Origin: Candidatus Nitronereus thalassa | GTDB taxonomy: Bacteria > Nitrospirota > Nitrospiria > Nitrospirales > UBA8639 | Assembly (NCBI RefSeq): GCF_032191465.1 | Contig: NZ_JAQOUE010000001.1 | Span: 2,759,501-2,823,500 of the forward strand | Reading direction: 5' to 3' | Length of the DNA: 64,000 nt | In this document: positions 1 through 64,000 of the stretch, one piece after another | Numbering within the stretch: the stretch's first letter is position 1 | How the letters are laid out: each line of letters starts with the position of its first letter | Program-made: the position numbers and the translations under genes | Notes under the pieces: model-generated | The model's database searches: none | The model's input: only the letters and a program-made list of their open reading frames with translations | What the model was told of the DNA's origin: nothing

Positions 1-230
1 CCTTTCCCGGAAACCTGGACCTGGTCGGTTTCGATCTGAATGAAAATTCCCAACTGTTGCAGTGCCGTAAGCGTATTCAGGCAATCTTGTCCTCGACAAT
101 ATCCTCTGATCGTGGCGGATCCCTCACCCAGGGCGCTTAAGATTAATGCCCGATGGGTAATGGACTTATCACCGGGAACGTGAATCGTTCCTCTGAGCGA
201 ACCTCTGGGTGTAATGGTCAAAGAATTCAT
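1..230 (-). CDS. aroA: 3-phosphoshikimate 1-carboxyvinyltransferase (EPSP synthase), N-terminal part
   Basis: Only the first 76 codons are inside the window; the gene runs off the left edge. The translation starts MNSLTITPRGSLRGTIHVPG and continues DKSITHRALILSALGEG, which is the conserved N-terminal substrate-binding segment of EPSP synthase (PGDKSxxHR). The enzyme joins phosphoenolpyruvate and shikimate-3-phosphate in the sixth step of the shikimate pathway, in the cytoplasm. The start ATG overlaps the stop codon of the upstream tyrA gene as ATGA, so the two are almost certainly translationally coupled. It is the last visible gene of the pheA-hisC-aroF-tyrA-aroA operon. Confidence 0.93.
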   Translation of the reverse strand, partial: MNSLTITPRGSLRGTIHVPGDKSITHRALILSALGEGSATIRGYCRGQDCLNTLTALQQLGIFIQIETDQVQVSGK

Positions 231-1099
231 TTCAAGCGTTGCCGTGCGTCACGGGCCTTGGCGATTTCATGCTCAATCCCGGCTTCGTCATTTTGTTGAA
301 TGTACGACTTCATGCGTTGTAGATGTTTTTCAAGAGTTTCAATCATGAGGACGAGATTATCCTTATTCCATAAAAAGATATCTCTCCACATCTCAGGGGA
401 GCTGGCGGCGATTCGTGTGGTATCGCGAAGCCCGCCACCGGAATAATTCAATAACTCGGCATCCCCCTTGGTGTGCTGTTGCAAATCACTCAACGCATTC
501 ATGAGCGCAAAGGCTGCCACATGGGGTAAGTGGCTCACGGCTCCTAAAATCCAATCATGTAAAAAGGGGTCGATTGAATGTACGTTGGATCCTGCAACTT
601 CCCACATGTGCCGAATTTTTCCTAAGGCCTCAGCGTTGGTCCTGGCGGTTGGCGTTAAGAGGCATAAGGCGTTTTGATATAAATCACTGGTCGCCGCCCC
701 TGCCCCGGATTTTTCCTTACCGGCAATAGGATGCGCACCGACAAAGTGTACGCCCGGAGGCATGAGAGATTCAGCTTGTTCGACGAGTGGCCCTTTTACG
801 CTGCCCACGTCGCTGACAATGGTGCCCTCTGCGAGGTATCGGCCCCATTGTTTTAAGTGGCCGGAATAACTTTCGATGGGGGTGGCTAAAATGACGAGAT
901 CCGTTCCCGGCATGACGAGTTGAGGATCTTGAACGTGGCGGTCAATGGCCCCGATCTTGATGGCCAATTCCAAATTCTCAATAGTTCGGCCCACGCCCAC
1001 GACTTGATCTGCCAGGCCTTGCTGTTTGAGAATCATGCCTAATGATCCGCCGATCAGGCCGACCCCGACAATCGTGACTTGTTTGAAATGAACAGTCAT
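227..1099 (-). CDS. tyrA: Prephenate dehydrogenase
   Basis: A 290-residue protein that oxidatively decarboxylates prephenate to 4-hydroxyphenylpyruvate for tyrosine synthesis. The N-terminus carries a Rossmann dinucleotide motif, VGVGLIGGSLG (about residues 11-21), followed by GRT, and the middle has VGAHPIAGKEKSGAG, the conserved substrate-binding loop with the catalytic His of the TyrA family. A C-terminal helical dimerisation region follows. There is no ACT domain and no fused chorismate mutase, so it is the monofunctional form; feedback control probably acts at the DAHP synthase and PheA. The stop overlaps the aroA start by four bases. The 159-base gap to aroF upstream contains palindromic repeats. 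NAD versus NADP and prephenate versus arogenate preference cannot be decided from sequence alone. Confidence 0.93.
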   Translation of the reverse strand: MTVHFKQVTIVGVGLIGGSLGMILKQQGLADQVVGVGRTIENLELAIKIGAIDRHVQDPQLVMPGTDLVILATPIESYSGHLKQWGRYLAEGTIVSDVGSVKGPLVEQAESLMPPGVHFVGAHPIAGKEKSGAGAATSDLYQNALCLLTPTARTNAEALGKIRHMWEVAGSNVHSIDPFLHDWILGAVSHLPHVAAFALMNALSDLQQHTKGDAELLNYSGGGLRDTTRIAASSPEMWRDIFLWNKDNLVLMIETLEKHLQRMKSYIQQNDEAGIEHEIAKARDARQRLK

Positions 1100-1114
1100 T
1101 GGGTAAACGCCGTA

Positions 1115-1236
1115 GGTATCTCGTCACTCGTATTTCGTGAAAAAACGAAAGGCCGAGTCAACATATTGATTATGGATTATGAATGAGAATGCTAGGTTCG
1201 GAACTCATAAAAATACGAAACACGAGATGCGAAATT
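1115..1236. repeat. Palindromic intergenic repeat, family A, copy 1
   Basis: Two arms face each other in the tyrA-aroF gap: GTATCTCGTCACTCGTATTT at about 1116-1135 and AAATACGAAACACGAGATGC at about 1211-1230. Both are built from the words CGTATTTCGT and TATCTCGT or their complements. The same words recur at 3383-3466, 28068-28235, 29273-29420 and, as single arms, at 39648-39673. The transcript would fold here without breaking either reading frame. Confidence 0.7.
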
Positions 1237-1258
1237 AGGAACAACGATTTTGAGGTAG

Positions 1259-2272
1259 CTATAAATCCCGTCCTACGGCTTCAGCGATTTTTTTGAGGTC
1301 AATCATCAATTCCTTAAATCGCTTGGGCTTAATGGATTCCTCCCCGTCGCACAGGGCGCATTCTGGGTTGGAATGGACTTCAATCAACAGACCATCGGCG
1401 CCTGCCGCAATGGCGGCCTTGGCGAGGGGTGCAACAAGATTCCATTTCCCGGTGGCATGACTGGGGTCCACGATCACGGGTAAATGAGACATTTCCTTTA
1501 AGGCGGGAACCGCCGAAAGATCCAATGTATTGCGATAGTGGGTTTCAAACGTTCGAATGCCTCGTTCGCATAACATCACGTTCCGATTGCCACGTGACAT
1601 GATGTATTCCGCGGATAACAAAAATTCTTTGACGGTGGCGGACATGCCGCGTTTGAGTAACACCGGTTTATCATAAGCGCCCACTTCTTTTAGGAGCTCG
1701 AAGTTTTGCATGTTGCGAGCGCCGATTTGGATTATGTCGGCCTTTTCCAAAAATATATCAGTATCTCGTGGATCAAGGATTTCGCTGACCACGGGAAGCC
1801 CAGTTTGTTTCTTGGCTTCGGCAAGAAAGTCGAGGCCTTCCCGGCCCAAGCCTTGGAAGGAATACGGGGAGGTTCGTGGCTTATAGGCCCCACCCCGTAA
1901 AATACATCCCCCTGCGGCTTTGACTTCCTTGGCAATACCCACGGTGATTTCCAGTTTTTCCACGGCACAGGGGCCAGCCATAACCACTATTCGGTTTCCA
2001 CCGATTTGGATGTTCCCGATATCGATGACTGTATTCTGTTTTTGGAATTCCCGGCTAACCAATTTCCAGGGGGCCATGATTGGCGTGACGCTTTCTACAC
2101 CGGGAAAGACGCTCAAAGGTTGGTTGTCCAGCAATCGTTCATCCCCAATGACGCCAATTATGGTACGTTCTTCGCCTTGGGAAATTTGGGATTTCAACCC
2201 GAGTTCGCGCAGACGATCTGTGACATGGTCAATGTCTTCTTCAGTGGCTTGTGGTTTAAAGACGATGATCAT
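1259..2272 (-). CDS. aroF: 3-deoxy-7-phosphoheptulonate synthase (DAHP synthase, type I-beta)
   Basis: A 337-residue enzyme that condenses phosphoenolpyruvate and erythrose-4-phosphate, the entry step of the shikimate pathway. Residues 1 to about 75 form a ferredoxin-like regulatory domain ([17 protein letters not shown]...), as in the Thermotoga-type enzyme, where it binds tyrosine or phenylalanine. The TIM-barrel catalytic domain follows, with MAGPCAVE (about 98-105), [31 protein letters not shown] and the metal-binding VDPSHATGK near the C-terminus. It lies 15 bases downstream of hisC and upstream of tyrA in the aromatic operon. The regulatory domain suggests allosteric feedback control; which amino acid inhibits is not visible. 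Confidence 0.95.
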
Positions 2273-2287
2273 AAATGATTACTTCTC

Positions 2288-3382
2288 TTAATTGCTCGCG
2301 GCAGATTCCTCAAGAACCTTTTTGAGAGCCCGGACAAACCGGACGTTTTCATCGGGCTGGCCAATGGTGACGCGGATCATGGATCCCCGAATGTGCCGAA
2401 CAATTACGCCCTCTTTGAGCAATCGATTGAAAATATCGTGCCCATCGCGATGGGTGTCAAAGTAGAGAAAGTTGGCTTGGCTGGGAATGGGAGACAACCT
2501 TAAATCACGGAGTTCACCTTCTAGTATCTCCATTTCGGATTCATTGAGGATACGGCTGGTAGCCACATGCTCCTCATCGCGTAACGCGGCCATCGCAGCC
2601 TTTTGCGCGAGAGCATTCGTGTTGAAGGGATTCCGTACCCGGTGTAGGTAATCCACGATTTCGGGAGTGGTCACGCCATAGCCGATGCGCAACCCGGCTA
2701 ATCCGTAAATCTTGGAAAATGTTCGAAGCACGGCCACCTGTCGGTTATCCCTCACATATTGAAGGGTGTCTGGAAACTGCGGGTGCCGGACATATTCGTA
2801 ATAAGCTTCATCAAAAACCACAATCACGTGATCTGGGACATTCGCCATGAACGCCGCCAATTCATCTTTGGTGACGATAGTCCCGGTGGGGTTATTTGGA
2901 TTGCAGATAAAGACTAGTCGCGTACGGTCGGTGATGGCCTTGGCCATGGCCGGCAAATCATGACACCAATTTTTTAATGGGACTTCTTTGATGATCCCAT
3001 GCCCACCTGTCACGGCCAGCTTATACATCACGAAGGTGTGATCTGCTATGACCGCTTCATCGCCGGGGGCGACAAAGGCTTTGACTAACAGGCTAATGAT
3101 CTCATCCGATCCATTCCCTACAGCGATCTGGTTCAAAGAGACTTTTAATCGGTCGGCAAGGGCATGGGTTAAATGATGGGCGCCGCCATCCGGGTACAGA
3201 TGGAGTGTTTCCGTGCTTTCACCGAGTGCGGCAATGGCTTTGGGAGAAGGCCCCAGGGGGTTTTCATTCGATGCCAGCTTGACTGCTCCTCGAATGCCTA
3301 ATTCTCGCTCCAATTCGTCGAGGGGCTTTCCGGGAGAATAGGGGACGAGTTTGGCAATATCTGGATGAACGTGAAGGGGCAT
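2288..3382 (-). CDS. hisC: Histidinol-phosphate aminotransferase / aromatic aminotransferase
   Basis: A fold-type I PLP aminotransferase of 364 residues starting MPLHVHPDIAKLVPYSPGKP. Visible motifs are KLASNENPLGPSPKA, NGSDEII, ICNPNNPTGT, the aspartate/tyrosine pair in VFDEAYYEY, and the PLP lysine in RTFSKIYGLAGLRIGYG. HisC transaminates imidazole-acetol phosphate in histidine synthesis, but its position between pheA and aroF/tyrA makes transamination of phenylpyruvate and hydroxyphenylpyruvate at least as likely here. A longer start at 3424 is open, but those 14 extra codons are read from a family A repeat, so the internal ATG at 3382 is preferred. Confidence 0.9.
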   Translation of the reverse strand: MPLHVHPDIAKLVPYSPGKPLDELERELGIRGAVKLASNENPLGPSPKAIAALGESTETLHLYPDGGAHHLTHALADRLKVSLNQIAVGNGSDEIISLLVKAFVAPGDEAVIADHTFVMYKLAVTGGHGIIKEVPLKNWCHDLPAMAKAITDRTRLVFICNPNNPTGTIVTKDELAAFMANVPDHVIVVFDEAYYEYVRHPQFPDTLQYVRDNRQVAVLRTFSKIYGLAGLRIGYGVTTPEIVDYLHRVRNPFNTNALAQKAAMAALRDEEHVATSRILNESEMEILEGELRDLRLSPIPSQANFLYFDTHRDGHDIFNRLLKEGVIVRHIRGSMIRVTIGQPDENVRFVRALKKVLEESAASN

Positions 3383-3466
3383 TTTGTATCTCGTATTTAG
3401 TATCTCGTATCTCGTGCCGGGCATTCGTATTTATTTACGAGATACGCTTCACGAGATGCGAATGAT
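3383..3466. repeat. Palindromic intergenic repeat, family A, copy 2
   Basis: The pheA-hisC gap holds GTATCTCGTATTTAGTATCT followed by CGTATCTCGTGC on one side, and ATTCGTATTTATTTACGAG, ATACGCTTCACGAGATGCG on the other. The arms are partly complementary and use the same words as the repeat at 1115-1236. The repeat has an open frame into hisC, which creates a false N-terminal extension. Confidence 0.7.
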
Positions 3467-3476
3467 GTTTTTTTCA

Positions 3477-4562
3477 TCAAGAGGCATGCATGGGATAGGA
3501 CCCAAGAACTTTAAGAAATAAGCAGCGAGGTTTGATTTCGTCGAGGGTCCGCCGAATTCGGTCTTCGCTGTTGTGCCCTTCCACGTCGACAAAGAAAATA
3601 TATTCCCAAGCTTTTCGTCTCGAGGGACGGGATTCAATCTTCGTCATGCTAATGCCATTCGACGCAAAGGGGCGAAGCAAATCGTACAGCGCGCCTGCGC
3701 GATCCTTGACCGACAGCATAATGGAGGTCTTGTCTTTTCCCGTGGGATCGGAAGCATGTTTGCAGAGGACCAAAAACCGCGTGAAATTATTAATGTTATC
3801 TTCGATTCGGGATTTTAAAATTTGCAATCCATACATTTCAGCGGCTAATTCCGAGGCAATAGCCGCTGCGGTGGGATCTTCAGTGCAGCGTTCGGCGGCG
3901 CGTGAGGTACTGGGGGTTTCCGCGACCGGCACATTGGGCAAATGAGTATCCAGCCAATTACGGCATTGGGCTAAGGCTTGGGGGTGTGAATAGATAATTT
4001 TGATGTCTTCCAAAGCGGTGGATTTTGACATCAGGTGATGGGACACTTCCTGCTCGACCTCCCCATAAATCATCAAATTCGAATCAATGAACATATCCAG
4101 AGTGTAATTCACCACCCCTTCCGTGGAATTTTCAATGGGCACCACACCGTAAATCGCCCGTCCCCGTTCCACTTCATTAAAGACTTCTTTGATTCCATTG
4201 ACCGGCAAGTATTTGGCCGACTCTCCAAACTTTCCGAGCGCGGCGATATGGGTAAAGGTCGCAGGCGGGCCAAGGTAGGCCACGGTTTGCGTGCCCTCAA
4301 GAGAGAGGGACGCAGACATGATCTCACGGTAGACGGGGCGAATGGCTTCATTGGGGAACGGACCGGGGTTCTTTTTGGTCAAACGTTCGACAATTGCGGC
4401 TTCTCGACCTGGGGTGTGTAGCAAAGCATTGGGATCGGCCTTGCGCTTGGCTTTGCCAATGGCAATCACGTGTTGTGAGCGCTCATTTAGCAACCGTAGG
4501 ATTTCATCATCCAGCCGATCAATTTCCTTTCGGGAATCCTCTATTTTTAGTTGCTCGCTCAT
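3477..4562 (-). CDS. pheA: Bifunctional chorismate mutase / prephenate dehydratase (P-protein)
   Basis: A 361-residue fusion that converts chorismate to prephenate and then to phenylpyruvate. Residues 1 to about 88 are an AroQ-type chorismate mutase (RKEIDRLDDEILRLLNERSQ, with KAKR). Residues about 93-270 are prephenate dehydratase, beginning VAYLGPPATFTHIAA and including GVVPIENSTEGVV and the catalytic TRF segment NNFTRFLVL. The C-terminus is an ACT domain (GALYDLLRPFASNGISMTKI, then ESRPSRR), the phenylalanine-binding feedback site. It is the first gene of the operon running left to aroA. No ORF overlaps it convincingly. Confidence 0.95.
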   Translation of the reverse strand: MSEQLKIEDSRKEIDRLDDEILRLLNERSQHVIAIGKAKRKADPNALLHTPGREAAIVERLTKKNPGPFPNEAIRPVYREIMSASLSLEGTQTVAYLGPPATFTHIAALGKFGESAKYLPVNGIKEVFNEVERGRAIYGVVPIENSTEGVVNYTLDMFIDSNLMIYGEVEQEVSHHLMSKSTALEDIKIIYSHPQALAQCRNWLDTHLPNVPVAETPSTSRAAERCTEDPTAAAIASELAAEMYGLQILKSRIEDNINNFTRFLVLCKHASDPTGKDKTSIMLSVKDRAGALYDLLRPFASNGISMTKIESRPSRRKAWEYIFFVDVEGHNSEDRIRRTLDEIKPRCLFLKVLGSYPMHAS

Positions 4563-5122
4563 ACAAACTGTTTGGGAAAAACATGGGTGAAGAGTTGACC
4601 GGGAAGCATACGCAGAATCCTGGCACTTTGCAAGAAAGCTGAGAGCAGATCTGACTCGGTCGCCACGAGGTTTTTTCTCGATTTTGAATCAGTAATTTCG
4701 GTCACTCAATGGAGTGATTGCTGAATTTGACCATTCAAGGTGAGAAAAAATCCTTCGGTGAATTTCCCGCGATCCAAGTACTTTGCCTGATGATAATGAA
4801 GGAATTAATGTTCCTATTGTGATAAATGAACAAAGTCTTAACGCGAGTTTTCCCTTCTTGAGTGACCAGCCCAAGGCAATTCTCGTTGGTACAATTCGCC
4901 TACTAAAGCTTTGACATTTATATTCCACATGCTCCAACCGATAACGGGGTAAGATGTGGATAGGTAACACATAGTTGCAGCTTATGTGGGTTAGGCCCTT
5001 TTGTTTCACTGGGTTGCAATTTATGGTTATAGTCCATTCTCATTTCCAGAATGGACGGCCCTGAGTCGGTGGTGTCTGGCGCCGAGCAGGAAGGTCCGAA
5101 TTCATGGGAGGGGTGACAGCTT
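4563..5122. other. Non-coding divergent region between pheA and the PilZ gene
   Basis: About 560 bases separate two divergently transcribed genes, so promoters for both should lie here. Short open frames exist but none has a ribosome binding site or a recognisable product. The clearest element is a perfect inverted repeat, TCCATTCT (5033-5040) and AGAATGGA (5048-5055), 68 bases before the PilZ start; it could be an operator or a 5' leader hairpin. I could not pick convincing -35/-10 pairs. Confidence 0.45.
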
Positions 5123-5509
5123 ATGGAAAGCACAGACAACCGGCGACAATTTACCCGTGTGAGGGTGAACTTGTTGACAGAACTTCGCTCCGGGGAAACC
5201 GTGGATATTGCAGGATCTTTAGCCAATGTCAGTATGAGTGGTTTATTTCTGACCTGCCCAACCCATCTCCCCATTGAGACGCCCTGTACTCTAAATTTGA
5301 TGCTTGAAGGAGGTGTGGAGGCCATCACCATTCAAACAGAAGCACAGGTGATTCGAAACGATTCTGAAGGTATGGCCCTTCAGTTTACGAAAATTCTCGG
5401 CCCTGAAAGTCTTCAGCATTTGCAAAATCTCGTTATGTATAATAGTGGCGATCAGATAGATCAGGTGGAAAATGAGTTGACTCACCATGTAGGTCTTAAT
5501 CCATCATAA
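5123..5509 (+). CDS. PilZ domain protein (cyclic di-GMP receptor candidate)
   Basis: A 128-residue single-domain protein. It carries both PilZ signature elements: the N-terminal RRQFTRVRV segment (RxxxR) and NVSMSGLFL, equivalent to the D/NxSxxG motif, with the usual beta-barrel strands after it. PilZ proteins bind cyclic di-GMP and pass the signal to motility, pili or exopolysaccharide machinery. The start follows a GGGAGGGG ribosome binding site. The gene stands alone between non-coding stretches of about 560 and 264 bases, so its partner cannot be inferred from neighbours. Confidence 0.85.
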   Translation: MESTDNRRQFTRVRVNLLTELRSGETVDIAGSLANVSMSGLFLTCPTHLPIETPCTLNLMLEGGVEAITIQTEAQVIRNDSEGMALQFTKILGPESLQHLQNLVMYNSGDQIDQVENELTHHVGLNPS

Positions 5510-5598
5510 CGTGTTAAGAATCTATTACTCCCTCTCCTGCGAATCCAGATTTTGAACTTTCTTGTTCCGGTAGTTGCTGCGGGGTAACCATGGAGTTT

Positions 5599-5617
5599 TC
5601 CCATTTGGAAAATGGGA
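5599..5617. other. Inverted repeat in the PilZ-ferredoxin/MBL gap
   Basis: TCCCATTT (5599-5606) and AAATGGGA (5610-5617) form a perfect 8-bp stem with a 3-base loop in the 264-base gap. No T-run follows, so it is not a typical terminator; it could be an operator for the downstream gene. Confidence 0.4.
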
Positions 5618-5773
5618 GAGGATTTTCAAATAATATTGCCACTGAACACCCCACGGTCCAGCTATGAGATTATTTAAATGACACGGGGTTTCGTCCCTGT
5701 ATTATATAATCCACTCCTAATTTTCTTCCCATAAAAGCAATGCAGTTGTTACAATCCTCATGAAGGGTTTTTT

Positions 5774-6637
5774 ATGGCCAATTTTTCCAAACGTCTTGTC
5801 AGCAATATCGAAGGTAATTTCTTTGTCGATTCCACATGTATCGATTGTGATACTTGTCGACAGTTAGCCCCGACAACATTTGTCGAGGATGGCAACTACT
5901 CTACGGTGTTCCACCAACCTGAAAATAAGACTGAGGAGTCTGAAGCCTATCAGGCGTTAATAGCCTGTCCGGTCGGATCAATAGGGGTGCTAGAGCATAA
6001 TGACTTCGAATTCACCAAAGCGAAAGCGTCATTTCCGATGGAGCTGGAAACTGGTGTGTTGTACAACGGGTTCAATTCCGAAAAGTCATTTGGGGCGAAC
6101 AGCTATTTTGTGGAACATCCTGAGGGGAATTGGCTGATCGACTCACCACGATATGTTAAGCACTTGGTCGATGCCTTCAAAGAGCGGGGCGGGATTCGGT
6201 ACATTTTTTTGAGCCATGAGGATGATGTGGCCGATGCCAGCCGCTATGCGAAGGTGTTTGAGGCCACACGAATCATCCATCGGGAAGACCTTCGGGCTTT
6301 GCCAGAGGCCGAATGGGTAGTGGAGGGTGAAGACGTGGTCCAAGTAGGTCCAGAATTTTCATTCATTCCCGTACCCGGGCATACGCAGGGAAGTCTGGCT
6401 CTACTCTACAACAATCGGTTTCTCTTTTCCGGCGACCATCTTTGGTGGGATCCGATTAGGGGACAGTTAGACGCGCCCTCGGTTTTAATTTGGGATAAGG
6501 AAAAATTGATGGAATCCTTGACCCGGCTTCTGGATGTGCCGTTTGAATGGGTGCTTCCGGGCCATGGGCATAGGGCCTATTTCGAGGCTAAGACGATGCG
6601 TGGTTATGTGAAGGCCTTGGTTGAATTGCGTGCTTAG
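5774..6637 (+). CDS. Ferredoxin-metallo-beta-lactamase fold fusion protein
   Basis: A 287-residue protein with two parts. Residues about 10-75 resemble a small 4Fe-4S ferredoxin: Cys22, Cys25 and Cys28 (CIDCDTC) and Cys65 (ACPVGSI). Residues about 90-285 are a metallo-beta-lactamase fold with SHEDDVAD in place of the usual HxHxDH, PGHTQGS, FSGDH and LPGHGHR. The first metal motif keeps one His and the acidic residues, so metal content may differ from classical hydrolases. Such fusions are usually guessed to be redox-linked hydrolases or oxygen/NO-type reductases, but I know of no assigned substrate. The gene stands alone and ends 13 bases from the convergent ppk2 stop. Confidence 0.8.
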   Translation: MANFSKRLVSNIEGNFFVDSTCIDCDTCRQLAPTTFVEDGNYSTVFHQPENKTEESEAYQALIACPVGSIGVLEHNDFEFTKAKASFPMELETGVLYNGFNSEKSFGANSYFVEHPEGNWLIDSPRYVKHLVDAFKERGGIRYIFLSHEDDVADASRYAKVFEATRIIHREDLRALPEAEWVVEGEDVVQVGPEFSFIPVPGHTQGSLALLYNNRFLFSGDHLWWDPIRGQLDAPSVLIWDKEKLMESLTRLLDVPFEWVLPGHGHRAYFEAKTMRGYVKALVELRA

Positions 6638-6650
6638 GCCAGTTCTGGGC

Positions 6651-7526
6651 TTAGCCCCCTTTTTCCAATTTCTTTTTCATTCGGGAGAATTGGGCTTTTT
6701 CTTTGATCCCCACTTTTGGATATTCCAACCCCAAACTTTTGAGCGTATCAACGATGATCTGAGCAACACACAGGCGCATGTACGGTTTGTCATCGGCGGG
6801 AATGGCATACCACGGGGCCCATGGTCGGGATGTGGCATTTAAGCAGTCTTCATAAGCCCTCATATATTTGCCCCAGAGTTGGCGCTCATCCACATCCGCT
6901 TGTGCAAATTTCCAGTGTTTTTGAGGATGACTCAGGCGGGACAGGAAACGTTTCTTTTGTTCAGCCTTGGAAACATTAAGCCAAAACTTCAGAATAATTG
7001 TTCCATTTCTGGCAAGATGCTTCTCATGATCAAGAATGGATTCATGCCGATCTTCCCACAGCCGTTCTAAGTCTATGTGGTTGGGGAGGCTTTGCATTTC
7101 CAAGTATTGGGAATGCACACGGACCACGAGTACCTCTTCGTAATAACTTCGGTTGAAAATCCCAATCTTTCCTCGTTCGGGGAGTCGGATGGTCGTTCGC
7201 CATAAAAAATCGTGGGCACGTTCCAATGTCGAAGGTGCTTTAAACGAGAACACCTGGCAACCAGAGGGGTCGATACCATTCATGACGGCGCGGATAGTAC
7301 TATCTTTTCCCGCCGCATCCATGGCCTGAAAAATCAACAATAGAGAATACTGGCCATTGGCATAGAGCATCCTCTGCACATCATCCAACTCCTTTACTAA
7401 TTTTTGGAGTTGCACCATACATGCTTTTCTCCCTGGAGCGCCTACCAATGGAATGGTCCGAGCATCTTTCACGGTGAATGTGCCGGTGTAGGGAACGAGA
7501 AAAGGATGAGAGCGGGTTTCAAACAT
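6651..7526 (-). CDS. ppk2: Polyphosphate kinase 2 family protein
   Basis: A 291-residue single-domain PPK2. It has the P-loop AMDAAGKDST (about 68-77), the NGIDPSGCQVFSFKAPS segment, and the Walker B-like region GIFNRSYYEEVLVVRVH typical of the family. PPK2 enzymes move phosphate between polyphosphate and nucleoside mono- or diphosphates, usually in the direction of NTP formation. The gene is away from the polyphosphate cluster at 40-48 kb, which suggests separate control. The subclass (ADP- or AMP-phosphorylating) cannot be fixed by reading. Confidence 0.9.
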   Translation of the reverse strand: MFETRSHPFLVPYTGTFTVKDARTIPLVGAPGRKACMVQLQKLVKELDDVQRMLYANGQYSLLLIFQAMDAAGKDSTIRAVMNGIDPSGCQVFSFKAPSTLERAHDFLWRTTIRLPERGKIGIFNRSYYEEVLVVRVHSQYLEMQSLPNHIDLERLWEDRHESILDHEKHLARNGTIILKFWLNVSKAEQKKRFLSRLSHPQKHWKFAQADVDERQLWGKYMRAYEDCLNATSRPWAPWYAIPADDKPYMRLCVAQIIVDTLKSLGLEYPKVGIKEKAQFSRMKKKLEKGG

Positions 7527-7704
7527 GGAAGGGTTGTATCAGATCGAAGAGATAATTTCGAACCGAGTTTAACGGATCACTACGCATGGTTAAAAACTAA
7601 GAGAAAATTTTTCTTTTTCATGCTCACGGCATTTAGTTTTGATCAGTCATTAACCGACAAGAAGTCAGAAGGCCAAAGATAAATTTCAACGAAGGAACGG
7701 TAGC

Positions 7705-8301
7705 ATGATCACAGCGATTGGAGATGTATTACGGCGATGTTATGAACGAGGGTGGATTACGACGCGAGATGGCAATTGCAGTGTGAAACCAGCTCGGAGC
7801 ACGTATTTATATATCACGCCTTCAGGGTGGAGAAAAACCATTGTGCATCCTGAACATATGGTCAAAATTAAATTAAAAGATGGACAAATGTTTATTCCCG
7901 AGGGTGCCTCGCCTTCCGGCGAATTACATATGCATTATTTGTTGACCAAGGGGTATCCCAAAACTCGGGCGGTGGTTCATGTGCACCCTACCCATGTCGT
8001 TGCGGCCATGTATCGAGGATTTGATTTGCCGAAACTGTGTGAACAGTTTCCCGAGATTCATCGGTATACTCGGGTCGGGGCTTCTGTTCCGTTTCTTCCG
8101 GCCATTAGCACTGAGCTGGGAGATGCAACAGCGGTGGCCTTGGGTGTGACTGAAGCCAATCCCGCGGGGCAATATGATATTGTTGGTCAAGCTAACCATG
8201 GGGTCTGTGCCATGGCGTCAGATCCGTGGTCGGCCTACGAGCACATTGAACGGCTCGATCATATTTGTGAAATTGCTCTGAAAAGTGGGGTGGCGCCTTA
8301 A
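7705..8301 (+). CDS. Class II aldolase/adducin family protein
   Basis: A 198-residue class II aldolase of the L-fuculose/ribulose-phosphate type. It shows the N-terminal TRDGNCSVKP segment (phosphate and substrate loop), ITPSGWRK, the catalytic glutamate and zinc ligand region SGELHMHYLL, and the HVHPTH zinc-binding pair. These enzymes cleave or epimerise small sugar phosphates; methylthioribulose-phosphate dehydratase is a close alternative. A ribosome binding site (GAAGGAACGG) precedes the ATG. No sugar pathway genes are nearby, so the substrate is unknown. Confidence 0.8.
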   Translation: MITAIGDVLRRCYERGWITTRDGNCSVKPARSTYLYITPSGWRKTIVHPEHMVKIKLKDGQMFIPEGASPSGELHMHYLLTKGYPKTRAVVHVHPTHVVAAMYRGFDLPKLCEQFPEIHRYTRVGASVPFLPAISTELGDATAVALGVTEANPAGQYDIVGQANHGVCAMASDPWSAYEHIERLDHICEIALKSGVAP

Positions 8302-8368
8302 CGGGGATCCTGATGTGTAAAGCGTGATCCCTAACGGGTATTACTTGTAAAATTTTTTATCTTTTGCA

Positions 8369-9010
8369 TTACGTTTTCCGTTTTGCCAGCACATTGAGCC
8401 ATCGGCCTTTTCGCTCCTGGTTGACGACCGTTTTCAGGAACACCACCTCCCATCCGGCCTTTCCCATCATTTGGTGCAATTCCTGTTTGTGCCACTTCGA
8501 AAGAAATCGGCCTGGAATCCATTGATTGCCCAGAAATCCTGATCCTTTTCCATGCAACAGAGTGGCTCCCAATAGTCCACCGGGCTTCGCCATGTCATGA
8601 AGTTCTTGGAAGATTCGGGGGGCGAGGGATTTGGGGGTATGAATCAGCGACGCTGCGGCCCAAATCCCATGGAACGTGAGTGGCAAGAAAGGGAGCCGTT
8701 CAATATCTGCCTGAACCAAGGACAATCTCCAGCTGCGCTTTCTTGCCACCTGAAGGAAGGGCCATGTCATATCGAGGCCCACAACATGAAACTTCTGTTG
8801 TCGAAGATATCGGCTATCTTGCCCGAGGCCGCACCCCAAGTCCAAGAGTTGGGGGTGCTTGGGAAGTTGGTGAATCCATGTGGTTAGGAGAGGAGGGGTG
8901 CGATAGGTACGACGATGCCATTCCGCAAAATAGTCCTCGGAACCAGAAGTATAAGCCTGAATGGTCCGTTTGGTGGTTAATCTAAGTGAGCTCATTCCTG
9001 AGATATTCAC
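8369..9010 (-). CDS. Class I SAM-dependent methyltransferase
   Basis: About 213 residues with the methyltransferase core: motif I LLDLGCGLGQDSRYL, motif II VVGLDM, motif III VQADIERLPF, and LHDMAKPGGLLGATLLHGKG as motif IV. The central WAAASLIH matches small-molecule methyltransferases of the UbiE/type 11 group. The substrate is not apparent. The first codon is GTG at 9010; an ATG at 8995 is an alternative. It is convergent with the aldolase gene, with a GGGATC/GATCCC inverted repeat (8304-8331) between them. Confidence 0.8.
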   Translation of the reverse strand: MNISGMSSLRLTTKRTIQAYTSGSEDYFAEWHRRTYRTPPLLTTWIHQLPKHPQLLDLGCGLGQDSRYLRQQKFHVVGLDMTWPFLQVARKRSWRLSLVQADIERLPFLPLTFHGIWAAASLIHTPKSLAPRIFQELHDMAKPGGLLGATLLHGKGSGFLGNQWIPGRFLSKWHKQELHQMMGKAGWEVVFLKTVVNQERKGRWLNVLAKRKT

Positions 9011-9231
9011 GCATTGCGGGTGTTCATGTGCATTTGTTTCCCTTCAGGCAGATTGGAGGCATGGATTCTGCCCTCTTGCAAGATTATCGATAGCCTGACC
9101 GATAAATTAAAGAGGGAAAAGAAAATAAAAAGGAATAGGCAATCAGCGACGGAATGAAACAATAATAATTTGGTTTCCCTGTCGCAAGGGGAGAAAGCTT
9201 TAGTTCTGTTGAACTGTCTCCAAAGGTCAAA

Positions 9232-9684
9232 ATGATGAAACGGTGCTTCTGCAAATTCGAAGTTTCATTGGATGTGATGGGAGTCGTCTTTTGTCTTCTG
9301 GTTTCTTCTGCAACGGGAGATGTTTTAGGGCAGGAAACTTCTTCCCAAGCCACACAATCTGAAATCGCCACTGCAAATTCGGCGATCTCTCTTGGAAAAT
9401 CCAATGGGAAGCGGTGGACGGTTCATTGTGAGCGCGAAGATGGGTCTCAGGGGATCTTCCGCGTGTCGTCAGATATCACCGATGAAGCCTCTCCCTTGGA
9501 TATAGAATCCCAACCTGCCGCACCGCAAGTTGCGAAAGCACCCCCTACCCCAAAGCCAAAGATTGAATCTGAGCCCGCTGTCGCTCCCAAAGATGAAGAC
9601 CCTTTCGGGAGTCCTACGCTCAAATGTGGAAGATTGCTCACGTTGTTGGCTATTTTTGCGACAGGTGAATCTTCAAGGCACTAA
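9232..9684 (+). CDS. Hypothetical secreted Pro/Ala-rich protein
   Basis: An open frame of 150 codons. It begins with basic residues and a hydrophobic stretch (VMGVVFCLLVSSATG) that reads as a signal peptide, continues with RWTVHCEREDGSQGIFRV, and then a Pro/Lys/Ala-rich segment (KAPPTPKPK). The last 25 residues look unrelated in composition and may result from a frameshift or erosion. There is no strong ribosome binding site. I do not recognise the family. It lies between two minus-strand genes. Confidence 0.45.
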   Translation: MMKRCFCKFEVSLDVMGVVFCLLVSSATGDVLGQETSSQATQSEIATANSAISLGKSNGKRWTVHCEREDGSQGIFRVSSDITDEASPLDIESQPAAPQVAKAPPTPKPKIESEPAVAPKDEDPFGSPTLKCGRLLTLLAIFATGESSRH

Positions 9685-9744
9685 TTGGCTTCCACTCGCA
9701 TCTCGGGTGTCTTGTATCTCCGATAAAAGAAGGCGAGGGGCACC

Positions 9745-12700
9745 TCACGTGATATTAGATACAGGTGTTTCCTCAACCTCCAGAGCGATCCGATGGTTTC
9801 CCAAAAAATCTTCGACTATGAGATAGACCGAGGGCACGATGGTCAAAATGATCACCGTTCCAAATAAAATGCCGAATCCGAGTGAGATCGCCATGGGAAT
9901 AATAAATCTGGCTTGTAGGGCCGTTTCAAAAATCATCGGTGCTAATCCAAAGAAGGTCGTCAAGGAGGTTAGGACGATAGGCCGAAAGCGTCTCATAGCT
10001 CCTTGAACAATGGCCTCGATCAACGGAATATGTTTTTCATCGCGAAGTTGATTGGTGGCGACGATGAGTACGAGTGAATCGTTGACGACGACCCCAGCCA
10101 ACGCAATGATTCCAAAGAGACTAATGATGCTGAGACCATATCCCAAAAGAAAATGGCCGGCGACCGCTCCAATAATTCCAAAGGGAATACTGAGCATGAC
10201 GATGAGTGGCTGGATATAACTTCTGAACGGAATGGCCAGTAAGCCATAAATGAGCAACATGGCTAAGGCAAACCCGACGGCCAATGCTGAGAGGGATTCT
10301 TGCTGAGAGGCTTGTTCTCCTTCCAATGAGTAATTCAGCCCAGGATATTTTTGGATTAACGCGTCCAATTCGTTGGCTGTGAGTTCGGCAATTATGGTAT
10401 TCGCGTTGGCGAGTTGATCATCCACGTCGCCCGTGACTGCTACAACGCGTCGACCATCTCGGCGTTTGATTTCCGTGTAGGCATGTCCTGACTCAATCTC
10501 CGCGGCTTCGGCAAGCGGAATCTCTCCCCCTTCCTTGGTGAGTAAGATTAAATGTTCCACCGTGAAATACGAACGGCGTTCTTCCTCCGGTAGCCGAACC
10601 ATCACCTTCACTTCGTTGCGTCCACGCTGTTGACGTAAGGCTTCTACCCCATAAAAGGCTCCACGGACTTGCTGTGCGAGCTGTGTCGCGTTGAGCCCCA
10701 AACTGCGACCTTCGGGTTTGATTCGGAAACTCCGTTGGGGTTTGCCTAGCGACACACCGTCATCAATGTCCGTGACTCCGGCATAATGTGACAGGGCTTC
10801 GGCCAGTTCTTTCGCGGCTGTTTCCAAAATGGGCCGGGATCGATGGGTGAGTTGAATGTCAATGGGTGCCCCACCCGTGGGACCGGTTTCGGATTTAAAG
10901 GTGAGAGACTCGAGTCCAGGGATTGTTCCGATGGCCGCCCGCCAATCATTTGAAAAATCCGCACCACTGAAATCTCGTTTATCTGCCGGAACCAGATACA
11001 CCATCATGCCTACTAGATGGCTTCCGGCTAGACCCGGCGGGGCATCGGCTGGTCCTACCCGTGGCAAGGCGGAGCCAATCTGACCAAAAATGCCGCGTAA
11101 AATATCTTTGCCGCCATGTTGCTCAACGGTGGCATTAGCGCCTTGCTGAAGGCGCTGTAATACCTCTCGTGAATATTCCATGGGAGTTCCGTAAGGAAGT
11201 GTGGCTTGAGCCATAACAAGTTCGGAGTCAATGCCAGGGATGAAGCTAAAGGGAATATGTCCACCTGCCACAGTGCCTATGGCCAAGATTAATAACGCGA
11301 GCCCTATGGAGACGGTTAAATAGCGAAAAGTGAGGACCAGTCGAAGAAACGGTTGATAGCGTTCATGAATAAACGAGTGGAGAGCTTGGCTGAACTTCAG
11401 TCGTGGCCGATCGAGGACGTTCCATAATGGTGATGCCTCTCGCGTGCCGGCCAAATGCGCGGGCAAGACAAAGAGAGATTCAATCAGGGATACGAAAAAT
11501 ACGGCGACAACCACGGCTGGAATTTGTCGCATAAAATTGCCCATGGTGCCTGGCACGAAAAACAGGGGGAGAAAGGCTGCGACGTTCGTGAGCACCGCAA
11601 ACGTGATCGGTCCGGCAATTTCCTGAGCGCCTGAAATTGCTGCTTGGAGAAATGGCATGCCCTGTTCCCGTTTTTGGTAGACGATTTCTCCGGCCATGAC
11701 CGCATCGTCGACAATGATTCCCAAAGTAATAATAAAGGCAAACAACGAGATCATATTGATGGAGGCGTCGGTCAGGGGAATGAACAGGAAGGCACCAATG
11801 ATGGAGGTTGGGATTCCCATCGTCACCCAAAAGGCGAGTCGAAGATCCAAGAAGAATCCCAGCAGCAATAAGACCAGAATCAATCCCAGGAACGCATTTT
11901 TTAATAACAGCTGCATGCGATCACGATAGATTTCGGATTGGTCTCCCCAAATATCTACTCGAAGGCCTTCGGGAAGTTCCGGTCGTAATTCATCGAGATA
12001 GGCGTACACATTATTGGAGACCGATTGGGGCGTTTCATGTCCCACGCGAAAGACATTCACCAGAATGGCTCGTTGCCCATTGTAAAACGCGATTTCGTCA
12101 GTATCCTCAAATCCGTCTTTTATCGTGGCAATATCCCCGACAGTGATCGTCGCGCCATCAGGGGTCGAAGCGATGGGAATTCCGGCATACTCCCGCCCAA
12201 AATCTCGGCGTTCTTGTGTTCGCAATAACACTTCCCCGCTGGTGGTTTTGACTCCGCCACCTGGAAGCTCGATCGCGGCTTCTCCGATTTCCCGAGCAAT
12301 TTGGTTGAGCGTGAGTCCATACGACCGCAGATGCTGTTGGGGTACTTCAATGGAAATTTCTCGTGGACGAGCCACGGCTAGTTCCACGAGGGTGATGCCT
12401 GGCCTTTGTAACAACTCATCGCGAATTCGCTCGGCGACATCGCGGAGCGTCTGTTCTTCTTGATCGCCGTAGACCATGACGGTGAGGACCTGATGTCGTA
12501 CCTCAACTAAGCTGATGATGGGTTCTTCCGCTAATTCGGGAAACGACTGAATGCTGTCAATTTCATTATTCACGTCTTGCAAGACGCTATTCGTGTTCGC
12601 GCCGGTTAAGAGTTCAATTTCGATGGATGCCTTGCCTTCATTGGCGGTTGCCGTGACTTCCTTGACACCGTCGAGCCCGCGAACTGCATCTTCGATGGAG

Positions 12701-12924
12701 AGGACAATGCCTTGCTCGACCTCCTCGGGGCTGGCTCCTGGATAGGCGACGGAAACACGGATCACATCGACTTCAAATTGAGGGAACACTTCCTGCTTGA
12801 TCTGGGTGCTGACCAGCAGGCCCCCAAGAATAAACATGAGCATCACGAGATTCGCGGCGACTGTATGGCGTGCCATCCACGCAATGGGCCCGGATGGGGG
12901 AGGATGTGAGTCGCTAGGCGTCAT
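9745..12924 (-). CDS. RND multidrug efflux transporter, inner-membrane pump
   Basis: A 1059-residue hydrophobe/amphiphile efflux pump of the AcrB/MexB superfamily. It has the expected twelve membrane segments in two repeats, with two large periplasmic loops. The fourth-segment proton relay reads LGIIVDDAVMAGE, with the adjacent Asp pair, and the matching tenth segment has ALAGVVVNDSLVLI. It would export amphiphilic compounds from inner membrane or periplasm using proton motive force. It lies nine bases downstream of the adaptor gene and after the outer-membrane channel, forming one operon. The overall sequence resembles the environmental branch next to AcrB rather than the metal-exporting CusA branch (no Met clusters seen). 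Substrates are unknown. Confidence 0.93.
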   Translation of the reverse strand: MTPSDSHPPPSGPIAWMARHTVAANLVMLMFILGGLLVSTQIKQEVFPQFEVDVIRVSVAYPGASPEEVEQGIVLSIEDAVRGLDGVKEVTATANEGKASIEIELLTGANTNSVLQDVNNEIDSIQSFPELAEEPIISLVEVRHQVLTVMVYGDQEEQTLRDVAERIRDELLQRPGITLVELAVARPREISIEVPQQHLRSYGLTLNQIAREIGEAAIELPGGGVKTTSGEVLLRTQERRDFGREYAGIPIASTPDGATITVGDIATIKDGFEDTDEIAFYNGQRAILVNVFRVGHETPQSVSNNVYAYLDELRPELPEGLRVDIWGDQSEIYRDRMQLLLKNAFLGLILVLLLLGFFLDLRLAFWVTMGIPTSIIGAFLFIPLTDASINMISLFAFIITLGIIVDDAVMAGEIVYQKREQGMPFLQAAISGAQEIAGPITFAVLTNVAAFLPLFFVPGTMGNFMRQIPAVVVAVFFVSLIESLFVLPAHLAGTREASPLWNVLDRPRLKFSQALHSFIHERYQPFLRLVLTFRYLTVSIGLALLILAIGTVAGGHIPFSFIPGIDSELVMAQATLPYGTPMEYSREVLQRLQQGANATVEQHGGKDILRGIFGQIGSALPRVGPADAPPGLAGSHLVGMMVYLVPADKRDFSGADFSNDWRAAIGTIPGLESLTFKSETGPTGGAPIDIQLTHRSRPILETAAKELAEALSHYAGVTDIDDGVSLGKPQRSFRIKPEGRSLGLNATQLAQQVRGAFYGVEALRQQRGRNEVKVMVRLPEEERRSYFTVEHLILLTKEGGEIPLAEAAEIESGHAYTEIKRRDGRRVVAVTGDVDDQLANANTIIAELTANELDALIQKYPGLNYSLEGEQASQQESLSALAVGFALAMLLIYGLLAIPFRSYIQPLIVMLSIPFGIIGAVAGHFLLGYGLSIISLFGIIALAGVVVNDSLVLIVATNQLRDEKHIPLIEAIVQGAMRRFRPIVLTSLTTFFGLAPMIFETALQARFIIPMAISLGFGILFGTVIILTIVPSVYLIVEDFLGNHRIALEVEETPVSNIT

Positions 12925-12932
12925 AAATCCAT

Positions 12933-14204
12933 TTACTCGCTTGGGGCTTCAGAAGATGCTGTGTCTGATTCAGGTTGCGACGATACAGGTGAAGGAAGAG
13001 AGGGAGCCTCAGCTGATTTGACTAATAATCCGGGAATGCCTGCAGGCAATTGACTCGTGATGATTTGCTCACCTTCTTTCACGCCTTGGCTAATGACGAC
13101 GGAATCTTTTCTGGACAGCAGGATTTCAACCTGACGCACTTCCAACTGGTTGTTGGAGTTTTTGACCCACACGCGGCTGCCTTCTCGAATGATGTGGCGT
13201 GGCAAGACGATCACATTGTGGAGGATGGGCCCTTCGATTTCCACACGGACATATTCGCCCAGCAATAAGGGACGGCGATCGGTCTTGGTTTTCTCTAACT
13301 GCAGTGGATCATGAATAGAGACCAGCACTTGCGCCATGCGCCCGTTTTGGGTGACATCGCCTAACAGTTCGGCGACTCTCCCATAACGAACAACTGGCTC
13401 TCCTTGGCCAATGTCACGAATAATCCGTACGCGCGATCCGCGACGTGTGTCTGCGTCCGGGACGGAAATCCAATCGAGGTGATGTATGGGGACACTGACT
13501 TGAGCGCGAAACTCATCAGTCCCCACGAGCGTGGCCACGGAGCTTTGGGTGTTGATGAGCTGTCCCACTTCCACGGATTCAGAAAGGACCATGGCATTGA
13601 ACGGTGCCGTAAGAATGGTCCGTTGGACATCCAATCGAGCCTTGGCTAGTCGGCTTTTAGCGGCCTGCAAGGCCATTTGTTTTTCAAGAAGATGCGGGCG
13701 GCGAAGTGCAAGTTGCTTGCTCAGGTCGCTGATTTCTCCCGCTGCAGGGTTGAGGAGTTTCCACTCGCGTTGGGCTACGGCTTGATTGCCGAATTCCACT
13801 TTCAGATCAAATTCAGCCTTGGCCACAGCAGCTCGTTCTTCATCCACGGCAAATTGGTAATCGCGTGGGTCAATCTGCAGAAGCGCCACGTCCTCGGGGA
13901 TGATTCCGCCTTTCACTAAGTCGGGGCTTTGCTGAATGACCAGTCCATCGACTTCCGGGTGTACCGTAACCTGTTGATGGGCTTGTACAGTACCAAAAGC
14001 CGTGATGACGGCACGTTCGTCTTGCATGTGAGCTGGAAGAACTTCCACAAATGTGGCCTGATCTCCCGGTGAAATTTTCGGTACGTTGGGTCGATGGGTG
14101 ATGAGGACCTGCGCGCCGAGTGCCGCAAGGATCACAATAAGAATTGGCAGAAGAATGCGAAGGATTTTCGAGGTGTGGTTTGGCGGGGGAGGGGATTGGT
14201 TCAT
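12933..14204 (-). CDS. RND efflux periplasmic adaptor (membrane fusion protein)
   Basis: A 423-residue adaptor with an N-terminal membrane anchor (about residues 12-34, ILRILLPILIVILAALGAQV), a lipoyl/barrel-sandwich half (VTVHPEVDGLVI), a helical hairpin rich in Ala/Glu/Lys and Arg, the second lipoyl half (LTAPFNAMVLSESVEVGQLI), a beta-barrel and a C-terminal Ser/Pro-rich tail. It links the inner-membrane pump to the outer-membrane channel. The ATG at 14204 overlaps the stop of the upstream gene as ATGA and is preferred over an in-frame start at 14255 that would lie within that gene. Confidence 0.92.
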   Translation of the reverse strand: MNQSPPPPNHTSKILRILLPILIVILAALGAQVLITHRPNVPKISPGDQATFVEVLPAHMQDERAVITAFGTVQAHQQVTVHPEVDGLVIQQSPDLVKGGIIPEDVALLQIDPRDYQFAVDEERAAVAKAEFDLKVEFGNQAVAQREWKLLNPAAGEISDLSKQLALRRPHLLEKQMALQAAKSRLAKARLDVQRTILTAPFNAMVLSESVEVGQLINTQSSVATLVGTDEFRAQVSVPIHHLDWISVPDADTRRGSRVRIIRDIGQGEPVVRYGRVAELLGDVTQNGRMAQVLVSIHDPLQLEKTKTDRRPLLLGEYVRVEIEGPILHNVIVLPRHIIREGSRVWVKNSNNQLEVRQVEILLSRKDSVVISQGVKEGEQIITSQLPAGIPGLLVKSAEAPSLPSPVSSQPESDTASSEAPSE

Positions 14205-15664
14205 TGAATCGAGTCCTGCATGGCGACGTTGTGAGGCGGGGGTTCCTGGCTCCATCCTCCCCCGATGGCTTTATAGACTTGAACCACGGCGATAAGTTGG
14301 TCCCGCTGGGTTTGGGCGAAGGCAATTTCGGCATTGAACAGTTCGCGCTGGGCCACGAGAACATCCAAATACGTGGCTTTGCCGTTGAGATATTCTAATT
14401 GGGCCAACTGACGAGCTTCCCGCGAAACGGCAAGCAGGCGTTCTTCCACTTCGCGAATTTCTCGAGTTTTTTGATGCAGGAGTAATGCGTCTTCCACTTC
14501 TCGAAAGGCTTGTTGAATCGTTTGTTCATAGGTGATAAGCGCCTGTTCCTGTTGGGCTTTGCTCACTTCCAGGTTGGCGCGATTTCGCCCGGCATTGAAA
14601 ATCGGCAGGGTAATAGCCGGCCCCAGTGACCAGATGCGGGAGGAACCTATAAACAAATCGGAAAATTCTAAACTTTGTGCGCCAAAATTTCCGGTCAGAC
14701 TAATCTGTGGAAAGAATGCGGCCTTGGCCACTCCAATTTTGGCATTGGCAGCCACGAGTTGCTGTTCGGCTTCCAAAATATCGGGACGTCGTTCGAGTAG
14801 CGAAGAGGGCAGTCCGGCAGGAACTTCCGGCGGAAGAGTTTGATCGCTCAGGGACGCACCCCGGACGATGGTCTGTGGGTTCTGGCCAATGAGTATGCTG
14901 AGTTGATGTTCTTTTTGTCCGATTTGTTGCTCGAGGTCTGGAATGAGCGCTTGCGCACGCGCGACTTCTTGTTCCGCGCGACGAATGTCCAAGGCCGTAC
15001 TTTGTCCCATCAGCTTTCGCAATCGAATAATGTCGAGGGATTCCTCGCGAGTCTTGAGAGTCAGTTGGGCAATATGGAGCTCTCGATCTAACTCTTGAAG
15101 GTCAAAATAAGCCTGCGCAATTTCGCTAACCAATGTGAGGGTAACCGTCCGCTGAGCCCATTCCTTCCCCAGGAGTTCGGCTTGGGCTGCTTCCGTGGCC
15201 CGACGGATTTTTCCCCACAGATCGATTTCAAATGAAAGGTCCAAGGTCGCCTTCCATTGACTGGTGGTTGGTCCCTCCCGATTACTTGGTGCCCCTGCCC
15301 CGATGCCAAATTGCCGAGCCACGGCTCCCGAAGTTTGGTTGCGCTGAAAACTGGTTTTGCCATCAATCTGAGGAAACTGATCCGCCTGGGTTACGCGGTA
15401 TTGGGAACGAGCTTCTCGAACGCGGGAGGCCGCCAACCGTAGGTCCTTATTTTCGACCAAGGCTGATCGGATAAGAGATTGAAGCTGTGGGTCGTGAAAA
15501 AGGTCCCACCACTCCATGTTGGCTAAAGATATGTCTTCGGTCCCCCCATCGATTTGGCCCTGAAAACGTGTTGGTTTTTCGATGTCCGGCCGTTCATAGT
15601 CCGGTCCTAAGGCACATCCAGTTAGGAAACACAGAGGGGCAATGATCAAAAGAAAATGACGCAT
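14201..15664 (-). CDS. Outer-membrane efflux channel lipoprotein (NodT/OprM family)
   Basis: A 487-residue TolC-like protein. It begins with a lipoprotein signal peptide, MRHFLLIIAPLCFLTGCALG, with lipobox LTGC followed by GPDYERP, the classic start of NodT-type channels. Two repeats of long helices and beta-strands follow (SLIRSALVENKDLRLAASRV; ALGPAITLPIFNAGRNRANL; QAFREVEDALL). It forms the outer-membrane duct of the tripartite pump. It is the first gene of the operon and is translationally coupled to the adaptor gene. No local repressor gene is found beside it. Confidence 0.93.
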   Translation of the reverse strand: MRHFLLIIAPLCFLTGCALGPDYERPDIEKPTRFQGQIDGGTEDISLANMEWWDLFHDPQLQSLIRSALVENKDLRLAASRVREARSQYRVTQADQFPQIDGKTSFQRNQTSGAVARQFGIGAGAPSNREGPTTSQWKATLDLSFEIDLWGKIRRATEAAQAELLGKEWAQRTVTLTLVSEIAQAYFDLQELDRELHIAQLTLKTREESLDIIRLRKLMGQSTALDIRRAEQEVARAQALIPDLEQQIGQKEHQLSILIGQNPQTIVRGASLSDQTLPPEVPAGLPSSLLERRPDILEAEQQLVAANAKIGVAKAAFFPQISLTGNFGAQSLEFSDLFIGSSRIWSLGPAITLPIFNAGRNRANLEVSKAQQEQALITYEQTIQQAFREVEDALLLHQKTREIREVEERLLAVSREARQLAQLEYLNGKATYLDVLVAQRELFNAEIAFAQTQRDQLIAVVQVYKAIGGGWSQEPPPHNVAMQDSIQ

Positions 15665-15803
15665 AAATTCCTTTAAAATTATACCCGCAAAAACTAGTCC
15701 ATTAGAGCAATATGCACAAGGGGTAGGAGTCGCCCTAGAATCCGAAAAATCAATTGGGATGAAAGAAGGTCAAAAGAGAAACTATTTAAGTATGGGGTGT
15801 AAT

Positions 15804-16247
15804 TTACATCGGAATCTTCGGCGGCTGAGTGAGGTCGTGGTAGGAGAGGATTCTGCGTTTGCCTTCAGAGTCGAACTGAATAATCATTTCGATGGGAGCC
15901 CCTTTGGAAAATTGCCGAAGCTTATGAAATTGGTCAAGGTCTTGTGGATGGACAGCCAACGTGGCGTCGCCGGGCACGGGCTGCCACTTGGTTTGAAACA
16001 AGGGACGATCGTCTGAGCGTTCATTCCAATTCAGCCAAACGATTGTTTCTTCAAGGTTGATATATCGCAATGTGCCTCGAATGCCCGTAGGTTCTTTAAA
16101 GTTCAGAATGTTTGTAAGAAAAGTATCCAACGGATGCGGTTCGGTTTCGAACGCTCCTGCCGGAATTGAGATCAACATGACACAAGACGCGATAAGTGCT
16201 CCACCCAAAAAAGAGGGCAAATGAAATTCTGGGCGACTTTTTTTCAT
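15804..16247 (-). CDS. Hypothetical secreted protein
   Basis: 147 residues starting MKKSRPEFHLPSFLGGALIA, with a hydrophobic core ending IPAGAFE that reads as a Sec signal peptide with cleavage after AGA. The mature part has no recognised motif; TGIRGTLRYINLEETIVWLN and GAPIEMIIQFDSEGKRRIL suggest a small beta-rich domain. It is separated from the efflux operon by 139 bases and may have its own promoter. I do not recognise the family. Confidence 0.65.
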   Translation of the reverse strand: MKKSRPEFHLPSFLGGALIASCVMLISIPAGAFETEPHPLDTFLTNILNFKEPTGIRGTLRYINLEETIVWLNWNERSDDRPLFQTKWQPVPGDATLAVHPQDLDQFHKLRQFSKGAPIEMIIQFDSEGKRRILSYHDLTQPPKIPM

Positions 16248-16394
16248 CGGGAATCCTTCATGAGTCCTATGCGGAATTGTAACGGTAAGCCCCGTGATTC
16301 ATTGTACCGAAAAACCTCCATCTTCTTCTAGGAAATTCCAGTATTTCCTGCTGTCAATTTCCTTCATTGATACATCGAAACCTCGAAAACCGTA

Positions 16395-16423
16395 TTGACA
16401 GAAAGCGGGGGGTCTGTTACCTA
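16395..16423 (+). promoter_or_regulatory. Sigma-70-type promoter candidate
   Basis: TTGACA at 16395-16400 and TACCTA at 16418-16423 are separated by 17 bases. The -35 is a perfect consensus, the -10 weak. Transcription would start about 16430, directly before the hairpin at 16434, and would give a leader of about 275 bases for the regulator gene at 16707. Confidence 0.5.
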
Positions 16424-16433
16424 TTAAGTTAAG

Positions 16434-16455
16434 TAGGTGACGGAGCGGTCACCTA
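16434..16455 (+). other. Leader hairpin with 6-base loop
   Basis: TAGGTGAC (16434-16441) and GTCACCTA (16448-16455) are exact complements around the loop GGAGCG. ACCTA just upstream (16419-16423) can compete for the TAGGT arm, giving two alternative folds. The loop has G at position 4 but G rather than A at position 1, so it matches the ANTAR hexaloop rule only in part. Confidence 0.6.
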
Positions 16456-16487
16456 GTGTTTTACAATAGGGTATTCAGGACAACGAA

Positions 16488-16526
16488 CGTCCTTCCCCAA
16501 GTAAGTTTGGGAAAGGGCGTTTTTTT
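16488..16526 (+). terminator. Rho-independent terminator in the regulator leader
   Basis: CGTCCTTCCCCAA (16488-16500) pairs with TTGGGAAAGGGCG (16507-16519) over a 6-base loop with one mismatch, followed by seven T. It lies about 60 bases after the proposed start site and 180 bases before the regulator gene, so it is either an attenuator or the end of a small RNA of roughly 95 bases. Confidence 0.7.
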
Positions 16527-16617
16527 ATGACTTTTTGTGGTGGGTTTTGAATACTGGGAAAACTTGATACCAGAAAATTCTCAAGATTTTGTATATCATT
16601 TGACGATAAGACAGATA

Positions 16618-16690
16618 GGCAAAGGCGCCGGGTCAACCATGGGAGGAGTTTCCTTTTCCCTTGGTCAGCTTCGGCGCCTTTTGTATTTTG
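16618..16690 (+). promoter_or_regulatory. Leader element A: hexaloop motif overlapping a second terminator-like hairpin
   Basis: GGC-AAAGGC-GCC at 16618-16629 could form a short hairpin with a six-base loop having A at position 1 and G at position 4. The same bases AAAGGCGCCG (16621-16630) also pair with CGGCGCCTTT (16672-16681), giving a long stem ending in TTTTGTATTTT. The two folds exclude each other. The layout matches the element before the transporter at 18349, including the shared GGCAAAG word, but the short stem is only three pairs and no good first hairpin is seen. Confidence 0.5.
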
Positions 16691-16706
16691 AGGTTACAAG
16701 GACACA

Positions 16707-17852
16707 ATGATTTCTCATTCTGAAATGGCTCAACTCGATCTGCTGGAAGAGGTCGTAAAGATCTTGACTAGCCTTGATTCGCCGGAGCGGCGAATAGAAC
16801 GGGCATTGGCATTATTAGGGCATGAGCCCAAGAAATCCATGACTTCGTTGAAAGGATCAAAAGGAAACAAAGCCATGCCTGTACTGATTGGCACGAGTCC
16901 TATCATGGAGACTCTGCAAGCAGCGATCCAACGGATAGCGAGTACCCCAGCCACGGTATTGATTCGTGGAGAGAGTGGAACCGGCAAGGAACTGGTCGCG
17001 CGAAGTATTCATGTTTCTAGTCGAAGAGCAGGCTATCCATTTGTGGCCGTGCATTGTGCAGCTGTTCCGGAGTCATTGATTGAATCAGCTTTATTCGGTC
17101 ATGAACGTGGTGCGTTCACTGGCGCGCATCAACGAAAAAAAGGGCGGTTGGAGCAAGCGTCTGGGGGAACCTTGTTTCTTGATGAAATTGGCGATATTCC
17201 AATGGCCACGCAGGTGAAGCTTCTGCGTGTACTCCAGGAAAAAGAATATGAACGGGTTGGGGGCAGTGAGACTCTTCCAGCGGATGTCCGGGTGATTGCT
17301 GCAACGCACCGAAACCTAGAAGCCATGATCCAAACCGGTGAGTTTCGGGAGGATCTGTACTATCGGTTAAATGTCATTCCGCTCGTATTACCACCACTGC
17401 GTGATCGAAGAGAAGATGTGCCAGCACTCATAAACCACTTCTTGGATAAATTCAATCAAGAGAACCGTCGTATGCTTCAACTGGCGCCTTCCTTTGTGGA
17501 TTTGTTAAGTGCTTATCATTGGCCTGGCAATATTCGGGAGTTGCAAAATTGCATTGAACGTTTAGTCGCGTTGTCAGATTCAAAGACAATTGATATCGAT
17601 TCTATTCCAGAATCGTTGGCTTCTTATTTTGAACACATGCGGGCGACACGCATGACTGCAAGCGCGGCACCTCAAACTTCTTCGGTTCAACAAACACTTC
17701 CTGACCGGTTAGATGCCATTGAGCGGGATCGCCTTCGTGAAGCCCTTACCAAAGCCGGATGGGTGAAGGCCAAAGCCGCGAGGTTGTTGGGCATGACCAC
17801 TCGTCAGATTTCGTACAGGATGCAGAAATATCAGCTTGTTGAAGAAGCTTAA
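16707..17852 (+). CDS. Sigma-54-dependent transcriptional activator without a classical sensor domain
   Basis: A 381-residue enhancer-binding protein. Residues 1 to about 57 are a short N-terminal region with no receiver or GAF domain. The AAA+ domain has Walker A GESGTGKE (88-95), the sigma-54 contact loop GAFTGA (135-140), Walker B LFLDE (156-160), and the arginine-finger region ending in HWPGNIRELQN. The C-terminus is a Fis-type helix-turn-helix (KAAARLLGMTTRQISYRMQ). It lies directly upstream of a transporter-nirA unit that has a sigma-54 promoter, so it is the natural candidate activator. Without a sensory domain it may be controlled by its amount, fitting the structured leader in front of it, or by a partner protein. 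Confidence 0.92.
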   Translation: MISHSEMAQLDLLEEVVKILTSLDSPERRIERALALLGHEPKKSMTSLKGSKGNKAMPVLIGTSPIMETLQAAIQRIASTPATVLIRGESGTGKELVARSIHVSSRRAGYPFVAVHCAAVPESLIESALFGHERGAFTGAHQRKKGRLEQASGGTLFLDEIGDIPMATQVKLLRVLQEKEYERVGGSETLPADVRVIAATHRNLEAMIQTGEFREDLYYRLNVIPLVLPPLRDRREDVPALINHFLDKFNQENRRMLQLAPSFVDLLSAYHWPGNIRELQNCIERLVALSDSKTIDIDSIPESLASYFEHMRATRMTASAAPQTSSVQQTLPDRLDAIERDRLREALTKAGWVKAKAARLLGMTTRQISYRMQKYQLVEEA

Positions 17853-17920
17853 TCAATTTCAGTCAAGAAATGGGCTGTGGGTCGTTCTTGGTACAATGGG
17901 GTCAGTCAAAAAGTTTTTTA

Positions 17921-17950
17921 TTCACCAGCGATGAGCAACTAGCGACCAGC
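17921..17950 (-). repeat. Dispersed repeat, family B, copy 1
   Basis: On the minus strand this reads GCTGGTCGCTAGT and TCGCTGGTGAA. Both words recur on the plus strand at 20838-20871, TCGCTGGTGAA exactly and the other with one change. The two copies are inverted relative to each other and flank the transporter-nirA unit. Confidence 0.55.
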
Positions 17951-18046
17951 AATGACCCTCCAAAACCTCCTTGCGAACCAAACAATTTTGTCGGGTTATG
18001 AACATTTTGGTGTGCACTGAACAGGATTGTCAGCATTTGGAAATGA

Positions 18047-18061
18047 GATTCTTCTAGAATC
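18047..18061. promoter_or_regulatory. Palindrome upstream of the sigma-54 promoter
   Basis: GATTCT (18047-18052) and AGAATC (18056-18061) are exact complements around TCT, ending 36 bases before the sigma-54 promoter. It could be an activator site, though it is closer than most enhancers. Confidence 0.4.
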
Positions 18062-18096
18062 ATTCACATTTTTTATGATTTTCCAATGTTGGGTTT

Positions 18097-18112
18097 TGGC
18101 AGGTTCCTTGCA
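18097..18112 (+). promoter_or_regulatory. Sigma-54 promoter of the nitrite transporter-nirA operon
   Basis: TGGCAGGTTCCTTGCA matches the -24/-12 consensus TGGCAC-N5-TTGCW with one change and exact GG-to-GC spacing. Transcription would start near 18123, giving a leader of about 225 bases that contains the attenuator at 18228-18318. Confidence 0.8.
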
Positions 18113-18227
18113 AGGAAATAAAGTAAAGGTGATTAACCTACGACATAGAGTTAGGTTCAGACGGTCGAGTCTCACAAGGGAGTGGTCTTGATCACGGTTT
18201 TATCCTGACAACGGCACAGTAAATTTT

Positions 18228-18318
18228 ACCTCTTTGAGAAAAGAGGTCATTGGCAAAGACGCCATCGTTTTAAAGGCGGACTACGAATAGTCCCCGGAAA
18301 ATGATGGCGTCTTTTTTT
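18228..18318 (+). promoter_or_regulatory. Leader element B: two hairpins and an overlapping terminator, ANTAR-type attenuator candidate
   Basis: Three elements occur in order. Hairpin one is ACCTCTT/AAGAGGT (228-234 and 241-247 of the 18 kb block) with loop TGAGAA. Hairpin two is TGGC/GCCA (18251-18264) with loop AAAGAC, which has the A1 and G4 that ANTAR proteins recognise. The terminator pairs AAAGACGCCATC (18255-18266) with GATGGCGTCTTT (18303-18314) and ends in seven T; it shares bases with hairpin two, so only one can form. The GGCAAAGACGCC word is the one I associate with nitrate/nitrite assimilation leaders controlled by NasT/NasR. No ANTAR gene is in the window. Confidence 0.72.
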
Positions 18319-18348
18319 ATGTTCTTGAAAGAGAAGGGGAGACACTCG

Positions 18349-19278
18349 ATGTATATGGAAGATCTCAAGCGAATGGCAGAGGTTTCACGGAAGAAGGTTG
18401 AATATTGCCTGAATGCTCCTGGAGGGTATTTTCTGTTATCCGCCCTGGCAGGTATCTATTTAGGATTGGGTATTTGTTTGATTTTCAGTGTGGGCGCGCC
18501 TTTTGCCGCGGAAGGTTCGGTAGCGCTTAAATTGGTCATGGGGACCTCGTTTGGCGTGGCCTTGACCTTGGTGATCTTTGCGGGATCGGAGCTTTTTACC
18601 GGCAACAATATGGTATGCACCATTGGGGCGCTGGCTCGGACTATTACCTGGAAGCATGTGGGCTGGATCTTTGTGTGGTCCTTTGTCGGGAACCTTATAG
18701 GCTCATTATTTGTGGCATGGATGATCGTACAATCTGGAGTCATGGCCAAGGCTCCTCAAATGGATCTGTTGATGAAGGTGGCCGCCATGAAAATGTCGGC
18801 GTCAGCCTGGGAGCTGTTCATTCGAGGCATCCTCTGTAATGTACTGGTGTGTCTTGCCGTGTGGATGGCGGCAAAAACCAAGAATGAAGCCGCGAAAATT
18901 ATGTTGATCTTCTGGTGTTTGTTCGCATTTATCGGCAGCGGGTTTGAGCATAGCATTGCCAACCAATCGCTGCTGGGCATGGCGTTGTTTCTGCCACATG
19001 GCGAGGCCATTTCCTGGAGTGGTTTTGCATGGAATCAAGTCTTTGTCGGATTGGGTAACATTGTTGGGGGTGCCGTATTGGTTGGCAGTGCGTATTGGTT
19101 GAGCAGCCCCTATCGCATGACGGATTCCGTAGTGACTCAATCTGAACAAACGATCCTGGGGCGCGAGGCCCAAGAATCGTTTGACCATTCTACACCGGCC
19201 TTAACCGCCACAAATTCAGTGGTACCGATGAAGGCCGGGTTTGTGGCCGTACTCAAACATGAGCGAGGAATGCGATGA
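18349..19278 (+). CDS. Formate/nitrite transporter family channel (nitrite uptake)
   Basis: A 309-residue FNT protein with six hydrophobic segments. It has the N-terminal APGGYFLLSALAGIYLGLGI segment, the FAGSELFTGNNM selectivity loop and the family signature GSGFEHSIAN. FNT pentamers pass small monovalent anions such as nitrite and formate across the inner membrane. The four-base overlap with nirA makes nitrite the likely substrate, supplying the cytoplasmic reductase. The start at 18349 follows AGGGGAGA at proper spacing; an earlier in-frame ATG at 18301 lies inside the terminator stem and is rejected. The C-terminal 60 residues after the last membrane segment form an extended cytoplasmic tail. 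Confidence 0.92.
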   Translation: MYMEDLKRMAEVSRKKVEYCLNAPGGYFLLSALAGIYLGLGICLIFSVGAPFAAEGSVALKLVMGTSFGVALTLVIFAGSELFTGNNMVCTIGALARTITWKHVGWIFVWSFVGNLIGSLFVAWMIVQSGVMAKAPQMDLLMKVAAMKMSASAWELFIRGILCNVLVCLAVWMAAKTKNEAAKIMLIFWCLFAFIGSGFEHSIANQSLLGMALFLPHGEAISWSGFAWNQVFVGLGNIVGGAVLVGSAYWLSSPYRMTDSVVTQSEQTILGREAQESFDHSTPALTATNSVVPMKAGFVAVLKHERGMR

Positions 19279-20873
19279 ATAAATTTGAAGTCTTAAAACA
19301 CGAGCGAGATGGGTTGGACATTATGGAGGATCTCCCGATGTTGGCGAAAACCGGATGGGAATCCATATCTGACGATGATATCCAGCGACTCAAATGGTAT
19401 GGCCTGTTTTTGAGAAACCCCACCCCAGGGTATTTCATGATTCGGGTGCGTATCCCCGGAGGCCGGGCAACGTCGGCTCAATTACGCACCTTGGCGGAAA
19501 TCGCTTTGACGTTTGGTAACGGGCAATTGGATTTTACCACGAGGCAACAGATTCAGCTTCGGCATCTGCGAATTGAACACGTGCCTGAAGCATTTGCAAG
19601 AATGGACGAAGTAGGCCTGACGTCGCTGCAAACCGGTTTGGACAATGTGCGCAATATTATGACCTGTCCGGTGGCAGGACTATCGCCAACCGAATGCCTT
19701 GATGCTACGTCGGTGGTGCATGCCTTAAACGAAGAAATCGTGGGCAATCGGGAATATACGAATCTTCCTCGGAAATTCAATGTGGTGATTACAGGTTGTC
19801 CTGATAATTGCCTCCATGCCGAGACGCAAGATTTAGCCCTTGTGCCGGCAACCAAAGATATCGATGGTGAAACGAAGGTCGGATTTAATGTGTTAGTAGG
19901 TGGGAAACTGGGATCTGGAGGATTCCGGATCGCCACGCCATTGGATGTGTTTGTTCTCCCGGAAGATGCGGTACAGGTTTCTTGCGCGGTGATTAAAGCG
20001 TTTCGGGATTACGGATTCCGGGATTCACGAACGACCGCCCGGCTCGCATTTTTATTGGAAGAGTGGGGTGAAGTCCGGTTTCGAGTGGAAGTCGAGCGAC
20101 AACTTGGTCATCATTTACTTACTGCTGGAAAAGACGCCAGGAAAAATTCAGAAAATCTTCATGGTGGAGTATTCCGGCAACCACAAATGGGATTGAACTA
20201 TGCGGGCCTCCATATTCCAGTCGGGAGAATCGAAGGCAAAGGTCTGTTGAAACTTTGTGAATTGGCCGAGCGTTTTGGGACGAGTGCCCTGCGTCTTGGG
20301 GCCAATCAGACATTGGTTATTCCCAATATTCACGACAAAGCTCTTGGTGAATTTCTGGAAGAGCCAGTGCTGCAAAAATTTGGTTACAATCCATCGCCCA
20401 TCAGAAAAGGCTTGGTGAGTTGTGTAGGAAGTGATTATTGTAACCTTGCGGTCATCGAAACCAAAAGCCAAGCGATGAAAACGGCTGCGGCCTTAGAAGC
20501 CAAAGTGGTCTCAGAGATTAAACCGATCACCATGCACTGGTCAGGCTGCCCTGCAGGATGTGGGAATCATCTCGTAGCGGACATTGGATTATTAGGGAAA
20601 AAGATCAAGCGTCGCGGTCAAATCGTGGAGGCGGTTGATGTCTATGTGGGCGGGCGATCGGGCCCAGATGCCAAGCTGGCGACGAAATTGTTGGAAGACG
20701 TCCCGTGCGAGGAGTTGGCCGAGGTGTTAGCTGGAGTGGTGCCGTATCATGCTCGGGAAAAGATGCATCGAGAAAAGAAGCGCATGCGACCAAAATCAGC
20801 TAGCGTAAGAACGAGTACTGCTGTGGTGAGTCCCTCCTCGCTGGTGAAGGAATCTGTCGCTGGTCGCTTGTGA
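19275..20873 (+). CDS. nirA: Assimilatory ferredoxin-nitrite reductase (siroheme, 4Fe-4S)
   Basis: A 532-residue nitrite/sulfite reductase family protein that reduces nitrite to ammonium with six electrons from ferredoxin. It has the two ferredoxin-like half domains and the four cluster/siroheme cysteines Cys383, Cys389, Cys425 and Cys429, spaced C-x5-C-x35-C-x3-C. Sulfite reductase is the main alternative; the adjacent nitrite-type channel and the nitrogen-style leader favour nitrite. The ATG overlaps the transporter stop as ATGA. The last dozen codons run into the family B repeat, so the C-terminus (VAGRL) is repeat-derived. Confidence 0.92.
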   Translation: MNKFEVLKHERDGLDIMEDLPMLAKTGWESISDDDIQRLKWYGLFLRNPTPGYFMIRVRIPGGRATSAQLRTLAEIALTFGNGQLDFTTRQQIQLRHLRIEHVPEAFARMDEVGLTSLQTGLDNVRNIMTCPVAGLSPTECLDATSVVHALNEEIVGNREYTNLPRKFNVVITGCPDNCLHAETQDLALVPATKDIDGETKVGFNVLVGGKLGSGGFRIATPLDVFVLPEDAVQVSCAVIKAFRDYGFRDSRTTARLAFLLEEWGEVRFRVEVERQLGHHLLTAGKDARKNSENLHGGVFRQPQMGLNYAGLHIPVGRIEGKGLLKLCELAERFGTSALRLGANQTLVIPNIHDKALGEFLEEPVLQKFGYNPSPIRKGLVSCVGSDYCNLAVIETKSQAMKTAAALEAKVVSEIKPITMHWSGCPAGCGNHLVADIGLLGKKIKRRGQIVEAVDVYVGGRSGPDAKLATKLLEDVPCEELAEVLAGVVPYHAREKMHREKKRMRPKSASVRTSTAVVSPSSLVKESVAGRL

Positions 20874-20925
20874 GGGATTATGACTTGATAGTTACTCTTT
20901 TTACTACCAAACAGCGACAAGTGAC
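20838..20925 (+). repeat. Dispersed repeat, family B, copy 2
   Basis: TCGCTGGTGAA (20838-20848) and CGCTGGTCGCTTGT (20858-20871) face CAGCGACAAGTGAC (20912-20925), so the element is itself partly palindromic. Its left arm is translated as the end of nirA. The words match copy 1 at 17921-17950 in inverted orientation. Confidence 0.55.
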
Positions 20926-20944
20926 TTTTTCAAGGCAATGAGAA

Positions 20945-21889
20945 TTACACCAGCTGATGAATCGTAATTTCCGGGGGGCAGTTAAAGCGAACGGGGAGGA
21001 GAGAGTTTCCAGTGCCGCGTGAGGTATAGCCCAGCATACGGTTTTCGAAATTCCACCCACCGGCGATGTAGCTTCGCGCAAAATTGCTGCTATTCAAAAT
21101 GGGGATCTTCCCTGGCAAGCAGATCTGGCCTCCGTGCGTGTGCCCACACAAGTAGTAGTCAATGCCTGCTTCACAGGCTTCAGGAATAATTTCCGTAGAA
21201 TGCGCCAGCAGGATTTTGACCGCATCTTTGGGCACTCCGTCTAAAGCACGAGGCAGGTCAGCGACTTCATACCAATGAGGGTCATCCACGCCGATCATCC
21301 ACAAAGTGTCTCCGTTTTTTTCGAGTGGCACGGATTCGTTGAGCAGCATGGGGATGCCGATTTTCTCTAACGGCGGGGCCATCTCAATGAAGTCATGATT
21401 ACCTAAAATCCCCAAAATGCCATAGGGGCAATGAATGGCATTGGTTAAGTCGGTCATGAGCGTGATGGTTTCCTGGTAATCCCCATAGGTCATAAACCGA
21501 AAGTCCCCGGTAATTACACAGAGATCGTAGGTTAACGACCGAAGAATCTCTTTCAGTTTTTTCATGCGGTCAAAAATACCCTCAACATGAAGATCGGATA
21601 AGTGGAGAATACGAAATCCATGAAAGGCTGGTGGAAGTCCGCGAATGGGGGCCGTGACAACCTCAACTTGGTAATCTAACGAGTTGCGGATGGCTCGGTG
21701 ATAAAGCCCGCTGAGCCGCAGTCCACCTTTGAGAAATGGCCCTAGGGCATCGAGGTTTTCCCAGTAGATATGAAACCCGGAGGGCGCAAAGCGGAAGGCA
21801 GAATGACTGACTTGGAGCTCCAGGCGCTTTCCCAGGTGTAGAGGGCCAATACGGTTTTTGAGGTGAAGAAGCGCTTCGTTATCGACCAT
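20945..21889 (-). CDS. Metallophosphoesterase (YkuE/YaeI-like)
   Basis: A 314-residue calcineurin-like phosphoesterase. All metal-binding blocks are present in order: ILHLSDLHVEG, VITGDFRF, GILGNHDF, LLAHSTEI and CGHTHGGQ. The YkuE/YaeI group acts on lipid or nucleotide phosphates at the membrane face. The N-terminal 95 residues lack a clear membrane anchor but contain amphipathic stretches (VDNEALLHLKNRIGPLHLGK). The gene is convergent with nirA and has no operon partner. Confidence 0.85.
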   Translation of the reverse strand: MVDNEALLHLKNRIGPLHLGKRLELQVSHSAFRFAPSGFHIYWENLDALGPFLKGGLRLSGLYHRAIRNSLDYQVEVVTAPIRGLPPAFHGFRILHLSDLHVEGIFDRMKKLKEILRSLTYDLCVITGDFRFMTYGDYQETITLMTDLTNAIHCPYGILGILGNHDFIEMAPPLEKIGIPMLLNESVPLEKNGDTLWMIGVDDPHWYEVADLPRALDGVPKDAVKILLAHSTEIIPEACEAGIDYYLCGHTHGGQICLPGKIPILNSSNFARSYIAGGWNFENRMLGYTSRGTGNSLLPVRFNCPPEITIHQLV

Positions 21890-22092
21890 GGAATGAGTTC
21901 GTGTACAGAATTAAGTGGTGGAACTGCTTTTGAGTATACGATCGGTCAAAATGTTCCTGGAATTGACTATCATTTAATGGACCCAATCATACATTGTCTG
22001 AGTGGGACAAGGAAGAGGGCAAAAGTAGGTCTAGAAGAGCGTATTAGGGCAAAAACACTTGCCAGGAGGGATATTCCCTGAATAAAATTACC

Positions 22093-22509
22093 TTGGTTAT
22101 GCAAATGCTGGATATCAAAGAGCCTGAGCTTCCCGACCTCCAATTTGTCTTAATGGTGGGGGCGTTGTGTACCGCAGAAATTCCTACCATGAATGTACCC
22201 GAAGAGGTCCGCCGTCTTGTGTTTGACCGGTGTTGGGCCCTCCTTCATGACACGCCGCCACCCGAAGACCCTAAGGAACGAGTCCTTGATCTCCGCCAAG
22301 GGGATGAAGTGACCCTCGAAGCTCTTGTTGAAGTGATTCGAAGCACCTTCAGCGATCACGGGTACGACCAGCTCACCTGGGAGCATGAAGCCAGCGAACC
22401 CACCCAAACCCCAAGCCCCGAGATCCAACCCCTTCTCGACCGCATCCAAGCCTGGGATCCTATTGATCCACCACCCGTGGATGGGGCGGACGAAGCGGGG
22501 AATAATTAG
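22093..22509 (+). CDS. Hypothetical acidic protein
   Basis: About 138 residues, acidic and Pro-rich toward the end (DPIDPPPVDGADEAG). The middle (EIPTMNVPEEVRRLVFDRCW) looks helical. I do not recognise the family. The start is uncertain: TTG at 22093, ATG at 22099, or CTG at 22078, which is the only one at normal distance from the AGGAGG at 22064-22069 and would add the residues NKIT. The frame stays open with bias typical of coding sequence. Confidence 0.6.
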   Translation: MVMQMLDIKEPELPDLQFVLMVGALCTAEIPTMNVPEEVRRLVFDRCWALLHDTPPPEDPKERVLDLRQGDEVTLEALVEVIRSTFSDHGYDQLTWEHEASEPTQTPSPEIQPLLDRIQAWDPIDPPPVDGADEAGNN

Positions 22510-22638
22510 TTCCATTCCCTCTCGGCTTATTTTAAAAACACAAAGATTAAAGGTAGATTTTTTTATGTGGAAGCAAAACCCTGCTATCAATGAAACAAAC
22601 ACTTCTTTTCAGAATTCGTAGATAGGGATAGCAAATTA

Positions 22639-22842
22639 TTAGCCAGGTGTCTCTTCTCCCTCCAAACATTTCTTACAAAACAAAACATCCCCAAAGTGCT
22701 TCTCTCGCCCCTCTTTCGTTACTACCCAAGGGCGTTCACTCCAAGGCGGATTATGACGAACATGTTGCCCATGTCCACATTCCAAATCCGCAACCCAATC
22801 GTCGTATTCATCCTGATGAAAGCCGATTATTTTTTGTTCCAC
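22639..22842 (-). CDS. DUF3565 family small protein
   Basis: 67 residues, MEQKIIGFHQDEYDDWVADL then ECGHGQHVRHNPPW, and a C-terminal CKKC pair. This is the compact DUF3565 pattern: a GFHQDE opening, a CGHxQHxRHxPPW block and a terminal CxxC, probably a zinc-binding module. The function of the family is unknown. The gene is upstream of the ABC permease in the same direction (56 bases), but it is probably an independent unit. Confidence 0.8.
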   Translation of the reverse strand: MEQKIIGFHQDEYDDWVADLECGHGQHVRHNPPWSERPWVVTKEGREKHFGDVLFCKKCLEGEETPG

Positions 22843-22897
22843 AATCTTTCATTCCTTATAAAAAAGGTCGGGTAGGACGACGTCAAGTTCCTCTATA

Positions 22898-23737
22898 TTA
22901 TTCCTTACGTGTTTGTAACTTCACATCCAACCAATCCCTAAGCCAATCACCGAGCAAATTCACAGCCAAGACGACCAACATTAAAGCCAAGCCCGGGGCG
23001 ATTACCATATGCGGGGCGACAAGCATGTAGCGTGTGCCATCACGGATCATGCTACCCCATGACGCGGCTGGTGCTTGGACGCCTAATCCCAAAAAGGATA
23101 ACCCGGCTTCGCCAATCACGACACCTGCAATGCCAAAGCTGGCTTCAACGATTAAGGGGGCACTAATCAAAGGAAGCAAGTGACGCATCATAATCCCGGC
23201 AGGACCTGTGCCAATGGCCACCGCAGCAGAAACATGATCGCGTTCTTTGATCGAGAGCACTTGCGCACGCGCAAGCCGGGCATATCCCACCCACCCAACG
23301 ACAGATAGCGCAATCACAACGTTATCAATCCCTGGCCCCATGACGCCGGCCAGTGCAATTGCCAGGAGGATGCCAGGAAATGCCAAGAAAACATCGATGA
23401 TTCGCACGAAAGCGAAATCCGTCCACCCTCCCACATAGCCGCTGATCGTACCTAAAAGACTGCCGATGGAGAGAGATATCGCGACGACAGTAAATGCCAC
23501 GAAACACGAAGTCTGAGCGCCCACAATGAGTCGATCAGCAATCGGTCGTCCTAAATCGTCGAAGCCCAACCATTCCTCTGGGTTTCCTGGCAAAAGAATA
23601 TTGGGTAGGGTGATAGCATTTGGGGAAAGAGGGAGAAGCGGTCCCAATATAGCGAGCCCAGTCCAAAGTCCAAGAATGCCTAACGGTATGCCAAGCCGAA
23701 AAATTATAGGACTGTTGGATAAATGAAAAATTCTCAA
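22898..23737 (-). CDS. dppC: ABC transporter permease (DppC/OppC family)
   Basis: A 279-residue inner-membrane permease with about six membrane segments and the cytoplasmic EAA loop (AAVAIGTGPAGIMMRHLLPL). The N-terminal WLGFDDLGRPIADRLIVGAQ and GLSFLGLGVQAPAASWGSMI are typical of the DppC half of dipeptide/oligopeptide/nickel importers. It is the last gene of the SBP-DppB-DppC unit. No ATPase gene follows, so the ATPases must be encoded elsewhere. It is separated from dppB by a long palindromic repeat. Confidence 0.9.
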   Translation of the reverse strand: MRIFHLSNSPIIFRLGIPLGILGLWTGLAILGPLLPLSPNAITLPNILLPGNPEEWLGFDDLGRPIADRLIVGAQTSCFVAFTVVAISLSIGSLLGTISGYVGGWTDFAFVRIIDVFLAFPGILLAIALAGVMGPGIDNVVIALSVVGWVGYARLARAQVLSIKERDHVSAAVAIGTGPAGIMMRHLLPLISAPLIVEASFGIAGVVIGEAGLSFLGLGVQAPAASWGSMIRDGTRYMLVAPHMVIAPGLALMLVVLAVNLLGDWLRDWLDVKLQTRKE

Positions 23738-23787
23738 AATGCCCTTTGGATATGAATCATCGTATGAAATGCCAAAAGCACAGGGAA

Positions 23788-23901
23788 TTTTTAAAAAGGT
23801 GCATTCAGCAAGGCCGCAGGGGCTTTGGCGCGCGGAGCGTACGGGTCAGTACGTGAGCACGACAAAGCTCCGAGAACGCCGCTGATGCCCTTTTTCAACA
23901 T
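23788..23901. repeat. Long imperfect palindrome between dppB and dppC
   Basis: About 114 bases with outer arms around AAAAAGGTGCATTCAGC and GCTGATGCCCTTTTTCAACA, middle arms around GGGGCTTTGGCGCGC and GCACGACAAAGCTCCG, and a centre with two GTAC words. The transcript can fold into one long interrupted stem inside the operon. It shares no words with families A and B. It resembles dispersed repeats I associate with Nitrospira chromosomes, from memory only. Confidence 0.65.
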
Positions 23902-23908
23902 TCCCTCA

Positions 23909-24835
23909 TTATTTGGAAAGTCTCACTCGTGGATCAACCCACGCGTACACCAGGTCTGTGAACAGATTAACCAAGACGTAGGTCATGCTAATCAAGAGCA
24001 CGGCTGCTTGCACTACCGGATAGTCGCGCCGATGAATGGCTTCTACGACCAGGGAGCCAATGCCAGGCCAAGAAAACACGGTTTCCGTAATAACCGCGCC
24101 ACTGAGGAGCGCACCCAGTTGTAAACCTAACAATGTGATTACGGGGAGAAGAGCATTTCGAAGACCGTGTCGAAAGGTAATTGCCCATTCGGTGAGTCCT
24201 TTGCTGCGGGCCGTCCGAATAAAATCCTCTGTTAATACTTCCAGCAATGTGCTGCGAACCATGCGAGATAAAATCGCGGCCATTGCGGTGCCTAAGGTGA
24301 TAGCCGGAAGAACAATGGATGTGAAGCCTTCGCGTCCGCTGACGGGAAACCACCCAAGCCATAATGCCCCCAAGAGGATCAACATCGGGCCCATCCAGAA
24401 GTTTGGAATTGATACGCCGAATAAGGCAAAACCCATTGCACCAAAATCCCAAACAGTTTCCTTTTTGATTGCGGCGAAGACTCCTAGTGGTAAGGCAAGG
24501 GTAAGCGCGAGAAGCAGGGCTGCCACTCCTAGTTCGATGGTGGCGGGAAGTCGTTCCCACAAGAGTTCGGAAATAGGCCGTCCCGAATACAGAGAGGTTC
24601 CCAAATTCAATTGTGCTAGGTCCTGCAAATATGACCACAATTGCACAGGGAGCGGGTCATCCAATCCTAGGGCTTGGCGAAGGGTTGCTCGATCAGCCGC
24701 TTGTGCGGATTCTCCCAACATGACTTCCACGGGATCACCTGGGACCAAGTGTAAAAACAGAAATACCACACACAAGACGCCGAGAATAACGCCAAGTGCT
24801 GTGAGGAGTCGTGAAAGAAGAAATTGGATAAACAC
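23909..24835 (-). CDS. dppB: ABC transporter permease (DppB/OppB family)
   Basis: A 308-residue permease with six membrane segments. It starts MFIQFLLSRLLTALGVILGV and has HLVPGDPVEVMLG, the LGLDDPLPVQLWSYL periplasmic loop and the EAA-type loop (RTARSKGLTEWAITFRHGLR), all typical of DppB. With DppC it forms the membrane channel for peptide- or nickel-type substrates. The stop of the binding-protein gene is six bases upstream, so the genes are co-transcribed. Confidence 0.92.
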   Translation of the reverse strand: MFIQFLLSRLLTALGVILGVLCVVFLFLHLVPGDPVEVMLGESAQAADRATLRQALGLDDPLPVQLWSYLQDLAQLNLGTSLYSGRPISELLWERLPATIELGVAALLLALTLALPLGVFAAIKKETVWDFGAMGFALFGVSIPNFWMGPMLILLGALWLGWFPVSGREGFTSIVLPAITLGTAMAAILSRMVRSTLLEVLTEDFIRTARSKGLTEWAITFRHGLRNALLPVITLLGLQLGALLSGAVITETVFSWPGIGSLVVEAIHRRDYPVVQAAVLLISMTYVLVNLFTDLVYAWVDPRVRLSK

Positions 24836-24841
24836 GGATAG

Positions 24842-26407
24842 TTACATTGACAAAGTTGGTGCGGTGCGCTGAACGTCTTTCAGCCCATCGAAGTTTCCAT
24901 CGTTGGCCATCCTAAATCCGGTAATCTCCCGTCGCGCGATAAACACATGATCTTCATACCACAAGGGCACATAGGGTAAGACTTCGGACAGATAACCTTG
25001 AAGGGCTTGATAATACTGTTTCTTGTCAACGATGTCTTGGGCATGATTCGCTTGGTCAATAAGTCGATCTGCTTCATGACTGGAGAATCGGCCACGGTTG
25101 GCGCCATTTGGTGGAATGGATTCGCTATGAAACACGTAATGAAAGATATCGGGGGTTTTTACTCCTACCCAGGAGAGGCTATATATTTGAAAGCGTCCCG
25201 CTTTGATGTCGCCATAAAAAGTTCCCCAGTCATAACTTCGAAGGTCGACTTGGATCCCGACTTGAGCCAATTGATGTTGAAGGATTGTCGCCAGCCGGAC
25301 GCGGAAGGGATCACTTGATGTTTTGTAGGTGAGTCGCAAAGGTGCATGAGAAGAAAATCCTGCTTGAGCCAAGAGCGAGCGAGCTTTCTCTGGGTTATAT
25401 TCGTATTGCTTCAGTTCAAGAGCCCCGGCCCAGTGGTCTGGAGGTAACAACGACTGAGCAGTTCGAGCCGCTCCACTTAAGACGTATCGAATGACAGACT
25501 CCCGATCAATCGCATGGGCCATGGCCTGTCGAACCAACAGTTGTTTGGTGTAAGGGTCTTCTAAGCTCACACCTATATAGGAAAAATTAGTTCCTGGGTG
25601 GCGTTGTATGGAAAGCTGAGGATCTTTCGCTAAATAGGTAACGAGCTCAGGGGGCACATCATTTTGCAACATGTCGATTTCCCCCGCGAGGAGTTTGAGT
25701 GCGCGAACCGTTGGCTCCTGCACCTTAATAAAGGTCAACAGTTGACGGTCTTTTAGCCGGAGGAGTTCTAGCCTCGTCTCATCGGGGCGTGTGACAAATG
25801 AAAAGGGACCGCTTCCTATAGGATGAGAATGGAAGGGGTGATTCTTTTGCATGAGGTGGTTGGGCAGAATGCCGAGAGTTAGAAAACTAGGGAATAACAA
25901 ATCAGGGCGATTAAGATGAAAATCAACTGTGGTCTCGTCCTGAACGGCAATGTGATCAATCAGGGCTAACGTCCCTCGATGTGGCGAGGCGTTGTTGGCA
26001 TCCAAAATAAAGTCATACGTCGCTTTCACGTCTTGCGCGGTCAATGGTGTCCCGTCATGAAAAGGGGCGCGATCGGGTTTGAGGTGGAATCGAAAATGCC
26101 GAGGACTGATTTGCTCCCACTCCGCTAAGGCAGGCCTGGGTTCAAAGGCGTCGTTAAAATCCACGAGTCGTTCGTATAGGAGGCGGTTCACGCGATCAGA
26201 TGTGGCATCTGTAGCAAACCGAGGATCAAGGTTCGTTGGAGCACTTGCCAGGCCGAAACGCAGGGAATCCGTCTGAGGTTCAGCGCAGGCCGAGAGAAAA
26301 AGGAAGAGACATAAGGTCCCTAAGGCCCAAGCAAAACGAATCAACAATGTAGGGCCAATGAGGATTAGGAGTCTGGTCACGACTGAAGAGTGTAACATCC
26401 AGGCCAA
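24842..26407 (-). CDS. ABC transporter substrate-binding lipoprotein (family 5)
   Basis: A 521-residue extracellular solute-binding protein of the DppA/OppA/NikA family. A long hydrophobic N-terminus ends in lipobox LSAC (LFLFLSACAEP), so the mature protein is a lipoprotein. The family signature appears as TNLDPRFATDATSDRVNRLL and FHDGTPLTAQDVKATYDFIL. It would deliver peptides or a related ligand to the DppB/DppC channel. The N-terminus is longer than usual; an ATG at 26398 or later codons are possible. No ligand can be inferred from neighbours. Confidence 0.9.
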   Translation of the reverse strand: MAWMLHSSVVTRLLILIGPTLLIRFAWALGTLCLFLFLSACAEPQTDSLRFGLASAPTNLDPRFATDATSDRVNRLLYERLVDFNDAFEPRPALAEWEQISPRHFRFHLKPDRAPFHDGTPLTAQDVKATYDFILDANNASPHRGTLALIDHIAVQDETTVDFHLNRPDLLFPSFLTLGILPNHLMQKNHPFHSHPIGSGPFSFVTRPDETRLELLRLKDRQLLTFIKVQEPTVRALKLLAGEIDMLQNDVPPELVTYLAKDPQLSIQRHPGTNFSYIGVSLEDPYTKQLLVRQAMAHAIDRESVIRYVLSGAARTAQSLLPPDHWAGALELKQYEYNPEKARSLLAQAGFSSHAPLRLTYKTSSDPFRVRLATILQHQLAQVGIQVDLRSYDWGTFYGDIKAGRFQIYSLSWVGVKTPDIFHYVFHSESIPPNGANRGRFSSHEADRLIDQANHAQDIVDKKQYYQALQGYLSEVLPYVPLWYEDHVFIARREITGFRMANDGNFDGLKDVQRTAPTLSM

Positions 26408-26568
26408 GTCGAAGCGTTATACCCTAAAAAATGAATACAAGAATATACCTAAGTGAAAAGCAAGTCCATCCAATTTCATGGGGTTCAAGAGTGAAAAACT
26501 ATCAATGTCTGACGGGGGCTGCCGAGATAGTGGGGGAGGGGATCGTCCCTATATAAGGAGACTGGCGC

Positions 26569-28065
26569 ATGCTTCTCGGGAAATTTGGCAAAAAAGACAG
26601 CAAGGAACAGCAAGGAATACCAATGGATATCGAGGGTTTATCTGCCTCAGCCACTGCTACGAGTGATCCTCCGCCACCAGCATCCATTTATACTGCGCCA
26701 GATTCAACAGCCCCCTTGCTATCCCCACTTCCAACCGAGCCCGAAATAAAAAAACGTCCATTTCCTAACGCCCCCTCGACGATTGAAGAAACGGGCTTAC
26801 CCTCGGAATTGTTGTTCCAGCTTCTTGTTAAAACGCTATTCATCGCGGGAGAACTTACCGAGGCCTCCGCTGGGGCGCAGCTCAAACTTCCCTATTCCGT
26901 GATGAAGGAACTGTTCGCCCTTTTGGGACGCGATAAGCTGGTGGAAGTGCGCGGGCATGGGGAGCCTCTCGGGGTGTTGTATCGATATGGACTGACCGAT
27001 GCCGGGCGTCAACGGGCTCAGGTCTATATGGATGTGAATCGGTATGTCGGCCCGGCTCCGGTTCCCATTGCGCAATATGAAGCCATGGTGCGTAGCCAGC
27101 CGGTTTCAGATCTTCGCATTGATCGCGCAACCGTCGAACAGGCTACCAAGCACTTGGTCTTACCAGCAGAGTCCGTCGAGCAGGTAGGTGAGGCGGTGAA
27201 TTCGGGCTGGGCGATTTTTCTCTATGGCCCTCCAGGTAACGGAAAAACCGTGGTTGCTGAAGCTATTGGACACATGTTGGGGATGGTCGGTGGTGGTGAA
27301 ATTTTCGTGCCGTATGCCATCGAGGTGGATAGCCAGATCATCCAGGTCTTTGACCCGCTTACGCACAAACCGATTGATCCCCACGATGCTTCGCCGCGTT
27401 CGTTGATCGAAGCCAAGGCAGAACATGATACTCGGTGGATTGCGTGCAAGCGTCCGGTGGAATTCGCGGGAGGAGAACTCACCTTGGAAATGTTGGATCT
27501 TACCTTTAATCCTTCGGCGAAATATTACCAGTCACCTCCGCATATCAAGGCTAATGGCGGCGTGTTTCTTATCGATGATTTTGGCCGGCAACTCGTTCGA
27601 CCGAGAGACTTACTAAATCGATGGATTGTGCCGCTGGAAAAACGTGTGGATTATCTCACGTTGCATACCGGAAAAGTGTTCCAAATCCCCTTCGACACCA
27701 TTGTGATTTTTGCGACCAATCTGGAACCGCAAAAGTTGGCCGATGAGGCTTTTCTTCGCCGGATTCGAAATAAGATTTTGGTGAGTGATCCCACACCAGA
27801 CACCTATGCCAAAATTTTCCAGACCATCTGCGAACAGCGGCAGGTGAAATTTGATCCAGGCGCCATGGAGTATTTATTCCGTAACGTGTATCAAAAGCAC
27901 CGCATAAATCTCCGGAGCTGTCACCCTCGAGATTTGATCGATCATATTCTCAGTATCGCCAAATACAATGGCGTGCCTCCAACCCTCGACCGAACCCTTC
28001 TTGATCGAGCGGCCAGAACCTACTTCTTCTTAGGCGAGCTTGACCGCCCACCTGTCCCCTCTTAA
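26569..28065 (+). CDS. AAA ATPase with N-terminal winged-helix-like region
   Basis: A 498-residue protein. Residues 1-75 are low-complexity and Pro-rich, 76-150 look like a winged helix (LLVKTLFIAGELTEASAGAQ, LFALLGRDKLVEVRG), and 200-450 form an AAA domain with Walker A GPPGNGKT (220-227) and Walker B VFLIDDFG (332-339), then a sensor segment FATNLEPQ and RRIRNKILV. The start follows AAGGAG. It lacks a protease, helicase or MoxR partner nearby. The function is unknown; similar ATPases occur as single genes in several environmental phyla. I would not call it MoxR. Confidence 0.8.
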   Translation: MLLGKFGKKDSKEQQGIPMDIEGLSASATATSDPPPPASIYTAPDSTAPLLSPLPTEPEIKKRPFPNAPSTIEETGLPSELLFQLLVKTLFIAGELTEASAGAQLKLPYSVMKELFALLGRDKLVEVRGHGEPLGVLYRYGLTDAGRQRAQVYMDVNRYVGPAPVPIAQYEAMVRSQPVSDLRIDRATVEQATKHLVLPAESVEQVGEAVNSGWAIFLYGPPGNGKTVVAEAIGHMLGMVGGGEIFVPYAIEVDSQIIQVFDPLTHKPIDPHDASPRSLIEAKAEHDTRWIACKRPVEFAGGELTLEMLDLTFNPSAKYYQSPPHIKANGGVFLIDDFGRQLVRPRDLLNRWIVPLEKRVDYLTLHTGKVFQIPFDTIVIFATNLEPQKLADEAFLRRIRNKILVSDPTPDTYAKIFQTICEQRQVKFDPGAMEYLFRNVYQKHRINLRSCHPRDLIDHILSIAKYNGVPPTLDRTLLDRAARTYFFLGELDRPPVPS

Positions 28066-28067
28066 TC

Positions 28068-28235
28068 CGTATCTCGATCTTCGTATTTCGTATCTCGTAA
28101 AGGAAGCGACCCATCTTGTGCGTTTACGTCAGAGCTTGCTTTTGGGGCGAGCTCTACGGCTCCCCGATCCAAAAGTGTAAATAGTATCTCGTCGGGTTTA
28201 TGCTTTTTAACGAAATACCAGATACGAAGGTCGTC
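28068..28235. repeat. Palindromic intergenic repeat, family A, copy 3
   Basis: CGTATCTCGATCTTCGTATT followed by TCGTATCTCGT at 28069-28100 faces ACGAAATACCAGATACGAAG at 28210-28229, with a further AGTATCTCGTC at 28180-28190. About 80 bases of unrelated sequence lie in the middle. Compared with copies at 1 and 3 kb the arms are longer and further apart. Confidence 0.7.
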
Positions 28236-28321
28236 GTCTGGTCTCCTTACCCCATTCGTGATACAAAGAATCCTACATTGTCTTAATATGTTGTGGTTTG
28301 GTGTCAATGGAGGAACTGGCG

Positions 28322-29272
28322 ATGAAGGCAATAGCCATTCAGGCGTTTGGGGGTCGGGACAAACTTGAATTGATGGATCTTCCTATTCCCGCGGTTGGGC
28401 CGCATGACGTTCGAGTCAGGGTCAAGGCTGCAGGCGTGAATCCCGTCGACTGGAAAATTCGTGAAGGGTTTTTACGGGACCTGATCCCCTATGAATTTCC
28501 GATCATACTAGGATGGGACGTGGCTGGGGTGATCGATCAAATTGGAAATGAGGCACCGATTCATCAAATTGGCGATGAAGTGTATGCGTATTGCCGTTTG
28601 CCGGTAATTCAGCATGGTTCCTATGCTGAGTATATTGTCTTGCCAGCCAACATCGTAGCCAAAAAACCCACGAGCCTGTCGTTTATTCAAGCGGCTTCCA
28701 TTCCCCTTGCGGCCCTCACTGCGTATCAATCGTTATTCGATGCTGGTGGGTTAGAGCGAGGACAAACCGTCTTGATTCATGCGGCCGCGGGAGGGGTCGG
28801 CGGGTTTGCCGTGCAACTCGCGAAACATCGTGGCGCCACCGTGATTGGGACAGCAAGTCCATCCAATCATGACTATCTTCTCGGGTTGGGGGCTGATCGG
28901 GTTATTGATTATGGGACGCAGGATTTTCGGCAGGTGATTCGAGAGTGGTATCCTTCGGGAATTGATCTTGTCTATGATTGCGTGGGCGGGGAGGTATTGG
29001 AACAAAGCGTAGAAGTCCTCAACTCTACCGGATGCCTCGTGACCATTGTGGAGCCGGGTCGAGCTGAAAACATGAAAGAGCAAGGTCACAACGTGCGTTT
29101 CGTGTTTGTGGCTCCCAATGCTTACCAACTTGATGAGTTGACAAAGATGGCCGATCAAGGCCAATTGCACACCCATGTGGCTAGCACGTTCCCTCTTGAG
29201 CAAGCGGCACAAGCCCATGAAATTCTCGAAGGCCAGCATGTACAAGGGAAGTTGGTACTGACTGTCGGGTGA
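28322..29272 (+). CDS. NAD(P)H-quinone/enone oxidoreductase, zinc-independent medium-chain family
   Basis: A 316-residue medium-chain reductase starting MKAIAIQAFGGRDKLELMDL. It has the GroES-like domain with VKAAGVNPVDWKIREG, and the cofactor site LIHAAAGGVGGFAVQLAKHRG with AAAGGVGG. The structural zinc cysteines are absent, placing it with quinone oxidoreductases/enoyl reductases. It would use NADPH to reduce quinones or alpha,beta-unsaturated carbonyls. The ATG at 28322 follows GGAGGA at correct distance; earlier in-frame starts overlap that site. Confidence 0.88.
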   Translation: MKAIAIQAFGGRDKLELMDLPIPAVGPHDVRVRVKAAGVNPVDWKIREGFLRDLIPYEFPIILGWDVAGVIDQIGNEAPIHQIGDEVYAYCRLPVIQHGSYAEYIVLPANIVAKKPTSLSFIQAASIPLAALTAYQSLFDAGGLERGQTVLIHAAAGGVGGFAVQLAKHRGATVIGTASPSNHDYLLGLGADRVIDYGTQDFRQVIREWYPSGIDLVYDCVGGEVLEQSVEVLNSTGCLVTIVEPGRAENMKEQGHNVRFVFVAPNAYQLDELTKMADQGQLHTHVASTFPLEQAAQAHEILEGQHVQGKLVLTVG

Positions 29273-29420
29273 TGCGTATCTTGTATTTCGTATCTCGTGA
29301 AAGGACAAAAGGAAACTTTGTTTAGGTTATACTTTTAAAACTCCTCCCTTCTGTTAATCCTCTGGAACTGAAGGTCGTATACGTCTTCGTTGCAAAGACG
29401 AAATACGAGATACGAACGAC
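29273..29420. repeat. Palindromic intergenic repeat, family A, copy 4
   Basis: GCGTATCTTGTATTTCGTAT with CTCGTG (29274-29299) faces GACGAAATACGAGATACGAA (29397-29416) across about 100 bases. The arms pair nearly perfectly. The right arm lies just before the nuclease gene, and an upstream in-frame start of that gene is read from it. Confidence 0.7.
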
Positions 29421-29464
29421 TCCTGGTGTTTTTTTTCATATGTCTCGCCATGTGTTTGCGTACC

Positions 29465-30943
29465 ATGAAAACCATCACCGCCCAAGACCTCTATAACCTC
29501 ACCAAATGCCATCATCGGGTATATCTGGATTCCAATGGCAATCCTCAGGAAAAGGGGGAAGTTGGATCATTCGTGAAACTCTTGTGGGAATTAGGGTTGC
29601 AGACGGAACGTGAGTATATCGAGAGCCTTGGCGAGATGCCGGTGGTGGATTTGGGAATCCTTTCGGTGGAGCAGGGATTTCAGGAAACCTTGCGCTTGAT
29701 GAAAGAGGGCGTTCCATTGATTTATCAGGGTTGCCTGATCGATGGCCCCTATGTCGGGCGTCCGGATTTGCTGTTCAAGCGTGATGAGGGAGAGTCCCGT
29801 TTCGGACCCTATCTCTACGAAGCGATCGATATTAAAGCGGGAAAAGGTTGGGAAGGCGGAGAGGGGCGGAAGCCAAAGTTCAAAGAACATTATGCGTTTC
29901 AGATTATGTTCTATCGAATGCTGCTGGAACGGATTCAAGGAGCGGTGGTTGCTGAGGGGCGGATCATCAATGTGGATAAACAAATTGAAGCCTTTGATCC
30001 CATGAGTTTTGCTTTGCCCTTTCAGTCTGCCCTAGAGGAGGCTACCCAACTTGTCTATGGGCAAGAAACGTCTGAGCCGGTCTTAGGGAGCCAGTGTCTT
30101 CTATGTGAATGGTTTGGGCGCTGTCATCGGTGGGTCAAAACGCATGATGATCCTTCAGGCCTCTTCTTTGTGGGGAAGCAGAAGTTTCGTCTGAAGGAAG
30201 TCGGTCTTCGGACGATCCATGATATTGCCAAGATGGAGGTGAGCCATTATCTCAGCCCAGCGAATAAAATTCCTCGGATGGGAGAAAAGGCCTTAACACG
30301 GATGAAACAACGGGCTGGTATTATGTTGTCTGGGAAACCTTGGGTTCGACAAGGGTATTTCTTCCCTCAGACGGCGCGAGACATTTATTTTGATATTGAA
30401 GATGACCCGACTCAAGGCCTCACCTATCTGTTTGGTCTGGCGATCCATGATCACACCGGTCCCCCCGTCTTTCGGTATTTCGTGGCGCGAGATCCTACGG
30501 AAGAAGAACAAACCGTTCGGGCATTTTGGGAGTTTATCGCTTCCGCCGGCGATGTCACGTATTATGTCTACTCGCATAAGGAGCGCAGTTCGTTGCGGCA
30601 GTTGATGGAGCGGTATGAATTGGACCCCGATGTCTTCACAACGTATGTGGAACGAGAGTATGATCTGTATTCTGATTTGATCGTGAACTACTCTGATTGG
30701 CCTACCTTCTCCTACAGTATTAAGCAGATTGCGAAGCATATTGGGTTTCATTGGCGTGACACTGATCCTTCCGGAGCGAATTCCATTGCCTGGTATAACG
30801 AATATTTGGCACATCCAGAACAGGAACACCTTTTGACCCGGATCCTTCAATATAATGAGGACGATTGTTTGGCAATGCTGGCGATAAAACAATTTTTTGA
30901 ACGTAAGGCCCAAGAAGCTCAACCTGAAAACGAACGATGTTGA
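29465..30943 (+). CDS. TM0106-type RecB-like nuclease
   Basis: A 492-residue protein. The N-terminal half is a RecB/PD-(D/E)XK nuclease of the TM0106 type, with YVGRPDLLFK and the EAIDIKAGKG motif. Cys15 (KCHHRVYL) and a C-terminal trio in CLLCEWFGRC resemble the four Fe-S cysteines of Cas4/AddB. The C-terminal half is an RNase H-like 3'-5' exonuclease domain with YFDIEDDP and YNEDDCLA. The domain order recurs in standalone bacterial proteins that lack helicase fusion. Its role is unassigned, likely in DNA or RNA processing. No CRISPR array or cas gene is nearby. The start at 29465 avoids the repeat-derived extension. Confidence 0.85.
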   Translation: MKTITAQDLYNLTKCHHRVYLDSNGNPQEKGEVGSFVKLLWELGLQTEREYIESLGEMPVVDLGILSVEQGFQETLRLMKEGVPLIYQGCLIDGPYVGRPDLLFKRDEGESRFGPYLYEAIDIKAGKGWEGGEGRKPKFKEHYAFQIMFYRMLLERIQGAVVAEGRIINVDKQIEAFDPMSFALPFQSALEEATQLVYGQETSEPVLGSQCLLCEWFGRCHRWVKTHDDPSGLFFVGKQKFRLKEVGLRTIHDIAKMEVSHYLSPANKIPRMGEKALTRMKQRAGIMLSGKPWVRQGYFFPQTARDIYFDIEDDPTQGLTYLFGLAIHDHTGPPVFRYFVARDPTEEEQTVRAFWEFIASAGDVTYYVYSHKERSSLRQLMERYELDPDVFTTYVEREYDLYSDLIVNYSDWPTFSYSIKQIAKHIGFHWRDTDPSGANSIAWYNEYLAHPEQEHLLTRILQYNEDDCLAMLAIKQFFERKAQEAQPENERC

Positions 30944-30971
30944 ACGCCAGATCACAAGGAGCAAAGAAGAT

Positions 30972-31661
30972 ATGGCCCTGAAAGCCTTAATTGTCGATGA
31001 TGAACAGGCCATTGTGGATTTAGTACGTTTCCATCTAGAAAAGGAAGGGATGGCCTGTTTTGAGGCGGCGAATGGCGAAAAGGCACTTCAATTGGCTCGT
31101 GAGCATCGTCCTGACTTGATGGTGCTGGACTTGATGCTTCCAGGAGTCGATGGTCTGGAGATATGCCGACTCTTGCGTCGGGATCAAAACACGGCGTCCA
31201 TCGCGATTATCATGCTCACCGCGAAAGCAGAGGAAGTGGATCGAATCGTGGGATTAGAAATGGGGGCGGATGATTATGTGGTCAAGCCCTTTAGTCCTCG
31301 TGAATTGGTCGCGCGCGTCAAAGCAGTGTTGCGGCGAGGTCAGGTGCCATCGACAGATGTGGTTCAGCGATTGGGTGAGTTGGAAGTAGACGAGGCGAAG
31401 CGTCAGGTTCGCGTGGGGAACGTCCCTGTTGAGTTGACGGTCAAAGAATTTGACTTGTTGTGCGCCTTGATTCGTGCCAAGGGACGAGTCCTGAATCGTG
31501 AGCAAATTTTAGAATCTGTTTGGGGGTATGCGAATGCCGTGGATATTGAATCCCGAACCATTGATGTGCACATTCGGCGGCTTCGTGAAAAGTTGGGTCA
31601 AGAAAGTCAACGTGTGGTGACAGTCAAAGGCGTAGGCTATCGCTTTGAGGTAGAGGGGTAA
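30972..31661 (+). CDS. phoB: Phosphate regulon response regulator
   Basis: A 229-residue OmpR/PhoB-type regulator. The receiver has the acidic pair in LIVDDEQ, the phosphoacceptor Asp in LMVLDLMLPGVDG, LTAKAEE and the conserved Lys in VVKPFSPREL. The C-terminal winged helix contains LTVKEFDLL and RTIDVHIRRLREKLG. The ATG follows AAGGAG. It is two bases ahead of phoR and three genes ahead of pstS, which identifies it as PhoB or PhoP, the activator of phosphate starvation genes. Confidence 0.9.
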   Translation: MALKALIVDDEQAIVDLVRFHLEKEGMACFEAANGEKALQLAREHRPDLMVLDLMLPGVDGLEICRLLRRDQNTASIAIIMLTAKAEEVDRIVGLEMGADDYVVKPFSPRELVARVKAVLRRGQVPSTDVVQRLGELEVDEAKRQVRVGNVPVELTVKEFDLLCALIRAKGRVLNREQILESVWGYANAVDIESRTIDVHIRRLREKLGQESQRVVTVKGVGYRFEVEG

Positions 31662-31663
31662 CG

Positions 31664-33076
31664 TTGGGGGTGAGGAAACAGGAACGGCCAAAAGGGTTGT
31701 CTTCCACGTTGGCTTATTGGTTTGTCTTTATGATGGCTCTCGGTTTGGGAGCCATGGCTTTGTTAAGTTGGGTGAGTTCAACTTCCTTGGGATGGGGTGT
31801 CGGTCTTTGCGTTATAGTGGTGACGGCTTTCATCTTGGCAAAATGGTTGAGTCGCCGGGTCCTTGGCCCGGTCTGGGAGTTGCAAGGTGTTGCTGGCACT
31901 TTACTTAAGCGATGGGGATTTGAGCCAGAACGGCGAGATGATTTAGGGAACCTCACCAACCAATTGGTTCAACTGACGTCCATGTCCAAGGCACGTATTC
32001 AGGAATTGGAATTGGAATGTGCCAAGGTCGGGGCAGTGTTGGATAGTATGGTCGAGGGTGTGATTGCGCTGGACCGTCAGGGTCGGGTGATATTGATGAA
32101 CCCTTCGGCTCGGCGCATTCTGGACCTGGATGAGGAGCCCGTGGCTGGCCAATCGTTATTGGAAGTGATTCGGAACCGCGGGTTGTCGGACCTCGTCGAG
32201 GTATGTCGGACCTTAAAGCCTAACGAACAATGTAGCCGTGAAGTGGAGTTGCAGCTCCCAGCTCATAGGATTTTGGAAGTGAATGCCATGCCGCTGCCAG
32301 AGACGAAGGGGATTGTCATTGTCTTTCATGATATTTCCGAAGTGCGTCGATTGGAGCAAGTGCGAGCGGAATTTGTCGCGAATGTCTCACACGAGTTGAG
32401 AACCCCATTGACGGCAATCAAAGGATATTTAGAAACATTACTTGATGACACTCCAGTAGAACCGGCCACGCATCGTCGGTTTCTTGAGATTGCGCATACC
32501 CAAGCGGATCGCTTGAGTCGACTGATCAGTGATCTCTCTCGTCTTTCCGATATTGAAACCGGAAAAGTAGTGCTTCATTTTCGAGCCGTGGGGTTGCGAG
32601 AATTTGTTCAAGACCTCTTCGCTATCTTTGAAAATGAAGCCGGCAAAAGGGGCATTATCCTCAACAATGAAGTGCCAGATACCATAAGCGTGTGGGCTGA
32701 CCGGGATCGTCTTTCGCAAATTTTTGTGAATCTCATAGATAATGCCCTGAAATATACGCCGGAGGGAGGCAGGGTATCGTTTCAAGCTTGTGAGCGCAGA
32801 CATGGGGTTGCCGGGCTCCAAATCATTGATACTGGCCAGGGCATTCCCCCTTCCGATATTTCCCGAATTACCGAACGCTTTTATCGCGTGGATAAAGCCC
32901 GATCTCGTGACCAGGGGGGCTCTGGATTAGGGTTGGCCATTGTCAAGCATCTCGTTCAGTTGCATGGTGGTTCCCTTCGTATTGAGAGCGTCATGGGAAA
33001 AGGGACGACGGTGGATATCGAATTGCCCGTCAAGGCCTTTCATCCTCTCTCGATAAAGTCTTGCGAGACTGTTTAG
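31664..33076 (+). CDS. phoR: Phosphate sensor histidine kinase
   Basis: A 470-residue PhoR-type kinase. Two membrane segments near the N-terminus (LAYWFVFMMALGLGAMALLS; LCVIVVTAFILAKWLSRRVL) leave almost no periplasmic domain. A PAS domain follows (MVEGVIALDRQGRVILMNPS), then HisKA with the phosphoacceptor in ANVSHELRTPLTAIKGYL, then the ATPase with NLIDNALKYTPEGG and GSGLGLAIVKHL. The lack of a periplasmic sensor fits PhoR, which senses through PstSCAB/PhoU. The start is TTG at 31664 or GTG at 31670; both are non-ATG. Confidence 0.9.
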   Translation: MGVRKQERPKGLSSTLAYWFVFMMALGLGAMALLSWVSSTSLGWGVGLCVIVVTAFILAKWLSRRVLGPVWELQGVAGTLLKRWGFEPERRDDLGNLTNQLVQLTSMSKARIQELELECAKVGAVLDSMVEGVIALDRQGRVILMNPSARRILDLDEEPVAGQSLLEVIRNRGLSDLVEVCRTLKPNEQCSREVELQLPAHRILEVNAMPLPETKGIVIVFHDISEVRRLEQVRAEFVANVSHELRTPLTAIKGYLETLLDDTPVEPATHRRFLEIAHTQADRLSRLISDLSRLSDIETGKVVLHFRAVGLREFVQDLFAIFENEAGKRGIILNNEVPDTISVWADRDRLSQIFVNLIDNALKYTPEGGRVSFQACERRHGVAGLQIIDTGQGIPPSDISRITERFYRVDKARSRDQGGSGLGLAIVKHLVQLHGGSLRIESVMGKGTTVDIELPVKAFHPLSIKSCETV

Positions 33077-33148
33077 CCACCCCGCTGGATATTTTTTTAT
33101 CTTTCCAGTCTCGAAGCCATAAGATCCCCTCCTTCCCTATTCGAAAAT

Positions 33149-33176
33149 TTACCTTTCCGTAACTGGAACACCATGT
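33149..33176 (+). promoter_or_regulatory. Pho box candidate 1
   Basis: TTTACC (33149-33154) and GTAACT (33160-33165) are separated by five bases, and the following step lands on ACCATG (33171). The 11-base periodicity matches the other boxes, but the third repeat is poor. It lies about 100 bases before the small gene at 33276. Confidence 0.5.
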
Positions 33177-33275
33177 TTTTGCAACACAAGGTTGCTACTG
33201 TTTTTCAAACAGCGTGAAAACAAAATTACTAAACCCCAATACTGAGCGTCGCAAACTACATACACAGGGATCAGG

Positions 33276-33497
33276 GTGAGAACTCCATCGCCAGCCAATC
33301 TTCAGCTCCAAGGCTCATTGATGAATTGGTTACAATCTGGCCAATCGCAGCGTATCCAGGATGTGGTCGAGGCTTTTCCTGAATGCAAATGGTCTGAGAT
33401 ATTTGAGGCAATTGATGACTTGAATCAAACCCGACGGGTTTTGTTAAGGATTTCTGGGTCTGAGGTAGAGTTGCGAGCGTTTTCGCACAAAAATTGA
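33276..33497 (+). CDS. Small hypothetical protein between phoR and pstS
   Basis: 73 residues from a GTG start: MRTPSPANLQLQGSLMNWLQ, then VVEAFPECKWSEIFEAIDDL and RRVLLRISGSEVELRAF. The helix-helix-strand-strand pattern resembles a small winged helix (repressor-like) fold, but no family is recognised. It follows a Pho box candidate and precedes the pstS box, so it may be co-regulated by phosphate starvation. Confidence 0.55.
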   Translation: MRTPSPANLQLQGSLMNWLQSGQSQRIQDVVEAFPECKWSEIFEAIDDLNQTRRVLLRISGSEVELRAFSHKN

Positions 33498-33538
33498 CCT
33501 TTGTTACTTATGAAGGCCTTGTGGGCTGGTCCCCTCAG

Positions 33539-33566
33539 TTAACAGCTTCGTAACATGGCTTTTACC
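33539..33566 (+). promoter_or_regulatory. Pho box of pstS
   Basis: Three hexamers with exact 11-base periodicity: TTAACA (33539-33544), GTAACA (33550-33555), TTTACC (33561-33566). This is the direct-repeat geometry bound by PhoB/PhoP dimers. It ends about 70 bases before the pstS ATG. Confidence 0.72.
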
Positions 33567-33634
33567 CAAAGGAAACATTGAAGGATTAACATTATCAGCC
33601 CCGATAACCAACGGGTGAAATTGGAGGAGGATCG

Positions 33635-34642
33635 ATGCAAAGTCAAAATTTTCAGCGAAGTCATCACAAATTGAAATATGCGATCGCGATAATTTTTTCT
33701 GTCACGTTTTGCATGGGATCTACGGCCTTTGCGGATTCGGACTCAATGGTGGATCCCCAATGGAAATCTTATGCCAGGGTGAGTGGGATTTCTGGGAATT
33801 TAAATAGCATTGGTTCGGATACCTTGAATAATCTCATGACCTTGTGGGCGGAGGGATTTCGTAAAGAATATCCTAATGTAAAGATTCAGATTGAAGGAAA
33901 AGGATCAAGCACGGCACCACCGGCCTTGATTGAAGGGACCGCACAGTTGGGTCCGATGTCCCGAAAGATGAAAGACAAGGAAATGGATAAGTTCGAGGCG
34001 AAGTTTGGGTATAAACCTACCGCCTTTCCTGTGGCGGTGGATGCTTTGGCTGTCTATGTGAACAAAGATAATCCCATACAGGGTTTGAGTATGGAAGAAG
34101 TCGATTCGATTTTTTCGAAAACTCGGCGAAGAGGACATCGCGTGGATATTGATACCTGGGGTAAGGCTGGGTTAAATGGCCCCTGGAAGAATGTGACAGT
34201 AAGTCTCTATGGAAGAAATTCTGCTTCTGGGACTTATGGGTTCTTTAAGAAAAAGGTTCTGAACAAAGGGGATTATAAAGATCAAGTGAAGGAACAACCT
34301 GGATCGGCCTCGGTCGTGCAAGGGATCACTGAGGATCGTGGCGGCATTGGCTATAGCGGAATTGGCTACCGAACCTCAGGAGTTCGGGCTATTCCCTTAT
34401 CCGCAAAATCCGGAGAACCATTTTATGATCCCACCTTTCTCAACGCTTCATCGGGAAAATATCCACTGGCTCGGTTCCTCTATGTGTACGTGAATAAGGC
34501 ACCAGGGAAACCATTGCCTCCATTGACCAAGGAGTTTTTACATTATGTCTATAGTCAGCAAGGGCAGATGGTCGTGATTAAGGACGGCTATTTTCCCTTA
34601 CCTCAGAAACTCATGGATAAAAAGTTGACGGAAATGAATTAA
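33635..34642 (+). CDS. pstS: Phosphate-binding protein of the phosphate ABC importer
   Basis: A 335-residue periplasmic binding protein. A signal peptide (KYAIAIIFSVTFCMGSTAFA) precedes the mature domain. Phosphate-binding elements include GSDTLNNLMTLWAEGF, GSSTAPPALIEGTAQLGPMS and YGRNSASGTYGFF. The start follows GGAGGAGG. The protein captures phosphate and delivers it to PstC/PstA. It is not a lipoprotein, unlike the second PstS at 57200. A strong terminator follows, which should make pstS more abundant than the permease genes. Confidence 0.93.
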   Translation: MQSQNFQRSHHKLKYAIAIIFSVTFCMGSTAFADSDSMVDPQWKSYARVSGISGNLNSIGSDTLNNLMTLWAEGFRKEYPNVKIQIEGKGSSTAPPALIEGTAQLGPMSRKMKDKEMDKFEAKFGYKPTAFPVAVDALAVYVNKDNPIQGLSMEEVDSIFSKTRRRGHRVDIDTWGKAGLNGPWKNVTVSLYGRNSASGTYGFFKKKVLNKGDYKDQVKEQPGSASVVQGITEDRGGIGYSGIGYRTSGVRAIPLSAKSGEPFYDPTFLNASSGKYPLARFLYVYVNKAPGKPLPPLTKEFLHYVYSQQGQMVVIKDGYFPLPQKLMDKKLTEMN

Positions 34643-34676
34643 TCGGCGTTCCGCCATAATGGACCGCCAATATTTT

Positions 34677-34719
34677 AAGCCATGCCCGAAGGTTCTTCTT
34701 GGATCGGGCATGGCTTTTT
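34677..34719 (+). terminator. Intraoperonic terminator between pstS and pstC
   Basis: AAGCCATGCCCGA (34677-34689) pairs perfectly with TCGGGCATGGCTT (34704-34716) and is followed by T5. The position after pstS fits partial termination giving excess binding protein over permease. An apparent pstC start at 34699 lies in its loop. Confidence 0.85.
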
Positions 34720-34743
34720 CCCTTTGATCCGCGACATAAAAAA

Positions 34744-37038
34744 ATGAAACCTTTCACTCCTCATGCGGTGTCAATGGGCACAGAAATTCCTCCTACCCCT
34801 TTAAGTTTGTCTCGTCGATCTTCTCGACAACTTCGACGGGTTATCGATTCTCTGGCGACGGTGGTCATTACCGTCGGTGGATTAATGACGATTTTGAGTA
34901 TTTTAGGTATTTTTGCCTATCTCTTTATCGAAGTGGCTCCACTCTTTTATGCGGCTTCGGCAAAAAAGGTCGCCGCTGTCAGTATTAAACCTTTTGAGGT
35001 AGATACCCCGCAGTCTTGGAATCTCGGTGTCGGACTCGATGAATATATGGAGGTGGCCTATGTGGTTCAGGCAACCGGCGTGTCCTTGTATCGCGTGCCC
35101 TCAGGGGAACCCTTTGTGTTGGAATCCATACCCACATTTGAGCCAGGTCAGATTTCTGCCATTGGGCGCTCATTAGGGAAATCTCACATCTTTGGGTTGG
35201 GGACCCGTGAAGGTCAGGTGATTCCGCTGTTTGTCAATTTTCGAATGGCCTTCAATAAGGATCAGCGGAGCATTCATCCAACCGTGACTCTCGGTACGCC
35301 GCTTGAACTGACTCCTCACCCCGAGCGTATTCACCGTGTTGCCTTTCAAGAAACCGAAGAGGGACAAGTTACTGCCGTGCTGACCGACGCCAATCATCTG
35401 TATCTAGCAAAAATCCAGGAAGCCGAAGGGCTTTTTGCCATGGAGGGTGAATCGGAGGTCCTTCATGCTCAGATTAAACATGCGAATGTGTCATCGATTA
35501 CCACTCTCGTTTTGGATAGCATGGGCGAGAATTTGTTAGCGGGTACCCAAGATGGGCACCTGTTGCATTGGGATTTGCGAAACTTCGAAGACCCTCGCCT
35601 CATGGGTTCGTATTCCGTGGGGCATACCATCACGGCTCTTTCGTATTTGATTGGTGATCGATCTATCGTGGTGGGAACAAGTGAAGGTGAGGTCGAGGTG
35701 TGGATGCCGACGATTGATCCGAATATAGGGGGCGATCCCAAGCTTGAGAAAATCAGAGAATTTCCTTCGCATCATAGTGCGATCACGGTAATCTCTCCCT
35801 CACAACGGGATAAAGGGTTTATCACCGGCGATCGTTCAGGAAAATTTTCCCTTCATTATTCGACTTCAGGAGAGACCCTATTGGAAATTGATGACACGGG
35901 GGTTCCTATTGGCGCCCTGATGTTTTCTCCAAAAGCGGATGGCGGAGTGTTCTTGACCCAGAACGGTCAACTGTCTGTGTATCACCTTGATAATCAACAT
36001 CCAGAAGCCACGTTCAGTTCGCTCTTTAGCGAGGTCCTTTATGAAGGGTATCAGGAGGCCTTGCATATTTGGCAATCGACCGGGGGGTCGGATTCCTTTG
36101 AGCCCAAGTTTGGATTATGGCCACTGATGTTTGGAACGTTAAAGGGGACCTTCTATGCCATGATCTTGGCGACCCCCTTGGCTGTGTTGGGTGCTGTGTA
36201 TACCGCGATGTTTATGACTCCGGATCTTCGCTCGGTGGTGAAACCAACGGTCGAGATCATGGCCGCCTTTCCCACCGTGGTCTTAGGATTTTTAGCCGGT
36301 TTATGGTTTGCTCCTCTATTAGAAAAGATCTTTCCCGCCGTCTCGGCTATTTTTATGGTGGTGCCGGTGGCGATAATCCTGGCCTCTTTCGGCTGGCATT
36401 TTTTCCCAACAAAAGGGCAAAAAACATCCGGACAATTCTTAGAGCTGTTGATCCTCCTGCTTCTCATTAGTGCGTCGGTGTGGATCTGCCTTCACTTCAA
36501 TACAGAGATTGAGGCGTGGTTGTATGGATCGGATTATAAACAATGGCTGTCGGACACCTTTGGCGTGGGATATGATCAACGCAATGCGTTGGTCATCGCC
36601 TTTGCCATGGGCATTGCGGTGATCCCAACGATATTTAGTATTTCTGAGGATTCCATCAGTAATGTGCCCCGTCATTTGATAGCTGGATCATTGGCCTTGG
36701 GAGCCACACCTTGGCAGACCCTTTCCAAGTTGGTCATCGTTTCCGCGAGTCCGGGAATTTTTTCTGCCTTGATGATTGGATTAGGCCGGGTGGTCGGAGA
36801 AACGATGATCGTCTTGATGGCGACCGGAAATACACCGTTAATGGACCTTAATCTCTTTAATGGGTTTCGAACGCTCTCAGCGAACATCGCCGTGGAAATG
36901 CCGGAGGCCCCGCATGGGGGAACCTTGTATCGTTTGTTATTTATGGCAGGATTGATTTTGTTTATCTTTACGTCTTTCGTGAATACCATCGCCGAAGTTA
37001 TTCGACAACGTTTACGAGCCAGATATAGCCAATTTTAA
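34744..37038 (+). CDS. pstC: Phosphate ABC importer permease, long form
   Basis: A 764-residue PstC, against about 300 for the short form. After the first membrane segment (about residues 28-52, VVITVGGLMTILSILGIFAY) a periplasmic insertion of about 400 residues contains repeated beta-strand units (ISAIGRSLGKSHIFGLGTRE, LLAGTQDGHLLHWDLRNFED, TITALSYLIGDRSIVVGTSE, ITGDRSGKFSLHYSTSGETL) like a WD40-type propeller. The permease core follows with the EAA loop around LIAGSLALGATPWQT. The insertion could contact PstS or sense something in the periplasm. The start after the terminator is preferred; 34774 is an alternative. Confidence 0.88.
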   Translation: MKPFTPHAVSMGTEIPPTPLSLSRRSSRQLRRVIDSLATVVITVGGLMTILSILGIFAYLFIEVAPLFYAASAKKVAAVSIKPFEVDTPQSWNLGVGLDEYMEVAYVVQATGVSLYRVPSGEPFVLESIPTFEPGQISAIGRSLGKSHIFGLGTREGQVIPLFVNFRMAFNKDQRSIHPTVTLGTPLELTPHPERIHRVAFQETEEGQVTAVLTDANHLYLAKIQEAEGLFAMEGESEVLHAQIKHANVSSITTLVLDSMGENLLAGTQDGHLLHWDLRNFEDPRLMGSYSVGHTITALSYLIGDRSIVVGTSEGEVEVWMPTIDPNIGGDPKLEKIREFPSHHSAITVISPSQRDKGFITGDRSGKFSLHYSTSGETLLEIDDTGVPIGALMFSPKADGGVFLTQNGQLSVYHLDNQHPEATFSSLFSEVLYEGYQEALHIWQSTGGSDSFEPKFGLWPLMFGTLKGTFYAMILATPLAVLGAVYTAMFMTPDLRSVVKPTVEIMAAFPTVVLGFLAGLWFAPLLEKIFPAVSAIFMVVPVAIILASFGWHFFPTKGQKTSGQFLELLILLLLISASVWICLHFNTEIEAWLYGSDYKQWLSDTFGVGYDQRNALVIAFAMGIAVIPTIFSISEDSISNVPRHLIAGSLALGATPWQTLSKLVIVSASPGIFSALMIGLGRVVGETMIVLMATGNTPLMDLNLFNGFRTLSANIAVEMPEAPHGGTLYRLLFMAGLILFIFTSFVNTIAEVIRQRLRARYSQF

Positions 37039-37045
37039 AATTCTT

Positions 37046-38680
37046 ATGCGCGACGCCGTCAATAAATTTTTGAGTTCGGGAACCCTGTTTGTCTGGCTCT
37101 GTGGAGCAGCCGTGGCCATGTCATTATTAATGATAGGGGGAATTCTGGTGCTGATCATGGTCAATGGCCTAGGGTTCTTCTGGCCCCACACCCTGTATGA
37201 AATGACACTAAAGGATGGGAGTCGCCTTCTCGGAGAACTTCAGGGACAAGAGGTAATTCCCAATTCTGCGACACCAGAGAACCCTGAGGGAAAGACTCGC
37301 ATTCGAATGAAAATCGGGAATCGCGATCTCTATGGGTTAGATTTTCAATGGGTTGATGAAGATGACATCGTAGCTCGCTCGGCACCCCAAGACGTCATGG
37401 TATTTGAGCGTCGAGAATGGGGGAATTTTTATGGACGGATTCAACAAGTGATCCATGGTGACACGGTGATGGCCTCGGATAACACGCAAGCCTGGAAGAT
37501 TTTGCCCCCGCTCATTGAAGAGGCAAATCAATTGCATGAAGACATTGATTTTCTTCAGAGAGTGAAAATCGGGGATATTAATCATGACATAGAGCAAGCG
37601 CGTCTTAAGATTCGAGCATTGCAAATTAAAGGCATCAGTGATTCACCAGAAATCACGGACCTTCAAGTCACACTTCACCGTCTTGAACAACAATATCAAC
37701 AACATGTCGAGACCCTTCGCCAGCTTGATGCACGTTTGGCAGACTATACGCTCGTCTTGGTCGATACCAATGGACGAGAGAAGTCTCTTCCTCTTGGGCA
37801 GATTGTGGAGGCGCTCCGTCCCAATGACATGGGGATAGTGCAAAAATGCCTGACGTACCTTCACAACTTTTGGAAGGTGTTGAGCGATGAACCTCGAGAA
37901 GCCAATACCGAAGGGGGAATTTTTCCAGCAATCTTTGGCACGGTGATGATGGTCCTTATCATGAGCATTGCCGTGGTGCCCTTTGGGGTGTTGGCGGCGT
38001 TTTATCTAAAAGAATATGCACGTCAAGGCGCTATCGTGCGAATCGTGCGAATTGCCGTCAACAATCTTGCGGGCGTGCCCTCGATTGTCTTCGGGGTTTT
38101 TGGTCTCGGCTTTTTTGTTTATGCAGTGGGTGGAACTATTGACCAATTGTTTTATCCTGAAGCTTTGCCCAATCCGACGTTTGGAACGGGCGGAATTTTG
38201 TGGGCTTCGCTGACTCTGGCATTAATGACTGTGCCCGTGGTGATTGTGGCAACGGAAGAAAGTTTATCAGCGGTACCCAGAGAATACCGCGAGGGCTCTT
38301 TGGCATTGGGCGCCACAAAGTTTGAAAGCATGTTACGCGTCATTCTCCCCTGTGCCATGCCTGGGATTCTCACGGGTCTGATTTTGGCCGTGGCGCGAGC
38401 CACCGGTGAGGTTGCCCCATTAATGTTGACTGGGGTGGTCAAGCTGGCCCCAGCTTTGCCTTTGGATTTTCATTTTCCCTTTTTGCATTTAGATCGAAAA
38501 TTTATGCATCTTGGGTTTCATATTTATGATGTTGGGTTTCAATCTCCCAACGTGGAGGCGGCAAAACCCATGGTCTACGTTACCACCTTCATTTTGGTGA
38601 TGGTCGTGATTGCATTAAACATCTCTGCGATTGCATTAAGAAACCACATGAGAAAGAAATTTAAAGGTGCAGCGGTCTAA
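37046..38680 (+). CDS. pstA: Phosphate ABC importer permease, long form
   Basis: A 544-residue PstA with about 230 extra residues between the first and second membrane segments. The insertion contains an SM/barrel-like strand set (LKDGSRLLGELQGQEVIP) and a helical, coiled-coil-like region (LRQLDARLADYTLV, DIEQARLKIRALQIKGISDS). The permease core has RIAVNNLAGVPSIVFGVFG and the EAA loop YREGSLALGATKFESMLRVI. It starts seven bases after pstC. Both long forms occur together here, suggesting their periplasmic domains work as a pair. Confidence 0.9.
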   Translation: MRDAVNKFLSSGTLFVWLCGAAVAMSLLMIGGILVLIMVNGLGFFWPHTLYEMTLKDGSRLLGELQGQEVIPNSATPENPEGKTRIRMKIGNRDLYGLDFQWVDEDDIVARSAPQDVMVFERREWGNFYGRIQQVIHGDTVMASDNTQAWKILPPLIEEANQLHEDIDFLQRVKIGDINHDIEQARLKIRALQIKGISDSPEITDLQVTLHRLEQQYQQHVETLRQLDARLADYTLVLVDTNGREKSLPLGQIVEALRPNDMGIVQKCLTYLHNFWKVLSDEPREANTEGGIFPAIFGTVMMVLIMSIAVVPFGVLAAFYLKEYARQGAIVRIVRIAVNNLAGVPSIVFGVFGLGFFVYAVGGTIDQLFYPEALPNPTFGTGGILWASLTLALMTVPVVIVATEESLSAVPREYREGSLALGATKFESMLRVILPCAMPGILTGLILAVARATGEVAPLMLTGVVKLAPALPLDFHFPFLHLDRKFMHLGFHIYDVGFQSPNVEAAKPMVYVTTFILVMVVIALNISAIALRNHMRKKFKGAAV

Positions 38681-38724
38681 GAGGTATATGTTTATCCAAA
38701 TCCTTGTCGTAAAGGATATGAGAT

Positions 38725-39591
38725 GTGATGAGCCCTGTGATTGACAAACCCACTCAAGCTAAGCAAACTCCCGTACGTCCTATTCGTTCAATGGATATAG
38801 CCATGGTCCCTTCTCCTGAACCTTTTGATCACCAACTTGACCCCAAAATCGTTGTTGAGGATGTGCATTTTTTCTATGGAGAGAAACAGGCGCTCTTCAA
38901 GATTAACTTGGTCATCCCTAAGCACAAAATAACCGCGTTTATTGGGCCTTCAGGTTGTGGGAAATCTACCTTGCTTCGTTGCCTGAATCGGCTCAATGAT
39001 TTAGTAGAGGGCACGCGGGTTGATGGCCGGATCCTCATGGACGGAATGAATATTTATGATGCCTCGGTGGACATCACCGATCTTCGGACCAAAGTCGGCA
39101 TGGTCTTTCAGAAAATCAACCCGTTTCCAAAATCGATTTACCAGAATGTGGCCTATGGCCCTCAACTGCATGGCATGCGACGTCGCAGCGATCTGGATGA
39201 AATCGTCGAGAAAAGTCTCCAGGGCGCTGGATTATGGGAAGAAGCCAAAGATCGGCTCCACCAAAGTGCGTTGGGACTATCAGGTGGACAACAACAGCGA
39301 TTATGTATTGCCCGTGCCTTAGCGGTTAATCCGGAAGTGTTGTTGTTGGATGAACCCTGTTCGGCATTAGACCCGATTTCTACGGGGAAAATTGAGGAAC
39401 TTCTTCATTCCCTAAAGGAACAATTGACCGTGGTGATCGTGACACATAACATGCAGCAGGCATCTCGGGTTTCTGATCTCACAGGCTTTTTCCTTTTGGG
39501 AGAACTTATTGAGTACGAGGATACCAAGACAATCTTCACAAATCCGACCGACCGTCGGACTGAAGACTATGTCACTGGACGCTTTGGATAA
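38725..39591 (+). CDS. pstB: Phosphate ABC importer ATPase
   Basis: A 288-residue ABC ATPase with Walker [10 protein letters not shown], the PstB-typical [10 protein letters not shown], the Q-loop [16 protein letters not shown], signature LSGGQQQR, and Walker [18 protein letters not shown]. An N-terminal extension of about 45 residues precedes the first strand ([16 protein letters not shown]). The ATPase drives uptake by the PstC/PstA pair and takes part in PhoR signalling with PhoU. Confidence 0.95.
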
Positions 39592-39647
39592 GAGGCCTGT
39601 TGAAAAAGTTTAGCCATAAGATTTGGAGAAGATATTCCTTGCAAAAA

Positions 39648-39673
39648 CGAGATGCGGGCGACGAGATGCGAAT
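39648..39673. repeat. Family A repeat remnant before phoU
   Basis: ACGAGATGCGGGCG and ACGAGATGCGAATTCC form a short tandem of the family A word without a facing arm. An in-frame phoU start at 39652 is read from it; the true start at 39691 lies downstream. Confidence 0.55.
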
Positions 39674-39690
39674 TCCAGAGCGAGGAGACC

Positions 39691-40359
39691 ATGCAACGAC
39701 ATTTTGACGAAGAATTAGCCTCCTTAAAGAGCAAAATATTACAGATGGGTTCCATAGTTGAGGAACAAATTCAAGAGGCGTTGCGGGCCTTGGTCGATCG
39801 AGATGAAGCTCTCGCTCGCAAGGTGATTGAGAACGATCGACGGGTCAACACGCTGGATGTGGAGATAGACGAGGCCTGCTTGGAATTACTGGCGCTGTAT
39901 CAACCCGCGGCTCGGGACCTTCGCTTTATTACGACGGCCATGAAAATTTCTACGGAACTCGAGCGCATGAGCGATTTGGCGGAAAATATTTGCGAACGAG
40001 CTATCGAACTCAATGAAGAACCGCAGCTTAAACCGTATATCGATATTCCCCGAATGGCTGAAATGGCCATGCGAATGGTGTGGGATGCCCTCGATGCCTT
40101 CGTAAAATGGGATTCCGCATTAGCGAGAAAAGTGCTGAAGAATGATGATGCGGTAGACGAACTCACGGAACAACTCTTTCGCGAGCTCCTGTCGTTTATG
40201 ATTGAGAATCCAAACACCATAACCCGAGCTATTCGTCTTTCCTTTATTTCGAAATACATTGAGCGCATTGCCGACCATGCAACCAATATTGGTGAACTTA
40301 TTGTCTATATGGTCGAAGGGCGAATTATCCGCCATACCCTCCATTCCCATCCGAAGTAA
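39691..40359 (+). CDS. phoU: Phosphate signalling regulator PhoU
   Basis: A 222-residue PhoU with two copies of the three-helix bundle. Conserved metal-binding acidic clusters are in VNTLDVEIDEACLELLALYQ, the STELERMSDLAENI block of the first repeat and ISKYIERIADHATNIGE of the second. It links the Pst importer to PhoR and inhibits signalling when phosphate is plentiful. The ATG follows GCGAGGAG. It ends the pst operon, convergent with ppk1. Confidence 0.93.
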   Translation: MQRHFDEELASLKSKILQMGSIVEEQIQEALRALVDRDEALARKVIENDRRVNTLDVEIDEACLELLALYQPAARDLRFITTAMKISTELERMSDLAENICERAIELNEEPQLKPYIDIPRMAEMAMRMVWDALDAFVKWDSALARKVLKNDDAVDELTEQLFRELLSFMIENPNTITRAIRLSFISKYIERIADHATNIGELIVYMVEGRIIRHTLHSHPK

Positions 40360-40416
40360 TGCCACTTTCCTTATGCCTTAGTGGTTAATTCCTTTGATTC
40401 TAGTCAAGGATACTAG

Positions 40417-40433
40417 GATGATTTTGAATCATC
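40417..40433. terminator. Hairpin between convergent phoU and ppk1
   Basis: GATGATT (40417-40423) and AATCATC (40427-40433) form a perfect 7-bp stem with loop TTG in the 161-base convergent gap. There is no clear T-run on either strand, so its terminator role is tentative. Confidence 0.4.
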
Positions 40434-40520
40434 TGTGAAGGACAACATCCAGAAATTTTCTTTTGGATATCCGAACTGGATATTAACCTGAGAGAGAAAG
40501 GGACGGCGTGTTTCCGGAGG

Positions 40521-42812
40521 CTAGGCTTTGTCTACAGTCCCTTTGCCGCGACAATTGACCATCCATTCCTGGGCGTCCAAAGGGGTCTCATGCTTTTTGG
40601 GTTTCAGTCGTTCATAGCCCCCATCAGGAAGCAATCGACGGACTTTCACATTATCTTTCAGGTAAATATTGAGGAGATCGTGCAAGACCATCTCACGAAG
40701 TCGTGGGGATTCCACGGGAAACATAATCTCCACCCTGCGGTCCAAATTTCTGGGCATTAAGTCGGCACTTCCTAAAAACACCTCCTCCTGCCCACCGTTG
40801 CGAAAATAGTAAATTCTCGCATGTTCAAGAAACCGCCCGACAATGGAGGTAACGGTAATATTATCACTGACCCCTGGAACACCTGGACGTAACCCGCATA
40901 CTCCTCTCACCTGGAGATCAATCTTTACCCCGGTTTGGGAAGCTCGGTACAAGGCTTGGATACATGCCTTGTCAGCCAGTGCATTCATTTTAAAGACAAT
41001 ATAGCCATCCTGATTGGTCTTATGGCGGTCGATCTCCCGATTAATCCGCTCGAGTAGTTGTTCGCGCATCAGGCGCGGCGCCACGAGAAGCTTGCTGTAA
41101 CTGTCTTTGCGGGAATAGCCGGTGAGAGCATTAAATAAATCTGAGACATCCGCGCCGACCGCTGGTTGGCAGGTAAAAAAACTCAAGTCGGTGTAAATCC
41201 GACTCGTCACCGGGTTGTAATTGCCGGTTCCCAGATGGACATACCGACGAAGGCCATCTTCATCGCGCCGGACAACCAAACACATCTTGGCATGAGTTTT
41301 GAGTCCTAAGACTCCATACACAACATGGACGCCTTCGGCTTCGAGCTTTTTGGCCCATTCGATATTGTTTTCTTCATCAAACCGAGCTTTGAGTTCAAAC
41401 AGCACGGCCACCTGTTTCCCATTTTCTCTGGCTTCCATTAATGCATCGACTATGGGTGATTTTGATCCTACGCGATAGAGCGTTTGCTTGATGGTCAAGA
41501 CATTGGGGTCCTTGGCGGCCTCACGGAGAAAATCCACGACGGGCATGAAGTTGTCATACGGATGATACAGGAGAACATCATCACGACGGATAGTGGAAAA
41601 CAGGCTTTCGCTTTTCTGAAGGAGTTCTGGAGTCGCAGGAAGAAATGGGGGAAATTTGAGATCTGGTCGTTCGATCCTCGTTAATTCCATGAGGCTGGAT
41701 AGCCCGAGTGGAAGGTCCTGGGTATAGACCTGATAGGGAGCTAAACTCAGATTTCTGACCAGCACGTCTCGAATGGAATCCGGCGTTGATTGGTCGATTT
41801 CTAAGCGCACTACTGATCCAAAATGTCGCTGATCGATTTGTTCTTCGATGCTTTCCAAAAGATCCGCGGCTTCGTCTTCCTCGATTTCAAAATCCGCATC
41901 TCGCGTGATGCGAAACGGATGAGCCGCCATGATTTTTAACCCAGGAAACAGCAGCCCAATATTAGCGGCGACGACCTCTTCCAGCCAGACGAAGTTGTTC
42001 GCGGCAAGTTCCGTCAATCCGAGTTGCTCACTTTCTGTGACCATATCTTCATTGGGAATTCGGAGGAGGCGGGGAAAGGTCGTCGGAATCTTGACGCGGG
42101 CGAAACATTCACCCCGTTCTGGGTCCTTGGCCACCACGGCTAAATTAAAGCTCAGGTTCGAAATGTGCGGAAACGGATGGGCCGGATCAAAGGCCAAGGG
42201 CGTGAGTGTGGGAAAAATTTCCCGAGAAAAGTAGCGCCCCAAAAGCTTTTTCTGCTTTGGCTGGAGTTGACTGTAGCGAAGGACATGGATGTCGCTTAAT
42301 TCAAGCTTGGGCAGAATGTCGTTTTGCCAACAATGAGAGAACCGGGAGAGCTGGTCCATCAATTCTTGCCGGACTGCCGCGATTTGTTCGGATGGGGTCA
42401 TGCCGTCGGGAGGAGCCTCGAGGACGCCTCCGGACAACTGTTCCCGAAGACCGGAAATGCGAATCATGAAAAATTCATCGAGGTTGCTGGAAAAGATAGA
42501 AAGAAATTTGACCCGTTCCAAGAGGGGGTGTGTAAGATCCTCGGCTTCCTCCAATACCCTGGCGTTGAACTGGAGCCAACTCAACTCGCGGTTGATATAG
42601 AGCTTGGGATTACCCAGATCAACTGGATCAGGGACAATCTTTAAATGCGAGGGGGCAGGATTTGTAGGCATAGAGTCAACCTTCATCGCTTCGTTTTCCC
42701 TGGTATTATAGTAGGACAAAGGTTTCGATGCGACAAGTGGTTTTGTGATGATGGGTTTTCCAGGTGATTCTTCTTTCCTATCGGTTGATTCGAACCCTTG
42801 ATTAAGATTCAT
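40521..42812 (-). CDS. ppk1: Polyphosphate kinase 1
   Basis: A 763-residue PPK1 that polymerises the gamma-phosphate of ATP into polyphosphate. After a poorly conserved leader of about 60 residues, the protein has YINRELSWLQFNARVLEEAE and FFMIRISGLREQ (N-domain), then the two phospholipase D-like catalytic motifs: HLGTGNYNPVTSRIYTDLSF with the phosphohistidine, and GSADLMPRNLDRRVEIMFPV. The ATG at 42812 overlaps the upstream CYTH-CHAD stop as ATGA; an earlier in-frame start lies inside that gene. Confidence 0.93.
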   Translation of the reverse strand: MNLNQGFESTDRKEESPGKPIITKPLVASKPLSYYNTRENEAMKVDSMPTNPAPSHLKIVPDPVDLGNPKLYINRELSWLQFNARVLEEAEDLTHPLLERVKFLSIFSSNLDEFFMIRISGLREQLSGGVLEAPPDGMTPSEQIAAVRQELMDQLSRFSHCWQNDILPKLELSDIHVLRYSQLQPKQKKLLGRYFSREIFPTLTPLAFDPAHPFPHISNLSFNLAVVAKDPERGECFARVKIPTTFPRLLRIPNEDMVTESEQLGLTELAANNFVWLEEVVAANIGLLFPGLKIMAAHPFRITRDADFEIEEDEAADLLESIEEQIDQRHFGSVVRLEIDQSTPDSIRDVLVRNLSLAPYQVYTQDLPLGLSSLMELTRIERPDLKFPPFLPATPELLQKSESLFSTIRRDDVLLYHPYDNFMPVVDFLREAAKDPNVLTIKQTLYRVGSKSPIVDALMEARENGKQVAVLFELKARFDEENNIEWAKKLEAEGVHVVYGVLGLKTHAKMCLVVRRDEDGLRRYVHLGTGNYNPVTSRIYTDLSFFTCQPAVGADVSDLFNALTGYSRKDSYSKLLVAPRLMREQLLERINREIDRHKTNQDGYIVFKMNALADKACIQALYRASQTGVKIDLQVRGVCGLRPGVPGVSDNITVTSIVGRFLEHARIYYFRNGGQEEVFLGSADLMPRNLDRRVEIMFPVESPRLREMVLHDLLNIYLKDNVKVRRLLPDGGYERLKPKKHETPLDAQEWMVNCRGKGTVDKA

Positions 42813-44269
42813 GATGGTTCCGAAAAGGCCAAACGGCCGCGCTTTTTCAGTTTTTCCCATTCTTGTGGGAATGCGGCTCGAGCCTGCTGACGACGGGAAT
42901 GTAATCGTGCCACCACTTGGCCCATAACAAAAGCCGATTTGTAGCTGCGGATTCCCGGTAGTAATTCCCGAAGTTGCTTTTCTGCGATGATGGCATCCTG
43001 GTGGTCCCCAAGCACCCCTTGTAGGCGTTTGGATTGTTTGATGTAACGTGAGACGGCCTTTTCCATGGTTCGTTGAGCTAATTCCGCGGCGTATCGGGCC
43101 CGTTTTGTTCGGATGCGGACACGGTGGAGTTCTTGGTCCGAAGGATTCGATTTCAGTTGTCGCACCATTCGCCGGAGCTTGTTGAATTCTTTGCGGGCAA
43201 TTTCCTTAAGCGTAACGCCTTCAGTGGTGGACGGCATTGGATGGTGAACCGCCTCTTCCAGATAATTGAGGAGTTTGAGATATCGATCGCTTCGAAGTGC
43301 CTCGAGTAAGTGGGCTCGGGCCACAGAACGTTTTGTCTCCAGGGATATGAGGACACGGCAAAAGATTTTCTTTTCTGCTGGGAGTAGGCTGGAAGCTTCA
43401 AGCTGAAGATGTGCAAGAAGGACATCATAATCTCGGACTGCTCCAAGAGCCTGCCCTAACCAACCCATTTCGGTTCGCAATGAATTACTCCATTCCGGAA
43501 GCAACAAAACCTTGGCCGCTCGGAGGAGCGCTCGAAACTTTCTGGTGCTCACACGCATTCGATGAAGTTCCTCGGGATCCTTTCCGAATCGTGTGCCCGG
43601 ATCATGCAAAAGAAGTTCTTTTACCTGGTTCTCAATCATGACCTTGAAATGGTCTAGAGGAGGTGCGGAGGCCGCCACGGTAGGGGCTGTGGAATCAGGT
43701 TGAATCCCAAGGACTTTTACAATTTTGGGGCGAGGATCGCCTTCTTCCGCCCCTGCGGAACGAAGGAGGGATTTCAAGCGATTCATTTCTTTCTCATTCC
43801 CGCCTAGCCGTTCGATTTCGATTTCGGAAAATCTTCCGATGGCTCGGCGGCCGTCCAGGATGGTGACCCGGTCAACCACTATGGTGGCAAGTGGACCCTC
43901 CATGGTTTGAGCCCTAATCCCTGATCGCTTCGTCCTCAGTTTTGCGATCACTTCGCAGGGTTCATTCCGCAAAAGGCCAAACAGCAAATCCAGAAAAGGT
44001 TCTGGGGGCGTGCCATGGTGACTGGGAATTTCCAGTTCAAGCCGTGACCGTTTATGAGGGAGCTTAAGTTGCCAACGCGTCTTTCGATGGTCCGTTAGGC
44101 GGCGAAGGGAAATACCCAACCTCGCGAGTCTATGGCCGGCGGTGTCGAAGTAGGTGGAGGTGAATACCCGAGGGGCGAGAGTATCTCCGGGAATATCCGG
44201 CAGTCGAAACCTTGAACCAATATTCAGCTTGATTTCGTGTTCCACCCATTCGCGCAGTTGGTATTCCAT
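42809..44269 (-). CDS. CYTH-CHAD domain protein (polyphosphate-associated)
   Basis: A 486-residue protein. Residues 1 to about 200 are a CYTH/triphosphate tunnel domain (HEIKLNIGSRFRLP, STYFDTAGHRLARLGISLR, QLKLPHKR, SEIEIERLGG). Residues about 215-480 are a CHAD domain, a helical module rich in His/Arg/Lys (HRMRVSTRKFRALLRAAKVL, LHRVRIRTKRARYAAELAQR). CHAD domains bind polyphosphate granules, and CYTH domains hydrolyse or bind triphosphates. Translational coupling to ppk1 supports a joint role in polyphosphate metabolism. Confidence 0.92.
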   Translation of the reverse strand: MEYQLREWVEHEIKLNIGSRFRLPDIPGDTLAPRVFTSTYFDTAGHRLARLGISLRRLTDHRKTRWQLKLPHKRSRLELEIPSHHGTPPEPFLDLLFGLLRNEPCEVIAKLRTKRSGIRAQTMEGPLATIVVDRVTILDGRRAIGRFSEIEIERLGGNEKEMNRLKSLLRSAGAEEGDPRPKIVKVLGIQPDSTAPTVAASAPPLDHFKVMIENQVKELLLHDPGTRFGKDPEELHRMRVSTRKFRALLRAAKVLLLPEWSNSLRTEMGWLGQALGAVRDYDVLLAHLQLEASSLLPAEKKIFCRVLISLETKRSVARAHLLEALRSDRYLKLLNYLEEAVHHPMPSTTEGVTLKEIARKEFNKLRRMVRQLKSNPSDQELHRVRIRTKRARYAAELAQRTMEKAVSRYIKQSKRLQGVLGDHQDAIIAEKQLRELLPGIRSYKSAFVMGQVVARLHSRRQQARAAFPQEWEKLKKRGRLAFSEPS

Positions 44270-44497
44270 ACGTGATGTCTCACCGTATATGATCGAATAA
44301 AGGCTGAATTTCGGAAAACAAAAATTATAACACGCTCATTTTTCAGAAAAGTGTGAAGTTTTTGTTGTAAGATGGGTTGTACAAGAAGGAATAAGTAGTA
44401 GAAAATACGTTACTGTGCTCTCGTAAAGATCTATGTTTGCCCTCCTCGTTGGGATTTCACTATTTTAATTAGTTCAATTGAAGGTGCTTTTTTGAAC

Positions 44498-45283
44498 ATG
44501 AACTCATTGGATTTAGAAGCCTTGTGTGATCTTGCCGTCGTCGCAGCGCAAGCGCCTGCTTCCCAAATCGTGCAGTGGTTTGAGGCAGACCATTTATCCG
44601 TTGAGCGAAAAGGCGATGGATCTCCAGTTACGATTGCCGATCGGGAGGCGGAGAGAACCATTCGTCAAATTTTATCTGATCATTCTCTTGCTTCGTCTTT
44701 TGATATTTTAGGGGAAGAGTTTGGCCAAGAAAAACAAGGTGCACGATACAGGTGGTTGATTGATCCGATTGATGGCACACGGTCCTTTGTAAACCGCATT
44801 CCTTTATTTGGGACTATCGTGGCTTTGGAAGATTCTATAGAAAAAAAGGTCCTCGTTGGGGTCATACATCTGCCTGTATTACAGCAAACCTATTCCGCGG
44901 CCCGCGGCTTAGGTGCGCATTGTGATGGCGTGGCACTTTCGGTTGGGCCCTCCATACCCTTAGGTGAGGCGTTCATCGCTACCGGAGATATCGCACAATT
45001 CATCAGCGTGGGATGTGAGAAAACCTATAATACGTTGGCTGAGCATTGTCCGTATTTACGCACGTACACCGATTGCTTTGGTCATGCGCTGGTCGTGAGG
45101 GGGGCGGTTTCGGCCATGCTCGACCCTGGATTGAACCCGTGGGATGCGCTGGCGACCCAGGTGTTAGTCGAAGAAGCTGGTGGGCAAATGATCATGCGGC
45201 CTTCAACGATTTCCAAAAAAATTGATGTCCTCTTTGGCAGTTCAGACACTGTGGAACAATTGAGAACGCTCGTTGAATTTTAA
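44498..45283 (+). CDS. Inositol monophosphatase family phosphatase, possibly histidinol-phosphatase
   Basis: A 261-residue Mg-dependent phosphatase. It has GDGSPVTIADREAE, GEEFGQE (metal Glu), WLIDPIDGTRSFV (the DPIDGT signature) and GLNPWDALATQVLVEEAGG (WD motif). The DGTRSFV variant resembles the HisN-type histidinol-phosphatases more than inositol phosphatases, but this is a judgement from memory of the families. ATG at 44498 is preferred over TTG at 44492. It stands between the polyphosphate genes and the regulator cluster. Confidence 0.82.
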   Translation: MNSLDLEALCDLAVVAAQAPASQIVQWFEADHLSVERKGDGSPVTIADREAERTIRQILSDHSLASSFDILGEEFGQEKQGARYRWLIDPIDGTRSFVNRIPLFGTIVALEDSIEKKVLVGVIHLPVLQQTYSAARGLGAHCDGVALSVGPSIPLGEAFIATGDIAQFISVGCEKTYNTLAEHCPYLRTYTDCFGHALVVRGAVSAMLDPGLNPWDALATQVLVEEAGGQMIMRPSTISKKIDVLFGSSDTVEQLRTLVEF

Positions 45284-45356
45284 ATCGCAGGCCATGTCCC
45301 CAGGCTTTAAGAATCCTACCAATAATATTTTTCTCTTCTTGACGCTTGGCGGGGCC

Positions 45357-45394
45357 GGGCAGCCATATAAAATGTGGGTATGAAAAGGCTGCCC
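45357..45394. other. Inverted repeat downstream of the phosphatase gene
   Basis: GGGCAGCC (45357-45364) and GGCTGCCC (45387-45394) are exact complements around a 22-base loop. It lies 74 bases after the stop. No T-run follows, so it may belong to a transcript 3' end or a regulatory site. Confidence 0.4.
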
Positions 45395-45454
45395 AGCAGT
45401 TAGCGGAGAAGAGTCGTGACGCTCCTCTTTGTAGGCTACACGTGTGGCTATTAG

Positions 45455-45482
45455 GTTAGCGAAAGTTAACAATGAGGTAAAT
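45455..45482 (+). promoter_or_regulatory. Pho box candidate 3
   Basis: GTTAGC (45455-45460), TTAACA (45466-45471) and GTAAAT (45477-45482) repeat every 11 bases. Downstream is a stretch with no firm gene until 45867, apart from the short secreted-peptide frame at 45633. Confidence 0.5.
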
Positions 45483-45632
45483 TTTTAAAAACCGGAGGGC
45501 CTTGTTAATAAAAGCTTACTTTAGGCGAAGTACTCACCAATTTGTTTAGATTCTATGATTAATAGCCTCCTCTCACAGTAGTTACCTTTTACAAAACAAC
45601 TTTCGCTTCCTCTCACTTTCGTGTTCCATAGT

Positions 45633-45713
45633 ATGGCTGTGTTCTCTCTTGGTACGTCTCCAGTGTTGGCGGATGATTTTGGCGAAAACACTGAGACCAG
45701 TTGTTTTACTTGA
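45633..45713 (+). CDS. Possible 26-residue secreted peptide or signal-peptide remnant
   Basis: The frame reads MAVFSLGTSPVLADDFGENT and ends ETSCFT. The upstream codons without ATG (LPLTFVFHS) extend a signal-peptide-like stretch ending at PVLA, a plausible cleavage site. There is no strong ribosome binding site; a GTG at 45621 is a second start. It may be a truncated relic of a secreted protein. The rest of the gap, 45483-45632 and 45714-45785, shows no gene. Confidence 0.25.
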   Translation: MAVFSLGTSPVLADDFGENTETSCFT

Positions 45714-45785
45714 GATGATTTTCCCAGGAAGTAGAATGGGGCCCTGTGGGGGGCAATCTTATTGAGGGTCTCATTTTAACAAATG

Positions 45786-45813
45786 GTTACATTTTTCTAA
45801 CAGGATTGTCATA
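45786..45813 (+). promoter_or_regulatory. Pho box candidate 4, before the orphan regulator
   Basis: GTTACA (45786-45791), CTAACA (45797-45802) and GTCATA (45808-45813) repeat every 11 bases. TATGTT (45823-45828) lies at the right distance for a -10 of a PhoB-type promoter, so transcription would begin near 45835. Confidence 0.65.
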
Positions 45814-45866
45814 TGGTTCCTCTATGTTTTCCTGTTGTGAGTATACGTGACCCACAGCCCTATACC

Positions 45867-46202
45867 ATGCCCTGCCTTCGTCCCATCGGCATCGATGATG
45901 TTTTGATTGATCCATTTGCCCAGGAAATTCGCACAAAAGGAAAGGCCATAAAACTCACCAAGATTGAATTTCGTTTGCTGTGGATTCTTGGCTCAAATCC
46001 TGATGTGGTGCTTAGCCGTGAGGAAATCTTATGCAAAGTATGGGGAGAAGGAGTTTTTGTAGAACCAAGAACCGTAGATGCTCATATTGCGCGTTTACGT
46101 CGGCTTTTGAGGAACGAAACGGAACTTTTTCCTTCTATTGAAACCGTGTGGGGGATCGGGTACTGTTTTAGAATGAAAAATGGTCAACCTGGGAATCCAT
46201 AA
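45867..46202 (+). CDS. Orphan OmpR/PhoB-type DNA-binding protein without receiver
   Basis: 111 residues comprising only the winged-helix domain: IGIDDVLIDPFAQEIRTKGK, then LTKIEFRLLWIL, LSREEILCKVWGEGVFVEPR, RTVDAHIARLRRLLRNE and the final strand VWGIGYCFRM. No receiver precedes it on this strand. The start at 45813 overlaps the Pho box and would lie before the predicted transcript start, so the ATG at 45867 is chosen. It lies 113 bases upstream of ppx. It could compete with or modulate PhoB at Pho boxes. Confidence 0.8.
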   Translation: MPCLRPIGIDDVLIDPFAQEIRTKGKAIKLTKIEFRLLWILGSNPDVVLSREEILCKVWGEGVFVEPRTVDAHIARLRRLLRNETELFPSIETVWGIGYCFRMKNGQPGNP

Positions 46203-46265
46203 CCTCCTTAAACGACCATTCCAAGTGTTGCACCTCATTATTCTTTGTCCATTGTAAATTTGTGC

Positions 46266-46297
46266 CGGTGAACGCCTGCCTTTTCGTTCGGTGAACG
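46266..46297 (+). promoter_or_regulatory. Direct repeat before ppx
   Basis: CGGTGAACG occurs at 46266-46274 and 46289-46297, 23 bases apart, about two helical turns, just before the ppx start at 46316. This is suitable for binding a dimeric OmpR-type protein on one DNA face. Confidence 0.45.
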
Positions 46298-46315
46298 ATC
46301 AAGAAAGTGTAGACA

Positions 46316-47857
46316 ATGGCTAAACTCGCTGTCATCGATATTGGTACCAATTCCATTCATATGGTTCTTGCAGATATTGAACCGGATGGGTCGTATAAGA
46401 TTGTCGATCGGTTCAAAGACATGACGCGCCTGGGAGATGGAACGTTCCGGCAGAAATGCTTGTCTGATGAGACCATGTCAAAAGGGCTTGAGGTGCTTTG
46501 CAATCTCACGACCCTGGCTCGAAACAAGGGATACTCGAAAATAATCATGACGGCCACCAGTGCCGTGCGAGAAGCCAAGAATGGAGGCGCGTTTATCAAG
46601 GCCGTGGCCGACGCCACTCGCGTTCGTGTGCAAGTCGTGACTGGGCAAGAAGAGGCACGGCTGATTTATTTAGGCATCCGCCATAGTATGGAATTAACGG
46701 ATATTCCTGCCCTGATGGTAGATGTTGGCGGGGGGTCGGTTGAAATCATTGCTGGCACCCGCGATCGTCTCGTCGGAGCGCTCAGTTTGAAACTGGGAGC
46801 TATTCGTTTGAAAGACCAATTTTTTACCAAAGCCCCGCCGACCAAAAGTAAACTACGTGAATGTGCACGCACCCTTGAACATGAACTTCGAGAATCATTG
46901 GAGCGCTTAAAACTCGACGAGCTGGACCGTATCATTGCATCGTCGGGGATGGCAGCCAATTTAGCCGAGATTGTGTATTTACATCGGACTGGTCGCCCTA
47001 TTCCCCAACTCAATCTGTCTACGATCAGTCTAAAAGAAATTCGGATGGTGGAGGAACGATTGGCTAGGAACACGGTCCCGAAACGATTAGAAATTCCTGG
47101 GTTGGATCCTCGTCGAGTGGATACCTTGTTGCCCGCCGTCATGCTGCTCAGAATTCTTCTTGAGCTTACGGGGCAAAAGGATATAACGATCAGTGATAAG
47201 GCCATTCGCGAAGGGCTGATCTACGATTTTATCCAGAAAAATAAAGAGAAGATCCAAATTGAGCAGGAAGTGCCCAACGTTCGACTTCGGAATGTCATCT
47301 CGCTTGCCCGGCGATGTCAATATTCCAAAGCCCACTCACATCACGTAGCGGGCTTAGCGACCTCGTTGTTTGATCAAACACGGACCCTTCATCAATTAGG
47401 CGAGCAGGAACGGGAATGGTTGTCCTATGCCGCCATCCTCCATGATGTGGGATATGTGATTAATCCACGGCAACATCACAAGCATGGATATTATTTGATT
47501 ACGAATAGTGATTTGGCAGGATTTACGTCTGACGAAATTGAAATCATTGCCAATCTGACTCGGTATCATCGGCGGGCCATGCCGGGGACTCGCCATGCGG
47601 GTTATCAATCCCTGTCGTTGTCAGACCAAAAGAAAGTAAGAGTATTAAGCGCTCTGCTTCGAATCGCCGATGGATTGGATCGTAGCCATTTTTCTATTAT
47701 CCGTGACCTTGAGGTACACGTTGGAAAAGCGATTACGATTCGATTGAATGTGTCTGGGGATCCGGAGCTTGAAGTATGGACAGCACAGAATCGTGCTGAT
47801 CTGTTTGAGAAGATTTTTAAACGAAAAGTAAAATTCGTCACAAACGCTGATACATAA
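46316..47857 (+). CDS. ppx: Exopolyphosphatase / guanosine pentaphosphatase family with HD domain
   Basis: A 513-residue Ppx/GppA protein. The N-terminal actin-like fold has VIDIGTNSIHMVLADI, TATSAVREAKNGGAF and VDVGGGSVEIIAG. The C-terminal half is an HD phosphohydrolase-like domain with SHHVAGLATSLF, AAILHDVGY and RYHRR. These enzymes cut phosphate from polyphosphate ends or dephosphorylate pppGpp. The genes ppk1, CYTH-CHAD and ppx lie within 8 kb, so this is most likely the exopolyphosphatase. Confidence 0.93.
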   Translation: MAKLAVIDIGTNSIHMVLADIEPDGSYKIVDRFKDMTRLGDGTFRQKCLSDETMSKGLEVLCNLTTLARNKGYSKIIMTATSAVREAKNGGAFIKAVADATRVRVQVVTGQEEARLIYLGIRHSMELTDIPALMVDVGGGSVEIIAGTRDRLVGALSLKLGAIRLKDQFFTKAPPTKSKLRECARTLEHELRESLERLKLDELDRIIASSGMAANLAEIVYLHRTGRPIPQLNLSTISLKEIRMVEERLARNTVPKRLEIPGLDPRRVDTLLPAVMLLRILLELTGQKDITISDKAIREGLIYDFIQKNKEKIQIEQEVPNVRLRNVISLARRCQYSKAHSHHVAGLATSLFDQTRTLHQLGEQEREWLSYAAILHDVGYVINPRQHHKHGYYLITNSDLAGFTSDEIEIIANLTRYHRRAMPGTRHAGYQSLSLSDQKKVRVLSALLRIADGLDRSHFSIIRDLEVHVGKAITIRLNVSGDPELEVWTAQNRADLFEKIFKRKVKFVTNADT

Positions 47858-47891
47858 ACGTTTGGCTAGGCGCCCGAATCTTGGGTCAGAG

Positions 47892-48395
47892 TTATCCCCG
47901 GCCCAATTGGCGAAGATGTGCTGGCGGCAACCACCATTCCAGGACTCCCGCTCCAGCTCGTGGTCTGCCTTCAAAATAAATGGAGCAGGCTCCGGCCTTT
48001 TTCATCGACATTCCTGGTGTGGGTTGTCCGCACACCATTACCCCCGCCGTAGACCCAAGATGCGGTTCATGTCCCACGCACAATAGTGTAGCGTCTCTTG
48101 AGAAAGAGCCGAGGAATTTGACGAAATGTTCGGGTGAAGCCTCAGATAGGAGTTCTGGACTTAATTGGGCATCTTCGGAAATTCCTAAAATGTCCTTCGC
48201 AATTTTTGCGGTTTGTTGTGTTCGAAGAAAAGGACTACACAGTATGTGGGCCGGGCGAACGTCAAGTTGATGAAGCCCCTTCGCCACTTTCGTTGTTTTC
48301 TCAATCCCTTCTTCCGTCAATGGCCGAGTTCGGTCCTCACCGTTCCAATCATGCCACTCAACCGCAATCCCATGTCGAAGCAAAATGCAGCGCAT
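47892..48395 (-). CDS. sixA: Phosphohistidine phosphatase SixA-like
   Basis: A 167-residue histidine phosphatase (phosphoglycerate mutase-like fold) starting MRCILLRHGIAVEW, with the RHG catalytic motif at residues 7-9, a second Arg in SPFLRTQQTA, and VGHEPHLGS with the second catalytic His. SixA removes phosphate from phosphohistidine. It is convergent with ppx and 34 bases from it. In this neighbourhood it could act on phosphorelay or polyphosphate-linked histidine phosphate, but this is speculation. Confidence 0.88.
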   Translation of the reverse strand: MRCILLRHGIAVEWHDWNGEDRTRPLTEEGIEKTTKVAKGLHQLDVRPAHILCSPFLRTQQTAKIAKDILGISEDAQLSPELLSEASPEHFVKFLGSFSRDATLLCVGHEPHLGSTAGVMVCGQPTPGMSMKKAGACSIYFEGRPRAGAGVLEWWLPPAHLRQLGRG

Positions 48396-48536
48396 AAATC
48401 CTCAAATCAAAATAACCTGCGCCGATTGTAACAAAGGGGAAAGGGCAGAGAAAGGGGATTCCCATGATAAAATCTTTTGGGAATCGATTTTTTTGGGGAA
48501 CGATAGTGATGGGAGGCGAATCTGATCCAGGAACAA

Positions 48537-49052
48537 TCAGCGGGTGGCTTCCACAGGGATGTCGCCCTTTGTGGGTGACCACTGGACCGCTACTACGCGG
48601 ATGATGGCCAGAGCGAGAAGGATACCGCCCAGGATAATCCATTTTTCTTGAGGAGCATCTCGAAACCACATGGAGATGACTTCGGTGAGCATGACCACAA
48701 GAATTGTATCGACGATAAACGTGACCTTGACGCGTCCTTCGGAAAAATAGGTCAAGGTGGTTTTAAAGACTTCGACAATGGCCAATAAGATGAGCGTGTT
48801 GACGATGACTTGCCGTAAGGCAATTTCTAGAGGACTGGAAAAGAGGAGATGAAGCTCCACAAATGTCATGAGTACGCCACCGGCCAAGGCGGTCAAGATC
48901 GTGATGATGAGTAAGCTTAAGACGATCTTGATACCTTGCATCCAAATGTCCGTCATATTGAGGGACAACAGATGCCCTAATGGAGAACGACCATTTGGAT
49001 TCCATGATTGCCCAGAAGCCTGTGTTGATGAGGAGAGAAAGTTAAAAATCAT
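48537..49052 (-). CDS. psiE: PsiE-like membrane protein (phosphate starvation inducible)
   Basis: 171 residues from the ATG at 49052. Four hydrophobic segments (IVLSLLIITILTALAGGVLM, VIVNTLILLAIVEVFKTTLT, VTFIVDTILVVMLTEVISMW, WIILGGILLALAIIRVVAV) match the PsiE family, including the EVFKTTLTYFSEGRVKVTFI core. The function is unknown; in E. coli it is induced by phosphate starvation. It overlaps the CBS gene stop by 11 bases and shares an operon and Pho box with it. Confidence 0.82.
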   Translation of the reverse strand: MIFNFLSSSTQASGQSWNPNGRSPLGHLLSLNMTDIWMQGIKIVLSLLIITILTALAGGVLMTFVELHLLFSSPLEIALRQVIVNTLILLAIVEVFKTTLTYFSEGRVKVTFIVDTILVVMLTEVISMWFRDAPQEKWIILGGILLALAIIRVVAVQWSPTKGDIPVEATR

Positions 49053-49428
49053 CGATGGCCACCGGGTGTAACAGGTCGCGGACGCTAATAATGCCGATAA
49101 TGGCTTCGTGATCATCAGTCACAGCCAAATGCCGGACGTTGGATTGTTCCATGAGGTCGGCGACACCCCAGATGGGTCGATCTTGATTGATGCAAATGAC
49201 CGGAGCACTCATCACGCTTGCGACCGACGTGCTTTCTGGCGAAAGGTTCATGGCCATGACTTTTCGAACGAGGTCGGTTTCGGTCACGATCCCGACAATA
49301 TGATCGTGCTCCTTCACAAACACACTGCCAATTTTTAACACCCGCATCATCATGGCTGCCGAGTAAGCGGTCTCATGACTTTGAACCGAGGTGAGGTCCT
49401 GTTTCATTAACTCTTTGACTTTAAGCAC
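49042..49428 (-). CDS. CBS-domain protein
   Basis: 128 residues with two CBS repeats (SAAMMMRVLKIGSVFVKEHD ... GIVTETDLVRKVM; PIWGVADLMEQSNVRHLAVT ... GIISVRDLL). Such pairs bind adenosyl nucleotides or other ligands and regulate partners. The gene lies between the small ORF and psiE in a Pho-boxed operon. The partner may be PsiE itself. Confidence 0.88.
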   Translation of the reverse strand: MLKVKELMKQDLTSVQSHETAYSAAMMMRVLKIGSVFVKEHDHIVGIVTETDLVRKVMAMNLSPESTSVASVMSAPVICINQDRPIWGVADLMEQSNVRHLAVTDDHEAIIGIISVRDLLHPVAIDDF

Positions 49429-49449
49429 TCGCGTCTCCTTTGTTGTAAT

Positions 49450-49650
49450 TTACGAATAAAAAATAGAAGCAGGCATCCGACAAAGCCTTTCCTCTATAGT
49501 GATTAACGATTGAATACCTTGTGGGTGTTTGATCCGCAAAACGGGGTACAACTTTCGTTGGTGACGAGACAATTGGTTCAATGATTGAATGGCATATCGC
49601 AAGGGCTGTAAACAGGTTACTATCATGAGAGCCGTAGCGAGCAGTTTCAT
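49450..49650 (-). CDS. Small secreted or membrane-anchored protein
   Basis: 66 residues starting MKLLATALMIVTCLQPLRYA, which reads as a hydrophobic signal, then a basic stretch (RHQRKLYPVLRIKHPQG). The ATG follows a perfect AAGGAG eight bases upstream. It ends 21 bases before the CBS gene in the same direction, so it opens the CBS-psiE operon. No family is recognised. Confidence 0.65.
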   Translation of the reverse strand: MKLLATALMIVTCLQPLRYAIQSLNQLSRHQRKLYPVLRIKHPQGIQSLITIEERLCRMPASIFYS

Positions 49651-49738
49651 ATCCGAATCTCCTTGTCAGACATCAGGAATGTGAGTTTTTTCCATGCTGG
49701 CAACATAGCAAGGGTATTTTACCGCTAGATCACGCCTT

Positions 49739-49755
49739 TGTTAGCTTTGGGTTAA
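49739..49755 (-). promoter_or_regulatory. Pho box of the small ORF-CBS-psiE operon
   Basis: On the minus strand TTAACC (49755-49750) and CTAACA (49744-49739) are separated by five bases, the same 11-base spacing as the other boxes. Only two repeats are present. They lie about 90 bases upstream of the small gene. Confidence 0.55.
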
Positions 49756-49903
49756 ATTCATAGAAGTCTCCATGAGTCTTAACCGATATCTTTGCTTTTC
49801 ATATGACGATTGAGAAAGAATGAAGAGAAACCTTTTACAAACCAGGATTTCTTGAGGTGTCTTGAAAAACATTGGAATCAAATAAAACCGAGAGCGTCGT
49901 CTT

Positions 49904-49939
49904 GGCCAGGAGCTTCCCCGCCAGGGGCTGTGGCTGGTC
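49904..49939 (+). other. Leader hairpin candidate before the lipoprotein gene
   Basis: GGCCAGGAGC and CCCC pair with GGGG and GCTGTGGCTGGTC through several mismatches, followed by TTTT. The stem is interrupted. It lies 43 bases before the gene at 49982. Otherwise the 331-base gap 49651-49981 holds only the Pho box. Confidence 0.35.
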
Positions 49940-49981
49940 TTTTGGAAACCTTTTGAAAAAACCTCTCTGCAAAGGAGTGAC

Positions 49982-50656
49982 ATGAACATTCGAACATGCT
50001 GGGGTATGGTCATGCTCTTTGGTGCGCTGTTGTTGGTCTCAAGCTGCGCAGCCCCTCATTTTTTCACGGTGACGATTTATGAAAGCCCCAATCGAGTCGT
50101 TAAACTTCAAGCTGTGCCCGATGCGAACCATGGAAAAGGCTTTTCCCATCCCGTCGACATTGATCAGGAGCAGTTGTCCGCGGCGATGCGAGGGCTTCAG
50201 GTCGAGATTCATAATGCGGCATTGTCGATTCCATTTCTTGGAGGGTCGAATACCCCTGGGCGGCGCAGGGCGTTTAGTGACAACGAGATCAAATTTTTTG
50301 CACCCCTGTTTGCCAAAGGATTAGCGCAAGCTACTCCGGAAGAACTCATCACGTTTTACGAAAATGCCGAAGTCTCGGATCAGTATGAGCTCACAACTTC
50401 AGGAGGATTGTATGTGAAGGGAGAGGAAATTCATTTTTTGATCAGCAATTTTGGTGTCAAGACACGGATTTGGCAGGATAACGAGCAATATGAAGCGCCT
50501 TACCACTTACGACCCATGGAGCCTATGGATCCCCAGCCTGGCCGTCTGGTTTTTGAACATTCCCAACTTATGGTAGAGCCTCAGCGAGGGATACTCAATA
50601 TCGGCCTTACCGCCGAACCCTGGGAGGTGGGGGTGCGGTGGAAGGAATTGAAGTAG
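49982..50656 (+). CDS. Hypothetical lipoprotein
   Basis: A 224-residue protein with a lipoprotein signal (VMLFGALLLVSSCAAPHFF; lipobox VSSC). The mature region has no recognised domain; it contains TVTIYESPNRVVKLQAVPD, GRRRAFSDNEIKFFAPLFAK and a beta-rich C-terminus. AAAGGAG precedes the ATG. It lies at the edge of the phosphate island, but no phosphate motif is visible. Confidence 0.75.
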   Translation: MNIRTCWGMVMLFGALLLVSSCAAPHFFTVTIYESPNRVVKLQAVPDANHGKGFSHPVDIDQEQLSAAMRGLQVEIHNAALSIPFLGGSNTPGRRRAFSDNEIKFFAPLFAKGLAQATPEELITFYENAEVSDQYELTTSGGLYVKGEEIHFLISNFGVKTRIWQDNEQYEAPYHLRPMEPMDPQPGRLVFEHSQLMVEPQRGILNIGLTAEPWEVGVRWKELK

Positions 50657-50713
50657 GTATCTTCGATGAAGATGCCTAGAACTAGCCGTTAAGGTGAAAA
50701 TAGACTTTGCCAA

Positions 50714-51268
50714 TTAAGGGGACACGCAATATGTTTTGACTATGGGAGGATACCCGGTATTTTCCGTGTCAGGGGAAACATTTAATTCGCTGGATCCGGT
50801 TTTCCATACCCGAAGACATTGAACGATAATATAGGGAGTGTTCGTCGAGGTTCCTACCATGGTGGTAGTGTTTTTGGTTCCTGCCAATTGGCCGATGGCA
50901 ATGAACATATTCCCTTGAAGTGAAAGAAACGAGCCTAATGCTTTTGGGTAAAGCAGTTCCAACCGCCTTCCAGATTGCTGAGTTTCTAGAGCTTCTTTTG
51001 ACTCGGCCCCAAAATTGTTATTTGCGGGATAAGGCAACCAATTAGCGGATAGTATCATCCCTTCAGAAGTGGATTCTATACGTGAGACTCTTCCAGCAAC
51101 TTTGATGGGATATTCTGTTAATGACCGTGGAGTGGTCAGAAGTTGATCATACTCAGCGGGAGTGTCTATGGTTTTAGCATCAATATTTGGGAAAGTGGAC
51201 ACCGTGGCACAGCTGGCGAGAATCCAAAAGATTCCTACAAGCCCTCGGGATAACCGTCTGTGTCCCAT
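50714..51268 (-). CDS. Slp-family outer-membrane lipoprotein
   Basis: 184 residues from the ATG at 51268, which follows AAGGAGG; an upstream in-frame ATG at 51367 adds an unconserved leader. The signal ends in lipobox LASC. The mature region (PNIDAKTIDTPAEYDQLLTT, IKVAGRVSRIE, GRRLELLYPKALGSFLSLQG, IAIGQLAG) has the layout of the Slp/YeaY starvation lipoproteins. Family assignment is likely, function unknown. Confidence 0.7.
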   Translation of the reverse strand: MGHRRLSRGLVGIFWILASCATVSTFPNIDAKTIDTPAEYDQLLTTPRSLTEYPIKVAGRVSRIESTSEGMILSANWLPYPANNNFGAESKEALETQQSGRRLELLYPKALGSFLSLQGNMFIAIGQLAGTKNTTTMVGTSTNTPYIIVQCLRVWKTGSSELNVSPDTENTGYPPIVKTYCVSP

Positions 51269-51394
51269 GGTGAACCTCCTTGTCTGATCGGTAAACTTCC
51301 CAGTGAAATCTCCGAAAGGTTTGTCCTCAGAGTATGAGTTCCCGACTATAACCCTTGGTGGATCCATTTCGGTCCCATTACTTTTTGGAAAGAT

Positions 51395-52825
51395 TCAGAA
51401 TGAAATATCATATTGGAGACGGAAGCGTTGTTCTGTCAGTTCCCCCCCTGGCTGAGCCAGAGTCAAATGCGAGACGTCAATGGTGATTTTGTTTTGGTGC
51501 CCGGCAATAAACCAATTGACGGCGGAAGTAAATTCCTGATTTTTGTCAGACGCGACTGACACGTTTGGATCTACAAATGCGTATCGAAGGGCGAGTTCGA
51601 GTTCTTCCGGAATAAATGGGATCAGGTAATGAAAGAAGTACCCAATTTGAGTGTAACTGCCCATTAAGTTAGTCTGCATTCCCGTGCCAGAATCTTTTAT
51701 TTGCTTCCAGTGATATTCATGTTGCAAGGAAAATCCTCGATATTTGAATGCGGTTTCCTCAAGCAATTGGTCGACACGATAGCGGCCTCTTCCTGTGGTG
51801 GGAATGGGAAACATGGCTGTTGATATGGTTCCGCCGCCGCTGGAAGAAAATCGGGTAAAATTACTAATATTCGTGGTGGCGCCAAACGAGAGACTACCGG
51901 CCGGACGTTCATGGTATTCGATATCGCTTTGTGAAAATTCGAGATCCCGTCCTATGAAATTCCATTGCAAACGACCCATCCACATCATATTGTCATCATC
52001 GTTATTGCTGGTTCCTCTCCCCGTTCCCGTGAACACTCCGGCGTAATACCACAGATCCAGGATGGTGCCAGGGAACAGGTGCCCGTACAACATGGCCCCT
52101 TGTTGTCGGTCCAATGTAAAGAGCGTGTTGACAATAGAGCGTTCCACAAATTGTTGTTTGCCGGAAGAATCCACTCGCTCGCGGTTGTAATTGATTTTCC
52201 ATTGCCCGATGCGGAGTTGCAGCCATTTAAATTTTTCCAGAGATAGCCGCCAATCGATCAGCCGAGTTCCGCCTCCTGCTCCTGTCGTACCACTTCCTCC
52301 TTCGGCCCAATCAATTTCGAAATAAAATTTGATCCAAGGCCGATATCCATGTCCGCCAACTTTTAACCGGGCGCGGCGAATTTCAAAAGAACTTTCGGGG
52401 CCATCCATGAAGGCCGAGGCGGTCAGCAGGTCACCCCGTTCCGGATAGGAATAGCGGAATTGAAAGCGGTTTTGAATTTGCAGTGCATATTTATTATCGC
52501 GTGATTTGAGTTCAAACCCTTTCGCACCATAGCCAACAATGATGGGAAATTCCTCGAGAAACCGCTTTTCTTCTTCGACTTGCTTTTTCTCCGTTCTTGA
52601 TTTCAGGCGTATCCAATCTTCCTTAGTCAAAAGTCCCTTTTCGTACAACGTATCTGCAAGGTCGCCCTGCAACATCACCTCAGGTGCTCCATCTTCACCA
52701 GTATCGGAAGAGGCATCGGGTAAGGTGCCGACCCCGAGTTTCGAGGAGGGCTCTGCCGCTTTGCTTACGGTAGTGGTGGAGAGGACAAGAAGGCCCGCAA
52801 AGACAAAGCAAGCGTATTTGCACAT
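51395..52825 (-). CDS. Phosphate-selective porin O/P family protein 1
   Basis: A 476-residue outer-membrane protein with a signal peptide (FVFAGLLVLSTTTVSKAAE) and a C-terminal Phe. After a short helical N-terminus (LYEKGLLTKEDWIRLKSRTE) come sixteen-strand type barrel segments: GYRPWIKFYFEIDWAEG, QLRIGQWKINYNRERVDSSG, RYAFVDPNVSVASDKNQEFT. These match OprP/OprO-like porins, which admit phosphate or polyphosphate in Pseudomonas. The lysine-ring residues cannot be judged by eye. A paralogue lies immediately upstream. Confidence 0.85.
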   Translation of the reverse strand: MCKYACFVFAGLLVLSTTTVSKAAEPSSKLGVGTLPDASSDTGEDGAPEVMLQGDLADTLYEKGLLTKEDWIRLKSRTEKKQVEEEKRFLEEFPIIVGYGAKGFELKSRDNKYALQIQNRFQFRYSYPERGDLLTASAFMDGPESSFEIRRARLKVGGHGYRPWIKFYFEIDWAEGGSGTTGAGGGTRLIDWRLSLEKFKWLQLRIGQWKINYNRERVDSSGKQQFVERSIVNTLFTLDRQQGAMLYGHLFPGTILDLWYYAGVFTGTGRGTSNNDDDNMMWMGRLQWNFIGRDLEFSQSDIEYHERPAGSLSFGATTNISNFTRFSSSGGGTISTAMFPIPTTGRGRYRVDQLLEETAFKYRGFSLQHEYHWKQIKDSGTGMQTNLMGSYTQIGYFFHYLIPFIPEELELALRYAFVDPNVSVASDKNQEFTSAVNWFIAGHQNKITIDVSHLTLAQPGGELTEQRFRLQYDISF

Positions 52826-52983
52826 AGGTTGTATGGCTTTTTAGATTTTTTGATTTTGAGTCGTGGCGTTGACTGATTTTCCGATAGGATTTTGGTGATG
52901 ATATTCAACTAGAGACTGAAGCGTCAATCACAAATTTCCTAGGGTTTGAGAATGTCCTGGAAGGCCGGATTGGAGAGAAAACT

Positions 52984-53036
52984 GGGGGGGGGGGAGCCCC
53001 CTCGATCCGGATTGAGCGAGGAGGCTCGGCACAGGA
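52984..53036 (-). terminator. Terminator-like hairpin beside an 11-G tract
   Basis: A run of 11 G (52984-52994) precedes GAGCCCCCTCG and its partner CGAGGAGGCTC (ending about 53036), a 10-bp stem with one mismatch. On the minus strand the hairpin follows the paralogous porin stop at 53050. The homopolymer could slip in replication and is also a place to suspect a sequencing error. Confidence 0.5.
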
Positions 53037-53049
53037 GGAGGTAAGCTCC

Positions 53050-54468
53050 TCAGAAAGATACGTCCCACTGCAAGCGGCCACGTTGTTCGGTAATGGCTGC
53101 AGCCATGGGCATATCAAGTGATAAATGGGAGACATCAACGGTAATCTTGTTTCGATGTCCAGCAAAAAACCAGTTGAAAGCGACGGTGTATTCTCGAAGA
53201 GTGTCGTTGGAAGCGAACACATTAGGATCAACGAACGCATATCGAAAGGCTACTTCTAATGGTTTGGGAATTGCTGGTACAAGGTAATGTGGGAAGTAGC
53301 TGGCTTGGGAATAACTGCCCATCAGGTTGGTTTGTGAAGGCACAACGGAAGCGGTTCCCGTGAAGCCCTTTAACCCGACCCCTGCTCCCTGATCATTAAT
53401 TTGTTTCCAGTGAAATTCATGTTGAATGGCCAGTCCACGCCATTTCATGGCAAATTCCTCGACCATACCCTGGGTTTTAAACTGGGAGTCTGCTGCCGTA
53501 CCATCCGATGTAAATGCCCCTCCGATTGATCTTGTCTGTACTAATGTTCCGCATCCGCCGGAAGACCATCTGGTACATTTCCCAACGTTGGTATAAGCGC
53601 CAAAGGCCAAACTGGCGGCCGGCTGTTCATGATATTTTAAATCACTTTGTTTCCATGCCAACTCACGACCAAAAATGTTCCATTGGATGCGAGCCATATA
53701 CATCAATTTGTCGTCATCGTTCGCTTCTCCTCGGCCCGATCCCGTAAACACACCAACATAATAGTTCACATCATAAATTTTTCCAGGAAAGAGCCGGCCC
53801 ATAACTAAGACGCCGACTTGGCGATCGATGGTAAAGACGGAATTCACGATCGATCGTTCAACAAACGTCTGTTTTCCAGAGGAATCGACCCGCTCACGAT
53901 TGTAATTGATCTTCCATTGTCCCACTCGGATGGTAAAGGCCTTGTACTTGGCCAAGTCGATACGCCAATCGATCACGCGTGTCGAGCCCGCCGAACCTCC
54001 TGAGTTCGCCGTGGACTGCAAATCGACTTCGAAATAATATTTGATCCATGGTTGATACCCATGTCCCCCAATTTTCATTCGGACTCGACGTAGTTCAAAT
54101 GTGGCTTCGGGGTTGTCATTAAAATCACCGAACGTATCTTCATCACTTCTGTCTGGATAAGTAAAGCGTCCTTGAAAACGCCATTGCAGCGACGTTTGCC
54201 ATTTCCCATCTTCGGTTTTAAATCCAAATCCTTTTTTCGACCAAAAGGGGATGGTGGGCGTATCCTTGCTTTTTTTCTGCTCGCCGTACCCAGCGGCCTG
54301 TTTTTCTCGATCAGCTTCGATTCGAATCCAGTCTTCCTTGCTGATCACGCCTTTTTCGCGCAGGACTTCGGTGAGTACGTCCCCTCCGAAGGCCGGAACC
54401 GTCATGGCGCTTGACATAATAAAACTGCTCAAGGCCATGGCCCCGATCCAGCGATGTTGCATGTTCAT
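53050..54468 (-). CDS. Phosphate-selective porin O/P family protein 2
   Basis: 472 residues, paralogous to porin 1 along its whole length: TEVLREKGVISKEDWIRIEA, GHGYQPWIKYYFEVDLQ, IRVGQWKINYNRERVDSSGK, RQVGVLVMGRLFPGKIYDVN and a terminal WDVSF with C-terminal Phe. The signal peptide is IGAMALSSFIMSSAMTVPAFG. Both copies keep the NYNRERVDSSGKQ block exactly, so they probably arose by duplication and diverged mainly in loops. It lies next to the second pst operon. Confidence 0.85.
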   Translation of the reverse strand: MNMQHRWIGAMALSSFIMSSAMTVPAFGGDVLTEVLREKGVISKEDWIRIEADREKQAAGYGEQKKSKDTPTIPFWSKKGFGFKTEDGKWQTSLQWRFQGRFTYPDRSDEDTFGDFNDNPEATFELRRVRMKIGGHGYQPWIKYYFEVDLQSTANSGGSAGSTRVIDWRIDLAKYKAFTIRVGQWKINYNRERVDSSGKQTFVERSIVNSVFTIDRQVGVLVMGRLFPGKIYDVNYYVGVFTGSGRGEANDDDKLMYMARIQWNIFGRELAWKQSDLKYHEQPAASLAFGAYTNVGKCTRWSSGGCGTLVQTRSIGGAFTSDGTAADSQFKTQGMVEEFAMKWRGLAIQHEFHWKQINDQGAGVGLKGFTGTASVVPSQTNLMGSYSQASYFPHYLVPAIPKPLEVAFRYAFVDPNVFASNDTLREYTVAFNWFFAGHRNKITVDVSHLSLDMPMAAAITEQRGRLQWDVSF

Positions 54469-54681
54469 CCTCTTGTTCCTCCCTACAGTAAGAAATAAAT
54501 ATCGTGATGTTTATGTGAGTAATGAGTCAGGTCGATTGTGAATCAAAAGCTCACGAGGCAAGGATAATTTTTGAGGATTACAGGCGTGTTACGAAAGAAT
54601 AAAAGTGGGGTAACAATCTGGGGGCTACAGGAAAGGTTTCGGAAAAGAGGTTGGAACCGAGAAAAAAGTCGTTGGGGGTGG

Positions 54682-55521
54682 TTACCCTCTGACCCCGTCG
54701 ATGTATTCCTGTGTCAGACGATGTTGGGGGTGGTGAAAAAAATCCCCTGTTGGTCTGGCTTCTATCAAAGTTCCCGAATGACCTTGAATCCAGAACAGTG
54801 CCACCTGGTCGGCGATTCGTCTGGCCTGGGCTAGGTTATGGGTCACGAGGATAATGGTGTATTGATCTCGTAGATGGGTAATCAGATCTTCCACAATTCC
54901 GCTTGATAGAGGGTCCAGAGCGCTGCAGGGTTCATCCATGAGCAGGACCTCAGGAGAAAGAATTAACGCGCGCGCGATACACAAGCGCTGTTGTTGCCCG
55001 CCAGATAACGCGAGTGCTGATGAGTCCAGTCGATCGCAAACTTCATCCCAAAGCCCAACGCGAGTCAGTGATTCTTGAACTTTTGCATCTATGATGCCGG
55101 GATCTCCAACGCCATGTTCCTTCAAAGGGAACGTCAGGTTTTTTCGAATGGAAAAAGGAAATGGATTGGGATTCTGAAAAATCATGCCGATTCGACGGCG
55201 CAATTGAAGCACGTCAGTCTCGGAGGAACATACATCTATATTCCCAAACCGAATAGATCCATCGACATGACAATGTGGCACAAGGTCTGTGAGACGATTA
55301 AGGCAAGTGAGGAAACTTGTTTTTCCACTTCCCGATGGACCGACCAGTGCGGTGATCTTCATTGACTGGATAGAAAGAGATACATTCCCAAGTGCTTGGT
55401 GGGAGCCATACTTCACGCTAAGGTTTTCCGTGGAAATGCAGGGGGACGAAGACTGTCCGGCCATGAGTGGTGGCGGAAGATCAGAGGGGCGTGGAGAGGG
55501 CATCGTGCTGTGTTGTTTCAT
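54682..55521 (-). CDS. pstB: Phosphate ABC importer ATPase, second copy
   Basis: A 279-residue PstB with Walker [38 protein letters not shown] and [13 protein letters not shown]. The Walker A reads GKTS where the first copy has GKST; it remains a valid P-loop. The ATG at 55521 overlaps the pstA stop as ATGA. It is the last gene of arsR-pstS-pstC-pstA-pstB; no phoU follows, in contrast to the first operon. Confidence 0.92.
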   Translation of the reverse strand: MKQHSTMPSPRPSDLPPPLMAGQSSSPCISTENLSVKYGSHQALGNVSLSIQSMKITALVGPSGSGKTSFLTCLNRLTDLVPHCHVDGSIRFGNIDVCSSETDVLQLRRRIGMIFQNPNPFPFSIRKNLTFPLKEHGVGDPGIIDAKVQESLTRVGLWDEVCDRLDSSALALSGGQQQRLCIARALILSPEVLLMDEPCSALDPLSSGIVEDLITHLRDQYTIILVTHNLAQARRIADQVALFWIQGHSGTLIEARPTGDFFHHPQHRLTQEYIDGVRG

Positions 55522-56372
55522 GCGGAGAGTACTCTCTTGGAAGACCATCGGTAGCCGATAATCTTGGCTCCAGCGTTGATAACGAACAAGAGCGTGATTA
55601 ACACCAATGCCGAGGCATAGGCGTTGGCATTGCCACCAGGGACATTCATGGATAAATCATAAATATGAATGGAGAGCGCGCGACCCGAGTCCCACAGAGA
55701 TTCAGGCATGCGATCCACATAGCCGCTGGTAAAGATTAGCGCAGCAGTTTCTGCGATGGCCCGGCCCAGACCAAGAATGAATCCAGCCAATAAGGCAGGC
55801 ATGGCCGCAGGAATCAGTATTGAAATGAGAATGGAAGTTTGAGAAAGACCTAATGCGGCTGCCGACAGTCGATAGTCAACGGGCAAGGCGCGGAATCCTT
55901 CTTCGGTCGAACGAATCAGCATCGGAAGCACCATGCAGGCCAAGGTGAGCCCTCCCGACACAATGGAAAACCCCAATCCAAGCGTGACACAAAAAAACGC
56001 ATTTCCAAATAAGCCAAACACAATAGAGGGTATTCCGGCTAACACATCAAGACTGCGACGAATGAGATTGGTCATCCATCCAAATTGATGGTTCACTTCC
56101 GAAAGGAGAATAGCGGTACCTAAGCCAATCGGAAGAGCGATCATCATGCACACCACAAGAATGAGCATGGTTGAAACGAGAATTGGCGCAATGCCTCCCT
56201 CGCGTCCGGCGTTCCTGGGGGAAGAAGTAAAAAATTCCCAAGACAGACCGGAAAGACCATGCGCGACGATATCGTCTATCAACCATAGGAACATGCCCGT
56301 CAGTAATAGGGCTACTATCCGGGAAAGGTTCAGCGCCACTGTATCCTGAATAGCTTGTGGTGGGTTAGGCAT
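55518..56372 (-). CDS. pstA: Phosphate ABC importer permease PstA, short form, second copy
   Basis: A 284-residue PstA with about six membrane segments, ILVSTMLILVVCMMIALPIG and the EAA-type loop DYRLSAAALGLSQTSI. It lacks the large periplasmic insertion of the first PstA (544 residues) and so resembles the ordinary family. It overlaps both neighbours by a few bases. Confidence 0.92.
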   Translation of the reverse strand: MPNPPQAIQDTVALNLSRIVALLLTGMFLWLIDDIVAHGLSGLSWEFFTSSPRNAGREGGIAPILVSTMLILVVCMMIALPIGLGTAILLSEVNHQFGWMTNLIRRSLDVLAGIPSIVFGLFGNAFFCVTLGLGFSIVSGGLTLACMVLPMLIRSTEEGFRALPVDYRLSAAALGLSQTSILISILIPAAMPALLAGFILGLGRAIAETAALIFTSGYVDRMPESLWDSGRALSIHIYDLSMNVPGGNANAYASALVLITLLFVINAGAKIIGYRWSSKRVLSA

Positions 56373-57225
56373 GGTGTGGTGCTCGGTTGTACCAATGGAC
56401 TGCGGTCATCAAGACTAGGACCATCAAGAGCAGCGCCAATCCACTCACAAACAAAGCGGATCGATGATCATCCACCGCATAAGCCATTTCCAAGGCCATG
56501 TTCGCGGTCAGTGTCCGAATGGGGTCGAAGATTGACGAGGGGAGCTGCGCGACATTTCCGCATACCATCAGCACCGCCATGGTTTCTCCAAGCGCGCGGG
56601 CTGTGGCTAATAGTCCGGCTGTCCATAATCCTGATTTTGCCGAGGGAATGACCACGCGACGTAGAGTGCTCCATCGCCCCATGCCTAAAGCCGCCGCCCC
56701 ATGAATATACTCGGTGGGCACCTGCGCCAAACTCGATTGAACAAGCAAACTCATGGTGGGAAGAATCATCAGCGCGAGGATAAAAATTCCGGCAAGCAGA
56801 CTTGCTCCTGGTGGGTGCCATTGGTTGATCAGTGGGACAAGAACTACCAATCCCCAAAAGCCAAACACGACGGATGGAATTCCGGCGAGGAGTTCAATAA
56901 ATCGAGAGTACAGTGCGGCGATTAAAGGCGGAGCATACCATTGGCAAAAGAGGGCCGAAAAGAATCCGAGCGGTCCTGCAAGAACAATGGCCCCGACGGT
57001 GATAAGCACAGTGCCTATGATCATGGGAACGAGGTTGAAAGAGCCTTCTCCTGGATGCCAAGACGAATCGAAGGCAAATCGTTCGATTCCTATGTGTTGC
57101 AGAGCTGGCACCGATTCCATAATCACAAACATGACAATGAAGACAAGGATAAGCCCAGCGAGGCCGGCACAAACCCAAAGGGCCCCATGCAGGAACCGGT
57201 CAGGATGCCAATGAAATGAAGGCAT
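56365..57225 (-). CDS. pstC: Phosphate ABC importer permease PstC, short form, second copy
   Basis: A 286-residue PstC from the ATG at 57225 (294 from 57249). It has GPLGFFSALFCQWYAPPLIA, LLAGIPSVVFGFWGLVVLVP and the EAA loop YIHGAAALGMGRWSTLRRVV. Without the propeller-like insertion it matches the standard PstC. Its start overlaps the end of pstS by 26 or 50 bases, a sign of tight coupling. Confidence 0.9.
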   Translation of the reverse strand: MPSFHWHPDRFLHGALWVCAGLAGLILVFIVMFVIMESVPALQHIGIERFAFDSSWHPGEGSFNLVPMIIGTVLITVGAIVLAGPLGFFSALFCQWYAPPLIAALYSRFIELLAGIPSVVFGFWGLVVLVPLINQWHPPGASLLAGIFILALMILPTMSLLVQSSLAQVPTEYIHGAAALGMGRWSTLRRVVIPSAKSGLWTAGLLATARALGETMAVLMVCGNVAQLPSSIFDPIRTLTANMALEMAYAVDDHRSALFVSGLALLLMVLVLMTAVHWYNRAPHHA

Positions 57226-58036
57226 GCTGAGTGACCAAGTGTTGAACATGAGGCGATCTGGAATAACTAATAAACGTTTGAGCCAGGGCGTGGGGATGTT
57301 TGGTGGTCACCAACGTCAGAGGGCGGGACAACGGAAAGATCCCATTCTGAACTGTGGTTAAAGACGCAGGGATCGAATCGAGCTGAAGAAGTTTTATCGG
57401 GACCCCAACCGACGCATCGTAGGTGGCAGCGCCGATCGAGACATAGGCAATTGCCAGTGGATTCCCTGCCACGGTTTTAATCCCATGTTCGTTATCTCCA
57501 ATAATGACGTCAGCCTTGATGGCGGAATTGATGAGCTGGAAATGTTGTAAAAATATTTCAAGTGTCGCCCGGCCTTCCGCCTTATTCACGACAACAATGG
57601 GCGCATCTTGGCCTCCGATTGTTTTCCAGTCCCTGATCTTTCCCGTGTAAATCTCCTTTACTTGTTGGGTCGTCAGATTGGTGACAGGGTTGTCGGTGTG
57701 AACAATCAGCCCAATGCCATCTTGGGCAATGGTTATCCCGACAAGATCGACGGTTTCCTGTTCATACAGGGTGCGGGAGGCCATGCCTATGTGGGCGATT
57801 CCTGATCGTGCGTCCGCTACGCCGCGCGAAGACCCACCCGTTTGGACATCAATACGAATTCCCGGATGTTTCGTTTCAAATTGTTTGCCAATATCCGCAA
57901 TTAAGGGGGCTAGGGTACTGGACCCCGTGATCACGAGTTTTTGGAGAGGCGGATTGGCCGCAGGAGATTCCTGGCATCCGGTACTCGTGAAGGCCAGGGT
58001 TAGTAGGAGGGTGATGTGAAACATTAGGGCTATCAT
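57200..58036 (-). CDS. pstS: Phosphate-binding lipoprotein, second copy
   Basis: A 278-residue PstS. The signal ends in lipobox STGC, so it is tethered to the membrane. Ligand motifs are GSSTLAPLIADIGKQFETKH, QTGGSSRGVADARSGIAHIG and VVNKAEGRATLEIFL. The ATG at 58036 overlaps the arsR stop as ATGA; an earlier start at 58084 would lie within arsR. It is only distantly similar to the first PstS, so the two systems probably differ in affinity or in discrimination between phosphate and arsenate. Confidence 0.88.
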   Translation of the reverse strand: MIALMFHITLLLTLAFTSTGCQESPAANPPLQKLVITGSSTLAPLIADIGKQFETKHPGIRIDVQTGGSSRGVADARSGIAHIGMASRTLYEQETVDLVGITIAQDGIGLIVHTDNPVTNLTTQQVKEIYTGKIRDWKTIGGQDAPIVVVNKAEGRATLEIFLQHFQLINSAIKADVIIGDNEHGIKTVAGNPLAIAYVSIGAATYDASVGVPIKLLQLDSIPASLTTVQNGIFPLSRPLTLVTTKHPHALAQTFISYSRSPHVQHLVTQHAFISLAS

Positions 58037-58359
58037 GTGCGGTTCCCCTTTTTTGAAGAGGAAGAAAATGAGAGTTGGCAACATCCGAGGTCGAGAGCTT
58101 TTCCCGTGGTGGCGTTTCCGACGTTCGAGGAGAGTTGATAAAGGACAGCCTTTCCTTTTCGAAGGGCATCTACGAGCCCGGCTTCTCGAAGCAATGCCAG
58201 GTGGTGGGAAAGCAGGCTTTGTTCCACCTCAAGAATGGATACGAGTTCTCCCACACGACGCGGTTGGTCCATTAAGGATTCAAGGACAGCTAGCCGGGTG
58301 GGGTCGGCCAAAAGTTTGAGTTTGTCCACACAAGACGGGGAGATGGATGCAGGTTTCAT
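58033..58359 (-). CDS. arsR: ArsR-family repressor heading the second pst operon
   Basis: A 108-residue winged-helix regulator: LKLLADPTRLAVLESLMDQP, RRVGELVSILEVEQSLLSHH and REAGLVDALRKGKAVLYQL, the SmtB/ArsR pattern. The metal-site ELCVC motif of arsenic sensors is absent in helix 3. Cysteines at residue 10 and a Cys-Cys pair near the C-terminus (LDLGCCQLSF) could form another thiol site. It is translationally coupled to pstS, so it almost certainly controls this operon, probably sensing a ligand other than free phosphate. Confidence 0.88.
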   Translation of the reverse strand: MKPASISPSCVDKLKLLADPTRLAVLESLMDQPRRVGELVSILEVEQSLLSHHLALLREAGLVDALRKGKAVLYQLSSNVGNATTGKALDLGCCQLSFSSSSKKGNRT

Positions 58360-58393
58360 GGAAATGCTGTCTCGGTGGTTGAGGAAAGATTAC

Positions 58394-58414
58394 ATGAATA
58401 TTTGTTCATATGAA
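58394..58414. promoter_or_regulatory. Palindromic operator before arsR-pst
   Basis: ATGAA-TATTTG-TTCAT (58394-58409) overlaps the perfect palindrome TTCATATGAA (58405-58414), 35-55 bases before the arsR start. ArsR/SmtB proteins typically bind such AT-rich inverted repeats, which suggests autorepression. Confidence 0.6.
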
Positions 58415-58525
58415 TAATTTTTTATGTGAAAAGAGGGCAGAAGTCAACTCCACCAGGTGGAATGTGGGATCAGTCAGTAATATAGAAAAAAATACCGCGG
58501 CTAATCTTCAGAGTTGGAGGGGAAG

Positions 58526-58569
58526 AAAAAAAACGCACAACGCCTGGACTCCTAAGTCCAGACGTTGTG
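58526..58569 (-). terminator. Rho-independent terminator of the PEP-CTERM gene
   Basis: On the minus strand CACAACG and CTGGACT pair with AGTCCAG and CGTTGTG across a 3-4 base loop (58569-58536) with one mismatch, followed by a T-run (A8 at 58526-58533 on the plus strand). It begins 24 bases after the stop. Confidence 0.85.
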
Positions 58570-58593
58570 GTAGGGAACTTTGGAACTTGGGAA

Positions 58594-59208
58594 TTACGCT
58601 TGAACTTTTTTCATACGCCAGGCCACGATCCCGGCCAAGCCCGTACCGAAGAGCAACATTGTGCCGGGTTCAGGAACAGGATTACTTTGGGTCTCATAAA
58701 AGGAATACACCAAGTTATCGAGGAAATAGGTTTCTCTAGCCCCACCTTGGGTCCCTTCCTGAACAATAACGGAACTGAAAACTGTATCAGCTATAACTCC
58801 ATAAAACTGGCCCGTTGAAGAGTCGGGTATTTGCGGGGTGATTAAATTGCCAAGAATTTTTAACTGGAGTCCAGTGCCCGCTCCATTTGTTGCTAGGTCC
58901 CAATTTCCGCCAAAGGCATAAATGCTCGTTCCAAAAGACCAAGTCGTGAAAAGCCCCGGTGCATCTGCGCGATCATACCATTCTCCACCGCTCACACCTG
59001 CGCTTCCAAATCCAGACACCACGCTAAGTCCGGAATTTAGGGTCGCATCACTAAAATTTTCCGTTACGACTGAAGTTGATAAGGCATTGGTCCAATCGGT
59101 TTTATTAGTGTAGACAGTGAAATTGACTGCTTCTGCAGAGGGTGTCCCGGCGAAGAGCATTCCGGCTAACGCCAACATAGTTAATCCTGAGCCTAACCTC
59201 GTTTTCAT
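58594..59208 (-). CDS. PEP-CTERM sorting domain protein
   Basis: A 204-residue secreted protein. The signal peptide is MLALAGMLFAGTPSAEA. The mature domain is beta-rich and low in charged residues. The C-terminus carries VPEPGTMLLFGTGLAGIVAW then RMKK: the PEP motif, a hydrophobic helix and a basic tail, recognised by exosortase. Such proteins are usually released into a matrix or surface layer. It has a sigma-54 type promoter, as described for PEP-CTERM genes controlled by PrsK/PrsR. Confidence 0.93.
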   Translation of the reverse strand: MKTRLGSGLTMLALAGMLFAGTPSAEAVNFTVYTNKTDWTNALSTSVVTENFSDATLNSGLSVVSGFGSAGVSGGEWYDRADAPGLFTTWSFGTSIYAFGGNWDLATNGAGTGLQLKILGNLITPQIPDSSTGQFYGVIADTVFSSVIVQEGTQGGARETYFLDNLVYSFYETQSNPVPEPGTMLLFGTGLAGIVAWRMKKVQA

Positions 59209-59868
59209 ATGACGCTCCTTTCTGTGATGTTGATAAAATTGTTGTGTGGTTGCCTTGTTGCCAAATGCAAAAGCAAGTCTTGCGCCACTTTTGAGTTTCT
59301 CCGATTTTGCCCCATAACTTGTTGGAATTTTGACGGCTTTGGCGTGCTGGAGGTTTTGGCTGCAAGGTATGACGGGCAGGGAAGTGATAAAATACCCGAC
59401 GCCAGAACATCACCAATGAGACGAAAGCACATGAACGAATACGAACTCTAAAAAATGCTTCAAACAATGAACAACGGAATCTGTAAAATTTTTCGACGGG
59501 TAGAGGCCTTCTGCTAGGCCATTGTCAGGTGTCTGCCATCGTACTGACAGTCTTTTGGATAATAAGTACCAAAGCAATACTCGACGGATAAGAAACCTGA
59601 CACTCTATCTAGTACAAAGGTGATGGGGAAGAGCTTGAGTGAGTGCTGCTATGTCTTCTAGAAAAGAGGGCCTTCTAGCTTTTTGGTTCAATTGTCATGT
59701 CGGCGAACCGTTACCTTTGCAACTTCCAAGACCCACCAATCATACAGTTCAGACAGTGCCAACATCCTGGGAAAGTAAACGGGGCGTCTGGCCAACGCGG
59801 CTTGGTGAGATGATGGGGTTTGTGCCGGCATTACAATGTCAATAAACGGAAGGGGTAGTGTTTGGGAA
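59209..59868. other. Non-coding region upstream of the PEP-CTERM gene
   Basis: 660 bases without a convincing gene. It holds the sigma-54 promoter at 59272-59287 and three copies of the word TGTCAG/CTGACA at 59523-59528, 59544-59549 and 59597-59602. The first two form an inverted repeat with a 15-base centre. They lie 240-330 bases upstream of the promoter and could be activator sites. The open frame at 59639-59845 lacks coding signs. Confidence 0.5.
59272..59287 (-). promoter_or_regulatory. Sigma-54 promoter of the PEP-CTERM gene
   Basis: On the minus strand the sequence is TGGCGCAAGACTTGCT, with GG and GC exactly 12 bases apart and TTGCT at -12. The start site would be near 59261, 53 bases before the ATG. 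Confidence 0.75.
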
Positions 59869-60255
59869 TTATGGCTGACGATGGAATCGTTGACGGATGG
59901 CTTCGATTCGTTTGCGGTTTGCACCGAGGTCGGAGTAGCCAACTCGGGAAGCGGATCGTACGTGGATGAGCTGTTGCTCGGCATCAATAACAAAGTCGAG
60001 ATCATCGGTAAAGCGGAAAATCAATGAAGTGGATTCCGCGCGAAGATAGGTTGGCCCTTCTTCGACAATGATGGTGCGTGGTAGTGAGGTCAGTACGTGC
60101 TTCAAGCGGGTTTTGGTATCCTCAGGCGAGCCGTGAAAAGCCAAGGGGTCGATGTAATGGTCGGGATCCTTGCTTTGGGAGGATACACAGTTGGGAGACG
60201 ACGGGCAGGGCGCCAATCGTTTGTCTGTGGAATTTCCGGCAGCAGGGGGGCTCAC
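59869..60255 (-). CDS. DUF1499 family protein
   Basis: 128 residues beginning MSPPAAGNSTDKRLAPCPSS, then the DUF1499 core: PNCVSSQSKDPDHYIDPL, RTIIVEEGPTYLRAESTSLI, FRFTDDLDFVIDAEQQLIHV and RSASRVGYSDLGANRKRIEA. The family is common in bacteria and plastids and has no firm function. The start overlaps the upstream gene stop by four bases, so it is coupled to ogt. Confidence 0.88.
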   Translation of the reverse strand: MSPPAAGNSTDKRLAPCPSSPNCVSSQSKDPDHYIDPLAFHGSPEDTKTRLKHVLTSLPRTIIVEEGPTYLRAESTSLIFRFTDDLDFVIDAEQQLIHVRSASRVGYSDLGANRKRIEAIRQRFHRQP

Positions 60256-60803
60256 GGCTTCTTAGACTTTTGGGATTGTTCGAGAGACAGGAGCCTTTCT
60301 TTGATTGGCAGGCCCCCACCATATCCTACCAGCTTTCCCGTGCTCCCAATGACTCGGTGACAGGGGACGATAATCGATACCGGATTCTTTCCATTTGCCG
60401 CTCCCACGGCTCGGGAGGCTTTGGGTTTGCCAATGGCTTTTGCAATCTCGCCATAGGAAACAGTTTTTCCATATGGAATCGATCGCAAGGCTTGCCAGAC
60501 TTGTTGTTGAAAGGGCGTACCTGTTGGAGAAAGTTTAATGCTAAATGATTTCCGTTTCCCAGAAAAATATTCTTTCAGTTGTTCAATAGGCTTTTTGAAA
60601 GGTGCTTCCGCACACGCCCATCTGGGGTCTTTTTTCAGGGGATGTGGTCCATCTTGGAATGCTAGTTGATTCAACGATTGTCCATTCCCCACTAATAATA
60701 TTCTTCCAATAGGGCTTTTCATGATCCAATAGTAGCGTTGGTTGAGATCCCGTGTTTTTGAAGAAGAATGGGGTGGTTTTTTATTTGCCGAGGAAACTTT
60801 CAT
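60252..60803 (-). CDS. ogt: Methylated-DNA-protein-cysteine methyltransferase
   Basis: A 183-residue suicide DNA repair enzyme. The active-site motif is IVPCHRVIG, with GTPFQQQVWQALRSIPYGKT and the helix-turn-helix SYGEIAKAIGKPKASRAVG. It transfers alkyl groups from O6-methylguanine to the cysteine. The N-terminal 25 residues are poorly conserved. No Ada regulatory domain is present. Confidence 0.93.
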   Translation of the reverse strand: MKVSSANKKPPHSSSKTRDLNQRYYWIMKSPIGRILLVGNGQSLNQLAFQDGPHPLKKDPRWACAEAPFKKPIEQLKEYFSGKRKSFSIKLSPTGTPFQQQVWQALRSIPYGKTVSYGEIAKAIGKPKASRAVGAANGKNPVSIIVPCHRVIGSTGKLVGYGGGLPIKERLLSLEQSQKSKKP

Positions 60804-61200
60804 TTTTTACAAGATAAATGTTGTCCATACATGATGGTGAGGACCTCTGAGAAAAACTAGACTGTCAAGATTACATGTGAGATAAATATTTATTTCGTCT
60901 AGTAAAGTCAACTTTAATAAGATAAAAGAGGGCCATATTTTTGGGGATAGTGCGCTTACAATTTAGTATATTGGGCGTGTGAAATTGCACGATATTTTAT
61001 GTGCGGAATTGCTCAGATCAGAAAAGCTTGATAAATAGTGACGATTTGCTGGAGAAATTTCGTACATGGTTTATCGATATCATTACTTACAAAAAATTCA
61101 GGAAGCATTTGAATATCATACGGTTGCTTCCCATTGAGTCTATGGGTTAAATCTTCTTATGCGCCTCATAAAAGGTACTACAGCATTTGAAGGCAATTAA
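60804..61200. other. AT-rich upstream region of the GAF activator
   Basis: No gene is seen in these 397 bases. An inverted CCCAT/ATGGG pair at about 61130-61146 precedes the sigma-54 promoter by some 55 bases. The stretch is AT-rich relative to the surrounding genes, typical of promoter DNA. Confidence 0.4.
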
Positions 61201-61216
61201 TGGCCTGGAAATTGCT
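61201..61216 (+). promoter_or_regulatory. Sigma-54 promoter of the GAF-type activator
   Basis: TGGCCTGGAAATTGCT fits the -24/-12 pattern with correct spacing. The start site would be near 61227, 59 bases before the first start codon. Confidence 0.7.
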
Positions 61217-61285
61217 TTCAAGTCAATGGTTGCGTATTTACCCATGGGTAATGTGTTAATGAAATGAACGATTCCGTTAAAATTT

Positions 61286-62935
61286 TTGGAAATTTCTTTA
61301 AATCATTATGAGGTTACTGTGAGCAATGAGGTTACTGTAAACACGGTTTCAACCAATTATTATCGTGCGCTCTTGGAAGTCACGAACATTTTAAATTCGC
61401 AACGGGATTCCGATAGTTTTTGGAAGGCGATAACCGGACAAATACGCCATATCATTCCATGGGAACGGGCGGGAATTACTTTGTTTCATCCTGAGATAAA
61501 TGCCTTCCGATTTTATGTGGTGGAAACCTCTCTTCCAAAGGTCATCTTGCAGTCGGATATGATTATTCCTCGTGAAGGAAGTGCGATTGGGTGGGTCTAT
61601 GAAAATCTACGGACTCATATACGGTGCAATCTTCAGGGAGAACAAGTCTTTCTGGAAGACCAGTATTATTTTCAAGAAGGCCTAGGTCGCATGATCAATT
61701 TACCAATGATGGTCGGAAATACCTGTATCGGAACCCTCAATATCGGAAGCGTACAATCTGGAGATCCAGAACCGGAGGATTTGGAATTTCTCAGGCATGT
61801 CGCCACTCAAATTGCCTTGGCCATTGATCATGTTCAAGCCTATGAGCAGATTGATTTATTGCGTCAACAATTGGCGGATGAAAATCAATACCTTCAAGAA
61901 GAGATTCGTGCCACACACAATTTTGGCGCCATGATTGGATCCAGTCCTGTTATGGAACAAATCCAGGAATTGGCCGAAGCCGTGGCCCCGACGAACACCA
62001 CGGTTTTGATCACTGGTGAAACAGGGACCGGAAAGGAATTACTGGCACGGTTAATCCATGAACTGAGTCCGCGTCGGAACAAAGCATTTATTCGCGTCAA
62101 TTGTGCAGGATTGCCCGTTGGCTTGGTTGAGAGTGAATTGTTTGGTCACGAACGCGGGGCGTTTACCGGTGCAGAGCAACGTAGAATCGGTCGGTTTGAG
62201 TTAGCGGACGGTGGGACGTTGTTCCTCGATGAAATTGGGGAAATGTCTCTAGAATCCCAGGCCAAGTTGTTACGAGTTCTCCAAGATGGGTTGGTAGATC
62301 GAATTGGGGGAATGCATTCAGTGCCAGTGGATGTACGAATCATTACGGCCACCAATAGTGACCTGAGTGTTGCCGTGGCAAATGGGCGGTTTCGCTCGGA
62401 TTTATTTTTTCGTCTTCATGTATTTCCCATCAACGTCCCACCCCTCCGGGATCGACCTGAGGATATTCCCCTATTAGCCCGGCATTTCATGGATCAATTC
62501 AAGAGTAAGTTTAAGCGACCGTGTCGTATCATCGAGGAAGACTGCTTGGGGCGTTTACTGAGCTATTCCTGGCCAGGTAATGTTCGGGAACTGCAAAACG
62601 TCATTGAACGGGCGATGATCCTTTCAACTGGTCCTGAACTTAGGATTAGTAAGGCCCTCTTTCAGGCACCCTCAATTCCGGAGAAATCCGCAGGCTCCCA
62701 GACTTTAAAAGATTCGGAGAAGTCCCAAATTATTGATGCACTCGAATTGGCTGGATGGAGAATCAGCGGGCCCTTTGGGGCTGCCGAACGTTTAGGAATT
62801 AACGCCAGTACCTTACGCAGTCGGATGAAAAAACTGTCTATCAGTAGGCCACGTCACGCAGTAGAATCTCTCAAGAATTACCTCACGCTTGCCTTCCTAC
62901 CTCCCTATTGGTGGGACCTGATAATTTTTATCTAG
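61286..62935 (+). CDS. Sigma-54-dependent activator with GAF sensor, adjacent to nxrA
   Basis: A 549-residue regulator of the NifA/NorR/FhlA type. Residues about 25-185 are a GAF domain (LEVTNILNSQRDSDSFWKAI, REGSAIGWVYENLRTHI, ATQIALAIDHVQAYEQI). The AAA+ domain has Walker A GETGTGKE (244-251), GAFTGA (291-296), LFLDEIGE and YSWPGNVRELQN. A Fis-type helix-turn-helix follows (GAAERLGINASTLRSRMKKL), then an unusual hydrophobic tail (LTLAFLPPYWWDLIIFI). The start is TTG at 61286 or GTG at 61319; the latter has a GAGG at good spacing. Its own promoter and that of nxrA look sigma-54 dependent, so it is the likely activator of nitrite oxidation genes, sensing a small molecule through GAF. Confidence 0.92.
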   Translation: MEISLNHYEVTVSNEVTVNTVSTNYYRALLEVTNILNSQRDSDSFWKAITGQIRHIIPWERAGITLFHPEINAFRFYVVETSLPKVILQSDMIIPREGSAIGWVYENLRTHIRCNLQGEQVFLEDQYYFQEGLGRMINLPMMVGNTCIGTLNIGSVQSGDPEPEDLEFLRHVATQIALAIDHVQAYEQIDLLRQQLADENQYLQEEIRATHNFGAMIGSSPVMEQIQELAEAVAPTNTTVLITGETGTGKELLARLIHELSPRRNKAFIRVNCAGLPVGLVESELFGHERGAFTGAEQRRIGRFELADGGTLFLDEIGEMSLESQAKLLRVLQDGLVDRIGGMHSVPVDVRIITATNSDLSVAVANGRFRSDLFFRLHVFPINVPPLRDRPEDIPLLARHFMDQFKSKFKRPCRIIEEDCLGRLLSYSWPGNVRELQNVIERAMILSTGPELRISKALFQAPSIPEKSAGSQTLKDSEKSQIIDALELAGWRISGPFGAAERLGINASTLRSRMKKLSISRPRHAVESLKNYLTLAFLPPYWWDLIIFI

Positions 62936-62990
62936 TTCTAAATACGCCCCCCTGTTCCATCGTTTCTACCTTCTCTTCATGAATTTGTGT

Positions 62991-63038
62991 TTCGCGACAA
63001 CTCGCAACGGTGGTCGCGTTTTTCGCGAAAATTCGCGG
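62991..63038. promoter_or_regulatory. Palindrome cluster upstream of nxrA
   Basis: CGCGAC (62993-62998) and GTCGCG (63013-63018) face each other, and TTTTCGCGAAAA (63020-63031) is a perfect 12-base palindrome followed by TTCGCG. The cluster is centred about 125 bases before the sigma-54 promoter, a normal distance for an activator binding site. The rest of 62936-63351 is AT-rich and shows no gene. Confidence 0.55.
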
Positions 63039-63137
63039 GTGGAGAGAGTATACCCTTTCCTTTCCGTTTCTTTCTATTCCAGTAAATTCCTTTATTTTTT
63101 AATGCGTTAAATTTTTTTTCTAGCAATGAATCATAGT

Positions 63138-63153
63138 TGGAATATGAATTGCT
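63138..63153 (+). promoter_or_regulatory. Sigma-54 promoter of nxrA
   Basis: TGGAATATGAATTGCT has TGG and TTGCT at exact -24/-12 spacing. Transcription would begin near 63164, giving a leader of about 190 bases. The -24 half departs from TGGCAC at two positions, so it is somewhat weaker than the promoter of the nitrite transporter. Confidence 0.68.
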
Positions 63154-63351
63154 TGTATACGGAATTTGTTGGTCTATGAAAATTCAAAGCAGGAGATTAA
63201 TCATAGGGTCTGGGAAGTTACGAAGGGAGGTGGTGAACCGTTTTTTTTACACAATGATGTGGCGTGCTGTAAGTCATCATGAATTCTACTAATCAAGACT
63301 GTGCCACATTTATTTTTGGTCGTTATTCATTATCCTAAGGAGGTTTGACCT

Positions 63352-64000
63352 ATGTTTCTTTCTAGAAGACAGTTTTTAAAGGTCACCACGGGGACGGTGG
63401 CTGCCGTGGCGTTGGCCGATAAGGCGTTGGCGTTGACGGCGTTACAGCCGGTCATCGAAGTGGGCAATCCACTGGGTGAGTATCCGGACCGTGCCTGGGA
63501 GCGGGTGTACCACGATCAGTACCGCTATGATTCATCCTTTACCTGGTGTTGTTCCCCGAACGATACCCATGCCTGCCGGATTCGGGCCTTCGTCCGGAAC
63601 GGCGTGGTGATGCGGGTGGAGCAAAACTACGATCACCAAACCTATGAAGATCTCTACGGCAATCGCGGCACGTTCGCGCACAATCCTCGGATGTGCTTGA
63701 AGGGCTACACGATGCACCGACGGGTGTATGGCCCGTATCGGTTGAAGGGCCCGTTGATGCGGCGTGGCTGGAAAGCCTGGATGGATGCGGGGAGCCCCGA
63801 ATTCACGCCAGACGTGATGAGCAAATATAAATTCAATGCCCGATATCTCGATGACATGTTGCGGGTGAGTTGGGATACGGCGTTTACCTATATCGCCAAG
63901 GCGATGTTGATCATTGCCGAGCGGTACAGTGGCGAAGCCGGGGCCCGTCGGTTGCGGGAGCAAGGCTATCCCCCGGAAATGATTGAAATGTCCAAAGGCT
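63352..64000 (+). CDS. nxrA: Nitrite oxidoreductase alpha subunit, N-terminal part
   Basis: 216 codons are inside the window and the gene continues beyond it. The protein starts MFLSRRQFLKVTTGTVAAVA and carries a twin-arginine (SRRQFLK) export signal, followed by the N-terminal iron-sulfur segment (WCCSPNDTHACRIRAFVR and MCLKGYTMHRRVYGPYRLKG) of the DMSO reductase family. The match to Nitrospira NxrA is from recognition. NXR oxidises nitrite to nitrate in the periplasm and is the key energy enzyme. AAGGAGG precedes the ATG. The GAF activator immediately upstream and the sigma-54 promoter are likely its control. Confidence 0.95.
   Translation, partial: MFLSRRQFLKVTTGTVAAVALADKALALTALQPVIEVGNPLGEYPDRAWERVYHDQYRYDSSFTWCCSPNDTHACRIRAFVRNGVVMRVEQNYDHQTYEDLYGNRGTFAHNPRMCLKGYTMHRRVYGPYRLKGPLMRRGWKAWMDAGSPEFTPDVMSKYKFNARYLDDMLRVSWDTAFTYIAKAMLIIAERYSGEAGARRLREQGYPPEMIEMSKG

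Follow-up and report, generated by a model that had tools for sequence, protein, structure and literature searches.

A predicted ANTAR-controlled feed-forward circuit for nitrite assimilation, with two serial attenuators in the leader of a sigma-54 activator gene of Candidatus Nitronereus thalassa

The closest described systems are RNA leaders controlled by ANTAR proteins. According to PMC3369931, an ANTAR-target RNA has two hexaloop hairpins, P1 and P2, with A and G at loop positions 1 and 4 (A1 and G4), the second hairpin overlaps a terminator, and the P1-P2 linker of eut leaders, which are controlled by EutV, is 5-12 nt. In the EutV complex, the direct contact is to G4 and not to A1 (PMC8934654). 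Antitermination by EutV is impaired by a linker of 14 nt in vivo or by an additional 20 nt in vitro (PMC3369931, PMC8934654). The literature also describes ANTAR antitermination at nitrate/nitrite assimilation, by NasR at Klebsiella nasF, where a NIT domain senses nitrate/nitrite, and by NasT in other Proteobacteria (PMC3369931, PMC3795266). In Desulfotomaculum acetoxidans, 13 predicted ANTAR attenuators are spread over six units concerned with nitrogen metabolism, and in 2012 none of the GAF-ANTAR proteins had been characterised (both from PMC3369931). In actinobacteria, ANTAR RNAs occur on transcription-factor mRNAs, often act on translation, and often concern LacI/TetR-type factors (PMC8164766).

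We analysed a 64,000-nucleotide stretch of the genome (the window); positions below are window positions, and all features given by window position are on the + strand. The region from 16395 to 16706 is the 5' leader of a gene for a sigma-54 activator without a sensor domain (EBP), and it has two attenuators in series (modules A and B). Our main reading, to which we assign a probability of about 87%, is that both are ANTAR-type transcription attenuators, and that ANTAR antitermination of the activator and of its target forms a coherent feed-forward circuit for nitrite assimilation. As in the Enterococcus faecalis eut system (PMC3369931, PMC8934654), two hairpins of the A1/G4 type are present, the second overlaps the 5' arm of a terminator, and the genome encodes an ANTAR protein that keeps most of the RNA-contact residues. 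Unlike eut, module A has a 7-nt P2 loop and a linker of ~22 nt, the two attenuators stand in series before a gene for a transcription activator, and the protein has tandem GAF domains where EutV has a receiver domain. The same GAF domains, a wider regulon and a sigma-54 activator of its own set the system apart from NasR, with which it would share antitermination at nitrite assimilation genes. It is like D. acetoxidans in its ammonium, urea and nitrite transport targets and in having more than one attenuator per unit (PMC3369931). The actinobacterial cases are similar in that a regulator gene, and hence a secondary regulon, is controlled, and they differ in that here control would act on transcription termination of a sigma-54 activator (PMC8164766). 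Nitrogen genes and mRNAs of transcription factors are already known to come under similar ANTAR control (PMC3369931, PMC8164766), so the finding extends a known kind; what is new is the departures from the published motif, that is, the 7-nt P2 loop in module A and the long linkers. The main text of PMC3369931 does not name Nitrospira, and no activator-plus-target pair was found in it. Our literature searches turned up no publication about regulation by ANTAR proteins in Nitrospira, which is not proof of absence.

The leader begins with a probable sigma-70-type promoter (TTGACA at 16395-16400, a 17-bp spacer, and TACCTA at 16418-16423), which would place the RNA start near 16430. In the 28 relatives whose module A was read, a TTGAC box lies equally far ahead of P1. 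A consensus scanner listed the P1 hairpin and did not list the promoter of this leader or either of its terminators (T1 and T2), so that the support for these three elements is comparative. The initial annotation had described an 8-bp hairpin following the promoter candidate and then a Rho-independent terminator, and both are present, as P1 (16434-16455) and T1 (16488-16526). It had also described a competing pairing of ACCTA (16419-16423), which we set aside: these nucleotides lie within the probable -10 box TACCTA and are therefore probably absent from the RNA.

P1 of module A has an 8-bp stem and the hexaloop GGAGCG, with G4 and with G in place of A1. It is followed, after a linker of ~22 nt in this species (15-34 nt over the regulon), by P2, the putative antiterminator (GGAC-AACGAAC-GTCC, 16478-16492), which has a 7-nt loop; both hairpins are placed by the alignment of 28 leaders. 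T1, placed by folding and covariation, has its stem at 16488-16519 and its U-run at 16520-16526, and the 3' arm of P2 lies within its 5' arm. The predicted fold of 16420-16530 was more stable than those of dinucleotide shuffles (z = -5.0), as was that of the T1 region alone (16478-16528; z = -4.1). The free energy of the leader fold was -35.0 kcal/mol with T1 and -25.7 kcal/mol with P2 forced.

Covariation analysis, which had been proposed as a check, found a conserved structure. We aligned 28 leaders with module A, which in this family come from loci of the EBP or of FNT (formate/nitrite transporter). In the P1 stem, both sides had changed in 6 of the 8 pairs. For P1 and T1 together, 92.7% of cells could pair, with a covariation score of 0.408, compared to 0.189 for shuffled alignments (0 of 500 as high); the score fell to 0.07-0.17 when the alignment was slid by 1-3 columns. 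The 11-pair helix of T1 was 94.8% paired, with 4 pairs changed on both sides. Under a picking pattern that demanded a purine at loop position 1 and G at position 4, the P1 loop had 6 nt in 28/28 leaders and G4 in 28/28, with A1 in 23/28 and G1 in 5/28, including this species; a free hairpin search with no letter requirement recovered the same P1 hairpins in 26 of 29 loci. The GGAC/GUCC arms of P2 were invariant in 28/28, in part by construction for GGAC because leaders were collected using that word; GGAC lies outside the terminator, and GUCC is common to P2 and T1. The P2 loop was 7 nt in all 28 (a 7-nt pattern was used for collection), with A1 in 28/28 and G4 in 25/28. T1 by itself resembles a normal terminator, and the stems could in principle be ordinary terminators that insulate neighbouring genes and regulate nothing. 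Against this stand the location of T1 and T2 between a promoter and the gene it is to serve, and the P1 covariation and the invariant loop letters outside the terminator stem, and we consider such a role extremely improbable.

Module B has the hexaloop hairpin P2' (GGC-AAAGGC-GCC, 16618-16629, from a set of 22 module-B sequences), with A1 and G4. As the initial annotation had it, a second terminator-like stem begins within this hairpin. This stem, T2, was identified by folding (AAAGGCGCCG ... CGGCGCCTTT; 16621-16682, with the stem reaching to 16681), and in this species its U-tract (CCTTTTGTATTTTG) is weak. The fold of 16560-16695 beat dinucleotide shuffles (z = -4.7), and module B before the activator had a free energy of -43.4 kcal/mol, compared to -27.4 kcal/mol with P2' forced. 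A second module B (18252-18318) precedes the FNT nitrite transporter. In the FNT leader, folding gave a first hairpin, P1' (ACCTCTT-TGAGAA-AAGAGGT, 18228-18247), and a terminator with a 17-bp stem (18255-18318, U-run at 18312-18318); P2' (GGC-AAAGAC-GCC, 18252-18263), a hexaloop hairpin with A1 and G4, is supported by word counts and by the module-B set. The region 18215-18320 folded better than dinucleotide shuffles (z = -7.6), at -45.9 kcal/mol, compared to -31.4 kcal/mol with P2' forced. In each module, the 3' arm of P2 or P2' is the 5' arm of the terminator, and the second hairpin and the terminator are therefore mutually exclusive. Forcing the second hairpin cost 9 to 16 kcal/mol, which is what a protein-dependent switch would be expected to show.

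In all 22 module-B sequences, the loop had A1 and G4, a constancy due in part to the search pattern, and the GGC arm outside the terminator was invariant. The P1' loops diverge among relatives; at FNT there is a hairpin before P2', often with a 7-nt loop, and no convincing P1' of module B was found before the activator gene in this genus and in genus g2. A canonical ANTAR hairpin as P1' of module B is thus unsupported in some lineages. Further upstream in the FNT leader (18159-18193), AGAC-GGTCGA-GTCT followed by CTCACAAGGGAGTGGTCTTGATC forms a hexaloop-like hairpin that is kept in two congeners.

The two leaders had been linked by a shared word, a claim that stood for a longer word and failed for the bare one. 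GGCAAAG was not enriched (14 occurrences in the window compared to 10.7 expected), and we dropped it as evidence in favour of a 12-mer plus terminator. The 12-mer GGCAAAGNCGCC occurs 2 times in the window, compared to 0.05 expected, and 0 of 100 shuffles had 2. Combined with a matching terminator, it has exactly two matches in the 4.0-Mb genome, which are the leader of the activator gene and the FNT leader. Over the family there were 21 such occurrences, in 19 of 48 genomes, and a reversed control pattern had zero matches across the 48 genomes.

The activator gene (16707-17852) encodes an AAA+ domain and a Fis-type HTH (PF00158, PF02954). Its translation contains GAFTGA, so that the AAA+, GAFTGA and HTH features of sigma-54 activators are all present. 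Its best NCBIfam model is nifA, matched from model position 188 on and below cut-off, and it does not classify as NifA: the GAF domain is absent and the TIGR01817 score is 441.9 bits, compared to a cut-off of 528.85. A contig scan for relatives of this protein gave mostly distant activators, with one useful locus (L156). Downstream of the gene are three candidate activator sites resembling GAACAAWATTGTC and ~20 bp apart (17980-17992, 18000-18012 and 18019-18031), and then a sigma-54 promoter (TTGGCAGGTTCCTTGCA, 18096-18112) whose score was above those of all 200 shuffles; the sites and the promoter are both kept in two congeners. These are followed by the FNT/NirC-type transporter gene (18349-19278, PF01226) and a gene for a NirA-type ferredoxin-nitrite reductase (19275-20873, PF01077/PF03460) that overlaps the FNT stop; the best model for the reductase is NF007125, just below cut-off. 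The pairing of sigma-54 activation with ANTAR antitermination at genes for nitrogen metabolism would recall the Geobacter nif cascade of Ueki and Lovley, reportedly a two-component cascade of an NtrC-like activator and a receiver-type ANTAR antiterminator.

We compared 13 genomes that have the activator with nine tested genomes that lack it and have a readable FNT leader. When the activator is present, module A precedes it. When it is absent, FNT itself has modules A and B (9/9), whereas module A was found at FNT in 0/13 genomes with the activator (P = 2e-6). From this comparison, module A accompanies the first gene, which is the activator if present and FNT otherwise. A sigma-54 promoter at FNT was found in 9/13 genomes with the activator and in 0/9 genomes lacking it (P = 0.0017), where scores were never above those of shuffles. 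Seven of the activator-containing genomes have module B at FNT, and all seven belong to the nine with the sigma-54 promoter. Palindromes GACAAAATTGTC/GACAATATTGTC occur before FNT in several activator-containing relatives and in none of the nine lacking it.

These distributions bear on the possibility that ANTAR control is real and the activator serves genes other than FNT-nirA, with no feed-forward loop. Several genomes of genus g2 that have the activator either lack FNT or have it without a sigma-54 promoter, as this possibility would predict. Against it, the activator is adjacent to FNT, and FNT is preceded by palindromic sites and a sigma-54 promoter only in genomes that have the activator; we regard this possibility as fairly unlikely. 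Four activator-containing genomes of genus g2 (L066-L069) have FNT without module B or a sigma-54 promoter, and regulation in this genus seems to have been rewired.

The arrangement also bears on a trans-acting small RNA. The initial annotation had offered a small RNA ending at 16526 as the other reading. On such a view, 16395-16526 would be an independent gene, complete with promoter and terminator, and T2 an unrelated stem. The promoter and terminator are strong and conserved, the module ends cleanly at T1, and two genomes (L006 and L008) have activators without module B. Nevertheless, the module is always in cis, before the activator or, in genomes lacking it, directly before FNT; the exclusivity of P2 and T1 and the invariant GGAC would be left unexplained; and this architecture recurs upstream of further nitrogen operons and downstream of the ANTAR gene. 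A small RNA is thus less likely as the main role, and we consider an independent gene very unlikely. In the uninduced state we do expect termination to leave a leader RNA of ~97 nt whose end lies near 16526.

Comparative evidence supports the proposal of a single RNA-binding protein acting on both the activator and its target, and the candidate is the only ANTAR-domain protein in the genome, a 421-residue GAF-GAF-ANTAR protein. Its candidacy rests on the ANTAR-type architecture, the covariation, the recurrence of the motif beside the ANTAR gene, and co-occurrence over the phylum. There is one clear ANTAR match in each of the 48 family genomes. The ANTAR domain aligns with the solved EutV and NasR structures. 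Of the EutV RNA contacts of PMC8934654, mapped by hand, R142, K143, K149, E160, M172, N173 and R175 are kept, and four are altered (Y164 to F, K147 to R, R168 to Q and R177 to S).

We trained a covariance model (R1) on the EBP and FNT leaders only and ran it over whole genomes. R1 recovered further sites with both loops, without the use of loop-letter patterns, and in 40/48 family genomes one of its sites lies on the strand of the ANTAR gene or domain, 75-832 bp further downstream. The other targets that were read include a porin with an ammonium transporter (amtB), a porin with UrtA, NadE, and an NMT1-family ABC binding protein; in these operons both hairpins mostly have 6-nt loops with G4. 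In a class-level relative (L154), the target is another sigma-54 activator. The NAD synthetase gene (nadE), an unusual member of such a regulon, directly follows the ANTAR gene with an ANTAR-type leader of its own in L136 (identified by Pfam) and, judged by a shared protein start, in L144 and L150; the match beside nadE in the genome studied here is weak (E = 0.004). Many R1 sites lie before a gene for a BBP2-type porin, often beside a transporter gene (L139, L142, L151 and others), which suggests porin-transporter pairs for nitrogen compounds. One match behind a glutamine-synthetase-like ORF (G000:C1:491054) was weak (E = 0.03) and without the P2 word, and was taken as chance.

Over the phylum, the motif was found in 48/245 genomes, with an ANTAR domain in 47/48 genomes that have the motif compared to 51/197 others (Fisher, 1e-21), and in sister family f2 the motif was found in 31/37 genomes with ANTAR compared to 1/20 among those listed without it (5e-9); because the genomes are related and not phylogenetically independent, these P values overstate independence. 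In one genome, G209, R1 gave a match (E = 2.7e-4) and no ANTAR domain was detected, possibly because the site is a relic or the gene was missed. The co-occurrence weighs against the idea that the leader itself senses a nitrogen metabolite, as a riboswitch or an attenuator that works without protein. Riboswitches, too, typically have mutually exclusive hairpins, and nitrogen genes are downstream here. On the other side, Rfam gave no match at the gathering threshold or under the looser limit of E <= 1, and the conserved single-stranded positions are ANTAR loop positions, with no ligand-binding core. We therefore regard a riboswitch as highly improbable.

Several features speak against the ANTAR reading itself: the 7-nt P2 loop, G1 in the P1 of this species, the long linkers, and the weak U-tract of T2. 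Given the 7-nt P2 loop, linkers of 15-34 nt and the missing P1' in some lineages, the published ANTAR motif is only partly matched.

The mechanism that we infer from the computed anatomy, covariation, co-occurrence, synteny and sigma-54 consensus would run as follows. Polymerase would start near 16430 and make P1. With the ANTAR protein inactive, T1 would fold in the nascent RNA and transcription would end near 16526; polymerases that pass T1 would encounter T2 ahead of the start codon at 16707. In response to a presumably nitrogen-related signal, active GAF-GAF-ANTAR protein would bind the hexaloop hairpins, with contact to G4, and stabilise P2 and then P2'. Held in place, P2 and P2' would block the terminators, and the activator mRNA would be completed. 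Because the activator has no sensor domain, its amount is probably the regulated quantity. The activator would bind at 17980-18031 and fire the sigma-54 promoter at 18096-18112. Since another module B lies at the start of the FNT-nirA transcript, this transcript would need the ANTAR protein again. The ANTAR protein could control both leaders, and elsewhere probably also genes for ammonium, urea and NAD synthesis, so that the wider nitrogen-acquisition regulon would take in porin-amtB, porin-urtA, nadE and the NMT1-family ABC binding protein.

At the level of the order, we give even odds to a broader picture in which antitermination by one GAF-GAF-ANTAR protein governs nitrogen acquisition across a regulon of the Nitrospirales, 7-nt loops serve as ANTAR sites, and some lineages have a sigma-54 activator between the two FNT-leader modules, which converts a two-step attenuator into a feed-forward loop that the ANTAR protein gates at activator and target alike. 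The analysis puts forward a candidate regulator together with its RNA sites and a wider regulon, and provides concrete predicted targets for a GAF-ANTAR protein. The 7-nt loop and long linkers would probe how strict ANTAR recognition is. The Nitrospirota include major nitrite oxidisers, and because nitrite is both fuel and nitrogen source for such organisms, the gating of nitrite assimilation would matter to them.

Follow-up and report, generated by a model that had tools for sequence, protein, structure and literature searches.

The nirC leader of this genome is, with high probability, a transcription attenuator controlled by an ANTAR protein and placed downstream of a sigma-54 promoter, although no binding or expression data are available. 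At the level of sequence, the analysis establishes the elements themselves, the overlap of the two alternative hairpins, their covariation, the genomic uniqueness, the co-occurrence with an ANTAR gene and the triad of promoter box, activator gene and palindromes. The genes for nitrite uptake and assimilation appear to be held by two locks, a sigma-54 promoter and an RNA hairpin for which the ANTAR protein is the expected opener. The same RNA lock is found ahead of most genes for nitrogen acquisition in the order, and is absent along with the ANTAR protein. The promoter layer and the genes of the locus are as follows.

16707-17852, plus strand: sigma-54 activator (bEBP) with AAA+ and Fis-type HTH domains (Pfam, NCBIfam).
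17982-17992, no strand assigned: putative upstream activator site 1, palindrome ACAATTTTGTC (from sequence; binding inferred).
18021-18031, no strand assigned: putative upstream activator site 2, palindrome ACAGGATTGTC (from sequence; binding inferred).
18097-18112, plus strand: sigma-54 -24/-12 box TGGCAGGTTCCTTGCA, exact GG-N10-GC, with +1 inferred at about 18123.
18349-19278, plus strand: nirC-type formate/nitrite transporter (Pfam PF01226).
19275-20873, plus strand: nirA-like ferredoxin nitrite reductase (Pfam; best NCBIfam match PRK09566, 544 bits, below the 594 cut-off).

The -24/-12 element, described as near-consensus in the initial annotation, is an exact box and meets the membership criterion (TGGCAC-N5-TTGC type, GG-N10-GC). 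The TGGCANGNNNNTTGCA pattern has a single match in the window (the whole 64-kb stretch of DNA analysed) even if one mismatch is allowed, a looser stringency at which 1.2 matches are expected. Two ACAN5TGTC palindromes, spaced by 39 bp in this genome, lie between the activator gene and the box. Pfam recognised no sensory domain in the activator. The proposed sigma-54 control is supported by the adjoining activator gene, the paired palindromes and the presence of rpoN in the genome, so that the criterion of a bEBP with upstream sites plus RpoN is met, binding itself being inferred. The box, the palindrome pair and an upstream activator gene (intact or as a remnant) coincided in 9/9 leaders, which represent four genera; two other leaders that have an activator without a strong box lacked the palindromes too, and palindromes occurred in 0/20 leaders without an activator. 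Potentially, the box could be incidental and nirC transcribed by read-through from the activator gene, and attenuated nirC leaders indeed persist in relatives that have neither activator nor box. However, activator gene, palindrome pair and box are gained and lost as one, and we consider an incidental box highly improbable. The nirC start was placed at 18349, after AGAGAAGGGGAG, where homologues align from residue 1. An upstream in-frame ATG at 18301 was rejected as the start, as homologues and the Shine-Dalgarno sequence favour 18349. This ATG lies inside the terminator, and ORF callers may begin nirC there.

Downstream of the sigma-54 box, the leader contains the following RNA elements.

18163-18193, plus strand: extended hairpin tipped by the A1/G4 hexaloop CAC-AAGGGA-GTG, candidate remote P1 (-10.6 kcal/mol).
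18228-18247, plus strand: hairpin adjoining P2, with a GAGA tetraloop or UGAGAA hexaloop, no canonical ANTAR P1 (folding, congeners).
18251-18264, plus strand: P2 antiterminator hairpin TGGC-AAAGAC-GCCA, loop with A1 and G4 (-4.4 kcal/mol; conserved, covarying).
18255-18318, plus strand: intrinsic terminator, mutually exclusive with P2 (-35.7 kcal/mol; covariance model E=7e-7).

The second hairpin with loop AAAGAC (A1, G4) and the terminator using its bases had both been noticed before and were confirmed here. The loop and 3' arm of P2 constitute the 5' arm of the terminator, with AAAGACGCCA as the common sequence. Two criteria of an ANTAR target RNA are met, namely a P2 with a 6-nt A1/G4 loop on a stem of at least 3 bp, and the overlap of P2 with an intrinsic terminator. 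The entire leader folds 5.3 sd better than shuffles. A loose definition (an A1/G4 hairpin overlapping a terminator) is fulfilled by 2.7% of first-order Markov versions of the leader and at nine places in the window, and the generic structural scan was dropped as evidence because it is too loose. The attenuator shape by itself is weak evidence; the case is carried by its conservation, by covariation and by the shared occurrence of element and ANTAR gene. Searches of Rfam returned nothing useful at either gathering or permissive thresholds, and no family matching the element.

The 'hairpin with 6-base loop' of the initial annotation is ambiguous. The hairpin adjoining P2 folds with a GAGA tetraloop, its congener counterparts have 5-nt loops, and it was rejected as P1 because congeners carry loops of the GAGA, GCGAA and GGUGA type. 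An A1/G4 hexaloop does exist farther upstream (18163-18193), 79 nt loop-to-loop from P2, and is kept and predicted in three congeners. A canonical P1 (A1/G4 hexaloop) within 70 nt of P2 was not found in the nirC leader, leaving this criterion unmet, and is likewise absent from the other nirC-proximal attenuators of the family. Over all elements, a P1 with an A1/G4 hexaloop is present in 61/136, mostly at 38-46 nt (shuffled sequence, 5.5%). Antitermination by EutV requires close hairpins (PMC3369931, PMC8934654), and was abolished by a 20-nt longer linker (PMC8934654), while Walshe et al. argued for a single hexaloop as the minimal site (PMC8934654). Either P2 alone suffices in the nirC leader, or recruitment of the protein relies on a first hairpin that is remote or non-canonical.

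The upstream regions of nirC used for comparison were collected via protein homology and not via the motif. Within the family (ten genera, 49 genomes), all readable nirC leaders outside genus g2 carry GGC-AARGRC-GCC, an overlapping terminator and a T run; in g2, the attenuator is missing from eight nirC leaders in six genomes. P2 is conserved in 19/19 aligned family elements, which are mostly nirC-proximal. GGAC-AANGGC-GTCC types prevail among the nirC leaders of Nitrospira proper, often together with a classic first hairpin. Among 45 diverse elements, the P2 pairs are intact in 97.8% of cells and those of the terminator in 91.5%. Compensatory changes at non-selected positions were observed for P2 pair 3-16 (GC/UA) and for terminator pairs 16-62, 17-61 and 18-60, and the signal was destroyed when the partner was slid. 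P2 pair 5-14 had served as a selection rule and was therefore left out of the independent covariation. Column 16 is part of both structures and covaries with its partner in each, which is what a switch would be expected to show. A lack of conservation of the hexaloop/terminator overlap in related genomes had been named as one of two findings that would refute the attenuator; the overlap is conserved in all family genera examined but one, and both alternative structures covary. It might still be argued that these are plain intrinsic terminators of conserved sequence (insulators or repeat-like) without antitermination, since P2 is much less stable than the terminator and chance overlaps of hexaloop and terminator occur at a few per cent. 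However, the 5' arm of P2, which is outside the terminator stem, is conserved and covaries with its partner, and the elements, which lie in nitrogen-gene leaders between the promoter and the start codon, are lost along with the ANTAR gene. We give this possibility little weight.

The other finding that would have refuted the attenuator, the absence of an encoded ANTAR protein, can be dismissed as well. A single ANTAR protein, of 421 aa and with GAF-GAF-ANTAR architecture, is encoded in the 4.0-Mb two-contig genome, in the order aroB - ANTAR - nadE - glnD and on a contig other than that of nirC and the activator, so that the ANTAR target RNA criterion of an encoded cognate protein is met. Exactly one ANTAR protein was present in 49/49 family genomes, and none was detected in 14 control genomes at the same threshold. 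The ANTAR domain (PF03861) scores 68.7 bits against a curated cut-off of 27.3, and the RNA-contacting residues required for membership are present. In the alignment of RKLVERAK to NasR, R340, K341 and K347 are kept, position 345 is R and the aromatic position W362 is F; the K345R change left NasR like wild type (PMC7496416). The RNA-contacting positions are invariant across 19 orthologues. The predicted structure consists of a tandem GAF and a helical ANTAR domain (mean pLDDT 80, pTM 0.50). By structure comparison the GAF tandem resembles PDE-type GAF pairs; GAF1 resembles the GAF of PtsP, a nitrogen-PTS enzyme (TM ~0.85-0.88 normalised to target, ~30% identity). In NCBIfam, GAF2 scores with NifA-type GAF domains, below the cut-offs of those families. 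The NasT-like gene suggested in the initial annotation was not recovered, as the sole ANTAR protein lacks a REC domain (NasT criterion not met); it lacks a NIT domain too (NasR criterion not met). In a genome-wide search for NIT domains even the controls gave no match, and the search adds nothing to the case. In three nadE leaders a TATAAT box stands just before the first hairpin, which suggests a separate promoter between the ANTAR gene and nadE.

A protein-independent element pattern was scanned over 236 genomes of the order, the same set in which the ANTAR gene was scored. Both were present in 133 genomes, only ANTAR in 28, only the element in 6 and neither in 69 (Fisher 2.5e-29), and all six element-only exceptions are drafts below 90% completeness. 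In genus g29, the element is found in 14/14 genomes with ANTAR and in 1/65 without (p 1.2e-14). These p-values overstate independence because the genomes are related, and the loss in g29 may represent few events; the direction of the association is clear. The disappearance of the regulator together with its RNA elements from a single genus provides a natural control. ANTAR is missing in 48/49 AMO-positive against 17/30 AMO-negative genomes of g29, and the pattern fits the statement that comammox Nitrospira are without the nitrogen-anabolism cluster (PMC12342949). Comammox as the sole cause of ANTAR loss was rejected in view of these 17 AMO-negative genomes and of the ammonia-oxidising (AMO-positive) g31 genomes, which retain ANTAR. 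The attenuator could also be real and operated by another switch, such as a small-molecule riboswitch or an RNA-binding protein, with an indirect link to ANTAR through a shared nitrogen cluster. The degenerate P1 in the nirC leader is compatible with this, and so is the fact that in one family ANTAR lies near several targets, which makes joint loss possible. Against it, the nirC and activator targets of this genome are on a different contig from the ANTAR gene, the loops fit the ANTAR consensus and no Rfam family matches; a different switch is, in our view, very improbable.

The covariance search proposed in the initial annotation was carried out with a model of P2 plus terminator, and recovered the element in its own genome and in relatives. 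Over the 4.0 Mb, four credible sites were obtained, one at nadE-glnD (E=3e-10), one in the nirC leader (7e-7) and two at the activator gene (6e-4 and 1.4e-3), followed by a reverse complement (E=0.13) and a match at E=5.8. Three of the four sites were training sequences; the site at 1.4e-3 (7-nt loop) was not. The nadE-glnD element is directly downstream of the only ANTAR gene of the genome. Among 25 well-assembled relatives, some of which also supplied training sequences, the model matched in 22/22 ANTAR-positive and 0/3 ANTAR-negative genomes. Across the order, elements stand before nirC, nrtA/cynA, nadE, urea-porin, amt, cynS and activator genes, and 80 of the 93 found by pattern or model precede nirC, nrtA/cynA, nadE, the urea-cluster porin, the activator or cynS. 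In one Nitrospira cluster, elements precede the urt genes as well as nadE-amt-glnD-glnA, nrtABC-cynS and amt (gene names read from sequences, with partial Pfam checks). Two loci of other Nitrospirales carry elements before a NirB-like flavoprotein and a response-regulator gene.

Two tandem attenuators of the activator gene (16433-16682) were overlooked in the initial annotation. The leader of this gene contains the following elements.

16395-16428, plus strand: sigma-70-like promoter candidate TTGACA ... TACCTA/TATTAA (sequence only).
16433-16455, plus strand: P1 of the distal attenuator, 6-nt loop GGAGCG (folding, congeners).
16478-16492, plus strand: P2 of the distal attenuator with a 7-nt loop, GGAC-AACGAAC-GTCC (recurs elsewhere).
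16483-16526, plus strand: terminator overlapping the 7-nt-loop P2 (covariance match 16476-16525, E=1.4e-3).
16617-16630, plus strand: P2 hexaloop GGC-AAAGGC-GCC of the proximal attenuator (covariance match E=5.8e-4).
16621-16682, plus strand: terminator overlapping the proximal hexaloop P2 (-37.4 kcal/mol).

At the distal P1, congener loops read AGAGCG or AGAGTG. The 7-nt-loop form of P2 occurs in 16 elements and is conserved across genera (AACGAAC, AATGGGC, AATTGGC and similar); perhaps it is a hexaloop plus one extruded base. Genera g5, g7 and g10 have no activator and carry two tandem attenuators directly before nirC (eight loci), while g1, g4 and g9 possess the activator/sigma-54 block, the order in g9 being 7-nt-loop element, activator, sigma-54 box, hexaloop element and nirC. 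The arrangement looks as though a cassette of activator and sigma-54 box had entered or left the space between the two tandem elements. Two nirC copies separated by activator fragments (residues 265-295 and 322-380), seen among four of the loci, suggest a duplication of the activator-end/nirC segment.

That the ANTAR protein binds the RNA, that it antiterminates, which way the control runs and that nitrogen status rather than nitrite is the signal are all inferred. In the proposed mechanism, the adjoining activator would bind the paired palindromes (17982-18031) and open the -24/-12 promoter, and RNA polymerase would stop at the terminator (18255-18318) unless the ANTAR protein holds the P2 hexaloop hairpin. 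With two tandem attenuators on the activator gene and one on nadE-glnD, control by the ANTAR protein would extend at once to the activator, to the target of the activator and to PII signalling, in a coherent feed-forward loop. The antitermination logic of NasR and NasT assumed at the outset is supported by the survival of both potential refutations, but the regulator itself is neither NasR nor NasT. The assumed response to nitrate or nitrite found no support. A NasR/NasT-like system induced by these ions shares its output domain and the kind of target operon with Klebsiella nasF (PMC3369931); nevertheless, it remains unlikely, since the sole ANTAR protein has two GAF domains and no NIT or REC, and since nadE, glnD and the transport of urea, cyanate and ammonium are among the targets. 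A nitrite oxidiser is never without nitrite, so induction by nitrite would carry little information. Expression of onr or nirA in the absence of ammonium, and shutdown of onr upon ammonia addition, were reported (cited in PMC6606698 and PMC12342949). Together with the tandem GAF and the target set just named, this points to nitrogen status (of the glutamine or 2-oxoglutarate type) as the most likely input, by inference. It is tempting to speculate that a single ANTAR protein with tandem GAF domains is the master regulator for nitrogen status in Nitrospirales, reading glutamine/2-oxoglutarate and opening attenuators before most nitrogen-acquisition operons; that some genera also gate a sensor-less sigma-54 activator, so that nitrite is assimilated only in nitrogen shortage; and that ammonia-living comammox lineages of one genus lost the whole circuit. 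We regard this wider proposal as evenly poised between right and wrong.

Nitrite oxidisers are bathed in nitrite and must keep burning and assimilating it apart. No mechanism for the expression of assimilatory nitrite reductases without ammonium was found in the literature searched, and the circuit offers a concrete and testable one, built on one regulator and a defined set of RNA targets in a globally important order. It would exemplify layered promoter and RNA control within a feed-forward loop, and its regulator would be a characterisable case of the GAF-ANTAR class, which was called uncharacterised in 2012. No characterised GAF-ANTAR protein was found in the open-access literature searched, nor a paper linking ANTAR with Nitrospira regulation, although a Nitrospira entry in the supplementary tables of Ramesh 2012 is not excluded. 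Such elements had already been shown to stand in front of nitrogen genes in a wide range of bacteria (Ramesh 2012, PMC3369931).

The elements share with the EutV-eut attenuators a hexaloop P2 with A1/G4 whose loop and 3' arm lie within an intrinsic terminator, an upstream hairpin in many elements and a multi-operon nitrogen-gene regulon (PMC3369931, PMC8934654). In contrast to EutV-eut, the P1-P2 loop spacing is typically 38-46 nt, against 24 nt in eutP (A29 to A53, PMC3369931), many elements are tandem, a 7-nt-loop P2 variant exists and the nirC-proximal elements of the family have no canonical P1. The ANTAR regulons of Desulfotomaculum and Pelobacter likewise repeat a single kind of RNA element ahead of many nitrogen operons, but belong to a different phylum, and sigma-54 layering is not reported for them in the accessible part of Ramesh 2012. 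NasR-nasF of Klebsiella and NasS-NasT of Azotobacter, Paracoccus and Bradyrhizobium also use ANTAR antitermination in nitrite/nitrate assimilation, with the same RNA-contacting residues as here. Unlike NasR (NIT-ANTAR) and NasT (REC-ANTAR), the regulator described here is GAF-GAF-ANTAR and its signal is probably nitrogen status; moreover, the target promoter is of the sigma-54 type and the activator gene has attenuators of its own. In PspF-type bEBP/sigma-54 circuits, the activator has AAA+ and HTH domains, no sensory domain and paired upstream sites. The Nitrospirales activator is similarly sensor-less with paired upstream sites, but its supply is, by inference, apparently set by RNA attenuators and not by a binding partner. 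What appears to be new is a regulator of GAF-GAF type, a Nitrospirales regulon that includes attenuators in tandem, and a feed-forward layer provided by sigma-54.

Follow-up and report, generated by a model that had tools for sequence, protein, structure and literature searches.

Two-component systems are normally read as a kinase together with a switchable regulator. SaeR, for example, is a full-length, kinase-controlled regulator, and we know of no link between SaeR-type domains and phosphate; AfsR of Streptomyces is a much larger protein, of the SARP type, and to our knowledge has not been described in a Pho-boxed unit with ppx. Within the OmpR/PhoB class, ChxR and HP1043 have a DNA-binding domain that works without phosphorylation while still retaining a receiver-like domain, as far as the sections of the papers available to us describe them (PMC3960148, PMC8345958). 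The available parts of two further papers present AfsR, which is controlled by Ser/Thr kinases, as a second regulator beside PhoP at the Pho boxes of pstS and phoRP (PMC4415409, PMC6988585), and the first of these also treats the PhoB effector domain, once freed of its receiver, as a constitutive DNA binder (PMC4415409). Here, we describe a gene, referred to below as the orphan, whose product has no receiver-like domain at all and seems to represent an OmpR/PhoB variant that has not been described before; no such protein was described among the matches listed by a literature search at the level of titles and abstracts, mostly without subscription journals.

A PhoB-type winged helix without a receiver

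The window, by which we mean the whole 64-kb stretch of DNA that was analysed, carries a phosphate locus comprising phoB-phoR, pstSCAB-phoU, ppk, a CYTH-CHAD gene, a CysQ-like gene, the orphan, ppx, sixA, psiE, two porins and a second pst set; those of these names that have no Pfam support (ppk, sixA, phoR and pst, for instance) are our presumptive assignments from the sequence. The orphan (45813-46202, plus strand) is followed by ppx (46316-47857, plus strand), an exopolyphosphatase gene with Pfam matches for Ppx-GppA, domain III and HD, and has upstream a CysQ-like gene of the inositol-monophosphatase family (44492-45283, plus strand; Pfam). The PhoB of the locus (30897-31661, plus strand), its presumed activator, has TIGR02154 as its best NCBIfam model over the full length. 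The PstC- and PstA-like proteins (34699-38680) are unusually long (779 and 544 aa) and contain large extra regions, and a second pstBACS-like set (54682-58084, minus strand) lies behind tandem phosphate-porin genes (51395-52825 and 53050-54468).

The 129-aa orphan frame has PF00486 (Trans_reg_C) as its sole Pfam match, at residues 43-119 (E 5.6e-24), and the score of 84.4 bits against a curated cut-off of 26.2 identifies it as a winged-helix domain; all 17 aligned family members likewise carry PF00486 and no further Pfam family. In a structure model (mean pLDDT 79.6, with block values of 77-92 across residues 21-120), the predicted fold of beta-sheet, three helices and beta-hairpin wing matches the structures of SaeR, PhoB and YycF, the modelled match to the PhoB entries 1gxq and 1gxp having a TM of 0.83-0.88 by target length. 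SaeR-type domains are the closest solved structures by both sequence and fold and share the same wing tryptophan (TVWGxGY). The best NCBIfam match is again TIGR02154, in its effector-domain portion (profile positions 132-225), with 78.8 bits against a family cut-off of 296.2, a cut-off that is strict, since even the PhoB of the window, at 258.8 bits, does not reach it.

A receiver with a phosphorylatable Asp is absent from both the protein and its upstream flanks, so that the orphan does not qualify as a response regulator, and of the five PF00486 genes that its genome contains, it alone has a frame (133 aa vs 230-257) that could not accommodate a receiver. When the upstream flanks of 17 members, the window's own included, were searched for receiver remnants, three short matches were all that was found (best E 0.074; two of them wrongly oriented), in a search whose positive controls gave 1e-94 and 1e-70. 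The gene family is under purifying selection: of 24 within-group pairs, 14 had a measurable dS and gave omega values of 0.095-0.307 (the other ten being saturated), and on these values we reject a simple decay product. The earlier note had taken the gene for a PhoB-like regulator lacking its receiver, which is borne out by the solitary PF00486 domain, the receiver-free protein and flanks, and the purifying selection. A frameshifted full-length regulator in relatives, which the note had named as the contrary possibility, was looked for and not seen, and is ruled out by the flank search together with the 18 receiverless members.

There are two candidate starts, ATG 45813 (129 aa) and ATG 45867 (111 aa). 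The former lies only 8 bp past the Pho box, so that a Pho-type transcript would be expected to begin downstream of it, and in the alignment the proteins of relatives start close to the winged-helix domain; for these two reasons, ATG 45867 is probably the likelier start.

The orphan is like PhoB in its Pho-box control and phosphate neighbours; it differs in lacking the receiver, in belonging to its own clade, and in residues that matter for DNA binding. In E. coli PhoB, according to the part of the source available to us, Arg219 and Arg201 make contacts with bases, Thr194 and Val197 with thymines, T194 and R201 counting as DNA contacts, while W184, G185, V190, E177 and E191 are on the RNA polymerase side and D192G abolishes activation (PMC3973317). 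The window orphan keeps T194 and R201 and has A197 and W219 at the other base-contact positions, of which 197 differs among orphan genera. It also keeps the equivalents of W184, G185, V190, E177 and E191, and the first three are invariant in the 17-member alignment. The D192 equivalent (Pro in the window orphan) is never Asp in the 18 members. At the position of Arg219, in the wing, all 18 have Trp, as does just one of 16 full-length regulators of the order; at that of Arg200 all 18 have a small residue (Ala, Val or Ser; Ala in the window copy). Because both arginines have been lost throughout, the orphans may read another sequence.

Pho boxes before the orphan and before ppx

The Pho box of the orphan (45774-45804, plus strand) is made up of the half-sites TTAAC, TTACA and TAACA, the latter two 11 bp apart and TTAAC 10 bp ahead. 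Its matrix match at 45785-45804 scores 13.7 bits, which ranks fourth over both strands of the window, was reached in 0.7% of upstream-region shuffles, and is weaker than the genome's own pstS box (the reference boxes before pstS, 33538-33568, plus strand, score 23.1 and 14.1 bits). The matrix was built without iteration from 38 different sites in the pstS and porin2 promoters of relatives, with the window's own genome excluded; it replaced a first, iterative matrix of 134 sites that was looser and had absorbed half-registers. As that matrix gave the orphan box 7.8 bits and rank 22, the result is sensitive to the choice of training sites. The second-best match in the window (7725-7744, minus strand, 15.0 bits) is upstream of a PPK2 gene (6651-7526).

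Across genomes, a Pho box of at least 8 bits precedes 9 of 18 orphans vs 5 of 54 control genes (Fisher p 0.0006), at a threshold that recovers 29 of 30 pstS upstreams, most of these in the training set; by family, the orphan boxes divide into 7/11 in the window's own family and 2/7 elsewhere. Of the five controls that exceed 8 bits, four are upstreams of CBS and PsiE genes, which are probably true Pho genes, and removal of the seven such controls leaves 9/18 vs 1/47. In the window itself, a PsiE-family gene overlaps a CBS-domain gene (48537-49115 and 49042-49428), with Pho-like sites upstream in some relatives, so that both are probably further Pho genes. Three strict half-sites were found in 7 of the 12 ppx-linked upstreams read, decayed ones included, and two in the rest, among them the window's own; in ppx-linked relatives the half-sites step by 11 bp and are conserved before the gene in most. 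Among the 18 members, G242 and G206 have no Pho box near the gene, and G310 has only a weaker three-part array farther upstream. That the orphan stands under a Pho box, as had been suggested, is thus upheld by the fourth-best site of the window and its conservation in most ppx-linked relatives.

The 113-bp gap between orphan and ppx (46203-46315, plus strand) contains no predicted terminator, and its counterpart in G316 is only about 30 bp long. Where the orphan is present, it stands between the Pho box and ppx. In four genomes of genus g2 without the orphan, a Pho box lies directly before ppx, at most 150 bp away (G173, 16.0 bits; G229, 17.3; G295, 11.0; G278, 8.8). These amount to 4 of 11 orphan-less g2 genomes and 4 of 22 ppx upstreams without an intact orphan, a set in which the other 18 are unboxed and which does not include G308 and G314, whose upstreams are too short, or four of the decayed copies. 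These four suggest that in part of the family ppx is a Pho target in its own right, and because the gap is terminator-free and can be as short as in G316, PhoB could drive orphan and ppx as one unit; ppx is probably co-transcribed with the orphan. Most simply, then, the two genes would form one Pho-induced transcription unit, and no relay would be required to reach ppx.

Distribution and descent of the family

A 17-member profile run against 235 genomes of the order returned 18 members at 129.5-159.4 bits, with G323, from outside the profile, still scoring 144, and the next best in the order reached at most 101.7 bits among the matches listed, best first. Among 395 genomes drawn from the phylum, a single further match was listed at 1e-31, a full-length regulator of 243 aa (109.6 bits). 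The members are found in 11 of 48 genomes of the window's own family and in 7 of the order's other 187. Without exception, the 18 have phosphorus-related or porin-like genes beside them. Receiverless homologues next to ppx, a check proposed in the earlier note, were indeed found, since all 11 members in the window's family directly precede ppx, usually with the CysQ-like gene upstream. Six members in another family lie directly before one porin-like gene, 130-253 bp away, with pst nearby and psiE in several, and the 18th adjoins GDPD (glycerophosphodiesterase) and PhoX genes. Of these six porin-like copies, that of G246 alone scores above the Porin_O_P cut-off (27 vs 20.9 bits); in the remaining five Pfam gives no match, yet they are 66-85% identical to it.

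In a 65-row tree, the 18 members form one clade with support of 97/96; this tree dropped 22 rows picked after the first tree, namely an Elusimicrobia pair, four other long rows and 16 near-duplicates. In the 87-row tree, they are interrupted by that long-branch pair (fork 69/88), which leaves them nearly one clade (two changes), and they are monophyletic in 36% of bootstrap trees. Outside the order, 44 loci were found, of which 40 matched again on a rerun (rows L075-L078 gave no match and are not among the 40); they encode full-length regulators, many adjoining PhoR or pst genes, with the exception of L046, whose 161-aa frame reaches the edge of the fetched stretch. By sequence and synteny, then, the orphans are a small family of receiverless PhoB-type proteins tied to phosphate genes. 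The gene is missing from G125, the one same-genus relative whose ppx could be read, and from the g2 genomes whose ppx locus was read, and decayed copies stand before ppx in five genomes of genus g5 (G191, G252, G306, G311 and G322, with G306 judged by eye); its absence from G125 and its decay in g5 mark it as dispensable.

Possible modes of action

We favour, with a probability of roughly 0.55, the reading that the orphan is a stand-alone PhoB-type DNA-binding domain of the Pho regulon, co-transcribed with ppx, that would act as a phosphorylation-independent second tier at Pho-type 11-bp repeats. Under phosphate limitation, PhoB would bind at 45774-45804 and turn on orphan and ppx as one unit, the arrangement being conserved and the transcription presumed. 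As there is no receiver for PhoR to phosphorylate, the activity of the orphan would be set by its amount, which would make it a slow second tier acting only once the Pho response is under way. It would most likely bind Pho-type 11-bp direct repeats, those of its own promoter first, with altered contacts, and would either prolong or damp the transcription that PhoB drives at whichever gene is linked to it (ppx in the window, a porin-like gene in other relatives). Pho-box control and synteny are supported by the genome comparisons, and the DNA targets are what we infer. Several points count against this reading: in 9 of 18 members the Pho box stays below 8 bits, both arginines are gone from the whole family, position 197 varies between genera, and the gene is dispensable. 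More tentatively, and at somewhat less than even odds, the whole family, with its wing Trp and small residue 200, may be a phosphorylation-blind Pho second tier in one order, induced by PhoB and resetting the promoters of linked ppx or porin genes, so as to provide a starvation memory or shut-off set by amount rather than by PhoR.

Two other views of the protein's targets are possible, each of them clearly less probable than the second tier. The orphan may be a damping competitor, competition at Pho boxes being the other role that the earlier note had proposed, which occupies these boxes without productive contact with RNA polymerase and so limits the Pho response; the tandem half-sites in its own promoter and the lack of Asp at the D192 position in all 18 members fit such a role, as does the competition between AfsR and PhoP at Pho boxes in Streptomyces, so far as the accessible parts of those reports show it (PMC6988585, PMC4415409). 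However, full-length regulators mostly lack this Asp too (2 of 69 have it), and the invariant equivalents of W184, G185 and V190 are what would be expected of an activator. Alternatively, and with as much doubt, the orphan could have its own operator elsewhere in the genome, Trp219 and the small residue 200 conferring a new specificity and the Pho box merely timing expression. The pairing of the two residues in 18/18 members vs a Trp in 1/16 full-length regulators of the order is in line with this, but the constant phosphorus-related or porin-like neighbours suggest local action, and no shared non-Pho motif was noticed in an inspection short of a genome-wide motif search.

The relay set out in the earlier note, in which PhoB turns on the orphan and the orphan then binds a pair of CGGTGAACG words (46266-46297, plus strand) to govern a separate ppx promoter, is improbable. 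The pair itself is real: CGGTGAACG occurs exactly at 46266 and 46289 with no other copy in the window, the exact spaced pair is unique in the genome, and a small inverted repeat, CGTTC-GGT-GAACG, lies around the second copy. The pair is not clearly beyond chance, however: repeats of this class (9 bp or longer, within 40 bp) number 24 in the window, with 14 of 566 tiles of 113 bp holding one, and it is absent from every relative's orphan-ppx gap that was read, conservation here being judged beyond the closest relatives (the same-genus G125 is without the orphan and G305 is 64% complete). Because of the 24 like repeats and the pair's absence from relatives' gaps, we give it little weight: it is probably not functional, and on the repeat counts and lack of conservation we reject it as an operator. 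Its 23-bp spacing is also off the 11-bp Pho-type register, and with ppx directly Pho-boxed in some orphan-less g2 relatives and the gap terminator-free, a relay is not needed. Less probable still is that the orphan is an inert remnant of a duplicated PhoB that shed its receiver: its patchy presence and the decayed g5 copies would suit such an origin, but the gene is under purifying selection, its open frames are intact in 18 genomes, and its clade stands apart from the PhoBs of the same family.

If the second-tier reading is true, a conserved, switchless, Pho-boxed output domain located next to genes for polyphosphate and phosphate uptake would give phosphate control an in-built feed-forward or feedback element, and the orphan a small test case for the function of a DNA-binding domain after loss of its switch. 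In five of the six porin-linked loci, a second Pho-like element lies between orphan and porin (16.5 bits in G337, 14.7 in G413 and 6.4-6.6 in three others). Of the 12 porin-bearing genomes of genus g8 that lack the orphan, 11 have a box of at least 8 bits before their single porin copy. Three orphan-bearing g8 genomes, G246, G141 and G351 (loci L282-L284 and L297-L299), have two porin copies, with the Pho-like element at the orphan-linked one and no Pho box at the second (one of these upstreams being only 246 bp). A feed-forward loop would be possible in the porin-linked relatives. Next to a second porin in another locus (L149, 13776-14570) is an OmpR-type regulator of 264 aa that has the DNA-binding domain and no Pfam receiver, so that its receiver looks degenerate; such regulators are also neighbours of porins in genus g8.
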